A stretch of DNA of 64,000 nucleotides from Serpula lacrymans var. lacrymans S7.9 (Eukaryota > Basidiomycota > Agaricomycetes > Boletales > Serpulaceae): positions 1,380,031 to 1,444,030 of the forward strand of contig NW_006763299.1 in NCBI RefSeq assembly GCF_000218685.1. The letters run 5' to 3'. Under the pieces are notes generated by a model. That model had not been told where the DNA came from. It saw nothing but the letters and a program-made list of their open reading frames with translations, and searched no databases. The stretch's first letter is position 1; the number at the start of each line of letters is the position of its first letter. A program made the translations under genes and the position numbers. This document shows positions 1 to 64,000 of this stretch, one piece after another.

Positions 1-122
1 AGAGGAGAGAAACTGGTAAAAACTTCCTGTGAATCCATTCGGCAGCGCAGTCTCTGCAGACATATTTAGGATGCCCTCTGGTAGACTTTGGACAAACAGC
101 AATCGACCCATATTATCTACTC

Positions 123-921
123 ATGTCTCAACCAATTATACTTTACGATATCCCAGGCCAAGGGCCTGTGAAAGCCATGTCTGGCAACATATTCAAAGCA
201 AGGTGAGTAGCGCAATTAAAATTGTTAATAACCTGATTTACATGTTCGCTATCATAGGTACACACTTGCCTACAAAGGCTTAGCCTTCAAATCCGTCTGG
301 GTTGAATCGAAGGATATCGAAGAGCGGATGAAAGCCATTGGTGCCAAACCTACTGGGCGTAAACCTGATGGAAGCGATTTCTACACTCTCCCTGTTATCC
401 AGGACCCTTCTACGGGTGCCGTTGTCTCCGATTCTTTCGCCATCGCAGAATACCTCGAGGAAACGTATCCATCCACATCCACCGTCTTCCCCCGTGGTAG
501 CAAAGCCCTCATCAGCGTCTTTGATTCCACTTTCATGCAGGGTATGGGCCCGATGTTCCCGTTGATAGCTACTACAGTCTACACGAAGATATTACCCACA
601 AGCCGGGAATATTTCAGGGAAAATGCCGAGATTAGATTTGGCACCAAGTTTGAGGATATTTCACCCGAAGGTCCGAAGCGCGAACAGCACTGGAAGAATG
701 CTAAGGATTTTCTTGGGGTCGTTGACGGATGGTATTCGAAAAGCGGGGGTAAATGGATCATGGGAGATACGTTTTCGTACGCAGATATCATTGCGGGTGC
801 GTGGGTGAGGTGTTTTAATGGTTTGTTTGAAGGGGAGAAATGGGAAGAGATCAGTACTTGGCACGGCGGACGCTGGGGTAGATTACTCGAAGAGATCAAC
901 AAGTATCCTATTCTGGACTAG
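123..921 (+). CDS. Glutathione S-transferase, GSTFuA (etherase-like) type, copy 1
   Basis: Two exons, 123-202 and 258-921, joined by a 55-bp GTGAGT...ATAG intron that splits an Arg codon. The product is 247 residues, normal for fungal GSTs. The thioredoxin-like N-terminal domain (about residues 1-95) contains the cis-proline in LPVIQDP (Pro72) and an acidic-Ser pair (Asp85-Ser86) in the position of the glutathione-binding motif. An all-helical C-terminal domain follows (about 100-245). The pattern ARYTLAYKGL...W.E..DIE resembles the LigE-homologous FuA class of wood- and litter-decay basidiomycetes, whose members conjugate or reduce aromatic and extractive compounds with glutathione in the cytosol; the class assignment is from memory of the family. 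The start is the ATG whose context (ctactcATGtctcaacc) is shared by the copies at 34067 and 59360. The substrate is unknown. Confidence 0.9.
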
Positions 922-1493
922 CGCATGTACAGTGAGATTCTGTGACTAGTCAGATACCTAAGTACCTTGTTTTACCAAGCATTGCAATTCAATGTCACTG
1001 TGGAATCAATACCAGCCTTTATTGTACAATCCTAAGAGCCGCAGGGTCCTGGCATATGCATCCAGACCTAGCCAGAAACGACACAATATAATCAGAATTA
1101 CGCAGAATCTCAGTGAATGCGCGATTGCGTTTTTACAAAGTCGATTCCTAAGCCATACTCTCGGGATACTAATAGGCCCCTGAGCTATCGTCTGGGAGAC
1201 TGAGAAATATATAGGGAACGTTGAAAAGAAATAACGAGTCTTTAAGTACCAATTCTACCCGATGTGACGCAGAAGCCGAATGATGTAGGAGTCCACTTTT
1301 GTCACAGAAAACATCTAAACTACTACAAACCAATGAAGTACTGTGTGTTCTCGTCTGCTTGAAGGATTTTGTCGCCAAAAATTGCCAAAAACCGACACCC
1401 ACTACCACCCAGCTCTGTGGAAGCCTTAGTAAACGAGCACACTATCACTATCTTTATACTCACCATTCCTTGCCACAGGCCGTGGGTCTGCAC
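922..1493. other. Intergenic, GST copy 1 to RNase 3' ends
   Basis: The two neighbouring genes converge here. Only short open frames without recognisable content are present. I see no RNA gene or repeat, and no clear polyadenylation signal beyond A/T-rich stretches. Confidence 0.5.
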
Positions 1494-2077
1494 TTAACTA
1501 CACTTCTCGAAGAAGTCCTTGCCCTGGTAGTTTTTGTCTACCTCGCTATGGGTCATGACACCGCAGTAGTAGATACCGCCATTCACGTTGGCGTACACGA
1601 CACGAATCGGAGTCTTCTCCTGGCCACTAGTCTTGGTGTCCTTCTGCCATTCCTTCTGTTTGGCACCCACCCAGAAGACCGGGTATTCAAACAGAGGGTT
1701 CTTGCCGTTGTCGCAGTTGTTGGAGCCCCACTTGATGCCATCGCCGCTGTTGTAGCCGTGAGGGTCTCCACTTTTACCGGCTACGAAGCCAGCGCTTTTG
1801 GCCTGACTCTGTGCGTTGTTAACGTCAACTTTGAAAGACTTCGTGGGAGAGGAGTTCTTCTTGGGGCTGCAAGTGACATAGCTCTGTGAGATCGAAGGCA
1901 AGATTAGCTGTCTGTCTGGAAGGCCTGTCTACAAACGACACATGGACAAAGAAGAACACTGACATCACGGGCCTCAAGAGCTCTGGATTCAATGCTGTCT
2001 TTGACGATAGCAGTAGGAGTGGCAAAGACGGGTGCTGCAACGAGCGCCAGGGCGAGCAAAGCTTTGGTGAAGTGCAT
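1494..2077 (-). CDS. Secreted guanyl-preferring ribonuclease, N1/T1 family
   Basis: Minus-strand gene of two exons (2077-1964 and 1883-1494) with an 80-bp GTCAGT...ACAG intron in phase 0; product 167 residues. Residues 1-19 form a typical signal peptide (MHFTKALLALALVAAPVFA) and a short pro-segment ends near EARD. The mature domain matches the RNase N1/T1 fold in order: DPHGY (His80), LFEYP (Glu104), IRVVY (Arg132) and MTHSE (His150). These correspond to His40, Glu58, Arg77 and His92 of RNase T1. The tyrosine equivalent to T1 Tyr38 is Asp78 here, an unusual change beside the active site. Such enzymes cut single-stranded RNA after G and act outside the cell. The loops are short compared with ribotoxins of the same superfamily, so an ordinary RNase is the likelier function. 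It is transcribed towards GST copy 1. Confidence 0.85.
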
Positions 2078-2140
2078 GTTGAATGTCTCTGTAGGAGTGG
2101 TGTTGGAGAATGATAAGTGTTGGACTGCGAAAACATCTGG

Positions 2141-2150
2141 TTTATATACC
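2141..2150 (-). promoter_or_regulatory. TATA box of the RNase gene
   Basis: On the minus strand the sequence reads GGTATATAAA, 64-73 bp upstream of the RNase ATG at 2077. This is a suitable distance for a fungal core promoter. Confidence 0.6.
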
Positions 2151-3164
2151 TCGACGGATGATGGGGACGAGGTTGGGTTTGAACGATTTGTTTCAACATT
2201 GTTAGCTCATGATACCACTTATCTCATCAACCGAGTTGAGCGTTAGAATTTCTCAACCGCGTTAGAGCGCTGGAATGGAAACCAACGTCACAATAGAGTA
2301 GTCGTTCACCTTCTCTGATCCGCCGACGCATATCATGTCGAACTTGGTCTAATACAAATGCATGCAGTGCTTGATGGAGTAGGAGCGCTGCAGTGTAAAC
2401 CGGCAACGCTGGAGAATCTCGTGATTGCCAAGCTTCGAGGTCGCTGGGAGTGATTTCGAGCTGATCAATGTATATCAGCGAGAGTGTCTTCTCGTCGTTG
2501 CATCTGATATGGAATGAGAACGAGAGCTGATGAAAACCTGTGGGGTACCCACTGATGTAGTGGTGAAAGTTTTTTCTTTTTCTTAGACTAGTCACGGTAC
2601 TGCTGTTATGAAACCTCATTACTGCTACATACGAAACATTAGACCACTGGCCGTAATCAGTCTTCCGAAGTTGTATGATGTTGTAAAGACCTCTTCATCA
2701 AAAGAGCGATAATGTCGGTGGAGAACCTCTGGGGTGGAGCCATGTGCATTCGCGGTGAAGTCTCACCATGGGTCCAGGCAGAAGAAGCGAGAACGACGAA
2801 CGGCGATGTTGGCAAAGTGTCATGGGGCTTCCACTCTTTGCTGAAACGGTTTCATTGACAGACTCTGATGGGGAAATCTCCGATAGCACAGGAAAGTGAT
2901 TGTCTTTTGAAGGCTTTCAACACGATTGCCGCCCAAGCTCACGTGCAGCTTGGCATCAATATTCTGAGAAAGAGCGGGGCTTTGGGAGCGCTCGCAAAGT
3001 ATACAAGTCTCCCGCATCCTGCATCCCAAACACCGACCAGCACGCACAAAAATCCAAATGGCTTTGCAATACTCGGATGAGCCCCTAGATCTGCAGTTAT
3101 TCAGAGACGACGATGACTACATTGTGGCCGTTTTGGGGAAACTGGATGGCTTTGGCTGAAGCAT
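2151..3164. other. Stretch without a supported gene
   Basis: A 130-codon minus-strand open frame (2619-2227) has plausible composition but no recognisable domain. A 32-codon plus-strand frame from ATG 3058 (begins MALQYSDEPLDLQLF) ends just before the inverted repeat at about 3165 and could be the start of a gene cut by that insertion. Neither is strong enough to call. Confidence 0.35.
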
Positions 3165-3622
3165 ATGGTGCGTACACCACGGGCAGGACCCAATGGATAC
3201 GCTTGCTGGAGCACGATTCGCACAAAAACACTAAAATTCCAGCCACTGGCTGGATTACTTCAGATATTATTAAAATACAATTTGTGATAGCTCAACTAAC
3301 TTGTTTACTATTTTTTTGAGTAATGGCTGAGATGATTTGGTTCTAATTTGGGGCTTCATGCAANNNNNNNNNNNNNNNNNNNNNNNNNNNNNNNNNNNNN
3401 NNNNNNNNNNNNNNNNNNNNNNNNNNNNNNNNNNNNNNNNNNNNNNNNNNNNNNNNNNNNNNNCAAAAAATAGTAAACAAATTAGTCGAGCTATCCCAAA
3501 TTGTAATTTAATAATATCTGAAGTAATCCAGCCAGGTCACCTCAGTGGCTGGAATTTTAGTGTTTTTGTGTGAATTGTGCTCCAACAAGCTTGTCCATTG
3601 TCCGGTCCTGCCTGTGGTGCAT
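3165..3622. repeat. Long inverted repeat (fold-back or MITE-like) with central gap
   Basis: The left arm (about 3165-3317) is nearly the reverse complement of the right arm (about 3464-3622). Both contain, in mirror order, a CACCAC.GGCAGGAC block, a GCTTG.TGGAGCAC block, CACTAAAATTCCAGCCACTG, a GGATTACTTCAGATATTATTAAA block and ACTATTTTTTTG. The arms are about 85-90% identical by eye. No clean target duplication could be fixed, though GCATAT occurs just outside both ends. A fold-back or MITE-like DNA transposon is the simplest reading. Confidence 0.7.
3364..3463. other. Assembly gap of exactly 100 N
   Basis: One hundred N characters lie at the axis of the inverted repeat. This is the usual placeholder for a gap of unknown length, so the loop of the element is missing. 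Confidence 0.98.
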
Positions 3623-3935
3623 ATTTTCCGGATAGCCTACACATGCACAGCCATGCAAACACTCACAACATGCCACTTACAGCCACATAGCATGTGACCA
3701 AAAGACAATCACAGCCCGCTGGAATTATTCATCAGTATGGTGACATTACACTATATACAACAAGACTCAAAGATACTTTTGCATGATACATATTGAAATA
3801 AGATATAACAGTATAGTGACATTCCACTATATAGGACATTCCACAGAGGTACTGTCACATGATATCATATCAAAATTACAATGGAAAGCCATACAGAATA
3901 ATGCTTCCCATGAAGTTGGTATTTTTGTGGTTGTT

Positions 3936-4144
3936 TTGGTATTATGTGACCATATTGTGCAGTATGGTCAAACACAACTGTACCGTTGCCAGGTGATATG
4001 GTTCAGAGGAATTATCCTGGGTAGTATGGCTGCAGTGCACCATATCTTTGTGATTGATTTGGTATTATGTGACCATATTATGCAATATGGTAAGGCACAA
4101 CTGTACTGTTGCCAGGTGGTATGGTTCACCAAAATCATCCTGAA
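3936..4144 (+). repeat. Two-copy direct repeat, period 123 bp
   Basis: A block starting TTGGTATTATGTGACCATAT occurs at 3936 and again at 4059. Each copy runs for about 85 bp, through a TGCAATATGG-like stretch and TTGCCAGGTG.TATGGTTCA, with around 10% divergence. It sits in an A/T-rich, repeat-derived area without a credible gene. Confidence 0.65.
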
Positions 4145-4958
4145 CACATGTTTTTGTTTTACCACAAATTTCATATTCATTTGGTGTTTGTGAACTATGT
4201 GTCTTTAGTTGTTATTGTTCTGTGAAGAAATCTATGAAAGTTATGTGGCACCACATATGTTGCCACCAAATGCTGTTGAGTGATGGCAACCAATACCAGG
4301 TGTAGTTGCAGCACGGTGCACTTACTGAAATATAATATGCTGGTTCAAATTCTCCTGGTCGTTCAGAATTATTGTACAATTTTATTTACTCACATAATAT
4401 TCTGATATTAACTACTAGCAAGGTCCTGGGTTCAAATCAGTCTTTCACACATTTATTTTATGGGTGAAGTTGTAAATATTTGTATTTACTGATATTTTAG
4501 TCACACTTATCACACCACAATGAGTTGACCAAGTAAGTCTATTTCACTGTAGAGTATGATGGTTGTGTGTGTGTAAGATCTGATGATCTTACCTAATCAC
4601 AACCATGTAGCTATACATATAGGTACTGTACAATATTATGTAAGTACCTCTCACATACTCCCCCAATGAGGCCAAGGCCTCACTCTTGGTATGGCAAAGA
4701 GTAGAAAGTTTAAGTGATAGAAGTTTAAGCAATAGAATATATATGTTCATGCAAGGAAGATGAAATGAAGAAAGCTTGTTAGTAATTGAGGGTACTTGTA
4801 AGTAAAACATAAGAAAATTTCTATAAGAACATATGAAAATGAAAAGAAATATGTACTGTAGTAATCCATGATGTATGTACAGTATACAAGATTATATACA
4901 GAGGAGATAATGTCTAGACATGGGCAAACAATGATTGGACTGTAACATCCCTAAGTGA
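4145..4958. other. Repeat-derived stretch with LTR-end-like and hairpin sequence
   Basis: No gene is visible. Read on the minus strand, 4660-4640 shows a purine tract (TTGGGGGAGTA) followed by TGTGAGAGG, which resembles a polypurine tract and LTR start of a decayed Copia-type element. At 4559-4607 there is a nested hairpin: ATGGTTGTG pairs with CACAACCAT, and inside it GTAAGATC pairs with GATCTTAC. Two GGTTCAAAT motifs (4332, 4431) resemble Pol III B boxes but lack convincing A boxes. Confidence 0.35.
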
Positions 4959-5273
4959 ACGGTGTCATGCACCAAAGTTGATTGGTAGCATGGACAGCTG
5001 TCAATAACGAAGCGAATATTCAAAAAGACTCGCCTTTGCGCCACACAGGCACAGTGCCACGTGGAATAGTAATTAATATTGCCCTTTTTGAACTTGTGGC
5101 TGATCAGCACCACCTCTATTAGGCAATCCAGTCACGCTCACCTTTGCTTTTCCATCCGGTACTTTCCGCATTTCGGCATTTCGGCAAATTTTCGCGTCGC
5201 CACTGGCTACACATTGCATTGCGCCCTCGCTTTTGTCGTTTCCCTTACTCCCCTTCCTTTGCCTAGCCCCACC

Positions 5274-5816
5274 ATGGGCCCCTTCCTCTCCTTTTTATTC
5301 TCACCCGACGGTCGTTTCTGGGTCCCCATTTTAGTTCACCTCCTCGTCACCTCCACCCTCCTCCTCCTCATCTTCTTTGCACCCCCACCATTTCTGATGT
5401 CACCACTTCCTATCCGCTTCCGTCGCCGATCCGTTGACTACCACGTGCCACTGCTGATATCAGCAAAGCCCCGGCGGCCGGTCCAAATAGGGCAACAGGT
5501 CCATCTTCATGACGTCGATCTGCCATCATATACTATCAAAACATCGGTCGCTCGTCTTGCCTGGTTGGAGCGTGGGTGGGTAATTTTTGAGCTGGAGAAG
5601 GTTCATCCCCTTGCGTCGCCCATGTTCATCGCTGTCCCATTCACTTGGGTACACTTATCATTTGTCCATCGTCTTCGCTACAGCTACACCTACCACACGC
5701 TGCCTGGGACTCACTTGTTCCAAATTGGAACTACTCCTCTCCCTCCCTCGTTTGATCAGGTGGTCCAACACAACCAGTCCATTGGTAAGGCCATGGAACT
5801 GTCAGATTTGGACTAG
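5274..5816 (+). CDS. LTR-internal ORF, 180-aa predicted membrane protein (5' LTR copy)
   Basis: The ATG at 5274 has an excellent context (CCCCACCATGGGC). The 180-residue product has one strong hydrophobic segment (about residues 15-41, WVPILVHLLVTSTLLLLIFF core) followed by a basic cluster RFRRRS, suggesting a single-pass membrane protein with the longer part on the cytosolic side. I recognise no family. The remainder contains short hydrophobic beta-like stretches and a histidine/tyrosine-rich part. The same frame is also open upstream to 5079, but the 5274 start has the better context. All three LTR copies in the window keep it intact; since they are almost identical in DNA, this alone does not show selection. 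Confidence 0.5.
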   Translation: MGPFLSFLFSPDGRFWVPILVHLLVTSTLLLLIFFAPPPFLMSPLPIRFRRRSVDYHVPLLISAKPRRPVQIGQQVHLHDVDLPSYTIKTSVARLAWLERGWVIFELEKVHPLASPMFIAVPFTWVHLSFVHRLRYSYTYHTLPGTHLFQIGTTPLPPSFDQVVQHNQSIGKAMELSDLD

Positions 5817-6226
5817 GTGGTGGACCGGTGGCTCCAGTTTCTTTTTTTTCAGCAGAACATTCATTTACAGTGCAATTATTTTTGATTTTTGAATCATTTT
5901 TATGGACACATATTTTTTTAGAATGCCTGACTGACAATAAAGGAACTGTGTTGATACTGATAGTGTTTTGCTTTGCCTTTTTTTTACTGCATCTTCCCAT
6001 GACATCATGATTTTCCTGCTCTCTTTTTGCTATTGGACTTTACTTTATGGCTGTACAAACCTGTGACATTACTCACAGCATTTATTGTTCTATCCCTTTC
6101 TTTTCTTTTTTTGACAATCTTATCCTGTACTACCTACGCAGGATTTGTCAGCGTACATTCCTTCCTTCATATTCTTTCTCATTCTTTTTGCACAGCTATA
6201 CTGTGCATAGCCTACTTCTCTTTTAC

Positions 6227-6234
6227 TATATAAA
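6227..6234 (+). promoter_or_regulatory. E1 LTR TATA box
   Basis: TATATAAA followed by a pyrimidine-rich region. The same motif is at 15583-15590 in the 3' LTR and, inverted, at 29009-29016 in the solo LTR. Confidence 0.65.
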
Positions 6235-6783
6235 CCCCTGTATTTTACCTTGTAAAAACAACAAGAACTCGAATCCAGACTTCTTCTCTACTCTCAAGTT
6301 CACTACTCTGCTACTTGTGATCCAGTGTGGTCACAACACTTCCCACTTCTACCACTGTTAACTGCTGTCATCGTCACTCGTCACTTTTTGAAAGTGATTG
6401 TCATCCCCTTCGATTAGAGTTCTTCTGAGCACTACAGTTTGTGCGTCAGGAGCCTGCTATCACTGGGAACCTCGTCACCTCGTCATCCTTGTTGTTCTCA
6501 AACCTACCTTGTGCTACGATTAGCAAGGTAGTGCTCGTCTATACTCGTCACCAAGCCCCTTATCCTTCTATAAATTCAACTATCCCTCCTCCTCAAAACC
6601 CACACTCATACACCTCTGGGTTTTACTTTGAAGGATCTTTATACGTACCACCCCACGAACAACCAGACCACTCCACTGTTCTAGGAGGCAAAGCCCATAA
6701 ACAAGTTCCGTGGAATCTGGGAGGATTGTGTGTTAGTTTGTTTTGTGTGTGGTTTTCTAACTGCAGTTCTCATCATCGACAAT

Positions 6784-6801
6784 TGGAGCCCACCGCGAGG
6801 G
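6784..6801 (+). promoter_or_regulatory. E1 primer-binding site
   Basis: TGGAGCCCACCGCGAGGG begins two bases after the LTR end. TGG complements the CCA tail of a tRNA, so tRNA 3'-end priming is expected. I could not name the tRNA. I see no match to the LTR that would suggest self-priming. Confidence 0.6.
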
Positions 6802-6976
6802 GTGGTTTCCTTCAAGCTAAATACCAACCATTTCATCGCCATCACTGTCTAATTTATCATCTACACCTTCTCTCTCACCCACCGCTTTATCTGTCCCATC
6901 CCTCTCTTCCAGTAACTCAATTTCTGTACCAGCTTCTACTCAGCAAGCTTCGCATTTACCCCCTATACTTTTCACT

Positions 6977-8506
6977 ATGAATCAACCTACTACTCTCTCA
7001 GTCATCACTATGCCAATTCCTGGCACTCGTTATGCTCCTAAGAAGTTCAAGGGAGACTATACTCGTGTCAGGGATTTTGTTCTCCACTATGAGCGCATCT
7101 GTCATGCAAACAATGTCACTGCTGACGATGAAAAATGCTCAAGCATTCTCCAATACTGCTCCACATATGTTCGTGAAATTATTGAAGGAATGAAGCACTT
7201 CATTACGCCCTCATGGAACAGTCTCAAAGACGAAATTCTCCAGTACTTTGATGCTGCAAAAGCAGAGGCCAAATTTAAAGAGCATCATCTTAAACAGCTG
7301 GTCGATGCTTCGCACAAGAAGAAAATGGGCTCTCTGGACGATTTCAAGAGCTACATGAGGAAGTATGTTCGTGTTGGAGGATGGCTTCTTGCCAAATCCA
7401 AAATCACTCAGGATGTATTCAATTGCTTCTTCTGGAAAGGACTTCCCAAAACCCTTCGTCATCGCGTTGAAAACAGACTTCTACAGAGGGATCCTACCCT
7501 TGATCTCTCTCAGCCTTTTGTCTTTGATGATGTTGTCAAGGCTGTAGAGCATGTCCTTCGCAGAGATCGCTTTGATGATGAAGATTTTGACTCTGATGAT
7601 TCGGATTCAGACTCGGATTCAGAAAACTCTTCCAGTTCTTCGGACGATTCTTCTGACTCTGACAAAGAGGAAGAACCACCTCGTTATATCAGGAAAACCA
7701 CCAAGCAGAAGAAAGACAAAAAGCGCACCTCTGAGACAGAGAAAGAGAGAAAGTTGTTGAGTCCTTCCAAGTCGAAGAAAACCCTTCACTCTTTAGACGA
7801 AGAAGAGCACACTGCTGTCAAACAGGATGAAGTAGAAACCCTTATCAAGAAGTTGGGTTCTATGACAATTGAAGATCCTAACTATCCTCTGCTCTACTAT
7901 CGTGCTATCAAGCTTGACACTGATGCTCGACTTATACTTCGCCCTCCCACTTTCATGAACCAGTCAGCTAGACCATCTCGATCCTCTCAAGGAAGCAGCA
8001 ACTTACCCACTCAGCCTACTGCTCCACCCACTGCCACTCTGCCTACAGCACCTCGTGTTCCCTTCCTTTGCTATGGATGCGGAAAAACTGGTCATGGAGT
8101 CAATGAATGTGCAGATATGCTTGACTTACTGTCAAAGGGAATTGTCAAGAAGGATGACACTGGTCGCTTTGTCATGTCTGATGGGTCTAGAATCATGCGA
8201 TCAAGAGAGGAACCTATAGCAACTGCTGTACATCGCACTATCCCCAAGTCTAACCTCCTCACTACGACTTCTTTTATGTCCATTGCTGAAGTAGCTGACT
8301 CTGATTCTGATTCAGATGAAGAGCCTGTCTATGCAGTGGATCGTCCAGACAGAGTGTCTAAGGAGAAGCGCAAGCAAGTCTTTGATGGTGTCTACATTCC
8401 TCCTAAACCAGATTGGGCCAAAGCTGTAAAAGGAAAGAAGAAAGAAGAAGAGAAGCCTGCCGTTCCAACCATAGCACCTGCCCCCATCAAAGCCACACAT
8501 CTTTGA
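6977..8506 (+). CDS. E1 Gag polyprotein
   Basis: The ORF of 509 codons starts at ATG 6977. The capsid-like region lies in the first ~190 residues (FKGDYTRVRDFVLHYERIC...). It is followed by a very acidic Asp/Ser run (about residues 200-235) and a Lys-rich region. One CCHC zinc knuckle, CYGCGKTGHGVNEC, lies near residues 364-377. Gag builds the virus-like particle and binds genomic RNA. The C-terminal codons are CTT TGA at 8501-8506, where the next ORF is already open in the +1 frame. Absence of internal stops agrees with a young copy. Confidence 0.9.
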   Translation: MNQPTTLSVITMPIPGTRYAPKKFKGDYTRVRDFVLHYERICHANNVTADDEKCSSILQYCSTYVREIIEGMKHFITPSWNSLKDEILQYFDAAKAEAKFKEHHLKQLVDASHKKKMGSLDDFKSYMRKYVRVGGWLLAKSKITQDVFNCFFWKGLPKTLRHRVENRLLQRDPTLDLSQPFVFDDVVKAVEHVLRRDRFDDEDFDSDDSDSDSDSENSSSSSDDSSDSDKEEEPPRYIRKTTKQKKDKKRTSETEKERKLLSPSKSKKTLHSLDEEEHTAVKQDEVETLIKKLGSMTIEDPNYPLLYYRAIKLDTDARLILRPPTFMNQSARPSRSSQGSSNLPTQPTAPPTATLPTAPRVPFLCYGCGKTGHGVNECADMLDLLSKGIVKKDDTGRFVMSDGSRIMRSREEPIATAVHRTIPKSNLLTTTSFMSIAEVADSDSDSDEEPVYAVDRPDRVSKEKRKQVFDGVYIPPKPDWAKAVKGKKKEEEKPAVPTIAPAPIKATHL

Positions 8507-8507
8507 T
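8501..8507 (+). promoter_or_regulatory. Candidate +1 recoding site CTT TGA T
   Basis: The Gag frame ends CAT CTT TGA. The protease frame reads ...CAC ATC TTT GAT ATT and is +1. A tRNA on CUU slipping to UUU would skip one base and continue at GAT. The same CUU-UGA arrangement is the +1 site of bacterial release factor 2, and Ty1 uses CUU slippage. Use in this element is inferred. Confidence 0.45.
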
Positions 8508-8549
8508 ATTGCACAGCCTATCTTTGATCCCACTAATGACGATGTAATC

Positions 8550-10670
8550 ATGGAAGATGCTTCCCAAAACACCAAGAAGAATCCCCCTGCCGATAAACAG
8601 AAGAAACAGCTCAAGACTTCATCTACTCTTTCACAGAATCTTGACTCCAAAGCCATCATTGATCAAATTCTCAGCACCCCTATCCCACTATCTATTGGTA
8701 ATGTCATTGGTCTATCAAAAGAAGTTTCCCAGAATCTCCAAGAAATGATGAAACCCAAGCGCGTTAATTTTGGAATAGACAACAAGCCCCAAAGCTTGAC
8801 AGCTGAATCACTTCTTGCCATCACCCATGCCGACCTCATTCGTGTCCCTGTTACCTCTAATGGCGAAACTATTTCAGCAATTGTTGATTCAGGGTCTGCT
8901 CTCAATATAGTCAGTCGCACTATTTGGGAAAATCTCATTCGCCTTCCCATGGATACTAGTATTCGACCTGTAGTCAAAGATGCCAATGGAGGATTTGGTA
9001 GACTTGATGGTCTAGTCAACAATGTGGCTTTATACTGCGGAGAAGTCAAAACTTATGCCAATATCTTTGTTGGAAAAGACACTGGATATGATCTACTTCT
9101 TGGACGACCATGGACGCATGGGAACTATGTCAGCATTGAAGAGAGACTTAATGGCACTTATCTCGTCTTCAGAAAGGATGGCAAAATTGAAAACCCTGCT
9201 CTGGAAGTCAAGGTATCATCAGATCATCGTCCTATTCACTATGTCAAACCAGTATCTGGAGTATCCGATACAGTATCCAGCTTCTTAGTCACGGACTATG
9301 ACTTCAATGGAGAAGATCTAGATGGAAATACCGATGAATCGGAAACTGCTGCTGAAAGTGTCACCCCAGAAGAAGAAACTGTGCCTGTTCCAAATAATTT
9401 CCCAATTGGTTCAATCGAAAATTCTAGTACTCTCAGAGCACTGGAAGACCTGGAGACTCGTCTAGAAGAAACTATTGAAGCCTCCATCCCTATCCCCAAT
9501 GCCAGTACCTTCGAAACATTCTTTGACCATATTCGCTCAATCAGGGAAGATGAAAGGTCTGCTATTTTTGGTCTACTGAACAACCTTCAATATCGTCACA
9601 ACATGAGCTCACTCTCAATAACTTCAGACTATGTCATGAGAGGACACCATGGCTTCGATGAAAACCACAACCTTTATGCGGATTATGTCCTGCTCCATGC
9701 TCATTTGCGATTTGACCAGAATCATGGACCTGGAAGAGCACAATCTATTATCAGTCGCTCAGGAACTGCACATATTCGCTTCTTTCCTCAAACAGAGTCA
9801 TTTCCAATTCCCACTGATGAAGATATAAATGGACCTCCATCACGTGATATGAATGGTCAAGTCAATGTGACGGTGGAGGTAATACAAGAATCCGATTCGG
9901 AGCCGATACACAATCATATAAATGGATTAATTAATGATGACTCATCCACTGATTCTGAATCACCACCCCCATATTCGCGTCAACAGTTACCATCAAATAT
10001 CAGTGACTCACCCCCATCACCATCCTCTACCAATGCTACTATTGCTTCGTCAGTTTCTCCTGATAATCGCACACTCATGCACCATAATCGCACACTCATG
10101 CATACTATTTGCAATGATAGTCAAGAGGATGAAAGGGAGATTGAATCCTCACCACCCCTTCACTTATCCTTCTCCACAACAATAGGAGTGGAGCATCAAC
10201 CTTCCATCAATATATCATCCGATATTACTCCTTATCTTCAAACTTCCATGCATCACTATCATCATTTTCCCACGTCACCATCAGCTCAGCCATTATCAAT
10301 TATTCACACCAGTGCCAGAAATTCTACTCCGATTCTAACACATCTTCACTCCATCCTAAACGCTTACATCGAGCATTACAAGCACCTAACATGTCCTGGC
10401 TCAAAGGGTTTCATATTACTAAAGAAGCTCTCATCATCGAGATTATGGTGGGAGTGTTACTTGTCCTCGCCCTTTTCTACGGTTTTGTCTTCCCTCGTAT
10501 TCGCGCTTATTGTCGACGAGAACGTGTTGAGGTTATTCACCTCCACAACAGGACAACTCATCCATCCAGTGCATCCACATTCACCACCAGCACTGAGGTA
10601 CTTGCTAGTGCCACAGTTGAAGTTTGAGGTAGATGCTGGTGATACATTTCTATATTCCTTTCTTACTTAA
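8550..10670 (+). CDS. E1 aspartic protease ORF with long spacer
   Basis: The frame is open from before the Gag stop (reading HIFDIAQPIFDPTNDD upstream of ATG 8550), so it is probably translated as a Gag fusion after a +1 shift. The retropepsin-like domain is at about residues 90-220: IVDSGSALNIV carries the catalytic DSG (codons 8886-8894), and YDLLLGRPW is the second conserved strand. After it comes about 450 residues of low-complexity Ser/Pro/Thr/His-rich sequence without a visible domain. The last 38 bp overlap the RT ORF, which is again in +1. The 3' part may not be translated in this frame, because a better-looking small ORF lies at 10391-10627 in a different frame. Confidence 0.75.
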   Translation: MEDASQNTKKNPPADKQKKQLKTSSTLSQNLDSKAIIDQILSTPIPLSIGNVIGLSKEVSQNLQEMMKPKRVNFGIDNKPQSLTAESLLAITHADLIRVPVTSNGETISAIVDSGSALNIVSRTIWENLIRLPMDTSIRPVVKDANGGFGRLDGLVNNVALYCGEVKTYANIFVGKDTGYDLLLGRPWTHGNYVSIEERLNGTYLVFRKDGKIENPALEVKVSSDHRPIHYVKPVSGVSDTVSSFLVTDYDFNGEDLDGNTDESETAAESVTPEEETVPVPNNFPIGSIENSSTLRALEDLETRLEETIEASIPIPNASTFETFFDHIRSIREDERSAIFGLLNNLQYRHNMSSLSITSDYVMRGHHGFDENHNLYADYVLLHAHLRFDQNHGPGRAQSIISRSGTAHIRFFPQTESFPIPTDEDINGPPSRDMNGQVNVTVEVIQESDSEPIHNHINGLINDDSSTDSESPPPYSRQQLPSNISDSPPSPSSTNATIASSVSPDNRTLMHHNRTLMHTICNDSQEDEREIESSPPLHLSFSTTIGVEHQPSINISSDITPYLQTSMHHYHHFPTSPSAQPLSIIHTSARNSTPILTHLHSILNAYIEHYKHLTCPGSKGFILLKKLSSSRLWWECYLSSPFSTVLSSLVFALIVDENVLRLFTSTTGQLIHPVHPHSPPALRYLLVPQLKFEVDAGDTFLYSFLT
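10391..10627 (+). CDS. Small 78-aa predicted single-pass membrane protein in the E1 PR-RT spacer
   Basis: The ATG at 10391 opens a 78-codon frame, distinct from the overlapping protease-spacer frame. Residues about 14-36 (LIIEIMVGVLLVLALFYGFVF) form a clear membrane segment, followed by a stop-transfer-like basic stretch (RIRAYCRRER) and a Ser/Thr-rich tail. It ends 5 bp before the ATG of the RT ORF. I know no family. The topology resembles the small leader ORF of E2 at 18875. Expression is not shown, and a spurious ORF is possible. Confidence 0.35.
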   Translation: MSWLKGFHITKEALIIEIMVGVLLVLALFYGFVFPRIRAYCRRERVEVIHLHNRTTHPSSASTFTTSTEVLASATVEV

Positions 10671-13600
10671 CACTCCATTCAGCGCTCTTGGACCATATGC
10701 CACCTTTTCCCTTTTTCTTCTTTCTTGTTATATATCTATTACTTGTACAAAATGGCCTCTTGGATTTCTATGTTATCCGGTTTTTCCTTCCTTTACTCTT
10801 GTACCAACTTCTTTTTCTATTGTCTATGTTCCCCTTTCGTTCTTATCTGATCTTTTTCCTTCCCCCCTTGTAAAACTTCCGACCTCATCCCTATCCTATA
10901 CGGTCCGAGATGACGCAAAACTACCACGGCACTTTCCTTCTTTGAACACTTTTTGTTTTAACCCTAGTTACATGATAGACATTGTGGACCCTATACCTGT
11001 ACCAGCACCCGATTGGTCGAGTTTTGGAGCTTACAAACGTGTTGATCGCAAAGTCAAACCTGTTCCTGGAGTATTCCCAGAAGACGCACGTGTCACTCGG
11101 TCATTTCCAGAAGACCCACTCCTTTCGCTCCCACCCCTTCCTGTTCTTCCCCCAGAATTCATTCCCACGCCGAAGCTCACCAAGGAGCGCCTTTATGACG
11201 AAATGAAGCTAAACTCTGATGGATTCTTATGGCCAGAAGAGGAAAAGCTTTTCGCTCACATCATGATACTCAATCAGCGCAGTCTTGCCTTTGAGGAAAC
11301 TGACAGAGGAACGTTCAGAGAAGACTACTTCTCTCCCTACGTCATACCTGTTCTCCCACATGTCCCTTGGGAATATAAGAACATTCCTATTCCTCCTGGA
11401 ATCAAGAATGAAGTCATAGAATTGCTCAGAGACAAAATCAAAGCTGGAGTCTATGAGCCTAGCCAGTCGTCTTATCGCTCTAAGTGGTTTTGCGTTCAGA
11501 AGAAGAATGGCAAGATTCGCATCGTCCATGATCTTCAGCCACTAAATGCAGTCACTATCAAAGACTCAGGAGTACCACCTATCCTTGACGACTTTGTGGA
11601 GCCATTTGCTGGTTCTCAATGCTATACTGTATTTGATCTTTTTTGGGGATTTGATGCTCGAAAAGTGCATCCTGACAGTCGTGACCTTACCTCTTTTCTA
11701 TCGCCACTAGGACTTCTGAGGATTACTTCTATGCCTATGGGATTCACCAATTCCGTTCCAGAATTCCAGAATTGCATGACTTTCATCTTGCAAGACGAAA
11801 TTCCGCATATTGCCAATATCTTTGTTGATGACCTCCCAATCAAAGGACCTACTTCTCGTTATAAAGATGCAGATGGCAACCCAGAGACTATTCCTGGCAA
11901 CCCTGGCATTCGTAGATTTATATGGGAACATGCCATTGACGTTCATCGCATTATGCATAGAGTTGGTCATGCTGGCGGAACTTTCTCTGGAAAGAAGACT
12001 CAGTTATGTCGTCCTCAAGTTGTGATTGTCGGACAAGTATGCTGCCCAGAAGGTCGTCTCCCTGACAGTACCAAGGTGGACAAGATTCTTAAATGGCCAA
12101 TTCTCCAGACTCCCAAAGACGTTCGCAGTTTTCTTGGTCTATGTGGGACAGTTCGCATTTGGATCCGCAATTACTCTGCTCTTGCACGCCCCTTGACAGA
12201 ATTGTATCGCAAAGGAGCTGAATTTCAATGGGATGAACGCAGACAAGAAGCATTTGATGCTCTGAAGCATGCAGTATCTTCTGCACCAGCACTTCACCCT
12301 ATAAATTATTCGTCACACAACCCAGTCGTTCTTTCAGTTGATACCAGCAAGATTGCTGTTGGTTTTATCCTCTCCCAGCTTGATGAAAATGGAAGGAAGC
12401 GTCCAGCTCGCTATGGGTCTATTCCCATGAATGATAGAGAGGCAAATTACAGTCAACCCAAGCTAGAATTATATGGTTTGTTCAGAGCACTTCGTCATTT
12501 TCGCCTTTACATTGCAGGAGTAAAACACTTGCATGTGGAGGTGGATGCCAAGTATATCAAAGGCATGCTCAACGATCCAGATCTTCAGCCTAATGCCACT
12601 ATCAATCGTTGGATTCAGGGCATCCTTCTCTTTGATTTCAAGCTCATTCACATACCTGCTGATCGTCATCGTGGTCCTGATGCATTATCTCGTCGTCAAC
12701 CAACAGAGGAAGACTTTGAAGATGCTCAAGAATCAGATCAATGGCTTGATGATATCGCTCTTCTTGTTGATCTTGCCAGACCTCTCCCATATCACCCTAT
12801 GTCACTCCCTTCGTTCCTTACCAATGATTCTTCTCAGTATGATACTCTTCGTCGAATCTTCCACTTTCTTCAAACTATGGAGCTGCCTATATTTTCCTCT
12901 CTTCAAGCTCAAAAGTGTTTTGTCAAGCGATCACTTCAATTCTTCTTGAAAGGAGACAGCATGTTCAAGCGTCGTCACTCTGCTCCTCCTCTCAAAGTCA
13001 TCTTCAATCCTGACCTTCGACTTCACATCCTTACTGAAGCACATGAAAGGCTTGGTCACAGAGGAGTCAATGGTGTATTCTCTACAGTCAGAGAGCGCTT
13101 TTACTGGCCCCATATGTTACAGGATGTCAAGCATCATATTCGCACCTGCCATGAATGCCAGATTCGAAGTGTACGCAAAAGTGAAGTCCCACTTACCATC
13201 TCATCACCTCCTACAATCTTCACCAAAGTATATGTCGACATTATGCTCATGCCCAAGGCCAGAGGATATCGATATCTTGTTGCTGCAAGAGATGATCTGT
13301 CACTTGCTGCAGAAGGAAGAGCATTGAAGAAAGCATCTGCACATAATCTTGCTCGCTTTTTCTGGGAAGAAATCATCTGTCGCTATGGAGCTATAGGAGA
13401 AGTTGTCACAGATAATGGAAGCGAAGTCAAAGGAGCATTTGAAGAGCTTGTGGAACGTTACCAGATCCCTCATATTCGCATTTCTCCCTATAATCCCAAG
13501 GCAAATGGTGTTGTTGAGCGTGGACACTTCGTCATAAGAGAAGCACTTGTCAAGTCCTGTGAAGGGAATGTCGATTTATGGCCAACCAAGGTCCATCATG

Positions 13601-14196
13601 CCTTCTTTGCAGACAAGGTCACTACTCGTCGTTCTACTGGATTCAGCCCTTTTTATCTGTTGCACGGAGTTGACCCAGTCCTACCATTTGATCTGACAGA
13701 AGCAACTTTCCTTGTTCATGGATTCCATACTGCAATGTCAACAGAAGACCTCATTGCTCTGCGCATTCGTCAACTAGAAAAGAGACAGGATGATTTGCAA
13801 CAAGCTGCACTCACTATACGCAAAACTCGTCTCAGATCTAAAGCGCAGTTTGAGAAACTCTATGCACGAAGGATGTTCAAGAACGAATACCAGCCTGGAG
13901 AGCTTGTTCTAGTGCGGAATACTCAGGTTGAGAAAGAGCTGGATTGTAAAGCAAAGCCTCGTTACAATGGCCCTTATGAAGTTGTGCGACGTACTAAAGG
14001 AGGATCGTATGTTCTAAAAGAAATGGATGGATCAGTATCACGAAGAGGAATTGCAGCATTTCGCCTACTTCCCTATTTCAACCGCCACTCTATGCCACTC
14101 TTGGACGAACTGGATGACCATGATAACGACCTAGATGAACCAGAAGATGAACCTGACTATGAGCATAACGACTCAGATGATGAAGATAACGATTAA
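10633..14196 (+). CDS. E1 reverse transcriptase-RNase H-integrase
   Basis: ORF of 1187 codons. The first ~110 residues are hydrophobic and low-complexity and may not be part of the mature protein. The recognised order is: RT (about residues 250-500), with the active site written FVDD at 11821-11832; RNase H (about 570-690, DTSKIAVGF...DAKYIKGM); integrase HHCC zinc domain (H...H near 13021-13060, then CHEC at 13147-13158); and the DDE core with Asp in VDIM (about 13234), Asp in TDNGSE (about 13411) and Glu in VVERGH (about 13514). A GPY/F-like module (PRYNGPYEVV) and an acidic tail follow. No chromodomain is visible. The start at 10633 follows an in-frame TAG immediately upstream, so the ORF must be reached by recoding, splicing or internal initiation. 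Confidence 0.9.
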   Translation: MLVIHFYIPFLLNTPFSALGPYATFSLFLLSCYISITCTKWPLGFLCYPVFPSFTLVPTSFSIVYVPLSFLSDLFPSPLVKLPTSSLSYTVRDDAKLPRHFPSLNTFCFNPSYMIDIVDPIPVPAPDWSSFGAYKRVDRKVKPVPGVFPEDARVTRSFPEDPLLSLPPLPVLPPEFIPTPKLTKERLYDEMKLNSDGFLWPEEEKLFAHIMILNQRSLAFEETDRGTFREDYFSPYVIPVLPHVPWEYKNIPIPPGIKNEVIELLRDKIKAGVYEPSQSSYRSKWFCVQKKNGKIRIVHDLQPLNAVTIKDSGVPPILDDFVEPFAGSQCYTVFDLFWGFDARKVHPDSRDLTSFLSPLGLLRITSMPMGFTNSVPEFQNCMTFILQDEIPHIANIFVDDLPIKGPTSRYKDADGNPETIPGNPGIRRFIWEHAIDVHRIMHRVGHAGGTFSGKKTQLCRPQVVIVGQVCCPEGRLPDSTKVDKILKWPILQTPKDVRSFLGLCGTVRIWIRNYSALARPLTELYRKGAEFQWDERRQEAFDALKHAVSSAPALHPINYSSHNPVVLSVDTSKIAVGFILSQLDENGRKRPARYGSIPMNDREANYSQPKLELYGLFRALRHFRLYIAGVKHLHVEVDAKYIKGMLNDPDLQPNATINRWIQGILLFDFKLIHIPADRHRGPDALSRRQPTEEDFEDAQESDQWLDDIALLVDLARPLPYHPMSLPSFLTNDSSQYDTLRRIFHFLQTMELPIFSSLQAQKCFVKRSLQFFLKGDSMFKRRHSAPPLKVIFNPDLRLHILTEAHERLGHRGVNGVFSTVRERFYWPHMLQDVKHHIRTCHECQIRSVRKSEVPLTISSPPTIFTKVYVDIMLMPKARGYRYLVAARDDLSLAAEGRALKKASAHNLARFFWEEIICRYGAIGEVVTDNGSEVKGAFEELVERYQIPHIRISPYNPKANGVVERGHFVIREALVKSCEGNVDLWPTKVHHAFFADKVTTRRSTGFSPFYLLHGVDPVLPFDLTEATFLVHGFHTAMSTEDLIALRIRQLEKRQDDLQQAALTIRKTRLRSKAQFEKLYARRMFKNEYQPGELVLVRNTQVEKELDCKAKPRYNGPYEVVRRTKGGSYVLKEMDGSVSRRGIAAFRLLPYFNRHSMPLLDELDDHDNDLDEPEDEPDYEHNDSDDEDND

Positions 14197-14318
14197 TGAC
14201 TTACCTGAACGAATTTTATGCTGACATGACCCTTCAATGTGTTGCCATGTTTCATTCCCTATGACCCTACCTTTATGGAAGCAACTGGGGACAGTTGCAA
14301 TTTCAAGTTGTCCGTGGA

Positions 14319-16137
14319 TGTCATGCACCAAAGTTGATTGGTAGCATGGACAGCTGTCAATAACGAAGCGAATATTCAAAAAGACTCGCCTTTGCGCCAC
14401 ACAGGCACAGTGCCACGTGGAATAGTAATTAATATTGCCCTTTTTGAACTTGTGGCTGATCAGCACCACCTCTATTAGGCAATCCAGTCACGCTCACCTT
14501 TGCTTTTCCATCCGGTACTTTCCGCATTTCGGCATTTCGGCAAATTTTCGCGTCGCCACTGGCTACACATTGCATTGCGCCCTCGCTTTTGTCGTTTCCC
14601 TTACTCCCCTTCCTTTGCCTAGCCCCACCATGGGCCCCTTCCTCTCCTTTTTATTCTCACCCGACGGTCGTTTCTGGGTCCCCATTTTAGTTCACCTCCT
14701 CGTCACCTCCACCCTCCTCCTCCTCATCTTCTTTGCACCCCCACCATTTCTGATGTCACCACTTCCTATCCGCTTCCGTCGCCGATCCGTTGACTACCAC
14801 GTGCCACTGCTGATATCAGCAAAGCCCCGGCGGCCGGTCCAAATAGGGCAACAGGTCCATCTTCATGACGTCGATCTGCCATCATATACTATCAAAACAT
14901 CGGTCGCTCGTCTTGCCTGGTTGGAGCGTGGGTGGGTAATTTTTGAGCTGGAGAAGGTTCATCCCCTTGCGTCGCCCATGTTCATCGCTGTCCCATTCAC
15001 TTGGGTACACTTATCATTTGTCCATCGTCTTCGCTACAGCTACACCTACCACACACTGCCTGGGACTCACTTGTTCCAAATTGGAACTACTCCTCTCCCT
15101 CCCTCGTTTGATCAGGTGGTCCAACACAACCAGTCCATTGGTAAGGCCATGGAACTGTCAGATTTGGACTAGGTGGTGGACCGGTGGCTCCAGTTTCTTT
15201 TTTTTCAGCAGAACATTCATTTACAGTGCAATTATTTTTGATTTTTGAATCATTTTTATGGACACATATTTTTTTAGAATGCCTGACTGACAATAAAGGA
15301 ACTGTGTTGATACTGATAGTGTTTTGCTTTGCCTTTTTTTTACTGCATCTTCCCATGACATCATGATTTTCCTGCTCTCTTTTTGCTATTGGACTTTACT
15401 TTATGGCTGTACAAACCTGTGACATTACTCACAGCATTTATTGTTCTATCCCTTTCTTTTCTTTTTTTGACAATCTTATCCTGTACTACCTACGCAGGAT
15501 TTGTCAGCGTACATTCCTTCCTTCATATTCTTTCTCATTCTTTTTGCACAGCTATACTGTGCATAGCCTACTTCTCTTTTACTATATAAACCCCTGTATT
15601 TTACCTTGTAAAAACAACAAGAACTCGAATCCAGACTTCTTCTCTACTCTCAAGTTCACTACTCTGCTACTTGTGATCCAGTGTGGTCACAACACTTCCC
15701 ACTTCTACCACTGTTAACTGCTGTCATCGTCACTCGTCACTTTTTGAAAGTGATTGTCATCCCCTTCGATTAGAGTTCTTCTGAGCACTACAGTTTGTGC
15801 GTCAGGAGCCTGCTATCACTGGGAACCTCGTCACCTCGTCATCCTTGTTGTTCTCAAACCTACCTTGTGCTACGATTAGCAAGGTAGTGCTCGTCTATAC
15901 TCGTCACCAAGCCCCTTATCCTTCTATAAATTCAACTATCCCTCCTCCTCAAAACCCACACTCATACACCTCTGGGTTTTACTTTGAAGGATCTTTATAC
16001 GTACCACCCCACGAACAACCAGACCACTCCACTGTTCTAGGAGGCAAAGCCCATAAACAAGTTCCGTGGAATCTGGGAGGATTGTGTGTTAGTTTGTTTT
16101 GTGTGTGGTTTTCTAACTGCAGTTCTCATCATCGACA
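14319..16137 (+). repeat. E1 3' LTR (1819 bp)
   Basis: It is an exact-length duplicate of 4963-6781 at a constant offset of 9356 bp. The preceding bases (TCCGTGGA) are not purine-rich. A perfect GCAACTG/CAGTTGC hairpin with a GGGA loop lies 20-40 bp upstream (14281-14298). Confidence 0.95.
14630..15172 (+). CDS. LTR-internal ORF, 180-aa predicted membrane protein (3' LTR copy)
   Basis: Identical in layout to the copy at 5274. In the proviral RNA this copy would lie in the 3' U3 region, the position in which mouse mammary tumour virus encodes its superantigen ORF. The comparison concerns placement only; no sequence relationship is claimed. AATAAA follows at 15292-15297. Confidence 0.5.
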   Translation: MGPFLSFLFSPDGRFWVPILVHLLVTSTLLLLIFFAPPPFLMSPLPIRFRRRSVDYHVPLLISAKPRRPVQIGQQVHLHDVDLPSYTIKTSVARLAWLERGWVIFELEKVHPLASPMFIAVPFTWVHLSFVHRLRYSYTYHTLPGTHLFQIGTTPLPPSFDQVVQHNQSIGKAMELSDLD

Positions 16138-16235
16138 CCGCTCTTTACCTTTACCTTCTCAACAATACCATATTTACTAGTAGACAGCCTGTATTCCCCG
16201 CTCTTTATCTTTACCCTCTCAATAATATATTTGTT
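16138..16235 (+). repeat. Imperfect 60-bp tandem duplication next to the E1 3' LTR
   Basis: CCGCTCTTTACCTTTACC..CTCAACAATA at 16138 recurs as CCGCTCTTTATCTTTACC..CTCAATAATA at 16198. The first unit is cut by the LTR boundary. Its expected continuation (reverse strand GGAAGGCAGGC after AGAGCGG) is found at 30285, beyond the solo LTR, which supports the inversion model. Confidence 0.7.
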
Positions 16236-16905
16236 CCTACACATATCTATTCAAGTTCTAGCAACACATCATCATATTTTGCGCTCGGGTGCTTGCCCTC
16301 CTCTTCTTCCATTGCCATTTTGTCAGCCACTACCCCCTTATCTATTATATGCATCCCCTTGTCTATCAAATCAGCAACAACATGCTGGCTCTTGCGGTTG
16401 AGGGAAAATTCCTGGGCTGAGTGGGTCTTTATATGATCTGTAAGCAGCCCAAACATTTTTGTCATGTCCTTATCTGTGTGAGAGCTTGTGATGCCTGAGT
16501 GAAGGAAACTCTTGTCCGCAATGGCGTGAGTGTCACGGTAAATCTGTACAAGGGGGGACTCCAAGATGATTCACTCAACTGTTCTATTGGGACCATCACC
16601 TCCATTAATGACTTATGGGTGAGAGCTCATCAAGTGGGACAAGATGAATTGTAAGATTCAAACCTTGATGAACAAGTTGAATAATTCTACACACCAGTCA
16701 ACACCACAGAATTTACCTGGCTTTCCTGTAGGGATAACAACTGTATGGTACTGAACCGCTTGTCTGGGATAGCCTTAGCTTGCATCAATCAAAGAAAACT
16801 ACTGCACTTACTTTAAACCATCAGGGTATGAAAAATGAACAGCCACCAAAAATTGGTCATATACGTAGTGTATTTGTGCTTTCCCGTTGCCCTAAAAATG
16901 GGTAT

Positions 16906-17268
16906 TGTCACAATTGACGTACCAGTACCTACTTACACTTCACTTTTTCATACTTTTACTTTTATTTTTCCAAGTTATATGACCAGTCATGTGACACAAC
17001 ACCTGACCAGTGTCTAGACTCATCATGTGACCAGTCACATACTAAACATTGGACTTTAAACTTTATTTACAACTGTACAGTACCTTATGTATTTTAGTAT
17101 ATATACAGGAGCAATACATGGGGAAAGACTCAGCAAGTCCTCCTGTTGTCTACCAACAACTAACTTGTTGAAACCTAATGGGTAACCACTCCCGCCTCTT
17201 CCTCTTCTTTTGTGTTGTTTTCATTGTGCTCCAATGCCCCAAGACTGTGTCTTGTTGGTGTTGTCACA
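16906..17268 (+). mobile_element. Solo LTR (363 bp) inside the DUF6589 relic, TSD GGTAT
   Basis: Termini TGTCAC...GTCACA, with GGTAT directly repeated at 16901-16905 and 17269-17273. A TATA-like GTATATATAC lies about 160 bp before the end. The core CAGCAAGTCCTCCTGTTGT and the following ..GGGTAACCACTCCC are shared with the solo LTRs at 26440 and 56110, so all three belong to one broader family. Confidence 0.85.
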
Positions 17269-18503
17269 GGTATCTAATACACAATGCATGTTTCAACGTA
17301 CACAATGTCCCCTTTGTTCATTGCATACAACAGTTCATCATAGAGTAGCAAGTATTTATTGAGTAATAGCCCATTTTCATATTGTTGGTCTCGAAATGCT
17401 GGAGGATGCTGGTGTAGTCAAGTGAGCTTGTGATTGACAATACAAGCCTTGGCTAGATGGGCAGTTATAGCCCTGAGTTCTTCAAATGATGGTGCTGAAG
17501 CCACAAATAGGGCAAAAGTAGAATGAGCTGGATTATGAGTCTTCTCCTCAACTCTCCAGCAATCAAGATAGCGGCATATTCCAGTGTGATTGACCAGCTG
17601 ATGCATACACCTAAACCCTGGCTTGCTGCCATATATACCTGTCTCTCTAGGTTGCAACTTGGACACAAGCTCGTTTTATCTTGTCTTGCTGTTGCTGATT
17701 GCAGGAACGTGCGCCATAATGCGTCAGCACAAGCCATTTTAAGATGGAAGAGACCTGGTACAAGATTGAGGTGTTGAAAACGGTTCCAGAGTGTCTCCTC
17801 AATTGCCCTTTGCTCCTGAATAGCCTGCAGCCGCTCTCCTGTGCCCAGATCCCCATGTAATAGGACTACATGCTTGGATAAATCAACATAATCGAGGTTG
17901 GTATCTTCCGCCATATTTTTGATCACCCCCCCCTGTGCCATGAGATTCACATGGATGTTACCTGAAACAGTTGAGTTATTCACATCTATTGCTCAGGCAG
18001 CAACAACAGGTGTCTTGATGAGAGGAATTTATTCTATGACAGAAGGCTCTTCAAGCTGAGATTTAAAACCTGAAAAATACAATGGTCTGAAGTACAAGAG
18101 GTTGCTCTGGAACTTCCAAGCAATGAACTGTTGTTGTGGGCTAAGTCCAGCCATGTTTGGTGGTTGTGAATAGAGGGTTAGTAAATCTTTGAATGTTTTC
18201 TTGGGTGGAAGGTATTCAGTACAAAGCTGTGGGTTAAGGTGCGACTGTTTCCAAAGGGCATGTGAGCACTTGAGGTTGACCTGAGAAACCCCATGTTGCA
18301 GTGGAAATAACAGGCCAGATGTGAGGTGCTTCAGACTGTCTGTAGAAAGTTCAATAGTGGAAGCACTGGTTTTGAGATTGTCATCAAAGTTGTCATATGC
18401 ATACAATGCAAAAAGGGTTTGGCCAAGATCTTGAAGGGCTCAATGAGACTCCATTGATAGCAATTGAATAGCAGCTTAAATTGCATTCATTGATATTGAT
18501 ATG

Positions 18504-18845
18504 TGTCACAATCGTATCCATCTGACTCATCCTTTTTATCTAATCGCGAGATAGAGACTATTATCTCACCTAATCTAATCTCTCTTTGATCTTATCTTAT
18601 CTAGTAATCACGTGACACATTAGTAATACTCATTACCAATCAGCCTCACGCATTACACATGTTACTTACCAATACGCTACGTCATACCTCACCGTAGCCT
18701 CATACTTTCTTCTATATAACTAGCACGATATCCATGTACATACCCCAGTTGTAGATTTACTCTTATACTTGCTTGTCCAACACTTGTTGTGTGATTTAAG
18801 TCCTACGCTGCTCGGGTTACCGGCATAACAGCTAGGGTCTTTACA
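18504..18845 (+). repeat. E2 5' LTR
   Basis: TGTCAC start and TTTACA end, 342 bp. TATATAA lies at 18713-18719, and the predicted RNA start is about 34 bp later, at 18747. Confidence 0.95.
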
Positions 18846-18857
18846 TAATCTACAACT
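18747..18857 (+). promoter_or_regulatory. E2 predicted RNA 5' end and complementary primer-binding site
   Basis: The 11 bases AGTTGTAGATT at 18747-18757, placed where the transcript should begin relative to the TATA box, are the exact reverse complement of AATCTACAACT at 18847-18857. The latter starts one base after the LTR end, where a primer-binding site belongs. Tf1 and related chromoviruses prime with the first 11 bases of their own RNA. The TSS position is inferred from the TATA distance. Confidence 0.75.
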
Positions 18858-18874
18858 TTGAACGACACCTGTTG

Positions 18875-19135
18875 ATGAGCAAAAGCACAGCTATTCTAAT
18901 CATCACCCTATTCCCTCTCATCGCAATCATACTCTTTGGCATTGCCAAACTCTACATCTATATTACCAAACCAACTACCACCACACCTATCACCCGACCA
19001 TCAACCATTGTCTCATTTTTCCCTGCCAACGTCTCACCCACAGAGTCGTTTGTCGATATCCCTCTCACTCCCCCTTCCAACCCTGTAGCTAGAACCCTTG
19101 ACGGCGTGGAGCCCGATAGGTATTACTTAGTTTAG
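18875..19135 (+). CDS. E2 leader ORF, 86-aa predicted single-pass membrane protein
   Basis: The ATG at 18875 is 18 bp past the primer-binding site and is the first AUG of the predicted RNA after the LTR. Residues about 5-28 (TAILIITLFPLIAIILFGIAK) form a strong transmembrane segment. A Thr/Pro-rich stretch and a tail ending EPDRYYLV follow. No family is recognised. It ends about 400 bp before gag. It would be translated before gag on a scanning model, so it could either be a real product or act as an upstream ORF. No sequence similarity to the E1 small ORF beyond topology is evident. Confidence 0.45.
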   Translation: MSKSTAILIITLFPLIAIILFGIAKLYIYITKPTTTTPITRPSTIVSFFPANVSPTESFVDIPLTPPSNPVARTLDGVEPDRYYLV

Positions 19136-19542
19136 AAAAACTTCTTTACCCTTCTGACCAGGCCGCTCACTTGAGTCCGCCAGTTGGAAAAGACCTGCAC
19201 ACGGTTATTCGCTGTGTATCACTGAGACAACCGTCTGGACCTCAGTTACTATACTTTAGAACACCAATACATAGTTAGAATTAGTTACGTACACAGTCAG
19301 TGCGGGACAGAAGAGGAACTGCTTGACTAAAGAAGGAAACAGATAGACCCGGTTGATCTTACATTAGAAAGTGTTGATCCGACTTATCATCGGGAAACTC
19401 TTTTGTATGCAACCTGGGAAATTCGAAGAGTGGTTAGCAGAAGAACACTTTCACTCCGAGAACAGATTAGCTTGGGAAATTTACTTTACATTCCCAGAAA
19501 TAGAACCGATCAGAACCCGCTACCACACCCCCTACCCAGATC

Positions 19543-20733
19543 ATGACAACAGAAGCATTCGGAGAGTGGCGAGGTCCGCGCGAAGAGCCGGACACATCAG
19601 AGATAGGAATGGGAGAATTGTCAGGTGCACTCCCACCGTTGGAACCACGAGCGCCAACATCGCAGGAAGCTGGACTGGAACAGTACATTCAGACCAGAAT
19701 AGAACAGGAGCAGAGACGGCTCCACGATCTTTACGAAACGCAGCTGAAAGAGGCGAAAGAAGAAGTCGAAGAATTGCTAGCCAAGCTGAGGTTAGCTACG
19801 TCAAATTCTTCTACGTCCGCTCCCGCCGCATCCGCACCCACGCCACCCAGTACGCAGCCGAGACGCGTAGATAGAACGAGAACAGCACTCCAGAAGCCTG
19901 AGAACTTCAATGGAGACAGAAAGAAGTATAAGGCTTTCCGCGAGGCCTTAATGCTAAACTTCAAGGATGATGAGGAATATTTCGCGGATGAAAGAAGAAA
20001 GATCGCCTATGTGCTTTCTTTCATGACAGGAGGAGCAGCGGCTACCTTCAGAACGGAGTGGATGGAGACGAAACTAGAAAAGAGGATGCGAGGAGAAAAC
20101 CTCAAATCCACTTACGAAAGTTTTGAGTGGTTCGCCCACAAGATGGAGACTCGGTTCAAGAATGTTCACGAGCAACTCGCCGCCCGCAATGACATAATGA
20201 TCTTGCGCCAAGGAAAGAACACGGCAGAGAAGCACTTCGAACATTTCGAAGAACTGAGAAGAGAGGCTAACTACCTCCAAGCAGCCAATGAGGACTTCCT
20301 CATTTCGCTCTTACGTAGGAACATGAATGAACCCCTGGTCAATCAGGTGATATACGGCGGCCGGGAGCCAGCCAACTACGAAGAGTGGAAAAAGGAGTTG
20401 ATCCGCATTGACTACTTGTGGCGCCACAGAGAGGCGGAGAAGGAGAGCTTCAGAAGCACGGAGAAAAAGAAGCAAGACAGAGGAGGAAAGACCAAGCCAA
20501 AGGTCGAGAGAAAGAAGGACGGTAGCGGGTACCTTTATACCCAAGCCGGTGACCCAATGAAGGTCAACAAAGCGGAGTACCGACAGAAAGGGCTCTGCTA
20601 CCGGTGCGGAGAAAAAGGACACCGATCCTTCGAATGTAAAAAAGAAGCGCACGCAAAACCCCAATTCAACGTTAGGGAGTTCTTGCAAAAGATGAGTGCG
20701 GAAGAAAGAGCAAAGATCCTTCAGGGTTTTTGA
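19543..20733 (+). CDS. E2 Gag
   Basis: 396 codons from ATG 19543. There is a coiled-coil-like Glu/Arg-rich N-terminal part (residues 45-85), a capsid domain (about 110-300; KPENFNGDRKKYKAFREAL...), a Lys-rich linker and one CCHC knuckle (CYRCGEKGHRSFEC, about residues 355-368). The frame ends CAG GGT TTT TGA. Pol continues in -1 through GGGTTTT at 20724-20730. Gag is intact. Confidence 0.93.
   Translation: MTTEAFGEWRGPREEPDTSEIGMGELSGALPPLEPRAPTSQEAGLEQYIQTRIEQEQRRLHDLYETQLKEAKEEVEELLAKLRLATSNSSTSAPAASAPTPPSTQPRRVDRTRTALQKPENFNGDRKKYKAFREALMLNFKDDEEYFADERRKIAYVLSFMTGGAAATFRTEWMETKLEKRMRGENLKSTYESFEWFAHKMETRFKNVHEQLAARNDIMILRQGKNTAEKHFEHFEELRREANYLQAANEDFLISLLRRNMNEPLVNQVIYGGREPANYEEWKKELIRIDYLWRHREAEKESFRSTEKKKQDRGGKTKPKVERKKDGSGYLYTQAGDPMKVNKAEYRQKGLCYRCGEKGHRSFECKKEAHAKPQFNVREFLQKMSAEERAKILQGF
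20724..20733 (+). promoter_or_regulatory. -1 ribosomal frameshift heptamer G GGT TTT before the gag stop
   Basis: The heptamer fits X XXY YYZ exactly in the Gag frame, and the TGA stop follows directly at 20731. The Pol frame (TTT TTG AAG AGG CCA) is open across it. A downstream pseudoknot was not verified. Confidence 0.7.
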
Positions 20734-23700
20734 AGAGGCCAGCGGTAACACATCAACCGACTGTGCCTAAGGACAAAAGTTTCATAAATAGTTTCTCTTC
20801 TTTGTTGATCGAAGATTCCTGCTCACCGTCTACTGTATATGATACCGATCATGAAAATGAAATTGCATTAGCCAAAGACGCAGCAGATCTAAGATTGAAA
20901 GAAAAAGAAACTAAAAAAGATGTGAACCTGAATAGGGAACGGGTTAGAAAGATCCCAAACAAAGAGATTACGGCGCACTCAGAAGAGAAAAGCGCAGTAA
21001 CTAAAAAAGAATTTGTGAAGGAAGTGACTCAATCGGGCAGCACTTCATTGGAAACAACAGAACCACAGAAAGCAGTGACTCAATTGGGAAGCACTGATGT
21101 AACTGATGGTTCGACCAGTTCCAAAGAGGTCAGGAACACCTCTAATAAAAACCTAGACCACAAAGAGAGAAAGAGACTGACAGCGGCATGGACGCCACTA
21201 TGGGTTGCTGAAAGATTACGAGACCAAAAGGAAGACAGATCCATTGGTATTCTCAACATCTGGACGCACCAAAAGAGAAGCAGAGAAGTCACAATAGAGA
21301 CGATACAAGAGTTAAATGCATTAACGCTACACGATGCTGAACTCGCTCTATTAGAGTTACACACCCCAAAGAAATACATTAGGGGAACGCAAGGAAATCA
21401 GATGAAGATTACTTGCAAACTCACAACTCTTGACACAAACCGATCAACGACGATCGAAGCTCTCTTAGATAGTGGATGCACAGGGAGCTGTATAGACTCA
21501 GTGTTCGTAAAAGAACAAGGTTACGAGACAAAGAAGATACCGAGACCAATTCCAGTATATAACGCTGATGGCACACTTAACAAAGATGGTGCTATCAAAG
21601 AATTTATAGAATTACGGATGAGCATAGAAGACCACGAAGAGAACATTCACTTTGCTGTAACAAGCTTAGGGAGTGGACGCATGTTCCTTGGACATGAGTG
21701 GTTAACAAAGCACAATCCTACTATAGATTGGAAGAAGTCGGAGTTGAACTTTGATAGATGCCCGAAAGAATGCAAACGACAGGTTGACTTCCTTGATCCG
21801 GAAGAAGACCCTGACACATACTTTTCGGAAGTAGATCGCTCAGATGGGGATCAGCTGATCCAAGTGAATCTAATGAACTACGAAGATACTTCTATTGATG
21901 ATCACTACTACCATATTAGGGCACAAGGCACAACAGCTCAGAAGCTTGCCGAGGCCGCTGGTAAAGATCAGAAAGAAGGAGGATTCGAGAAGATAGTTCC
22001 AAAACACCTTCACGATTACAAAGACGTATTCGATAAAGAATCATTTGATGCACTGCCAGAGAGACGCCAATGGGATCACGCTATAGAACTCATCCCAGGG
22101 GACCATACTCTGGACTGCAAATGTTATCCACTGGCTTTAGGTGAACAAGAACAATTAGATGCATTCATAAACGAAAATCTCGAATCAGGAAGAATTAGAC
22201 CTTCCAAATCTCAATTTGCATCCCCGTTCTTCTTCATCAAAAAGAAAGATGGAAAACTCAGACCCGTCCAAGACTATCGGAGATTAAACGATATAACCAT
22301 CAAAAATAGATATCCGCTACCCTTGATAAATGAACTTGTAGACAAGCTCAGGGGCGCGAAATACTTTACAAAGTTAGATATCAGATGGGGATACAACAAC
22401 ATCTGAATCAAAGACGGAGACGAACACAAAGCAGCCTTCAGAACAAATAGGGGGCTCTTTGAACCATTAGTGATGTTCTTTGGACTCACAAACTCGCCAG
22501 CGACATTTCAAACCATGATGAATGCGCTATTCAAAGATTTGATTGATGACGGAAAAGTCGTAATATACCTCGACGACATCATGATTTTCACAAAAACAAT
22601 TGAAGAACACCGCGCAATGACACGCAGAGTGTTAGATATCTTAAGGAAGAACAACCTTTACCTAAAACCAGAAAAATGCGATTTCGAAGAGACCTCAACA
22701 GAGTACTTAGGTCTTATCATTTCAGAAAATAAAATCCGCATGGACCCGGTAAAAGTAAAAGGAATCATGGAATGGCCAGAATGCAAATCAAAGAAAGAAG
22801 TACAAGCATTCTTGGGTTTCGTGAACTTCTATAGAAGATTCATAGAAGGCTTTGGGTTGATCGCCAAGCCATTAATGAAATTGACCGGGAAAGTAGAGTT
22901 TGTGTGGGGACAGGAACAGATTGACGCTTTTAACGGATTAAAAACCCGTGTCGGATCAACTCCCGTACTCGCCTTACCAACTGATGACGGCCAATTTAAG
23001 ATAGAAGCAGATAGCAGCGATTATGCTATGGGGGCAGTTCTTTCACAAATGCAAGACGGGAAATGGAAACCGATTGCATATCTCTCAAAAGTGTTAAACC
23101 CTACAGAACGCAATTATGAGATCTACGATAAAGAACTTCTCGCTATAATGACTGCGTTAGAAGAATGGAGGCATTATCTCGTTGATGCTAAAGAGGTGTT
23201 TGAGATCTGGACAGACCACCAGAATCTTCTCTACTACAAACAACCTCAAAAGCTCAACAGACGACAAGCTAGATGGGTCATGGAATTGAGCAATTACCAC
23301 TTTACGCTCCATCATATTCCAGGTACCAAACACATCAAAGCAGACCTTCTCTCGAGACGAGCAGATCATGAAAGGGGGGCGGATGACAACAAAGACGTAA
23401 TCGTTCTAAAAGCAGAACACTTCAGAATGATGATTTCACACACAGAAAGACAACGCATGGCAGAGCAATCAGCCGATGCAGTGGAATTATACAAATGGAT
23501 CTGTAAAAGAATGATGAACGTAGACGAAGTAGCGCGGAAGATGATAGAGAAAGGGGAAGACAGAGAAAAAGGCATATGGATGGAAGACGAGATGTTGATA
23601 TTCAAAGGAAGGATCTATATTCCCAAAGACGGGAAATTACGAGAACACATCATAAAAGAAAACCATGACTCCACTGTAGCAGGACACCCCGGACAGTATA

Positions 23701-25142
23701 AAACCAAGGAATTGGTAACTAGATGGTATTGGTGGCCGTACATGGACAGAGACATCCGAAAGTACGTAGAAGGCTGTGAAACGTGTCAACGCACAAAAAT
23801 TAATTATCAAAAGAAAGTGGCACCGTTACACCCGAATGAAATCCCAACCAGACCATGGGAAATCATTACCAGAGACCTGATCGGACCATTACCGGAATCT
23901 CTCGGTTACAATATGATACTCGTGGTAGTAGATCGATTCTCGAAGATGATCAAAGTCATGCCGACTTATGATAAAGTGACGTCAGAAGGAGTAGCCAGAT
24001 TATTTAGAGACAACGTCTTTAGAAATCACGGCATACCGGAAAAGATCATTTCAGATAGAGGACCGCAATACGTCTCTAACTTCATGAAAGATCTCTATAA
24101 GCTCCTCGGGATAAAAGGAAATCCCTCGACCGCTTATCATCCTCAGACAGACGGACAGACAGAACGGATAAACCAAGAGATAGAACAGTATCTCAGAATA
24201 TTTGTCAATCACAAACAAACAGACTGGGCCGAATGGTTACCACTAGCGGAATTTTCTTATAACAATAAGTCACACTCTGCAACTGGCTACAGCCCTTTCT
24301 TTTTAAATTCAGGACAACATCCGAAAGTCACAAAAGGAATTAGAAGTACGGTAAAGACAGAGAGTGCGGAGGAGTTTGTGAAGAGGATGGAGGAAACAAG
24401 GAAAGAGGCAGAAAAATCGCTGGTAAAAGCAGCAGAAAATATGAAAAAACAATATGACAAAGGAAAGAGAGAGGCAATCGCATACAAAGAAGGAGACAAA
24501 GTATATGTTGAAGCAGAACATATAACCACCGATAGACCCGCAAAGAAACTTGACGATAAAAGACACGGACCTTTCCCCATCGAAAAGAAAATAGGCAAAG
24601 GAGCCTATAAATTAAAACTTCCTGGACGATGGAAAAACATTCACCCGGTCTTTAACGAAAAGTTACTCACACCCTTCAAAGAACCAGAGTTCGAAACTCA
24701 AAAGAAACCAAAAACCGCACCACCGGTGATAGTGGAAGGAATCAAAGAATATGAAGTAGAAGAGGTTCTAGACTCATGATTGAAACGTGGGAAACTAGAA
24801 TATTTGGTACATTGGAAAGACTTTCCAAAAGAGGATCGCACGTGGGAACCCGAATCCAACCTAACACACTCACCAAAACTCGTAAAACAGTTTCATGATA
24901 AAAACCCCAGTGCACCCCGAAGGATAGAATTTACTCTAAATTACCAACCATTCGAAAACCTCACCATCCCAACTCGTATTCGAAAATCCTTATATAACTG
25001 GGAAACCGGAAAGCTAGACTCTCACTTTCGGGACAAAAGTCCTAAGGAGGGGGTAATGTCACGATCGTATCCATCTGACTCATCCTTTTTATCTAATCGC
25101 GAGATAGAGACTATTATCTCACCTAATCTAATCTCTCTTTGA
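20730..25142 (+). pseudogene. E2 Pol (PR-RT-RH-IN-chromodomain) with two nonsense codons
   Basis: One frame throughout, broken by TGA at 22404-22406 (YNNI*IKDGDEHKAAF, where Arg is usual) and TGA at 24777-24779 (EEVLDS*LKRGKLEY, where Arg is usual). Both look like CGA to TGA changes. Domains: a ~200-residue variable leader; aspartic protease LLDSGCTGS (21462-21488); RT with YLDD (22566-22577); RNase H (EADSSDYAMG); integrase zinc domain (H...H...CETCQ, 23650-23790); DDE core with Asp near 23876, Asp in SDRGPQ near 24052 and Glu in TERINQ near 24161; GPF module (RHGPFPIEKK); and a chromodomain YEVEEVLDS...YLVHWKDFPKEDRTWEPESNL (24750-24870). The frame runs 85 bp into the 3' LTR. There is no ATG near its start, as expected for a -1 fusion to Gag. 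Confidence 0.92.
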
Positions 25143-25398
25143 TCTTATCTTATCTAGTAATCACGTGACACATTAGTAATACTCATTACCAATCAGCCTC
25201 ACGCATTACACATGTTACTTACCAATACGCTACGTCATACCTCACCGTAGCCTCATGCTTTCTTCTATATAACTAGCACGATATCCATGTACATACCCCA
25301 GTTGTAGATTTACTCTTATACTTGCTTGTCCAACACTTGTTGTGTGATTTAAGTCCTACGCTGCTCGGGTTACCGGCATAACAGCTAGGGTCTTTACA
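25057..25398 (+). repeat. E2 3' LTR
   Basis: 342 bp, preceded by the polypurine tract AAGGAGGGGGTAA and followed by TSD ATATG. Confidence 0.95.
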
Positions 25399-26439
25399 AT
25401 ATGCCCATATGCGCAAGAGTATCTATGACTCTCTTGAGGGCGTGCGAGAACTGAAGAAAGATGCCAAGGATATTTTGCAAACTGTTCACTTTCTGATTGG
25501 TGCTGTGCATTAAAACACTAATAATGACAACTTTTTTCTATGAATTGCATGTGTACAGTCAGATAAGTCTTGCAGTGGCAATTTGGTAGCTACTTACAAC
25601 TGTCAGGATCAGTCTATGGCATTTTTTAGCTTTTTGAGCGCATACTATAGGGTCGCTTATGGTTATTTGTACCATGCCTTCTAAGTCCACACCATCAACT
25701 TGCTCCCAGTACTCCTCCTCCTCCTCTGCATCTACTCCAGCCATGGTAATATCACTATCTCCAATCCAACTTGACAATCTGTGTGGCAAAAGCGAGGAGC
25801 TGAGTAATAACAAGTCCCCAACTTGCTTCCATAGTAGTGGTGCAAGTTTCTCAAACCTGGAACTCATGTCTTGAACATAGAAGTCTTTGATCTGATTGGC
25901 TGTTGCTTTGGCTGCGTTGAAATGCCAGCCACTCTCTTTCATTGAGAAGGAGCAGATTTTAGCAGCACAGTTTGAAGTAGTGACTTGAAGGGCCCAATAT
26001 TGGGCCTTGAGACTGGTTTTTGATGGTCTGCAAATGTCGAGTAGAGTGTCCATCTGTACCAGCTAATCACTCTGATTGCAATAAACGATCAATGATCATT
26101 ATTGAGGCTTAATCTTACTTGTAGTTAGTTACCCAATTTGGAATACTGTGCACTAAAAATAATGAATTTGCGTGCAACTAATATTCTAAGGGTACAGTGT
26201 CACTGGTATGGGGATGTCACTGTGGCAATAGATTGTTTACTGGTGTTATATGCCAGCCTCTATGGAGAGAGAGCAAGGGACATTCAAATTTTCTGGTCAT
26301 GTGATGTATTCTATTTTTTTTAATTTTCATATATCATCTCACATCAAACCTCTAGGATAAATCCCTCCTCTCTCAAAATAGAGGCTGGGTAGGAGCCTGA
26401 GTCCAAGAAGGACTACCTGTTGAGAAGACAGGCTCAAAC

Positions 26440-26846
26440 TGTTACAACCAAAGTTTTTGATACTCTGGCGCACAACTCAGACAAAGCTATAAAGGTAGTG
26501 GTTACCCTTTGGATAGGACCGAGTTAGTTATGGGTAAACAACAGGAGGACTCGCTGAGGAGTCTCCTTGATCTATTAGGGTATATATACTACTACAGGGT
26601 TGTTTGTACATGTGTACTGTACAGTTGATAGAGGCAGTGGCTGATGATGTCATGGGGTACAGCCCGTGTGACCAGCTCCACTGTGTGAGAGAGTTGTATC
26701 TAAAAATAAGGAAAAGACAGCGTAGCACGAGAAAAAAGAGTTTGAACAAACAGAAAAGTGCTGCATGGCACAGTGTGTGAAAACTACAGAAAAAGGTTAA
26801 AGAGGAGAATGAAAATTAAAGGTCCAAAAATTGTGTTATTGTAACA
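26440..26846 (-). mobile_element. Solo LTR (407 bp), TSD CAAAC
   Basis: On the minus strand it starts TGTTACAATAACAC and ends GGTTGTAACA. CAAAC flanks both sides (26435-26439, 26847-26851). It is clearly the same family as 56110-56795, with shared blocks such as CACACAGTGGAGCTGGTCA and GAGACTCCTCAGCGAGTCCT. Confidence 0.88.
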
Positions 26847-26952
26847 CAAACCCAGTTTGAAAAGTCCCAAAAAAAAGGGGCTACTGAAACTAAGCACCCC
26901 AAAAGGGATGTTAAAGAAATGAACAACGTAGAACGTGCCATAGCACATCTAT

Positions 26953-28428
26953 GTGCTGAAAAAAGAAACAGGCACACTCTTAATGAGATGTGCAAAAAGG
27001 ATCTCCAAGAATTTGGAGAACCTAATATCCCCCGACCCCTCACAGGATGTGACAAAGAACTCCAAGAAGAGTTCAAATGGGCAGGATAAACCTGGCAAAG
27101 AATGGGCCCCTAACTTGCCCAAAGAACAAAAAAGAAGGCAAGGACATGCCAACAGGCAGGCCCCTCCTGAACCCAACCCTGTCATGGGAGGATAAACACA
27201 AACACGTTGTGCACTCCGGCACCAACTCATGTGCCAGTGAGCCTCATAGTGCCAGGCAATGCCTGGATCAACCCAGAGGTCAAAGAGGCCTTCGCAATCC
27301 CAGGGGTGACATATAGTACTGACATCAAAAATGAATCCCTCAGTGGAGAGGGAAAATGTTGTGTGGTCTGCAACTGCACTGAAACTCATGAGGTGTACTA
27401 CTTGTCCACCAGTATGTATGTCTTCCCCATTCCTGGGAGGAGACACACTTGGTCCTACAAACAAGTAAACACTGCCATGGCCAGCCTCCACACAGGGGTT
27501 CCCCCGCCTCTTAGCACTGCTCCTTTTGGGGGGGGGGCAATAATGCATCACTTCCACATAGGATGTGGATGATTTATGTGCACGAGTGCATGGGGACAAT
27601 ATGTCCAAGGCAGACAAATGGTTTACCAAAACATTTGTTTGGGCGGCACAACAAACTGCCCAGGAAGTGACTGAGGTCCAATGTTGTGTGCGTGAGGCAT
27701 GGGTCCGTATATAAGGAGAGGATCACCCTCTCTGTGCAAAGAAGGCAAGCAGCTCATTCCCCCAGCTCACCAATCCTGCCGAAAAGCACAAGGCTTGGAT
27801 TGAGCACCATGAGCGCCCCTACAAAGGGGTCACACTATATGGGATCCACAATACATGTGATCTGGAAGAAGTGGAGGGCTACCTCCTTCTAGCTAGGCTA
27901 TGTCCCACAGCCAACAACAAGCAAGGGGAGGCTAACTACCTCCACTTCACAAAAACAGCCATCAAATTGTTGGCTTCTGGGACAGACTCCATCTCTGCAT
28001 TGAGAATGGAGCTCAACATTGTGCCCAAAAGGATGTATGAGAGATATCAAGGGCCTCTGGAGACCCTTACAGAGGAAAATGTTGTCCGTCACTTTGCAGC
28101 CAATGGAGTGACTACAGAAGAGGCCATTCAGGCAAGGCAATTTGCCCGCACCTGGATTTAAACTGAAACTGCGACATGTTTGCCCAAAGGTGCCCTACAA
28201 TGGGGTGTTGTCTTCTCTCAATGTCCTTCAGAGGACATCAAAATCCTATATGGTGCACCCAGTCCAGCCCATATGGATGTAGACACCACCCCTCAGGTGG
28301 CTGAATCATCAGAAAGTGTACATATGTGCTACATGCGAGTTGATGCCCCAGAGCACAACTATGATGATGACGCCATGGGGCTTCAGATCCTCCTGTATGG
28401 GAGCCTCAATAAGAGCATCTACAATTGA
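26953..28428 (+). pseudogene. Unidentified coding relic, several frames
   Basis: Coherent protein-like stretches succeed each other on the plus strand in shifting frames: 26953-27195 (Lys/Pro-rich), 27207-27572 (IVPGNAWINPEVKEAFAIPG ... HTWSYKQVNTAMASLH), 27770-28161 (HHERPYKGVTLYGI ... LLLARLCPTANNKQGEANYL ... ELNIVPKRMYERY) and 28180-28428. Stops and frame changes separate them. I do not recognise the family. It could be a repeat-associated ORF or a host gene that decayed. Its last frame continues openly for about 27 codons if 28461 is rejoined to 4958, as the inversion model predicts. Confidence 0.45.
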
Positions 28429-28461
28429 TGCTGTGCCTTCATAGGATGCCAAGTGCGCCGT

Positions 28462-30280
28462 TGTCGATGATGAGAACTGCAGTTAGAAAACCACACACAA
28501 AACAAACTAACACACAATCCTCCCAGATTCCACGGAACTTGTTTATGGGCTTTGCCTCCTAGAACAGTGGAGTGGTCTGGTTGTTCGTGGGGTGGTACGT
28601 ATAAAGATCCTTCAAAGTAAAACCCAGAGGTGTATGAGTGTGGGTTTTGAGGAGGAGGGATAGTTGAATTTATAGAAGGATAAGGGGCTTGGTGACGAGT
28701 ATAGACGAGCACTACCTTGCTAATCGTAGCACAAGGTAGGTTTGAGAACAACAAGGATGACGAGGTGACGAGGTTCCCAGTGATAGCAGGCTCCTGACGC
28801 ACAAACTGTAGTGCTCAGAAGAACTCTAATCGAAGGGGATGACAATCACTTTCAAAAAGTGACGAGTGACGATGACAGCAGTTAACAGTGGTAGAAGTGG
28901 GAAGTGTTGTGACCACACTGGATCACAAGTAGCAGAGTAGTGAACTTGAGAGTAGAGAAGAAGTCTGGATTCGAGTTCTTGTTGTTTTTACAAGGTAAAA
29001 TACAGGGGTTTATATAGTAAAAGAGAAGTAGGCTATGCACAGTATAGCTGTGCAAAAAGAATGAGAAAGAATATGAAGGAAGGAATGTACGCTGACAAAT
29101 CCTGCGTAGGTAGTACAGGATAAGATTGTCAAAAAAAGAAAAGAAAGGGATAGAACAATAAATGCTGTGAGTAATGTCACAGGTTTGTACAGCCATAAAG
29201 TAAAGTCCAATAGCAAAAAGAGAGCAGGAAAATCATGATGTCATGGGAAGATGCAGTAAAAAAAAGGCAAAGCAAAACACTATCAGTATCAACACAGTTC
29301 CTTTATTGTCAGTCAGGCATTCTAAAAAAATATGTGTCCATAAAAATGATTCAAAAATCAAAAATAATTGCACTGTAAATGAATGTTCTGCTGAAAAAAA
29401 AGAAACTGGAGCCACCGGTCCACCACCTAGTCCAAATCTGACAGTTCCATGGCCTTACCAATGGACTGGTTGTGTTGGACCACCTGATCAAACGAGGGAG
29501 GGAGAGGAGTAGTTCCAATTTGGAACAAGTGAGTCCCAGGCAGCGTGTGGTAGGTGTAGCTGTAGCGAAGACGATGGACAAATGATAAGTGTACCCAAGT
29601 GAATGGGACAGCGATGAACATGGGCGACGCAAGGGGATGAACCTTCTCCAGCTCAAAAATTACCCACCCACGCTCCAACCAGGCAAGACGAGCGACCGAT
29701 GTTTTGATAGTATATGATGGCAGATCGACGTCATGAAGATGGACCTGTTGCCCTATTTGGACCGGCCGCCGGGGCTTTGCTGATATCAGCAGTGGCACGT
29801 GGTAGTCAACGGATCGGCGACGGAAGCGGATAGGAAGTGGTGACATCAGAAATGGTGGGGGTGCAAAGAAGATGAGGAGGAGGAGGGTGGAGGTGACGAG
29901 GAGGTGAACTAAAATGGGGACCCAGAAACGACCGTCGGGTGAGAATAAAAAGGAGAGGAAGGGGCCCATGGTGGGGCTAGGCAAAGGAAGGGGAGTAAGG
30001 GAAACGACAAAAGCGAGGGCGCAATGCAATGTGTAGCCAGTGGCGACGCGAAAATTTGCCGAAATGCCGAAATGCGGAAAGTACCGGATGGAAAAGCAAA
30101 GGTGAGCGTGACTGGATTGCCTAATAGAGGTGGTGCTGATCAGCCACAAGTTCAAAAAGGGCAATATTAATTACTATTCCACGTGGCACTGTGCCTGTGT
30201 GGCGCAAAGGCGAGTCTTTTTGAATATTCGCTTCGTTATTGACAGCTGTCCATGCTACCAATCAACTTTGGTGCATGACA
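28462..30280 (-). mobile_element. Solo LTR of the E1 family, opposite orientation (1819 bp)
   Basis: Full-length reverse complement of the E1 LTR, from TGTCGATGATG to GGTGCATGACA. At the substitution noticed between the two E1 LTRs it has the 5' LTR base. It has no matching target duplication of its own: the left flank is CCGT and the right flank GCGG. Confidence 0.95.
29427..29969 (-). CDS. LTR-internal ORF, 180-aa predicted membrane protein (solo LTR copy)
   Basis: Third intact copy of the LTR ORF, here with no retroviral genes attached. If it has its own promoter in U3 it could be expressed from this solo LTR; no upstream TATA box is obvious. Confidence 0.45.
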   Translation of the reverse strand: MGPFLSFLFSPDGRFWVPILVHLLVTSTLLLLIFFAPPPFLMSPLPIRFRRRSVDYHVPLLISAKPRRPVQIGQQVHLHDVDLPSYTIKTSVARLAWLERGWVIFELEKVHPLASPMFIAVPFTWVHLSFVHRLRYSYTYHTLPGTHLFQIGTTPLPPSFDQVVQHNQSIGKAMELSDLD

Positions 30281-30492
30281 GCGGGGAAGGCAGGCAAGCT
30301 ATCCTTGATGGGTAGCTGTTTGCTATAGATACAATGAGCAACCAGCACAGTTTATCAGTGAATACCACTTACATTTTCCTTGTTAGCCCATGATTGACAT
30401 GTGGCTTGATACATACCACAGCTACGGCTGCGCACTGAATAGAACCAAGTCAAAAAAGAAGAGGGCGTAAAATAAATTGATGTACTAGTGTG

Positions 30493-31172
30493 TGTAAGGT
30501 CCATTTACATTTTCTTATCTTGTTGATGTCTTGGTTCTCAGACACTTTCTGCATCACACCTCTGGCTCTAGGGCTAGAGGTATCTTTTGCCATCTTGCTT
30601 TTTATAGCCCTAACAGGCTTCCTTAACCATTGTTACCAGTTCCTATTGCAGATCAGAGACTGGGTAGTACTCCCAACCAGCCAGCACAATGGGTAAGGAC
30701 TAGTAGCTGAGATCTTGCCAACCAGCTCCAAGTCCTATTAGTGCCTGGAGATATTAATAGATGCTTTAGTCAGGATTATACCTCATCATGAGGATACAGT
30801 TCCTGAACATGCGTCACAATACTTATTATTAGTACATTCTCTCACCTGCTGATTAATCCCTGAAGTCGTACAATAAGTTATTCTTTTTCTTATTGGATAG
30901 TTTCATCCTCAGACCACTTCTCTTTTCTACCTCCAGTCTGAGAGATAGACAATTAGCTATAAAAACCCTACATACTCATGTATCGTTCTTTAGCTTTTTA
31001 TTACCTGAATAACCTGCTTCACTCCTTATCAGAAACCCTTGAGTTTACTCCCAGTCCTCTACCTGCTATAATCTCTAGCAGCTATTGGCCTCAAACTCAT
31101 TGTGCCTCTTACTCCCTGCAAGTGCAGTTGGAGACGGGTATTGTTTTTGTTATAGTTTAATGTTGCCTCACA
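30493..31172 (+). mobile_element. LTR (~680 bp) related to the one at 46514, no clean TSD
   Basis: It starts TGTAAGG and ends CCTCACA, with GCTATAAAAACC as TATA box. Long blocks (CACACCTCTGGCTCTAGGGC-like, CTCATCATGAGGATAC, CCCTGCAAGTGCAG) match 46514-47214 at about 80%. The flanks (GTGTG and AGGTG) do not match, so a deletion or rearrangement has removed one side. It abuts the Copia relic at 31173. Confidence 0.75.
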
Positions 31173-32367
31173 AGGTGTTGCTGCCATTAGGTAGCAAAAT
31201 TGAGACATTTACTTTTCCTTGTGCATACATGACTTCACCATTTGCTACATTGATAGACATTGGCTCAATAGTTTTGTAGTCATTGAACATGTGACAATGA
31301 GGACAGAAATGGTCTGTGGCACCGCAATCAATTATAGCATTTTGGATGTTGTGGTATGTTGTTTTGTTTGCTGAACCAAAAGGTTCTCGACCAACAACAA
31401 AAGCATAGATGTCTTCATTGTTTTGCTCTGTAGCCACATTAGCCATATTTGCACCAGCAGGTTTGTTCTCATTTTGGTTGTTTGGCTGACCATCCTTTTA
31501 ATTGGTTCTATGCTTAGGTCCTTGACCTTCACGTCCTCCACCTGGTGCATAGCAGTGTTCTGTGGTATGGCCAGTTTTAACGGGGCAATTAGGATTGCCA
31601 CACTTGTATTTCTGATGGCACTCTGCCCTTTGTGCTGACTTTTGCAGTCATTGCAGAGTTGTTTCTGGCTTGGCCTGTTACACCACGGCTGTCAGCCTTG
31701 TCGAATATCTGTCTCTGATATCTGATGAGGATAGTGGATGATTGGTGTTTTGAGCAGTGGTAAGCATGGACAAAATAAGAGGTCAATATGAGTTCAGAAG
31801 TGATGCAAAAACCATGGCCAAATAATCTTTCTCTGCTATTGCTATGCTCATCCCAGCTAATTGTTCTTGCATTTTTAGCATCTCTTGAATATGTGTTTGG
31901 ACGTTTCCATTGTCCTGAAGACTCATATTATGCAAGCGTCAACAAATATCAATTTGCATCATTTTAGGTTTTCCCATCATGCATTTGGCATATTGCAGCC
32001 CAGATTTTAGCAGCCGAGGACTTGTCAAAATTTTGTACGAGGATTTCATCGTGAATGGTAGAGAATAGTTGTTGAATAACGAGGCACTCTCTCTGAGTGA
32101 ATTTGTCAACTCTAGTCTCATAGTTCTCTATGTCCTCTTCCTTTAGAGTGGTGCCGTCAGATTTTGTTGCAACATCATTAGGGTCTCTAGTGTATTCAAG
32201 GAGAGGTGGTTTGTTTGCAGTTCCAGACAAATGCCTTGAAAGGCCTTGAGCACCAACAGCAATTGCTATGCATGACTTGTATGTAACCCAGTTTGAGCCA
32301 TCCTTGGCTAGTTTTGGTACAGTAAAAGTGGTGGTAGAGGAATTATCTGGTAAGCTAGCTGGACTCA
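31173..32367 (-). pseudogene. Copia-type Gag-protease relic (Copia-2)
   Basis: From ATG 32367 on the minus strand: MSPASLPDNSS..., VPKLAKDGSNWVTYKSCI (Gag N-terminus), then in other frames SLQDNGNVQTHIQEMLKMQEQ (Gag middle), a zinc-knuckle segment KCGNPNCPVKTGHTTEHC, and protease AIIDCGATDHFCP near 31330-31290. Everything after protease is missing at the 30493-31172 LTR junction. Frameshifts and stops show decay. Just upstream of the ATG, GGTTATGAGTCC resembles the half-tRNA-Met primer-binding site of Copia elements. Confidence 0.8.
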
Positions 32368-32379
32368 TAACCTGTTGAG

Positions 32380-32575
32380 TATCACAACACAATGGGATCC
32401 GCACCCGTGTACAGTGATTCTGGACCTTCTGGGCATGCAACCAATCAGTATGCTTTCCAAGTACGCCTTGGTAGCTTAGTTGGTAAAGCACCAGACCATG
32501 AAAGCTGGAGTCCCAGGTTCAAGCCCTGGCCAATGCATGTTTTCTCATACTATAAACAAATGTCATAATTTGTCA
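32380..32575 (+). repeat. 196-bp dispersed element with tRNA-like segment, copy 1 (TSD TTGAG)
   Basis: It matches 48435-48630 over its whole length with only a few differences. TTGAG is duplicated at 32375-32379 and 32576-32580. Positions about 32465-32536 fold like a tRNA: a 6/7-bp acceptor (GCCTTGG with CCAATGC), D stem GCTT/AAGC, anticodon stem CCAG/CTGG, and a T arm with B box GGTTCAAGCCC. TTTT follows directly, as in Pol III terminators. The anticodon loop is irregular, so a functional tRNA is unlikely. A SINE or a small LTR-derived element is possible. Confidence 0.7.
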
Positions 32576-32580
32576 TTGAG

Positions 32581-33965
32581 TTAAGAACTATTGGGAGAAA
32601 AAACTAAGGTAAGATCAGTAAGTGTTGTCATAAGGGAATATTATAGTATCATACCTCAGTCCTGTAACAAGAAGACTGAGGTTTGCAAACAAGGCAATTG
32701 CGAGTTTTCAGAAAGAACTGTGGGAAAGTAAGTGACCATTATGTAAACAGTAAAAAAGGCGCAAAGTAGAACAGGCAATCAGCATGTTCTAGTTAGAGAG
32801 AAAAGAAAGAAAATAGTATATGTGTATTGTAGAGTAACTATGATGTTTCTAATAGCTAACACAGAGACCTCTGCCACCATAACCCTTATGGCTCTTCCCA
32901 GCAGGCCCATCAGCTTGAAGAGGATTGAAACAACTCTGCGGAGCAGAGCAGCTGCACCTTGCTCAACATGCAAAACTGACACACCCTCATCATTGTAATC
33001 TATAGCATGGTCATAGCCTAGCCATCCAGGACAAAGATACAAAAACTTACCAAGGGGATGGGAACAGAATGAACTATCATGGTACAAAATTCATTCACCA
33101 ACTCCTGTTGGTTTAATAACTTGGTTTTTTGGGTAAATTGCCAATCTGCCAAGGGCACATTTGTGGAGTCCGCTAATGTGTTGTCACACCATGCTCTTAC
33201 TGTACATGGGTTATCTCTTCAAAGGATGTGTTTCTACATATTCTCCATGGTTTTTTGTACCGGAGATTTATCCTATACATTTTTTAGACCATTAGGTTGA
33301 TGGGGGTGATCAGATCCCATTTATATGTTATGTTTCAGGGTGTTGATAACCCAAAAACCTTTTAAATACTGTGATTTGACTGTTCTTTTGTAGTTACAAG
33401 CTGTATCTTTGTATTTTACCTCTAAATGCTTCAAGGGCCGAATTGGTAGCATAAATAAGTACTCAGATCATGGATTCCAGGTTTGATGGAGCAGTGTTAT
33501 GCTTATGATAATGGATTTTGCATCTCTGTGCTGTTTTGCAACTCTGGTCAGAGCTTTTAGTCTGTGGCTGTAGATGATAATGTAAATTCAAGCATGTCGC
33601 ATTGGTCCCTTGGGCTATACAGTTCTTCTGAGCCTACTGAAATGCTCTACTGAAAAGTTCATTGTGATTTGGGTTGGGTCCAGCCCCGGAGGACCATTTT
33701 ATTTTATTTTATCATATCAGATCATCTCCACCTCCCTAGGATGGGTAGAAGCCCGGCATGGTTCGTCCATCACTGTCTCGCATAGACTAACTTCTATGCG
33801 CACCTCACTTCTCGCTTAGAATATCGTCTTTGTAATGATGACGGTACTGCTGATAAATGTTGGTCCTTCTCTTTGTAATGCTAACGCCTAACGGCACCGC
33901 TGATCCGTCCTTTGTACCTTCTCCTAGCCATCAATGATCGATGATCGGAAGAGGAGGGAAACTGC
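32581..33965. other. Stretch without a supported gene
   Basis: It may begin with the 5' LTR of the Copia-2 relic, since on the minus strand CTCAACA directly precedes the putative primer site. A 102-codon minus-strand frame (33087-32779) has no recognisable domain. At about 33432-33492 a degenerate tRNA-like sequence (GAATTGGTAGC...CCAGGTTTGATGG) resembles the tRNA-like part of the 196-bp element. Nothing else is callable. Confidence 0.35.
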
Positions 33966-34005
33966 ATTTACAGAGTAAATGCATACTGTGACCCACCCGG
34001 CAGAC

Positions 34006-34011
34006 ATATAT
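34006..34011 (+). promoter_or_regulatory. TATA box of GST copy 2
   Basis: CATATATAGG lies 56-61 bp before the ATG at 34067. The corresponding sequence ahead of GST copy 1 (CATATTTAGG, about 60) is weaker. Confidence 0.5.
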
Positions 34012-34066
34012 AGGACGTCCTCTGGTAGACTCTCAACAAACGACAATCGACCCACATCGTCTACTC

Positions 34067-34868
34067 ATGTCTCAACCAATTATACTATACGATATCCCAC
34101 GCACAGGGCCCGTAAAAGCCTTGTCTGGTAACATGTTCAAAGTAAGGTGAGTAGCGCAATCAAACCCATCATTAATAGCCTGACTTACATGTTTGCTGTC
34201 ATAGGTACACACTTGCCTACAAAGGCTTAGCCTTCAAATCCGTCTGGGTTGAATCACAGGATATCGAAGAGCGGATGAAAGCCATTGGTGCCAAACCTAC
34301 TGGGCTTAAACCTGACGGAAGTGATTTCTACACTCTCCCTGTTATCCAGGACCCTTCCACAGGTGCCATTGTCTCCGACTCTTTCACCATCGCAGAATAC
34401 CTCGAGGAAACGTATCCATCCACCCCCACCATCTTCCCCCATGGTAGCCAGGCCCTCATCAGTACCTTTGATTCCACTTTCATGCAGGGTATACGCCCGA
34501 TGTTCCCGTTGGTACTTACCGCAGTCCACGCGAGGATATTACCCACAAACGTGCCATACTTCAGGCAAAGTACCGAGATGAGAGTTGGTATGACGCTGGA
34601 GGAAATTTCACCCGAAGGTCCGAAACGCGAACAGCACTGGAAGAATGCCAAGGATTTTCTTGGGGTCATTGACGGATGGTATTCGAAAAGCGACGGTGAA
34701 CGGATCATGGGGGATACGTTTTCGTACGCAGATATCATTGTGGGTGGGTGGATCAGGTGCTTTAGTGGGTTGTTCGAAGGGGAGAAATGGGAGGAGATCA
34801 GTACTTGGCACGGCGGACGCTGGGGTAGACTCCTCGAAGAGGTCAACAAGTATCCTATTCTAGCCTGA
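34067..34868 (+). CDS. Glutathione S-transferase, GSTFuA type, copy 2
   Basis: Exons 34067-34146 and 34205-34868 (58-bp GTGAGT...ATAG intron in the same codon as copy 1); 247 residues, fully open. LPVIQDP and the Asp-Ser pair are retained. Differences from copies 1 and 4 cluster in the C-terminal domain (PMFPLVLTAVHARILPTNVPYF), the region that shapes the hydrophobic substrate pocket in this class, so specificity may differ. The donor site is preceded by AAAGTAAG, changing Ala to Val before the split Arg codon. It lies 0.7 kb ahead of a related pseudogene and 1.8 kb ahead of ARP2. Confidence 0.9.
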
Positions 34869-35600
34869 TACATGAACAGCAAGATTCTGTGACTGGATGT
34901 CTACCTTGTTTTACCAATAGCGGATTTTCGGACATTGCATGCGGCCCACAATAGTTCAATGACACTGAAGGATGCCAGCATTCAGTACTATATCAACTCT
35001 CAGTGCACAATCCCGAGGGCCCCACTGGGCCTGTGAAGCGAACGTACGAGAAGGATAAGACCACAATAAATGTGCAGCCAGTATGCACTGCGAGAATCTT
35101 TGATCTGTCTGCGCACCCGCAGATAATGTCTTTTATCTGAGACCCCTTAGAGATTTCCGCTTATTTAAACGCGAACTCTATCTCATTTAATATTATATGC
35201 AGACTCACTATTAACCCCCCCTCGTTGAGCTACTTTAACGGTGATGATAGTCGATCGACATTTTGCGGCTTGCTACCTGATTTGGGAGGGTTCGATGAGA
35301 TACTTATTTTCGGACGCCCATTTTATAATTCAGTCAGGACTTGGAAAGAGTGAGTAGCTGAATCAGCGACGACGTAAAAGTGGTACTTACAAAGCAACAT
35401 GCATTAGTTATCACCATGAATCAGCAACGGCTACTTCTTCGTTGATTATGGTGTTAACTCTCCAAAAAGTATGACCCAACGGGCTTTCGAAGGCAGGGAG
35501 AGAAAAGCATTTCGAAATCTAACCCCATTCAAGGCGCACTTTGCATCAGACGATCAGCACCCACTTCAGACGATCGACACTCACTTCATATCCTCTACGC
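34869..35600. other. Intergenic, GST copy 2 to GST pseudogene
   Basis: About 730 bp with no gene, repeat or RNA seen. The last 100 bp share ACGATCGAC..CTCA-type elements with the other GST promoters. Confidence 0.4.
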
Positions 35601-36394
35601 ATGTCTCAGCCAATTATACTATACGATTTTCCGGGAAAAGTGCCCGGAAAAGCGCTATCTGGCAACATATTTAAAGCAAGGCGAGTACCGAACCCGTCAC
35701 GTCCATGCGATGAACACATTTGACTTGCATGTTTGCTGTTGTAGGTACATCCTTGCCTACAAAGGCTTGTTTTCAAATCTGTCTGGATTGAATCACCCGA
35801 TATTGAAGAACAAATGAAGGCCATTGGCGCCAAACCTACTGGGCACAAGCCTGACGGAAGTGATTTCTACACTCTACCTGTGATTTAGGATCCTTCTACA
35901 GGTGCCGTTGTCTCCGACTCTTTCGCCATCGCAGAATATCTCGAAAAGACATATCCATCCACACCGCTGTCTTCCCCCACAGCACTAAAGTTCTCATCAG
36001 CGTCTTCGATTCCGCTTTCATGCACGCACTGGCCCCTGCATTCCCGGTAACGAACGTCACAGTTGCCCCTAAGTTGTATCCTAGAAGCGAGGAGTACTTT
36101 ATGAAGCAGGCTGAGGCTTGGTTTGGCGTCAGGTGGGAGGATATTTCGCCTGTAGGTCCAAAGCGCGAGGAGGGCTGGAAAAATACCAAGGTGGCCCTTG
36201 TGGTCATCGATGTATGCAAAGAGTGGTGGTAAGTGGTTAATGGGAGATACGTTCTCCTGTGCAGATATCATTGTAGGTGCATGGATGAGGTGCTTCAGCG
36301 TTGCCTTTGATAGGGATCAGTGGGAGGAGATGAGGCCTTGGCATGCTAGGGCAGCATAGTTCAAGAGATGGACAGGTATTCCATTCTGCACTAA
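35601..36394 (+). pseudogene. Glutathione S-transferase pseudogene, copy 3
   Basis: Exon 1 (35601-35680) is intact and ends at the same codon as the other copies, but the intron donor is GC (AAG|GCGAGT) instead of GT. The acceptor is at 35744. Exon 2 has a one-base deletion within KGL.FKS (about 35767), a TAG where GTTATCCAG had CAG (35885-35887), a further deletion around 35960, and broken sequence near 36225-36240. The end matches the family stop at 36392-36394. It is the most diverged copy, so it is an older duplicate in tandem with copy 2. Confidence 0.88.
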
Positions 36395-36716
36395 CGGATG
36401 AGCGATGTAATTCCGTGAACAAAGATATATCTTCTCTGCCTTGTCTTACTGACGCGTAGATCTGCACAATGTACATGATATTACAATCCCGAGTCGATGT
36501 TATCATAAGGCCGCCTGTTGTGTGTCTGGTTCAGTCTGATGTTTTCGGTATGGAGTGCAAAGATGTGCCACCGAAAACAAAGTCCGATAAACACCATCAC
36601 CCAATAATGAGATCAGTTACAGTCGCAGTATAGCATTGACCATAGTACTGCAGTTTGGTGATATTTCTGTGAACCTGGTTTAACAACGATACTCTAACAC
36701 TGTAACTGAAGCTGGA
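36395..36716. other. ARP2 upstream region
   Basis: No gene. It holds the presumed ARP2 promoter; I see no canonical TATA box. Confidence 0.4.
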
Positions 36717-38397
36717 ATGGATCCTGGAACACCACTAGTCGTGGATAATGGAACTGGTGTATGTCTCCATGCAATCCTACCACCACAAGTCCTTCTGATC
36801 CAGTGATTCGCGCAGTTCGTCAAAGTAGGATACGCCGGCTCCAACTTCCCAGAACATGGTACGCTATCCCTTGTGTCACTGAAACAAATCTCCTCTCTTC
36901 TGATCTACTCACCCATCATATCCTCCCATGCACCACAGTATTCCCCTCCATCGTTGGCCGCCCCATATTGCGCGCAGAAGAGCGCGTAGGCTCAGCAGTG
37001 ATCAAAGACATCATGATCGGCGACGAGGCCGCAGAGAATCGTAACTACCTCCAAGTAACGCAACCCATGGAACACGGTATCGTCAAGAACTGGGAAGATA
37101 TGAAACATCTCTGGGACTACACCTTTGACGAGAAGCTCAAAGTCGACCCGCGCGGGCGCAAGGTCCTCCTCACCGAGCCCCCGATGAACCCACGGGTAAA
37201 CAGACAGCGCATGTGTCAGGTGATGTTCGAGGAGTACGGCTTCCAGGGCGTTTACGTCGCCATTCAGGCTGTGTTGACGCTCTATGCGCAAGGTGCGGTG
37301 GGTTCTTCTTTGGGAAATTTTGTCGTAGAGCCGATTTGGGTGAACCGATGTCGTTGATGGCTGATTGGTGGGCTTTTCTTTTGTGTAGGTCTTACGACGG
37401 GTGTTGTCGTTGATTCTGGAGATGGAGTGACACACATCGTCCCGGTGTACGATGGTTTTTCACTTCCTCATTTGACGCGCCGTTTGGATATCGCTGGACG
37501 AGACGTAACGCGCTACCTGATCAAACTACTGCTGATGCGTGGCTATGCATTCAACCGTACCGCCGACTTTGAAACCGTCCGAGAGATCAAAGAGAAACTG
37601 TGTTATGTCAGGTGCGTTGTCACCAGGTTAAAGTCCAGACATCATGTTCACGATCTGGTCATGATCAATGTGTCGTTTGATCTAGCTACGATTTAGACCT
37701 TGATCAGAGACTATCAGAAGAAACCACAGTTTTGGTAGAAAATTATACGGTATGTAACACAATTTGTTTTCCTTCTTCTCAGCAATGGTAGTGACTTTCA
37801 TGTACCGTAGCTGCCCGACGGACGGACGATCAAAGTGGGCTCTGAACGCTTCGAGGCACCTGAATGTATGTTCCAACCTCATCTCGTCGATATCGAACAG
37901 CCTGGCGTAGCAGGTAATTCTCCACTCCTTCGTCTCTCGGAGTTATTCAGTCAAGAGACTTATATCGTTCATAGAAATGTTATTCCAAACGATTCAGAAC
38001 GCAGCACGTGATATTCGCACAGAACTATACAAACACATCGTGCTTTCAGGCGGCTCTAGTATGTATCCTGGACTGCCCAGCCGTCTAGAGAAGGAGATGA
38101 AACAGCTTTACCTCACCCATGTACTCAACGGTGATCCAGAAAGACTGAACGTGAGTTACTATAATTTATTTGCCATTTTGCTCTCTCTTATGATGGCGTG
38201 GCTCTTTGCGACATGATATAATCTAGAAATTCAAAATCAAGATCGAAGATCCTCCACGCCGGAAACACATGGTCTTCCTTGGAGGGGCAGTCCTGGCCGA
38301 CATCATGAAGGGCCGAGAGGAGTTCTGGATATCGAGAGAAGAGTGGTTCGAACAGGGTATCGGCTCTCTCGACAAACTGGGACGTGGAGAAAACTAG
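36717..38397 (+). CDS. ARP2: Actin-related protein 2 (Arp2/3 complex subunit)
   Basis: Eight exons, all with GT-AG introns and consistent phases: 36717-36758, 36816-36858, 36939-37292, 37389-37611, 37686-37749, 37811-37913, 37975-38150, 38227-38397; product 391 residues (animal Arp2 is 394). The actin-fold nucleotide motifs are present: VVDNGTG (phosphate loop 1), [19 protein letters not shown] (phosphate loop 2) and [12 protein letters not shown] (adenosine motif). Arp2-specific stretches include [27 protein letters not shown] and [21 protein letters not shown]. The protein nucleates branched actin filaments with Arp3 and ARPC1-5 at endocytic patches. The gene looks intact and under normal constraint, in contrast with the surrounding transposons. 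It is followed 142 bp later by a tRNA gene. Confidence 0.96.
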
Positions 38398-38538
38398 AAT
38401 ACGATATCGAACTCACTTATATGTACAGTCGATGTGACGATTAGTGCGAGGTCGCTTGAATGCTTTTTTCCCATTTCTGACAGGTTTCGATTTTGATCAG
38501 GAAGTGGACATATTTGTCTAAATTTAGGTTTTGATATG

Positions 38539-38635
38539 TGCCCCATGGCTGAGTTGGTCACAGCGTCCGACTGTTAAGTTCGAGTTGATCGAGCGGTTCA
38601 TCGGAAGGTCGTGAGTTCGAGCCTCACTGGGGCAG
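38539..38635 (+). tRNA. tRNA-Asn (GTT) with 23-nt intron
   Basis: Acceptor TGCCCCA/TGGGGCA (7 bp), D stem GCTG/CAGC, anticodon stem TCCGA/TCGGA with loop CTGTTAA, T arm GTGAG-TTCGAGC-CTCAC, and discriminator G, as usual for tRNA-Asn. The intron 38577-38599 lies one base 3' of the anticodon, the canonical position. Confidence 0.94.
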
Positions 38636-38639
38636 TTAA

Positions 38640-38647
38640 TTTTTTTT
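38640..38647 (+). terminator. Pol III terminator of tRNA-Asn
   Basis: Eight T residues start 5 bp after the tRNA. Confidence 0.85.
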
Positions 38648-38690
38648 GACCTTTTAACTTTGGTCTGCAGCTCCGAGTGTGTCTGACATT

Positions 38691-38776
38691 AGCTTATATG
38701 CTGAAAATATTCAAGTTTAGCTTTTTCCAGCCAATCAGAACCCTGACAGAACTCCATTATTTTCAGCATATAAGCT
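38691..38776. repeat. 19-bp perfect inverted repeat with 48-bp loop
   Basis: AGCTTATATGCTGAAAATA at 38691-38709 is the exact reverse complement of 38758-38776. No gene is in the loop. It may be a small MITE or hairpin; no target duplication is evident. Confidence 0.75.
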
Positions 38777-40265
38777 TGGCTTAAATGAGCCAATGCCTGC
38801 AGTGAGGGTCTGTTGAAAAAAACACAGTCCAAAGTGACAAAGAGACATGACATGCATGACAGTAGTCTCAAACCCAGAAGCTAGTGCACTGCACTAGCAT
38901 CTGGTGATTTTTGATAGAGGGCACCCCCATTGTGCTACACCTTGCCACTGCCAAGCAGCCAACTTGAATAGCATGGAATATATCTTATAAATACAATTAT
39001 TATCTTATCTCTTAATAATCCCACTATGCGTGGTGGAGCGTTTGGTGAGAACGAAGACAATTGATTTATCTCCACTGTAGACATTGATAGAGTAGCATCA
39101 GACACTGACACTTCTTCTGACAGTGACTCTGAAGCCATGGACCTCCTGCCAATCCAACGGTGACACATGAGAAACCTCAAGAACCAGTTCATCGGCAATC
39201 CTCCTCTCAAATTTTGAGCAGTTCTCACATATATGGGGCTCAACCTACCCCTTCTCTACAACTTCTTAAGCAGGTTAGTGGGGAGTTTTTAAACAGGTTA
39301 GTGGAGAGCAGAGAAGTGATGCTGGCATAAGTGTGTATGGAATAGGTGTTGAGGAGGAAGTGAGGAGTTGGTTTGTGCTGAACAACTGCCTTGGTGCCTT
39401 TTGCAGTGGTCTGCTCCTGTAGTAAGTGTATTATTATTATTATTATTTTTGAATCCATTTATGTGGTCCATCTGTGGAAATATTGTCCCTATGTCAGACC
39501 ATACTGTAGCTCTTGGTACATGTAATGTAAAAATATAATCTATATACTATCCTGAGCATAGAGGTTGTGTGTTGTATATCTTTACCAAAGCACCAGCAAC
39601 CTGACACAACAAGTGTGTCTTGCACTGTTCCTATCACTAATGTGACCAGGCTTGGTTCAGATGGTAGAGGCCAAGCAGTTGATGGAGGCTATTATGAAAG
39701 GTGTTTGAAGGGTGATGGAGTTATGTGCACTTGGTCAGCTAGTGACTAGTGCAGTGGGGTTGGTGGCTCTAAAGGGTTGATTTGAGTGGGGAGACACCAG
39801 AGGAGCCTTGGGGAGGGGGAATGTTTGAGGAGCCTATTGGAGGCTGATAGTGGCCTTGGGGCCGGAGGGGATGCACAACCTGTATCTCAGGTTTGATTGT
39901 TCTCTGAACCTCTCTTTTTCTTCACCTGGGGCTTCAAATTGTGTCATGGAGCCTGCATTAAAAAACCCTCAGCATGGGGGGAAAAGCATGGCCCTCTGCA
40001 CTGCCCTACTTCTTCTAATCCCATCAGTGCACTAGCTCATTGTAGCGGTCCCATTGCTGTCAAGTGAGTTGAGTGGGTTTTTTGTCTTCAGTAATATCAT
40101 ATGTGTTGGGGGGCTGAGTGGTAAAAAGTAATAAGTTTTTAATGGGGGTAAATGGACAATACATCACCTAGTGGTGCCTTTGAGATGTCATGTTGCCTTG
40201 ATAAAATTTAGAGTGTATGAGATGGCTCTGGGGTGGTTGAAGAGGAATAGGAGGGAGTGTGATCA
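38777..40265. other. Stretch without a supported gene; microsatellite at 39429
   Basis: Short frames only. A (TAT)n run lies at 39429-39450; on the minus strand this is an (AAT)n run that could be the 3' tail of the LINE relic at 40266-40900, which would make 39450-40265 its 3' UTR. Confidence 0.35.
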
Positions 40266-40900
40266 TCATCCCAATGATGAGGAGAGACATAGTTGGGCAG
40301 CATCATAAGCTGGATATACTAGCATAAAATAGAGAATAGTTTCTGGGGTGGAGATGCAGTGGTTACAGTTGGGGGAGTTTACAAGCTGTATGCAATGTAG
40401 GTGGTAGTTTAGTGGGACATGTTGAGTTTGTAGTTGTATAAGTATACTGGCTTGGTGATTTTTGGAAGGGTCAACAAGCTGTAGGAAAGAGGAAGAGTAG
40501 GTAGGGGTCAGTACAAGTGATGTGAGGTGCTCTAGGGGAGCATTTCCAGAGTTGTTGTTCATCTTTTCTTGGTGATAGCCATGTGTTGTTGTTTGATGGT
40601 GGAGAGGCTTTAAGGCAGGGGTGAGCGCAATACCTAACAAAATGGTGTGAAGGATCTTTGTGAGAGTGTCCATGTGGACATCTAAACCTGTTGGGTTGAG
40701 GTTCAGGATGGAGGGGTGTCGGTTGAGGTTTTATTGAAACCAGCATCCCACAGTTCACATGGTGAGATCTCTTCTTTGACAAATGTGCCATCTGTTGGAG
40801 GTGGGTGGATGGACGCGGTGAAATCTGTGCAGCCAATGTCAAGTTCAACATCCATAGGTACGTCTTTGAAAAAATATTCTTATTTGCTTGCTGCATGAGC
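40266..40900 (-). pseudogene. LINE (Tad-like) 3'-end relic
   Basis: The frame 40673-40266 ends with ASILIQLQTQHVPLNYHLHC..LVNSPNCNHCISTPETILYFMLVYPAY. This matches the C-terminal half-zinc-finger module of fungal LINE reverse transcriptases (usual form: L.TGHIPLN.HLHRI...SP.C..C....ETV.HFL..CP.Y). Upstream sequence to about 40900 is in other frames and not readable as RNase H. It is decayed and 5'-truncated. Confidence 0.6.
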
Positions 40901-41849
40901 TTGAGCTGATTATTTCATGGAGTGTTTGAAAGAGATGTGTCAGAGGTAGAGGGCACTATTTGTGTGCTTTTGGGGGTGGACCATATGTATCATCTGTTAT
41001 ACTTCTTTAAAAAGAGGGTAGACCATGCATATGATGCAAGGCGGCTTGCTGTGACCAGGAAAACTGCATGTGCCCAGGCATTGTTGTCATTTATAAGCCA
41101 GGAGAGTGCAATTTGCTTACCTCAGCCATCTATCAGGTCTGTTGTCTGGTCCATAGTGGGCAATAAAATCTGAGATGAGTTCCAGGCGTTGAATATTTGT
41201 TGGTTATACCAAGTCTGTCATGTGCATCTAACTCTGTCTGAAAATCATTACAGTCCAACATGAATATGCTCCCATGCTCAATACAGAATTCTCTATCTTG
41301 AAAATAGACACTCAATGCACAAGTGCAACAAACACTTCCATCATCAAAACCTCAATGTTATATCCTGCAACTTGTGTACTCAAGCTGAAGGCATATTTAC
41401 CTCTGCAACCTCTTGTTGTCACCATATTTTTTGGGTACTCATCTAAGAGATGTGATTCAGAGTGGTATTGTAAGTTATCATGATTTTTGCTCTACAGATT
41501 ATCCTTCATAGCCAATCCAAGTATCTGTTGCCATTTCAAAACAACTGAGCTCATTCCTCACACCCACCATAGAAGCGGTCATCTGGGGTGTTTATTCAGA
41601 GCATTCATTATATTTAGACAATGCATGTATCATTATATAATTTCTCCCTTATTGCAGGCTGCTACAGCTCATTCAATTTTCTTTTTCTTGTAACTAGATG
41701 CCTCTCTCTGAACACAATATGTTAACTTCAGAGCCTTATAATAATGCCACCATTTCTTTCCTCCCCCTTCCTCTTGCCTTCAACTACAAAAACTCACATG
41801 ATTGAACAACTCTCTCCAGTGAAATTCAGTGCTGGTTTGTAGCAATACC
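40901..41849. other. Stretch without a supported gene
   Basis: Only short unremarkable frames. It borders the TACTG target duplication of the Copia element at 41850. Confidence 0.35.
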
Positions 41850-41854
41850 TACTG

Positions 41855-42069
41855 TAATAAATCTAAGTGAAACTCAGCTGCTGCCCGAGAGGCTATAGAA
41901 ATGACTGAGGTATTCCTATACTAAACCCCCTACTACTTATAGTTGGAGGTGCTACTCGCTACAGTATAATGACTCCTAGGAGAACAATGGTTACTCCATG
42001 GAGTGGTGGCTATGCTCCATGGAGAACAATGGCTGCTTCAGCAGAGACCGGGTTTATCCAGTTTTGTCA
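41855..42069 (-). repeat. Copia-1 3' LTR
   Basis: 215 bp. Rich in palindromic decamers CTCCATGGAG and CTCCTAGGAG. Confidence 0.92.
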
Positions 42070-45000
42070 CTCCCACTCGAGTGCAACCGTAGTCCCATAG
42101 CTTTAGAGAATTTCCAGTGTTTTTCATGAGTGAGGGGTTTAGTGAGAATGTCTGCAACTATATCTCCTGTAGGAACATATCTGATTACTGCCTCTCCCTT
42201 TGATACTAAGTCATCTCGGATTAAATGATATTTCCGTTGAATGTGTTTTGTGCGAGCATGGAACTGTGGATCTCGTGTAAGAATGATAGCTGCTTGATTG
42301 TCACAGTGCAATGTTGTAGGTCCATTTTGAGCATGTCCAATTTCTTCAAAAATGTCCGAAGCCATGCAAGGTGTTGTCCAGCATTGCTCAATCCAATGTA
42401 CTCTGACTCTGTGGAGGATAAAGCTACCATGCTTTGTCTTTTGCTTGTCCAGGAGATTGCTCCTCGGATAGTGATAAAGACAAACCCTGATGTTGATTGA
42501 GATGTGTCTGGGTCTCCAGACCAATCTGCATCTGAATATACATAGAAATCCATGTCCATGGAGACATCTGTGCCATCATATCGTAGTTCCATGTCTCTGG
42601 TTGCTTTCAGATATCGGAGGACACATTTTGCAGCTTCCCAGTGATGGCTCCTTGGAGCTGAGCTATGCCTGCATAGTATTCCAACAACGTAGGCAATGTC
42701 TGGGCGGGTTCCGAGCATGGCATACATGAGGGAGCCTACAATTGAGAGGTATGACACTTGACGCCCTTCAATATGCATCTCGTGTTGCACAATATCTTCA
42801 CCTGGAGCATTTGCAAGGAGTTTTGATCCATGGGCCATTGGTGTCCATACTGGTTTGCAGTTCTTCATTCCAGTACGCTCCAGGACTGTGTCAATGTATT
42901 GGCGTTGCAATAGGGATATTGTTTTGTTTGAACGATCACATTGGATTTCTATTCCGAGGATGTATTTTGCTTCTCCAAGGTCCCGTATTTTGAATATGGA
43001 TTCGAGTTTGGCTTTTGTGATATCCATGAATTTTTGGGATGAAGCTCCTAGGAGGAGGTCATCTACATAGACAACAACAAAGCATATTTGTTTGTTTTCC
43101 CGGAATACATAGAGACATGTTTCTGCATTTAGTCTTGTGAAACTGAGCTCTTGGAGCTTGCAATCAAAAGTTTTATTCCATGTACGACCAGCTTATTTTA
43201 ACCCGTAGATGGATTTCTTCAATCTCCAGTAGTATCCAGGTTGGATAGGAACACCCCCTGAAGGAAGCATGTACAGTTCTTCTTCAAGTTCTCCATTGAG
43301 ATAAGCTGTGGATACGTCCATTTGATCAAGTTCTAGGTTGTACTTTGCTGCCAGGGCTAGAATAATTCGGATTGACTCTAAGTTTGCAACCGGAGCAAAA
43401 ACCTCCTGGTAATCAATCCCCTCCCTTTGAGTAAAACCTCGTGCAACAATCCGGAGCTTGTATCTCTCAATGTTTCCGTTTTGATCAAACTTGATCCGGA
43501 ACACAGGTTTTAATGTGATGGGTTTTACTCCCTTCGGAAGTGGAACAGTGTCATATACTGTATTAGTATTGAGACTGAGGAGTTCCTCCTCCAAGGCAGA
43601 CTTCCATAATTCTCCATCCGGACGTGATAAGGCTTCCTTTAGTGTCCTTGGAAGGTCTGTGTCAGATGGACCGGTACTTGCTATTCCAGCAAAAAATGTC
43701 TCCTCTGTATCAGATGTTTCTTCATGAACCTCAGGAGTGTTAGGTTTCTCCATGGAGTTGTCATGCTGCTCTTTTTGAGACTGTTTCTCATCTAGAGTCC
43801 TTTGATAATCTCGTTTTTGTCTGCAGGATTGGTCTGGCAACTGCTTCTGCGTACTCCTAGGACTTCAGCAGGCATGACTGCTCTTTTAGGAACTTGTGCA
43901 GGTACTCCAGGGAGTAGACACATTTGTGTATTTGTTGCCCCACTCACTCCTGAAGGTGTTGAATCACTCCTCGGAGGTGTTGGATGACTCCTTGGAGGTG
44001 TTGTATGCCTTCCAGAAGCTGATCCAATGGACAGGCTGTCTAGCTGTATTCGGACTTTTTCCACATCAGCTGGCTGTATGTTGAGGGGCTGTCTTCCCAC
44101 TGACTGTAACTCTACTTTGGCTTTCCGTTCTGAAGATGGCCAGTGTTCAGGTCTTAGTTGTAGAGACTGTTGTGGAGGGTGTCTTAGCTGATCATGTGCT
44201 CCCACTGCTCTCGGAACGTCTCCACGGAGGTATTGCCCCACTGCTCTCGGAACATCTTCATGCTGATATGGTTCCATTGCTTGTGGAACATCTCCTTGGA
44301 GATGTGGTTCCATTTGCAATTCATTTGGATCTCGGATCCGAGGGTCAGGATCATCCTCCTCTAATGTTTTTTGGTCTGGATAGTGAGCATTCTCTGGAAT
44401 GAGTCCCTCCCACTGATCTGTGCTAGTGTCTGTGTTCCAGGGAGCAGTGTCATCCTTTTGTACCTTTCCGGATTCATTGAATATGACATGCCGATTGGAA
44501 AACACAGTCCGTTTTTCAGTGTCTAGGAGTTTGTAGGCTTGCTTTCCATGTGTGTAGCCAATCATTATGGCTTTGCGCCCCTTGGAGTAAAACTTCCCTT
44601 GCCTTTTGTCTTTCGGAATCAAGGCATATGCTTGGCATCCAAAAGGGCGGAACAAAGTTGGATCAACTCTCCTTTTAAACAGTATTTCATATGGGGTCTT
44701 TCCATGGAGTCCTGATGCTGGGCTGTGTGCTGTGATATATGCAGCTGTTTGCATGGCATCTACCCAAAATGACTTTGGGAGCTTGGAATCATGGAGCATA
44801 GTGGTTGCTAATGTAGCCAATGTCTGATTCATGCATTCTGCAATGCCATTTTGTTCCGGAGTATCTGCAGCTGTAGTTTCTTGGATGACACCATCTCCTC
44901 GGAGTTGATTTTTGAATGCATTGCCAGTATATTCTCCTCCCCCATCGCTCCGGAGGAATTCTGTGTATAGTGGAGTGAAGTTTTCTTCTCCCAAATGAGT

Positions 45001-45606
45001 CCAGAAGAATGTTTGGACATCTTCTTTCCATTGCTTGTATCGTTCCAGTGCTTCACTTTTATGTTTTAGGAAATATATCCATGGAAATTTGGAGAAATCA
45101 TCTACAATAATAATCCAGTACCAAAAACCCTCCCTGGAAGTTGGTTTGATTGGTCCTCCAACATCTGTGTGCACAATTTGTATGGGGCGCTTGGCTCGGT
45201 TTCCTCCAGTGGACTTGAAAGGTAATTTCTTCATCTTTCCTAAAGCACAAGGTTCACAAAACTCCGGGGTTCCGGTAAGGGTGTCTATGTCCTGGAGCTG
45301 TCTTTTTGTAACCATTCGTTGCAAGCGGTCCATTCCAATGTGTCCCATTCTCCTGTGCAATAAATTTACATCTACTGCTGCAAAAGCTGACTCCGGGTTG
45401 ATTTTGGGTTTTGCTTGGATGTGATAAAGTCCTCGCTTGTGTAACGCAGTGAGGATAAGTTCCTCCTTTTTCCGAACTTCACAAGCATTTGAGGAAAAAG
45501 TGTTGATAACCCCGTTTTGGACAATTTGTGGACAGAGACGAGTGCTAACGTGAAGTTTGGCACAAGTAAGACATTTGACAGTACAATATTGTAGTCCTTT
45601 TGGCAA
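42054..45606 (-). pseudogene. Copia-1 integrase-RT-RNase H, frameshifted
   Basis: Integrase 45470-44450: zinc domain LLHRRMGH...CEPCALGK; core Asp in HTDVGGP, Asp in RSDGGGEY, Glu in QNGIAECMNQ (usually AERMN). RT 43700-42700: FDQNGNIERYKLRIVARGF, QMDVSTAYLNG, then TAA for CAA after KSIYGLK (about 43191), then VVYVDDLLLG with the YVDD at 43069-43058. RNase H: DADWSGDPDTSQSTSG and ALSSTESEYIGLS, then a frameshift near 42350, HCDNQAAIILTRDPQFHARTKHI and DILTKPLTHEKH to the 3' LTR. An earlier frame break lies at about 45600 between protease and integrase. Three degenerate 12-residue repeats (..GDVPRAVG..) lie at about 44205-44312 between IN and RT. Confidence 0.9.
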
Positions 45607-47390
45607 CAGTTGCTTGTAAGATTACTGTTCCAATGCCAATGGCATTTACAGAGGATTCATCCCCAAAACTGATTGTCCTTGGAGGATGCAGAACATGGTA
45701 TGTTCCTGGCTCAAACCAGGAGCGGTGAGGGACCATGTGGGATGTTGCTCCAGAGTCAATAATAATTGTTGTTTTGGTCTTATCGGGTTCCGACACAAGG
45801 TAAGCTTGAATGCGTTTAGTAAGGGGCTTGGAAATATGTACATGTTCCAATGCAATATGACTCTGTTCCTCCTCGGAGTCAGATCCAGATGATTGCTCCG
45901 CTGTATTTGCCTTTTCCTTCTCTTTTCCTTTATCCTTGTGTCTTTCCTTTCCCTTCTTCCTTTGACCTTTTTCAGCTAACTGAAGTGTTCGACACTCCGA
46001 GGTGTTGTGTGATTTGGCTTTGTGGAAGTTACACCATTTCTCCTCGGATTTGAGTGCTGATTCGGAACCTCCAGGGGCCTTCCCTGACTGTCGTGCAACT
46101 TCTGCAGTGATCCGGATCTCAACTGCATCAAAGGTAAGTTTATTTTCTTCAATCGTGTTGATTACTGATGACTGAAATATTTGCCATTCAGGAGTGCATG
46201 GGAGAGATTGGAGAAGAGCAAAAGCCATGAGTTTGGTATCAACTCCTAGTTTCATTCCAGAGAGGTGTGAATCAATTGTCCGGATTTTTGCAATGTGGTC
46301 CTGGATAGGTGATGTCCCATCCCAGGACAATTTGGTGAGTTGTTGGAATGAATAGAAGGCCGAGGCAATGTTGGACATTTGATGGAGTGAGACAAGTTTA
46401 TCAAATAACTCCTTGGAGCTGGTGAGGTCTCCAGTCCTCATTAGGAGGGCATCAGAGATGTGGTCCTGGATGATTCCATGTGCCTTCTCATCCTTAAGTA
46501 TCCAGGTGATCTCTGTAAGGACCGTTTTATTATTTTCTTCTTATCCTCATTATGTCTTGGCTCTCGAACGCTTTTCCCGTTACACCTCTGGCTCTAGGGC
46601 TAGAGGTATCCTTTGCCATCTTACTTCTCATAGCCCTCACAGGCTTTCTTAACCATCGCTACCACTTTATATCACAGATCAGAGACTGGGCATCGCTCCC
46701 AGCTAGCCAGCACACTGGGTAGGGACTGGTAGTAGGCATCTCGCCAACCAGCTCCAAGCCCCAGTAAAGCCTGGTGATACTAATAACGCCTTATCTAGAA
46801 TTGTACCTCATCATGAGGATACGGTTCCTGACCACGCGTGACAATCTTCTATTATTAGTACAAGTCTCTCACCTGCTGATTAATCAAGCCAGAAGTCGTA
46901 CGATAGTTACTCTCCCTTTTTCTTATTGGTTGATTAGTTCCTCAGACCACTTTTCGTATATTCTCCTTTCGGTCTGAGGAACGGACAGTTCCCTATATAA
47001 AGACGTACCTATTCATGTATAGCTCCTTAGCTTTCTATTACTGAATTTACCCGCTTTACTCCTCAACAAGAACCTTTGAAGCTTACCTCTTAAAAAGTCC
47101 TCGACTCGCTGTATTCAACAGCGTCTGTTGACCTCAAGCTCATCAAACCCTTACTCCCTGCAAGTGCAGAAGGAGATAGGTTTAGTTCTTGTTATAGTTT
47201 ATCGTTGCCTCACAATCTCAGGATCCTCCGAGGAGGTAGGTTTTCCTGGTGAGGGCTTAAGCTCCTCTCCAGTAACAACCTGGAGAACTTTTTCCCAACG
47301 TAGCTTTGAGATGATCCGGAGTTTCCATATCTGAAAATTGTTGGGTCCAGTGAGAACTGGACATGCGGATGTATTGCGTGCTGTGGTCAT
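45545..47390 (-). pseudogene. Copia-1 Gag-protease, split by solo LTR
   Basis: The N-terminal 58 codons (47390-47215; ACPVLTGPNNFQIWKLRI) are cut by the solo LTR 46514-47214. The frame resumes below 46514 with TWILKDEKAHGIIQDHI and continues through the capsid region, a CX2HX4HX4C knuckle (WCNFHKAKSHNTSEC, near 46030), a Lys-rich linker, and protease IIIDSGATSHMV (near 45760). It is intact apart from the insertion up to about 45600. Confidence 0.88.
46514..47214 (+). mobile_element. Solo LTR (701 bp) nested in Copia-1 gag, TSD ATCTC
   Basis: TGTAAGG...CCTCACA, with ATCTC at 46509-46513 and 47215-47219. A CTATATAAAG TATA box lies near 46994. It is the same family as 30493-31172. Confidence 0.9.
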
Positions 47391-47439
47391 GGTTCTGAGG
47401 TTGCCGTTTCAAATAAGAATTATTTCCTGCATAGCTTTT

Positions 47440-47459
47440 GTGCACCAGGGCTCATAACC
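47440..47459 (-). promoter_or_regulatory. Copia-1 primer-binding site for half-tRNA-iMet
   Basis: Directly after the 5' LTR the minus strand reads GGTTATGAGCCCTGGTGC. Its complement GGGCTCATAACC is the anticodon stem-loop of initiator tRNA-Met. Internal (half-tRNA) priming of this kind is known from Drosophila copia and fungal relatives. Confidence 0.8.
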
Positions 47460-47694
47460 TAATAAATCTAAGTGAAACTCAGCCGCTGCCCGAGAGGCTA
47501 TAGAAACAACTGAGGTATTCCTATACTAAACCCCCTACTACTTATAGTCGGAGGTGCTACTCGCTACAGTATAATGACTCCTAAGAGTACAATTGTGCTC
47601 CTAGGAGAACAATGGTTGCTCCATGGAGTGGTGGCTATGCTCCATGGAGAACAATGGCTGCTTCAGCAGAGACCGGGTTTATCCAGTTTTGTCA
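47460..47694 (-). repeat. Copia-1 5' LTR
   Basis: 235 bp, including the 20 bp missing from the 3' LTR, flanked by TACTG. Confidence 0.92.
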
Positions 47695-47699
47695 TACTG

Positions 47700-48434
47700 A
47701 ATCTCAGCAGTGGACATGGGGCCATAACACTTCTGGCTTGTGTTTATAGCATCAAGCCCAAATTTTCAAAGCAGAAAATGGCATTTTTGGGACTCTCAAA
47801 TCCCCCTGAAGGGCGTGTTTATCAAGAGAAGCAGTGTACTAGCTGTCATCGTTGCGTTGTGCTGTATGTTACCTGACAAAAATTCACTTGTTTTTGTTCT
47901 TGGAGAAAAGTCAGTAATGCCATTGATGCTTGTGAGACTTTATTCAGATATATTCAGGACTCCAGTGATATATTCCATGTTGCTCAGATGTCAGAGCATA
48001 TTTCAGAAACATAGGACTGACATCAAGGCACATATATATGCTGCATGTCTCACTAGTGCTAAATCCATTCATCTACCTGCAAGTACCAATCTGAGTCCTC
48101 AATATATTCATACAACATGCACATAGGATCCTGGACTTATATCCCACAATTCTGCATTGTACACCCATGTTGGGTGTTGATTCTATAAACTACAAATACC
48201 TCGAATATTCACTAGGAAATGCCCAGGTCAGGGCTCCGCAGGATATAATCCAAATGCTTTTCATAATTTATTCACATTGTAACTTTCCCCTTTGAGTGTG
48301 TAATCCTGGGATGCCTGTTCACACTGCGAGCATTCGCCAAAATCACTTGGTGCGACATACCAAAAGCACAGCGCTGAATGGAAGCCTACTATGACTATGC
48401 TCCGGATCATAACTGGGAGTGAAAAGGTAGACAA
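47700..48434. other. Stretch without a supported gene
   Basis: Only short frames. It lies between Copia-1 and the second 196-bp element. Confidence 0.35.
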
Positions 48435-48630
48435 TATCACAACACAATGGGGTCCGCACCCGTGTACAGTGATTCTGGACCTTCTGGGCATGCAACCAAT
48501 CAGTATGCTTTCCAAGTACACCTTGGTAGCTTAGTTGGTAAAGCACCAGACCATGAAAGCTGGAGTCCCAGGTTCAAGCCCTGGCCAATGCATGTTTTCT
48601 CATACTATAAACAAATGTCCTAATTTGTCA
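48435..48630 (+). repeat. 196-bp dispersed element with tRNA-like segment, copy 2
   Basis: It has the same length and boundaries as 32380-32575, including the tRNA-like block (about 48520-48591) and the following TTTT. Flanks (GACAA left, ACCGC right) give no target duplication. Confidence 0.65.
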
Positions 48631-49306
48631 ACCGCTTGAGAATTGAACCTATGAACTGTCTAAAACGGTCACATTTATGTCACCGCTGCTGTTATGTTGC
48701 CGATGGGCCGGCTGGCCACTGTTTCACAGAGGTGGCTTCAAGGTTGTGAACGAGATTGTGGACAAGCATTGTTCTGTGCCTATTTTCTGATATTCATTAT
48801 GAACCGGAGGTCAAGGGTACCAACAGCAATCACTACTCTCGGCTTTTTTCGAAGCCTGCCTTCCCCTAGTTTAGGGTGAAATGCCACCTGGTGTAGTCTC
48901 TCTGTATTCGGAATTATGTTCCTTCTCCTTTTGACTGCACCCAGACGTCGAATTCTCTCGGGTGGCTTACCATCAAGCCATACACAGGAAACTTCTTGGC
49001 TTTTAGCGGGTCGGTTCCAGCTTTCCCCTGCTTGGAATGCCAACCAACTCCAATAATCTTCTGCCTCTGTCCTCATGTTCGTTAGCTCCCTCTTTTCGCA
49101 ATGTGTTTGAAATGTTCCTTTCCAAAATTAACTTGGATGAGTCAATGATATGTTAGAAAATGTTCTGTCCAAAATCTACTTAAGTCGTTAGATTTGTTCT
49201 GTAGTAACCGCCATTCTGTCCGCATCATCTGTTTTAGCACCATAAACAGTGCAGTATCTCTTTCTACACCGGTATTTTTACGCACTTATTGTTTACCTTA
49301 CAGACT
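48631..49306. other. Upstream region of the PD-(D/E)XK gene
   Basis: A 98-codon minus-strand frame (49076-48780) has no recognised domain and may be chance. A possible splice acceptor TTACAG ends 3 bp before the ATG at 49307, so a 5' non-coding exon is possible. Confidence 0.35.
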
Positions 49307-50656
49307 ATGCCCCCATTCGACTACACAAAAATTGGAGTGAGCCTACAAGAGCATATTGCCACCTTGGTCCCTGCCTTTGAAGCAGCTGAGCGGAATGAAT
49401 CACAGGAACATCTCCTGTACGAGCCCTGGAATCTTGCCCTTTCTTGGCTCACTTTTGGACAAAGTACACCCACCTGCAGGCTCAGTGTTGCACCGCAACG
49501 TCATTTTTACTTCAACTTTTCACCTGTTCCATGTATGTCTCTAATCTGTGATCATGTTGAGATTCAGCTTTCATCCGTTAAATTACAATTTTTTTAGCTT
49601 TAAGTGCCAACCCTATGAGCGCTAAACTGCTATCTGTGCAAGCCATTCGTGTAGCTTGCACAAGGTGGCAAATTATTGATGGTACAGGTATGGGTTGTAT
49701 TTTTAATCATTCTGGCTTACAGCTGACTTCTCCCCTCTATTAGATGCGGATGTCTTAGCCTCCGGAAGTGTAGGACATGCCGCTGCTGTAGACAACAACA
49801 AAATTCTGAGCTCGACACTTTCCTCGCTTTTGACTTTAACTATTTCATCGCGGGCAGCATCTGTTGCTTTATCCCAGTCAAGTGATCACAGTAATGTGGA
49901 CAGAGACTCGTACAGGATCCCAGATTTTGCTATCTTATCCAGAACCGGTCATGAAGAGCAACTGCAAGAGCAGGTGCCTTTCATCATAGAAGTCAAGACA
50001 CACACCACCAACCAACTTCCAGATGACCAGTTCCTGATTATGTTGACACAAGTTGCCTATCAAGCTAAAGCCGTCTTTAGTGCATATCCTCAACAGGAAC
50101 ATTTACACGCTATTTGTGTCGTTGGACGGTATTACAAGATATTGCATTTGAATCAGGCTACAATTGCAGGAGTACCATGACAAAACTGGATAAACCCGGT
50201 CTCTGCTGAAGCAGCCATTGTTCTCCATGGAGCAACCATTGTTCTCCATGGAGCAACCATTGTTCTCCATGGAGCAACCATTGTTCTCCTAGGAGCACAA
50301 TTGTACTCCTAGGAGTCATTATACTGTAGCGAGTAGCACCTCCAACTATAAGTAGTAGGGGGTTTAGTATAGGAATACCTCAGTCGTTTCTATAGCCTCT
50401 CGGGCAGCGGCTGAGGTATGTTACATTACATTTATTAGAGATCACCTTAAACTAACATCTATTGTAGTTTCACTTAGGTAAATAGTGAAGTTGTTTCTCT
50501 AGCCTCTCGGGCAGCGGCTGAGTTTCACTTAGTTTTATTATACCATTCCCAGATATGGATGGAGAATATCAAACTCAAGCACTAGATTTGGACAGTATTT
50601 TTCCAACGGAGCAGAATACCCTTTGCCCGTTTACTTTTCAAAGAGCACAAAGCTGA
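49307..50656 (+). pseudogene. PD-(D/E)XK-like protein gene interrupted by a solo LTR
   Basis: Exons 49307-49532, 49598-49687, 49744-50177 and, beyond a solo LTR and its target copy, 50546-50656. Without the insertion the frame continues to a TGA at 50654-50656, giving about 286 residues. The sequence RIPDFAIL (Asp about 166) followed by FIIEVKTH (Glu about 188, Lys about 190) has the spacing of the PD-(D/E)XK nuclease fold, and the helix TQVAYQAKAVFSAYPQQEHLHAI fits the C-terminal part of that fold. I do not know the exact family; similar hypothetical proteins are common in basidiomycetes. In the current sequence the LTR supplies a stop (CCA TGA) right after Pro, so a truncated ~249-residue protein with the putative active site could still be made. 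Confidence 0.6.
50178..50540 (+). mobile_element. Solo LTR of the Copia-1 family (363 bp), TSD TACCA
   Basis: TGACAAAACTGG...TTTTATTA, flanked by TACCA at 50173-50177 and 50541-50545. It is longer than the Copia-1 LTR because a 21-bp unit (ATTGTTCTCCATGGAGCAACC) is repeated about 3.5 times (50216-50288) and the CCTCTCGGGCAGCGGCTGA block occurs twice. Confidence 0.92.
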
Positions 50657-51466
50657 CTATGATAAGCAATGGAAAACTCAGTTTACATATGTGTTAAATA
50701 AATACGTGGATTAGAGTTGGTATATATTGAAGTGGATGTATGTGTAGTAATTTGATGATTTCGCGAACGTAGAGATTTCTTTAGTTGCGGGAAAAGCCTC
50801 TTCCTGTTGTAAAAACACACCTAACACTCACAGTTGAACAAACCCTGGGATCAAAAGGAGCAGGATATGCGGACGTGACAGACTGAATGATGTGTGGTAT
50901 TCCGTAGGTTGGGCTGCCAGTGAGTGTAAGTCACTTTCAAGTTTGAATCATTCGATAAGCAATTACGTGAAAGCGCGGTGCGGATCGAAGGCCTTGATTT
51001 TCAACTTTCTACGCCTAATGTCAGGTTATTCGTTGAAATTGACGATTATCTAACCTAAAGCGCTAAAGGGGGTTCGAGAGGGAATCCGGGGTTTTCGAAC
51101 AGAAAGCATATTATCATAGGTTGAGGCTAAGTTGAAAAACCAAGCTAGAGTCCGCGATCTCACTGGTAGCAACCCTTTTTGGAGGCCACGTTCCTGACGC
51201 GACTGGTCAGGTGTCTCTTCAAATATCTTTTGTCTGGCACGCACTTCAAGTTGCCAGTAAATTAATACGCCAGCACATCCCGCATGCATGTCCACTACCG
51301 CTGAGGATGCAGCAACCCAAGAGCGTCAAGGAAATTCCGTCTATGCAGCACTGGCGCGTACGGCCACCAGAGGCATGGCATTATACTTCTCTCGCCCAGT
51401 GCGTCTTTTCAGGCCTTCTAAGGGTGAATAAGCAATTTTATTCATCTAACTGTCCTCAATGACTGA
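50657..51466. other. Spacer and carrier promoter; inverted-duplication arm begins at 50741 or earlier
   Basis: No gene is supported. The sequence from 50741 on is mirrored at the end of the window (64000 backwards), with small indels near 51150 and 51205. Confidence 0.45.
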
Positions 51467-52579
51467 ATGACTACAGTGAGCGGCTGGCATTCCCTTAGAG
51501 GCCTCGCCACCCTACACGGGGCATCTCTGACCCCGCACTACATGGTTTCGCTCGTAAAGAAGCAAGGTGTAGTTTCTTCGTTCTTATCATCTCCCCATCC
51601 GCACCATCTCATAGTGTTTTCCCCCACGACCAGTTTATGGTGATACCCAAACACTTTATACCTCCCATGCTAGTCAACGCTGCGCTGGGAACTGTTCTTT
51701 GGACGACGTACACGGAAACATCTACTTTCCTCGACCTACATCTCGGTCCTCACCCTACTACTCTCGCCGCTCTTTCAGGAGCTATGGCGGGAGGTATGCA
51801 AGCTTTGGCTGCTGCACCTGCCGAAAACGTACGGCTCATTATCGAAGGGACTGCGGGTAGAAGCTGGTCTTGCGCGTGGAAGGAAGTGTTTCGAGGTACA
51901 GAACCTCCGCAATCCATGGGAAACCAGGAGACCATCAGGGAGATGAGGCAAGTCAGGGACTGGATCAAAGAAGTCAGGGATACTGCTGGCCGAGGCTGGG
52001 ATGGTTGGGGATGGGGATGTGCGAAGGATGTATGTGGTAGGGAACTCGTTCGCTGACACTGGCATGCAATGGGAACTAATGATCAGGTACTTGAAACTTG
52101 TCTTACACCGTGCAGGCTTTGCGGCCTTTTTTGCGATATTCGAAATCACTCGAAGAGTGGCAATACATATGAAGAGCGCAACTTACCGTGTCACGCCTTT
52201 GATCACTTCGGAAGGGGAGCAGGAGAAACGTCTTAGGCGCTATCTGCCTCGGACTGTTCATGGGGTAACGCTCGTAACGGGAGGCGCGATCGCTGGTCTT
52301 GCTTACGAGGTCCTGAGCAGACCATGGGACGCGGCAAGAAAGACTGTCCAGCTTGATAGAATTCTACATTCGCCAAACGAACGGTCTCCTTCGGTCGCGA
52401 TCTTGAAGAAATTTCGAGACGAGGGTCTGATATATTTTTTCCGCAATCCTACTACTCCTCATGCAACTACTTCAAATGGGAGTCGTCGGATATATACTTT
52501 CCTTCGTACGATTGCTCGCGTTGGTCCTTGGGGAGTAGGGTTTTTAGTTTGGGAAGCACTTGGACCAGGGATACAATGA
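51467..52579 (+). CDS. Mitochondrial carrier family protein, left copy
   Basis: Proposed exons 51467-51553, 51634-52036 and 52116-52579 (introns GTAAAG...CCAG 80 bp and GTAGGG...GCAG 79 bp), giving 317 residues, the usual length of SLC25 carriers. Two carrier signatures P-x-[DE]-x-x-[RK] are visible: PAENVR after GAMAGGMQALAAA, and RPWDAAR after GGAIAGLAYEVLS. A third is not evident, so the first repeat may be diverged. Carriers move metabolites across the inner mitochondrial membrane; the substrate cannot be told. The short first exon is less certain than the other two; the alternative start is ATG 51637. The right copy encodes the same protein. Confidence 0.72.
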
Positions 52580-52863
52580 GCATTTTATTTTGTTGACGCT
52601 TGAATATACAACACCACATCGCTATCGCAGTACTATCATCTAATTAGGAATACATAGAATCATTACATACCCGAACTCGAAAAACTTATCCTTCAAAGTA
52701 CCTCATCATAGGAGCTTTCGTCTTCTTAGGCAATGTGCCTCGCCAACTCAAAACACTTGGACCGTCTTTCAAACAAGAGCCGGATTGAGCAACGAAAACA
52801 GAGTTAATAAAGGTGGGACCTCTATGAAGACCTACGGAACTGGTATATGAAATACACAACGCA

Positions 52864-53764
52864 CTACCGTCCGTTTTGCAGTGGAACCACTTTCCAGCGG
52901 CCCAATAAAATATTTGCACGCAATACCAGCAAGTCCCTCAGCATCTGCAGCGAATCCTTGACCACGTTCAGCTTACTTCCCGCAACCTCGTGCCACTCCA
53001 CTGGCACTTCCTCAACAGGTATACCTAGCTGCTTGGCGAGCAGCAATAGCTCAACGTCAAATATCCACGTCGCAAGGTGTTGAGCTGGGAATATTTGCTG
53101 AGCGGCGCGGCGGGTAAATAGCTTGAAGCCGCACTGCGTGTCTCGAATATGGCCGACGCCGACGATGCGAAGGATCGTGTGTAGACCGTACATAAGTATG
53201 TTTCGAATGAATGAGCGCTGACAGAAGATTCAGCTTCCACAAAGCACGCAAGAATATTCTGTCGCTTTTACCTTCACCACAGCTTCAGTTTTAACGAGAT
53301 GGGCTCTACTTCCGACTACAACGGCAGGTTCATTTTTCGGAGCAAGCTTGTCCATAGCCTCCCACAAGAGCTCCAAGTCCTCGAACCGACTTGCGCCATC
53401 TGCATCTACCATCAGCAACCGCTGTCCCCGCGCATACAGCATCCCATGCCTCACGGCACCGCCTTTCCCCAAGTTCTTCTCCAGGGTGACGACACGTATA
53501 TCGCTCTCCGGATACTCCCCTGCGAGCTTCACGCCCAGCGCCGACGTCTCGTCCGCAGACCCGTCGTCAACGATGAGTATCTCATATGTCCGTGACTTCT
53601 TCAGAGCGGGCGTGGAAAGGTGGGCGAGATTGGGACGAGAGCACGCCAAAAAGTCAGAACTATGGGATACAAGATCCCTGACCTGATAGGTTTGTCGTCC
53701 TTGCCTAGGCGCTACACCTAGAAAGATGGCCCCGGGCTCGAAGAACAAGGATGAAACGGTATTC
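52864..53764 (-). pseudogene. ALG5 duplicate, truncated
   Basis: The C-terminal exon (53217-52864) and most of the catalytic exon (from 53272 upward) equal the right copy. About 218 bp are missing at 53620, where CCAATCTCG joins CCCACC. The loss removes the VVIPAYNETARL segment and the preceding splice acceptor. Similarity to the right copy stops at 53764, inside its intron 1, so exon 1 was never copied. A functional enzyme is not expected. Confidence 0.88.
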
Positions 53765-53979
53765 CCGCTACCTTTAGGTAGTGGGTTTTATAAATATCTC
53801 GGCTATTTTTTGAGTGGGAGACCTTGAATCTTGAAAAAGCTGTTAGTCAGCATGAAACGGTTGTTAGCGGTCCGTTTGGGGTGGCGTTTTTTTCGTTGTT
53901 GTCCTCCATCTGCAAAGTACAAAATTCTCGCTTACGAATAACCGAGGGAACTTCTAGTGTAGAAAGTCGGAAAAGCCTC

Positions 53980-55590
53980 TGATTGGAGGAAAGAATAAAA
54001 TATTACCTGATGACAATACTGTATCGACTTCCGAGTCTACTGTTCACCAATTCTTGTTCCAAAATAATCCTATCGTATCTGGAAATGCATTTAGAACAAC
54101 ACATATTCCACATCCAAACAAAGCACAAACTGAGATTAAACACGGAATTCCTACCGAATATATTGAATGCGACGTTGATGTAGACGCTATGGCAAGAGAA
54201 AACTCATTAAACAAAGAACAGATAAGAGCATTTAAAATTATTACAGACCATAGTTTACTTGCACATCCTAAGCCTCTTCGAATGTTTATTAGTGGTGCTA
54301 GGGGCACAGGAAAATCATGTATTATTAATTGTTTAAAAGATTTCTTTCTGATAAGAAAACAAACACGACATTTTCGTCTAGTATCTTATACTGGAGTTGC
54401 AGCTCAAAATATATCAGGTATGACATTACATTCTGCACTTAGTTTGAATCAACGAACTGGACATTGTACAAAAGTGAAAAACTCATGCTGATCTTGTTTC
54501 AATGTGGGAAGGTGTAGACTATCTCTTCATTGATGAAATATCAATGGTTGGATGCGCATTGTTGTTACAAATTAGTGAAGCACTGACTGACGCAAAAGGT
54601 TGTACATCACCTTTTGGCGGCATTAACATTGTTTTAGCTGGTGACTTTGCACAATTACCTCCTGTTGGACAAACAAGGTTATATATGCATGTAGACATAA
54701 GACAATTAGGAACAACACATACTGAAAATATTATGCTTGGAAAGCTGCTATGGATGTCCATCAAAACAGTAGTAATACTTGATGAAGTTATGAGACAGTC
54801 TGGAAATGCCAATAAAGGATTCTTAGATCTTTTAACACAACTAAGGGAAGGAAAATGTACCTATACAGATTATGAATTGTTGTGTTCTTGTACCCTCAAC
54901 AATGTACAACCAGACTGGAATGATGCTCAATGGAGGAATGCACCTGTAATAGTTTGTGATAACCAAGTTAAAGACACCTTTAATTATTGTGCTGCAATAG
55001 CATTTGTTTATAAACACAACAAACAGATCCATTGGTATTATTCACAAGACTTACAAAAAGGTAAATCTATAACAAATAATGACTTGATTGATCATTTGAA
55101 TAATCTGCATTCTGGAACCACTAACCAGAGACCCGGTAAATTGCCTCTTGCAATAGGCATGCCTGTAATGATTTGCCAAAACTTTGATGTTGAATCAGGG
55201 ATTGTAAATGGTTGCGTTGGAACATTGAAACGTATACAGTATAGAACTGATACAGAAGGTCGTTGACATGCAACATCGTGTATCATCCATGCACCCGACT
55301 ACTGTGGCAGTGACCTACCACATTTATCATCTGACCATGTCGTGGCTTTGGAAGATTCCGTTAACCTGTCCTTTATCCATCCATATTCAAAGAAAAAATA
55401 CAATATTAAACGTATCCAGGTACCCATACTACCTGCACTTGCCATTACCGTTCACAAATCCCAAGGTCAAACTTTAAACAGTGCCATTATAGAGGCACTG
55501 AAGCGCCCTATGTTATGTTATCTCGTGTAAGATCTCTTGATGATTTGCTCATTTTACGTCCCTTTTCGCAGAATAAAATTCAATGTTGAC
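53980..55590 (+). pseudogene. PIF1-like helicase relic
   Basis: Walker A ISGARGTGKSCI (54288-54323), then VSYTGVAAQNISGMTLHSAL, Walker B YLFIDEISM (54520-54546), motif III VLAGDFAQLPPVG (54630-54670), MRQSG, and motif VI region PALAITVHKSQGQTLNSAII (55430-55490), then MLSRVRSLDDLLILRPF. This is the order of PIF1-family DNA helicases, which in basidiomycetes are often parts of Helitrons. Frameshifts lie near 54475 and 55500, and there is an in-frame TGA at 55264. No Helitron Rep domain or 5'-TC/CTRR-3' termini were found, so it could also be a decayed free-standing PIF1. Confidence 0.8.
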
Positions 55591-56104
55591 AATCACAAGA
55601 CATCTGTATTGAAACTAAACAACTCTATGTACTAAAGCTGGAAACTATACTTGAGACTGGTGACACTGATGAGATTGTTTTCACACAAAATCAGCTAAGC
55701 AATATTGAAAATTATATACATCCACCCCATATTGACGACAACGCAGTTAATCAGTCCATGTAATCAATGAACTCTACACAACAACTAAACCAACTACAAA
55801 ATTACGCTCTATCTCTGGATACATCTACAAATCCAACATGTGTTATGCGTAAAGATTTGCCCAATAACAACATAAAAGCAACAAAATGACTCACAAAAAG
55901 ACCTCTGTCTGAAACAGAGGTCTATCACTCACAAAATACTGACAAATGATTAAAAACATGGTAAGCAGCATGCTATCACATAAGACACTTCAGCCTAATG
56001 TTTAATCAACAGCGATTGATCGACATTCTTGCCATCATCATGATATATAGACAACATCATTATTTTATGATATAAAGACATCCATTCCCAATTGTACGAC
56101 CTTA
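55591..56104. other. A/T-rich stretch after the helicase relic
   Basis: No readable gene. It ends at the CAATC target duplication of the following solo LTR. Confidence 0.35.
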
Positions 56105-56109
56105 CAATC

Positions 56110-56795
56110 TGTTACGATAACACAATTTTTGGACCTTTCCTTCATTTTCATTCTCTGCTTTAACCTTGTATACTTTAGCTTTCACACATGGTGCCATGCG
56201 GCACTTCCCCTTTTGTTCAAACTCCTCTTTCTCGCACCGCATTGCCTTCTTCTTATTTTAGATATGACTTTCTCACACAGTGGAGCTGGTCATGCGGGCT
56301 AGGCCCCATGACTATTAAGAACAAAGCTTGAAGGAAGTGTCTAGCCACTTGCTGAGAGCAATCAGGGACTGGAACTAGAGTCCAATGTGAGTAACTAGAG
56401 AATAGGAAGCATTAGACTCTGCAGTACTGTCCGAAGTTTTGTAAACAAAGGTAAACAAAGCAGCCACAAAGGCGAAATAATAGAGAACACAATCAATAGT
56501 GAATAATAGAAGAATAGATAGAGAAAGGAATGAAAATATATAGGTAGCACAAAGGTGCAGAATCACCAAAACTAACAATGACATCATCAGCCACTAACTT
56601 TATCAACTGTACAGTACATAAGTACAAACACTCTGTATTAGTATATATACCCCAATAGATCCAGGAGACTCCTCAGCGAGTCCTCCTGTTGTTAACCAAC
56701 AAACTCTCTGCAGCCTAAGGGGTAACCACTCCCCATTCACTACCTTTATAGTGTGTTCCTGTGTGCACCAGAGTAAGTAACTCTTGGTTGTTACA
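56110..56795 (+). mobile_element. Solo LTR (TSD CAATC) with nested 265-bp insertion
   Basis: TGTTACGATAACAC...GGTTGTTACA, flanked by CAATC (56105-56109, 56796-56800). Same family as 26440-26846; without the nested insert and its target copy the length is about 416 bp. Confidence 0.88.
56313..56577 (-). mobile_element. 265-bp insertion in the solo LTR, TSD ATGAC
   Basis: ATGAC is duplicated at 56308-56312 and 56578-56582, and the insert is absent from the related LTR at 26440. On the minus strand it runs TGTTAGTTTTGG...CTTAATA with a CTATATATTTTC TATA-like box, so a small solo LTR is likely. Confidence 0.75.
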
Positions 56796-56806
56796 CAATC
56801 TTCATT

Positions 56807-59095
56807 ATGTCTTTTACCTCCCCTATATATTCAAACCAAATTAATACTCATATCTATGACCAGGTCGTATCTTATCTTATAGGTCTCAAAAAAAGCGCCC
56901 TCTCTCATTTAAATTTTGCCGAAGACCTAACAAGATATACAACTACAAATGACAATTTTGCTTTCAAGGATAATGATACTGGTAAAGAATACGAGACAAC
57001 TCTTTACGATCAAAGTGAACCAGCATCAAATGGAACAAAACTATCTGCTTGAGGAAACCACTATATTGGTCCTGCTTATAAAGTATGCCCAACTACTTGC
57101 ACAATATTTTGTTATTCATCATTGATAATAGAGAAAATACATCACCGATAAAACTTCACCAAAAGCAGTTCTTGTACTCACGCAAGGCACATTGGCTACC
57201 AAATGTGCTTCTATATTATTCAATAACCAGCTGGCATCTCTTGCCGATATAGTTGAAAACAATCAGGATATAGACAATGAAAACCATATGATTAATAAAA
57301 TCAATCACAAATTATGGACAATCAATGTTGCCGATAACGCATTAACACCCAATGTGTTACATGTTACCACAGACACTTTATACACGGTATTTGAATATCA
57401 CATATTACTATAAATTTTGTCAACATTGTTTATAATAGACCAAACAACCGCAACCATATATCACAGCACCCGTTCAAAAACGAGTATCTAAACGACCAAT
57501 CCCTGGGGCTGAAACTGTAAAAGCCTCCTCTTCAAAATCTACTGCTTCGAAATCAACCATGGCTGAAGATTTCATAATGGCAGACATTGATACAAGCTTA
57601 CAAACAAATCAAGAATGTACGCATTTCAAATTTATACCACTTGCTTTTATGAAAATTTTCTCAGCTACTCTGCATATGACATATGATCCTCACATCCTAC
57701 CTGATTATGGTGATTATCCCTTTCGACATGAATCAGCTAGGCTTTGCCAATTAGACATCTGAGATAACAACAATAAATTGATCCACCCATCTCTATGGTA
57801 TGACTATTTGCAACCCGGAACTCTTATACTTGTGAGCGGAAAGTTGCAAGTGTTTAACTGGAAAGAAGATGACAATATCCGCTGTGTATGTACCACAAGA
57901 GATATTATATATTTTGACTAAATTATTTGTTACAGATTTTCCAGATAAACGCTCGCTCTATCAAAGTCATTGATAAATCTGATGAAGACATTGAAGAGCT
58001 CATTAAACTCACTGATACTTCTCTTCCTGAAAGCTCTCACCAAACATCCGACACTATCACTGCTTTTCAACTTGAATCAAAAACACCCAAAAAATTGTGT
58101 CACACATGAACGCATTTCTCTGCCCATACGTCATCATTGATTGCATCATAAACACGTATACATTATCCTCCTCATGCCTCATCCTTCTCCTATTTCTTAT
58201 TCTCTCCTATTTTTTTATCTTTATATCTCACACCTTCAAACTTCAAACTACAGCACAAAAAAAAAACACATACTCCCTTCTCTACTGTACTATAATGAAT
58301 TATCCCAAACACGTAAACACTGACATTTCCTACTGCGAGTGGTTCTCTGACAATACATTTAGGTCACTCACTTATGAACTCCTATAATTTTCGCTGACCA
58401 CACCACAGCACTCTCAACAACTTGATCAACTACCACAATTTCAAGAACAATATATTTGTCCCTGAATACATTCCAATTGAATCAAATTGGGGTGGATGGC
58501 GTAAAGCAACCAACCAAGAACTATCTACATACCTCTGCAATCGTAGAGGCAATGAACCAATTACCATTTGAATCACCGGTTTCATACACACGAAAATGAG
58601 CGACAGTTTGATCATCCATCCACAAGGTACACACACTCCTAAAACCATACAAAACTGGTTATCTCGAATGGCTTATCCAGAGGGATGTATGTCTACCAAA
58701 TAATACCTATGATCTTAACATTGACATTGTCTTAGCCTGGTCCGAACACAATCATCTCACCACCACATCCAAAGTTTGTCCTTTTCCCTCCCTTTTCCAA
58801 TCACACCACTAACCGACGAAGACTGCATCCCTCCAAAATACTATCTATGATGACCGTACTGGCTACCATAACCGTGAAGTTAAAGACCTGCTACATTACA
58901 ATGATCTTCAGACAGGAGATCTTATAGTCCTTGACTTATTAATGAGACGGTATCCAACAAAACTTGGAGAACCAGTCCTCCTCCCTTCCACAACAACCAC
59001 AACAGACTGGTTTGATAGACATTGGCATACCTACCTTGAAATCACTTGTATTACCCTCCTCGACCACCACATCCCTTATACTGTTCTTGACTAAT
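56807..59095 (+). pseudogene. Unidentified coding relic with a retained intron
   Basis: Protein-like stretches follow in several frames: 56807-57049, 57192-57410, 57490-57762 (FKFIPLAFMKIF...DPHILPDYGDYPFRH), 57790-57886 (LIHPSLWYDYLQPGTLILVSGKLQVF). A 48-bp GTATGT...ACAG intron follows (about 57887-57934), then FQINARSIKVIDKSDEDIEEL, and later VPEYIPIESNWGGWRKATNQEL (about 58460) and an ATG-less frame ending TAA at 59095 (GYHNREVKDLLHYNDLQTGDLIVLDLLMRR...). The PGTLILVSGKLQVF..QINARSIKVID pattern looks like an OB fold, so an RPA-like accessory protein is conceivable, but this is a guess. Confidence 0.4.
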
Positions 59096-59359
59096 AGAAT
59101 ATATTACAAAAAAACAACTTGGTAGCAATGCCACATTTATGTGGCCCTTCCGACTTATTCAATAGTATTCGTTCGGAGCTATCGGTCTTTGAATTAAAGT
59201 GCGAGGGAATCGTCCGCGTTATTAGCACCGCACCGGGTCCGGGCCTTAGTTCGGAGCCGCAGACCTTGTATACTGACATCGATTGTCATATCAGTAATTA
59301 GGGAGACTAGACCTCCGGTAAACTTTGGACAAACGACAAACGACCCATATTATCTACTC
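59096..59359. other. Upstream region of GST copy 4
   Basis: Non-coding. The last 50 bp (TTTGGACAAACGACAAACGACCCATATTATCTACTC) are nearly those ahead of GST copy 1, so the promoter was duplicated with the gene. Confidence 0.5.
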
Positions 59360-60161
59360 ATGTCTCAACCAATTATACTATACGATATCCCAGGCAAAGG
59401 GCCCGTAAAAGCCTTTTCTGGCAACGTATTCAAAGCAAGGTGAGTAGCGCAATTAAAGCCATCGTTAATAACCTGACTTACATGTTCGCTGTCATAGGTA
59501 CACACTTGCCTACAAAGGCTTAGCCTTCAAATCCGTCTGGATCGAATCACAGGATATCGAAGAGCGGATGAAAGCCATCGGTGCCAAACCTACTGGGCGT
59601 AAACCTGACGGAAGCGATTTCTACACTGTCCCTGTTATCCAGGACCCTTCTACAGGTGCCATTGTCTCCGACTCTTCCGCCATCGCAGAATACCTCGACG
59701 AAACGTATCCATCCACACCCACCGTCTTTCCCCGTGGTAGCAAAGCTCTCATCAGCGTCTTTGATTCCGCTTTCATGCAGAGTATGGGCCCGATGGTCCC
59801 GTTGATAGTTGTCAAAAACTACACGAAGATATTACCCACAAATGAGGAATACTTCAGGAAAAGTGTCGAGATGAGAGTTGGTAGTAAGTTGGAGGATATT
59901 TCACCCGAAGGTCCGAAGCGTGAACAACACTGGAAGAATGCAAAGGATTTTCTTGGGGTCGTTGACGCATGGTATTCGAAGAGCGAGGGTAAATGGATCA
60001 TGGGGGATACGTTTTCGTACGCGGATATCATTGTGGGTGCCGTGATGAGGTGCTTTAATGGTTTGTTCGAAGGGGAGGAATGGGAGGAAATGAGTTCTTG
60101 GCACGGCGGACGCTGGGGTAGACTTCTCGAAGAGGTCAACAAGTATTCTATTCTGGCCTAA
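59360..60161 (+). CDS. Glutathione S-transferase, GSTFuA type, copy 4
   Basis: Exons 59360-59439 and 59498-60161 (58-bp GTGAGT...ATAG intron at the same codon); 247 residues, fully open. It keeps the cis-proline segment, here TVPVIQDP (Leu71 to Val), and the Asp-Ser pair. It differs from copy 1 mainly at PMVPLIVVKNYTKILPTNEEYFRKSVEMRVG in the C-terminal domain. It lies in the spacer of the inverted duplication, 0.5 kb upstream of ALG5, with a PD-(D/E)XK relic between. Confidence 0.9.
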
Positions 60162-60207
60162 CGCATGAACGGTGAGATTCCGTGACTAGCCAAATATCTA
60201 CCATGCT

Positions 60208-60420
60208 TTCAAGGACTCACTTGTGTACTGTGCTCGCTGCATTTTCAGCGGCTAAGGAGGATAAGACAGACGAATATTTGTTATATGAGGCCTGGAACAT
60301 TGTTCTTTCTTGACTCGCTTTTAGACGAAGTTCTGCAAACCACAGGCTGTGTCGCACCTGAGTACCAGTTTGATTATATTTATTCACCTAGATGTTCCGG
60401 GTATGTTTCTACAATATCCA
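60208..60420 (+). pseudogene. Relic of a second PD-(D/E)XK-like gene
   Basis: The translation CTVLAAFSAAKEDKTDEYLLYEAWNIVLS*LAF parallels IATLVPAFEAAERNESQEHLLYEPWNLALSWLTF in the first exon of the gene at 49307. TGA replaces TGG, and the following sequence (RLCRT, then a GTATGT donor at about 60402) follows the same exon end. Only the first exon is recognisable. Confidence 0.6.
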
Positions 60421-60659
60421 TGCTTGAACAAGAAGGGAGTGCAACTTGTGTGCAAGCCTGAAAACCTTGCCACGGGTAGACTTGGCCATATGATTGAAAG
60501 TCGCACGCACACGTGGCACTTGCAAGTTTCAGCTTGAGCAGTGTCCACCGCGACCGACCAAGCTCTCTTTCCTTTACCCTCATTTCTATATTCCCTCTGA
60601 GAACGACCTGCATTCTGACTGGCATATGCGACGATAATACGTCCTAAATAGTTTGAATC
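60421..60659. other. ALG5 promoter region
   Basis: About 240 bp with no other feature. Confidence 0.4.
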
Positions 60660-61884
60660 ATGGACCAGCCTGTCTTGGTGTACGCTATTACCGCGGTGGC
60701 AGTGACCGTGCCCTGCGTGAGTGCTTTTACCTTTGATTCCACGACATCTAGTCGATTCGTATGATGAATACCGTTTCATCCTTGTTCTTCGAGCCCGGGG
60801 CCACCTTCCTAGGTGTTGCGCCTAAGCAAGGACGACAAACTTATCTGGTCAGGGATCTCGTATCCCATAGTTCTGACTTTTTGGCGTGCTCTCGTCCCAA
60901 TCTCGTATCGTTGATCATACTTAGTTCTATCTAGCGCTCGTCTTCTTATCCCCTCCACCTATAGTGACCCGTCCATCAGAAAAAAAATATCGCTCCCGCT
61001 CCTCGCCCAATACACCAAAACCTCTTCCTTCTCTCGCAGACAAAGGGTCCGTTGACCTCACAGTCGTCATTCCCGCCTACAATGAAACCGCACGGCTTCC
61101 CTCAATGCTCTCCACCACGCTCGCCCACCTTTCCACGCCCGCTCTGAAGAAGTCACGGACATATGAAATCCTCATCGTTGACGACGGGTCTGCGGACGAG
61201 ACGTCGGCGCTGGGCGTGAAGCTCGCAGGGGAGTATCCGGAGAGCGATATACGTGTCGTCACCCTGGAGAAGAACTTGGGGAAAGGCGGTGCCGTGAGGC
61301 ATGGGATGCTGTATGCGCGGGGACAGCGGTTGCTGATGGTAGATGCAGATGGCGCAAGTCGGTTCGAGGACTTGGAGCTCTTGTGGGAGGCTATGGACAA
61401 GCTTGCTCCGAAAAATGAACCTGCCGTTGTAGTCGGAAGTAGAGCCCATCTCGTTAAAACTGAAGCTGTGGTGAAGGTAAAAGCGACAGAATATTCTTGC
61501 GTGCTTTGTGGAAGCTGAATCTTCTGTCAGCGCTCATTCATTCGAAACATACTTATGTACGGTCTACACACGATCCTTCGCATCGTCGGCGTCGGCCATA
61601 TTCGAGACACGCAGTGCGGCTTCAAGCTATTTACCCGCCGCGCCGCTCAGCAAATATTCCCAGCTCAACACCTTGCGACGTGGATATTTGACGTTGAGCT
61701 ATTGCTGCTCGCCAAGCAGCTAGGTATACCTGTTGAGGAAGTGCCAGTGGAGTGGCACGAGGTTGCGGGAAGTAAGCTGAACGTGGTCAAGGATTCGCTG
61801 CAGATGCTGAGGGACTTGCTGGTATTGCGTGCAAATATTTTATTGGGCCGCTGGAAAGTGGTTCCACTGCAAAACGGACGGTAG
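60660..61884 (+). CDS. ALG5: Dolichyl-phosphate beta-glucosyltransferase
   Basis: Well-supported exons: one beginning at 60906 or later and ending at 61476, and 61531-61884 (54-bp intron GTAAAA...TCAG). A GT-A family-2 glycosyltransferase is unmistakable: LTVVIPAYNETARL, YEILIVDDGSAD, LGKGGAVRHGM, LLMVDADGAS (DAD metal site) and AVVVGSRAHLVKTEAVVK, then the ALG5-specific tail FIRN.LMYGLHTILRIVGVGHIRDTQCGFKLFTRRAAQQIF...DVELLLLAKQLGIPVEEVPVEWHEV. It makes Dol-P-glucose from UDP-glucose at the ER membrane for N-glycan assembly. The likely start is ATG 60660 (MDQPVLVYAITAVAVTVPC, part of the membrane anchor) with a GTGAGT donor at 60717. The join to LVFLSPPPIVTRPSEKKY (from about 60934) leaves a phase problem, so a small middle exon may be unseen. 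Confidence 0.88.
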
Positions 61885-62168
61885 TGCGTTGTGTATTTCA
61901 TATACCAGTTCCGTAGGTCTTCATAGAGGTCCCACCTTTATTAACTCTGTTTTCGTTGCTCAATCCGGCTCTTGTTTGAAAGACGGTCCAAGTGTTTTGA
62001 GTTGGCGAGGCACATTGCCTAAGAAGACGAAAGCTCCTATGATGAGGTACTTTGAAGGATAAGTTTTTCGAGTTCGGGTATGTAATGATTCTATGTATTC
62101 CTAATTAGATGATAGTACTGCGATAGCGATGTGGTGTTGTATATTCAAGCGTCAACAAAATAAAATGC

Positions 62169-63281
62169 TCATTGTATCCCTGGTCCAAGTGCTTCCCAAA
62201 CTAAAAACCCTACTCCCCAAGGACCAACGCGAGCAATCGTACGAAGGAAAGTATATATCCGACGACTCCCATTTGAAGTAGTTGCATGAGGAGTAGTAGG
62301 ATTGCGGAAAAAATATATCAGACCCTCGTCTCGAAATTTCTTCAAGATCGCGACCGAAGGAGACCGTTCGTTTGGCGAATGTAGAATTCTATCAAGCTGG
62401 ACAGTCTTTCTTGCCGCGTCCCATGGTCTGCTCAGGACCTCGTAAGCAAGACCAGCGATCGCGCCTCCCGTTACGAGCGTTACCCCATGAACAGTCCGAG
62501 GCAGATAGCGCCTAAGACGTTTCTCCTGCTCCCCTTCCGAAGTGATCAAAGGCGTGACACGGTAAGTTGCGCTCTTCATATGTATTGCCACTCTTCGAGT
62601 GATTTCGAATATCGCAAAAAAGGCCGCAAAGCCTGCACGGTGTAAGACAAGTTTCAAGTACCTGATCATTAGTTCCCATTGCATGCCAGTGTCAGCGAAC
62701 GAGTTCCCTACCACATACATCCTTCGCACATCCCCATCCCCAACCATCCCAGCCTCGGCCAGCAGTATCCCTGACTTCTTTGATCCAGTCCCTGACTTGC
62801 CTCATCTCCCTGATGGTCTCCTGGTTTCCCATGGATTGCGGAGGTTCTGTACCTCGAAACACTTCCTTCCACGCGCAAGACCAGCTTCTACCCGCAGTCC
62901 CTTCGATAATGAGCCGTACGTTTTCGGCAGGTGCAGCAGCCAAAGCTTGCATACCTCCCGCCATAGCTCCTGAAAGAGCGGCGAGAGTAGTAGGGTGAGG
63001 ACCGAGATGTAGGTCGAGGAAAGTAGATGTTTCCGTGTACGTCGTCCAAAGAACAGTTCCCAGCGCAGCGTTGACTAGCATGGGAGGTATAAAGTGTTTG
63101 GGTATCACCATAAACTGGTCGTGGGGGAAAACACTATGAGATGGTGCGGATGGGGAGATGATAAGAACGAAGAAACTACACCTTGCTTCTTTACGAGCGA
63201 AACCATGTAGTGCGGGGTCAGAGATGCCCCGTGTAGGGTGGCGAGGCCTCTAAGGGAATGCCAGCCGCTCACTGTAGTCAT
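62169..63281 (-). CDS. Mitochondrial carrier family protein, right copy
   Basis: Mirror of 51467-52579: exons 63281-63195, 63114-62712 and 62632-62169, 317 residues. The long frames are identical in amino-acid sequence to the left copy. It is convergent with ALG5 (285 bp between stops), as in the left arm, so the pair was copied as a unit. Both carrier copies appear functional. Confidence 0.72.
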
Positions 63282-64000
63282 TCAGTCATTGAGGACAGTT
63301 AGATGAATAAAATTGCTTATTCACCCTTAGAAGGCCTGAAAAGACGCACTGGGCGAGAGAAGTATAATGCCATGCCTCTGGTGGCCGTACGCGCCAGTGC
63401 TGCATAGACGGAATTTCCTTGACGCTCTTGGGTTGCTGCATCCTCAGCGGTAGTGGACATGCATGCGGGATGTGCTGGCGTATTAATTTACTGGCAACTT
63501 GAAGTGCGTGCCAGACAAAAGATATTTGAAGAGACACCTGACCAGAGTCTGACCAGTCGCGCCAGGAACGTGGCCTCCAAAAAGGGTTGCTACTAGCTTG
63601 GCTTTTCAACTTAGCCTCAACCTATGATAACATGCTTTCTGTTCGAAAACCCCGGATTCCCTCTCGAATCCCCTTTAGCGCTTTAGGTTAGATAATCGTC
63701 AATTTCAACGAATAACCTGACATTAGGCGTAGAAAGTTGAAAATCAAGGCCTTCGATCCGCACCGCGCTCTCACGTCATTGCTTATCGAATGATTCAAAC
63801 TTGAAAGTGACTTACGCTCACTGGCAGCCCAACCTACGGAATACCACACATCATTCAGTCTGTCACGTCCGCATATCCTGCTCCTTTTGATCCCAGGGTT
63901 CGTTCAACTGTGAGTGTTAGGTGTGTTTTTACAACAGGAAGAGGCTTTTCCCGCAACTAAATAAATCTCTACGTTCGCGAAATCATCAAATTACTACACA
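63282..64000. other. Carrier upstream region, right arm
   Basis: Mirror of 50741-51466. Compared with the left arm it lacks a ~17-bp stretch near 63595 and has a ~10-bp ACTCTGGTCAG-type duplication near 63545. No gene. Confidence 0.5.

What the first reader, a model, noticed from the sequence alone, without database searches (positions are those of the whole stretch)
16138..28461. 12.3-kb inversion between oppositely oriented LTRs, shown by swapped target duplications
E1 is flanked by ACGG (4959-4962) and CCGC (16138-16141), which do not match. The inverted solo LTR of the same family is flanked, in LTR orientation, by CCGC (30281-30284 reversed) and ACGG (28458-28461 reversed). Flipping 16138-28461 restores a 4-bp duplication to both insertions at once (ACGG for E1, GCGG/GCGG for the solo LTR). 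Two further signs agree. The tandem repeat broken at 16138 finds its expected continuation (GGAAGGCAGGC) at 30285. The last reading frame of the 28.4-kb relic stays open for about 27 codons when joined to 4958. The DUF6589 relic, the chromovirus and two solo LTRs lie inside the flipped segment. Because the LTRs are 1.8 kb and nearly identical, an assembly misjoin would give the same picture.
Basis: partly seen in the sequence, partly recalled or inferred. Interest (0 to 1): 0.9.

Follow-up and report, generated by a model that had tools for sequence, protein, structure and literature searches.

The report
Flipped DNA between retrotransposon repeats
In a genome that is almost surely the dry-rot fungus, a stretch of about 12 kb (or 22 kb, the data cannot tell which) seems to have been turned round by recombination between near-identical copies of a jumping gene, a known kind of event that still needs checking against the sister strain to rule out an assembly error.

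Summary
The window is almost surely Serpula lacrymans S7.9. Inversion by LTR-LTR recombination is the best reading, with three corrections. (1) The family inserts at CpG: 25 of 25 exact duplications, among 37 insertions, read NCGN. A crosswise match of this pair by chance is therefore 0.2-0.8%, not 1 in 65,000. (2) The flipped interval is ambiguous: a crossover in E1's 5' LTR (flipping 6782-28461 with E1's interior) leaves the same swap. (3) The 27-codon reading-frame argument is no evidence. The tandem-repeat continuation holds: at three of seven tested lengths no other CG site of the window matches as well. No copy of either restored junction was found elsewhere in the assembly, and misassembly is not excluded. 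All five pairs of insertions with 5 or fewer LTR differences lie within 60 kb of each other. A known kind of event; the CpG target choice is the less expected result.

The parts
4959..4962 (+). ACGG, left half of the site A target duplication
   Evidence: read directly
4963..6781 (+). E1 5' LTR, 1,819 bp, identical to the solo LTR; alternative crossover site
6782..14318 (+). E1 interior; stop-to-stop frames 6821-8506, 8475-10670 (aspartyl protease, weak) and 10633-14196 (RT, RNase H, integrase)
14319..16137 (+).
16138..16141 (+). CCGC, half of the site B target duplication (GCGG on the other strand); also the first bases of a 60-nt tandem unit whose second copy starts at 16198
16138..28461 (.). 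segment flipped if the crossover was in E1's 3' LTR (12.3 kb)
   Evidence: inference
6782..28461 (.). segment flipped if the crossover was in E1's 5' LTR (21.7 kb); leaves the same swapped ends
   Evidence: inference
28458..28461 (-). CCGT on the + strand = ACGG, other half of the site A duplication
28462..30280 (-). solo LTR of the E1 family, 0 differences from E1's 5' LTR
30281..30284 (+). GCGG, other half of the site B duplication
30285..30295 (+). GGAAGGCAGGC, continuation of the tandem unit broken at 16138

Best explanation
Two insertions of one CpG-targeting Gypsy-type LTR retrotransposon landed close together in opposite orientation, one at ACGG (site A), one at GCGG (site B). One became a solo LTR by recombination between its own LTRs. 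[quoted passage not shown] SHOWN: opposed near-identical LTRs, swapped duplications, a tandem unit whose continuation lies at the other junction. INFERRED: the crossover, its place in time, and that it is not an assembly error. NOT DECIDABLE here: whether E1's 3' LTR (12.3 kb flipped) or its 5' LTR (21.7 kb flipped with E1's interior, the solo LTR then having stood at site A) took part, and whether the solo LTR formed before or after.
For: Crosswise exact duplications, chance for this pair 0.0025-0.008. Tandem unit continues over the restored junction B. LTRs of E1 and solo differ at 0-1 of 1,819 positions while the nearest of the 37 other LTRs is 23 away. Insertions with unlike ends are 9 of 37, so recombination between copies may be frequent in this family. 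Unlike, inverted duplications are what PMC8225341 (passages) describes for NAHR between inverted transposons, and PMC9731477 (passages) describes a fungal 24-kb segment flipped between homogenised inverted repeats.
Against: No intact copy of either restored junction was found in the assembly. No reads and no second strain were available. Over all 36 pairs of insertions with unlike ends an exact crosswise match is not rare (0.083 or 0.26), and three other pairs miss by one base. The frame sign fails. The present solo join is open for 78 codons, longer than restored A.
Confidence: 0.7

Rival explanations
1. Assembly misjoin: the real chromosome has the un-flipped order and the assembler crossed from one near-identical LTR to the other.
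For: LTRs are 1,819 bp and differ by 0-1 bases. The assembly has gaps: 100 N at 3364-3463, 1.5 kb from E1, and an 894-N run in L018 next to another LTR piece, which may also be withheld sequence. Assembly method unknown to me.
Against: No N run in 3464-64000, and the two LTRs of E1 are kept apart by one base. Only two distinct N runs in about 269 kb of fetched, partly overlapping loci.
Confidence: 0.2
2. Coincidence: E1 and the solo LTR each lost their matching duplication by separate recombination with other copies, and the leftovers match by chance.
For: 9 of 37 insertions have unlike ends, and CpG targeting leaves few 4-mers; some exact pair among 36 is expected in 8% (shuffle) or 26% (draw) of trials.
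Against: The matching pair is the one that is also opposed, 12 kb apart and identical in LTR sequence, and the tandem unit continues at the predicted place.
Confidence: 0.05
3. Integration itself made the inversion: two sister cDNAs had their ends shared between two integration complexes, so each bridged sites A and B; one copy later became a solo LTR.
For: Would give crosswise 4-bp duplications and identical LTRs in one step (pattern).
Against: Needs two coordinated events where NAHR needs nothing special. My inversion searches (listings only) showed no such case for an LTR retrotransposon, and PMC8225341 restricts its related mechanism to cut-and-paste elements (passages).
Confidence: 0.03

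Closest known systems
Flip/flop inversion on chromosome XIV of Saccharomyces (PMC9731477; passages seen)
   Same: Segment of similar size between near-identical inverted repeats, explained by NAHR; the paper ties flipping to gene conversion that homogenises the repeats.
   Different: There the repeats are 4.2-kb host gene copies and both orientations are seen in many strains; here LTRs, one genome, no target duplications involved there.
Inversions by ectopic recombination between inverted transposons, as contrasted with alternative transposition in maize (PMC8225341; passages seen)
   Same: Elements at both breakpoints with unlike duplications because the inner ones were carried along by the inversion.
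   Different: The six maize inversions themselves come from alternative transposition and have matching new 8-bp duplications at the breakpoints.
Ty3/Gypsy LTR retrotransposons
   Same: TG...CA LTRs and protease (weak), RT, RNase H, integrase in order; 1,448 relatives at E 0.001 or better among 7,992 candidates scored.
   Different: No chromodomain among the Pfam hits; all 25 exact 4-bp duplications have a CG core.
Ginger1 DNA transposons (PMC2836005; passages seen)
   Same: Gypsy-like integrase and 4-bp duplications with a CG core (CCGG 75%, CCGT/ACGG 24%).
   Different: Ginger1 are DNA transposons with terminal inverted repeats; E1 has LTRs and reverse transcriptase, and its duplications comprise 12 different NCGN words among 25.

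Membership tests
Inversion by NAHR between inverted repeats | homologous repeats in opposite orientation at both breakpoints | tested here: met
   1,819-bp LTRs, 0-1 differences, opposed
Inversion by NAHR between inverted repeats | two different target duplications exchanged crosswise between the elements | tested here: met
   the criterion is from PMC8225341 (passages)
Inversion by NAHR between inverted repeats | sequence broken at the breakpoints continues when the segment is flipped back | tested here: inconclusive
   tandem unit continues at site B; nothing found for site A and no intact copy elsewhere in the assembly
Inversion by NAHR between inverted repeats | a relative with the un-inverted order | not testable with these tools
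   no second Serpula assembly could be searched; one search states that the genome has no relatives here
Alternative transposition (reversed ends, Ac/Ds type) | a newly made duplication shared by the two breakpoints at transposon ends of a cut-and-paste element | tested here: not met
   breakpoint ends are CCGC and CCGT (ACGG reversed), each matching the outer end of the other copy; E1 encodes reverse transcriptase
Ty3/Gypsy LTR retrotransposon (E1) | LTRs ending TG...CA and RT, RNase H, integrase in that order | tested here: met
   RVT_1 is below its curated cutoff (27.1 vs 29.6 bits), RNase H and integrase models are above theirs
Chromovirus (E1) | chromodomain at the integrase C-terminus | tested here: not met
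   no chromodomain hit at E 0.001 in 10633-14196
Ginger1 DNA transposon (E1) | terminal inverted repeats, no reverse transcriptase | tested here: not met
   direct LTRs and RT/RNase H

The most novel reading that the evidence does not exclude
The inversion was made by the integrase itself: two sister cDNAs shared their ends between two integration complexes at two CpG sites about 12 kb apart, so a copy-and-paste retroelement did what the papers seen here describe only for cut-and-paste transposons. This explains identical LTRs and crosswise 4-bp duplications in one step.
Probability: 0.03. Interest if true: 0.8.

Novelty: new member of a known kind. Interest (0 to 1): 0.42.

Why it matters
If real, it is a young LTR-mediated inversion readable to the base at both ends, in a species with two published monokaryon genomes, so it can be checked directly. 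The controls uncovered a family whose exact target duplications all hold CpG and whose most similar copies are physical neighbours. Two questions become testable: whether a Gypsy-type integrase reads CpG (perhaps methylated), and whether neighbouring LTRs arise by local insertion or are homogenised by gene conversion. It also warns that short target duplications must be judged against the element's own target preference.

Tried and rejected
Reading-frame continuity at site A: rejected, a present join is open for longer. Copies crossing a junction: the two joined-flank queries and the 1.56-kb flank 26900-28461 found the window itself plus short repeats that do not reach the junction; the DNA search skips very common words. 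Paralogues on C5 (DUF6589) and C8 (copia) were fetched towards the junctions; each runs into another LTR 91-92% like E1's before getting there, and I did not read beyond those LTRs. A sensitive comparison of six fetched loci with both candidate joins gave no alignment across either. Protein search with the relic beside 28461: none of 2,993 candidates at E 0.01 or better. Using LTR base 737 to place the crossover: rejected, it is private to one LTR. The 1-in-65,000 figure (4-mers taken as random): rejected because of the CG core.

Limits of the family set: one search scored 40 of 991 first-look candidates, so 37 insertions are a lower bound biased to copies like E1; three partial rows of its 43 were dropped. 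'Solo' means that E1's first or last 400 interior bases were not found in the fetched flanks, mostly 1.5 kb. In the neighbour test each full element is represented by its 5' LTR, and the neighbour pairs are not independent (three of eight come from one trio). Literature on CpG-targeting LTR retrotransposons: no title or abstract start in the listings showed one, but only the top 12-20 of 27-873 papers were listed per search.

Full report
WHAT IS THERE. E1 runs from 4963 to 16137 with 1,819-bp LTRs; an opposed LTR of the same family without interior lies at 28462-30280. E1 is flanked by ACGG and CCGC, the solo LTR, read in its own direction, by CCGC and ACGG. E1's 5' LTR and the solo LTR are identical; the 3' LTR has one private base.

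WHERE IT IS FROM. Three glutathione-transferase-like genes of the window match proteins named from Serpula lacrymans S7.3 (98-100% over the main exon, 100% over the first 27 residues), and the longest contigs listed with such proteins, 1,977,525 and 1,859,922 bases, equal contigs C10 (the window's) and C11 of its assembly; a protein named from strain S7.9 lies on the latter. The window is almost surely S. lacrymans S7.9 (taxid 578457). S7.3 and S7.9 are both genome-sequenced monokaryons (PMC3564976; passages and section 10 read).

HOW STRONG IS THE SWAP. From the whole assembly I took 40 complete LTRs: 3 full elements and 34 solo LTRs, 37 insertions. 25 have exact 4-bp duplications, 3 differ by one base, 9 by two or more, E1 and the solo LTR among them. 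All 25 exact duplications have CG in the middle; of 74 ends 69 do, and the other five (TTGG, ATGT, GTGT, CCAG, CCAG) are what loss of a CpG by C-to-T change would leave. CG makes up 3% of dinucleotides in the window. A control family (window 26440-26846 and seven copies) has 5-bp duplications in the 6 of 8 copies where I could read one, none with a CG core; two of the six share their flanks and may be one event. So the family chooses CpG, and the chance of a crosswise match for this pair is 0.0025 (shuffle), 0.004 (collision frequency) or 0.008 (draw), not 1 in 65,000. Over all 36 pairs of the nine insertions with unlike ends it is 0.083 or 0.26; one pair is exact and three miss by one base. 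The 4-mers alone are suggestive, not conclusive.

INDEPENDENT SUPPORT. A 60-nt tandem unit starts exactly at 16138, its second copy at 16198. What stands before the second copy is not found before E1 but does stand beyond the solo LTR at 30285: 8 of 10 nt, against 4 of 10 for the present left flank of E1. Of 3,880 CG sites of the window, those scoring as well, the unit itself and this flank included, number 2 at k=10, 15 and 20, 3 at k=12, 4 at k=25, 23 at k=8 and 22 at k=40.

WHICH LTR. A crossover in E1's 3' LTR flips 16138-28461. A crossover in its 5' LTR flips 6782-28461, E1's interior included, and leaves the same swapped 4-mers; the solo LTR then stood at ACGG and the full element at GCGG. 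The LTRs, which differ only by one private base, do not tell the two apart. The finding names only the first.

AGE AND NEIGHBOURS. One difference between E1's LTRs, at the rate used in PMC5689174 (1.05e-9 per site and year; passage seen), is about 0.26 million years by my arithmetic. The nearest LTR outside the trio is 23 differences away. All five pairs of insertions with 5 or fewer differences lie within 60 kb on one contig; the eight neighbour pairs average 14.9 differences against a median of 44 for all pairs, reached by 0 of 20,000 permutations, though the pairs are not independent. Six of eight neighbour pairs are opposed (P 0.29, not significant). Neighbours are thus siblings from local insertion, or are homogenised; two pairs 3.0 and 4.4 kb apart with 23 and 22 differences speak against strong homogenisation. 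In yeast, homogenised inverted repeats 24 kb apart flip their segment by occasional crossover (PMC9731477, passages).

WHAT COULD NOT BE SHOWN. No copy of either restored junction was found elsewhere in the assembly, so the ancestral order is inferred. No reads were available. I keep one chance in five for misassembly.

VERDICT. Most likely a real, young inversion by LTR-LTR recombination, a known kind of event whose signature is described in print (PMC8225341, passages). The less expected result is the CpG choice of the family; the nearest parallel that I saw is the Ginger1 DNA transposons (PMC2836005, passages).

Noticed in passing
E1 family: window 4963-16137 and 28462-30280, and loci L004-L040: All 25 exact target duplications are NCGN, and the 5 of 74 ends without CG are possible CpG-decay products; an LTR retrotransposon with a strict CpG core in its target site.
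   Followed up: partly
L009/L010, L013 (C10), L014/L022 (C7), E1/solo (C10): The most similar LTRs of different insertions are physical neighbours: all five pairs with 5 or fewer differences lie within 60 kb.
   Followed up: partly
L009 (C10:1156383-1158204) with C10:1155999-1156382: An E1-family LTR abuts positions 1-385 of another, opposed LTR and has unlike ends (CCGC/ACGA), probably another recombinant of a nested insertion.
   Followed up: no
window 3175-3316, 3364-3463, 3465-3619: The 100-N gap lies between inverted copies of a short repeat that also occurs as an inverted pair at C6:2782742-2783628, probably a small transposon with inverted ends.
   Followed up: no
window 51203-53633 and 61115-63545, with 50741-51148 and 63593-64000: Large inverted repeat: 2,431 nt 100% complementary and 408 nt 98% complementary, about 7.5 kb apart, carrying host-like reading frames.
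   Followed up: no
window 232-918, 34179-34865, about 35601-36347, 59472-60158: Cluster of glutathione-transferase-like genes, three close copies and one more distant.
   Followed up: no
L060 (C5:2142800-2143900) and L059 (C8:1173980-1175400): The C5 paralogue of the DUF6589 relic and the C8 paralogue of the copia relic are each cut by an LTR 91-92% like E1's.
   Followed up: partly
PMC3564976 section 10: The paper reports an 18-kb insertion holding a gypsy element at MAT A of S7.9 but not S7.3, and MAT B alleles inverted between the two strains; whether the E1 family is involved was not tested.
   Followed up: no
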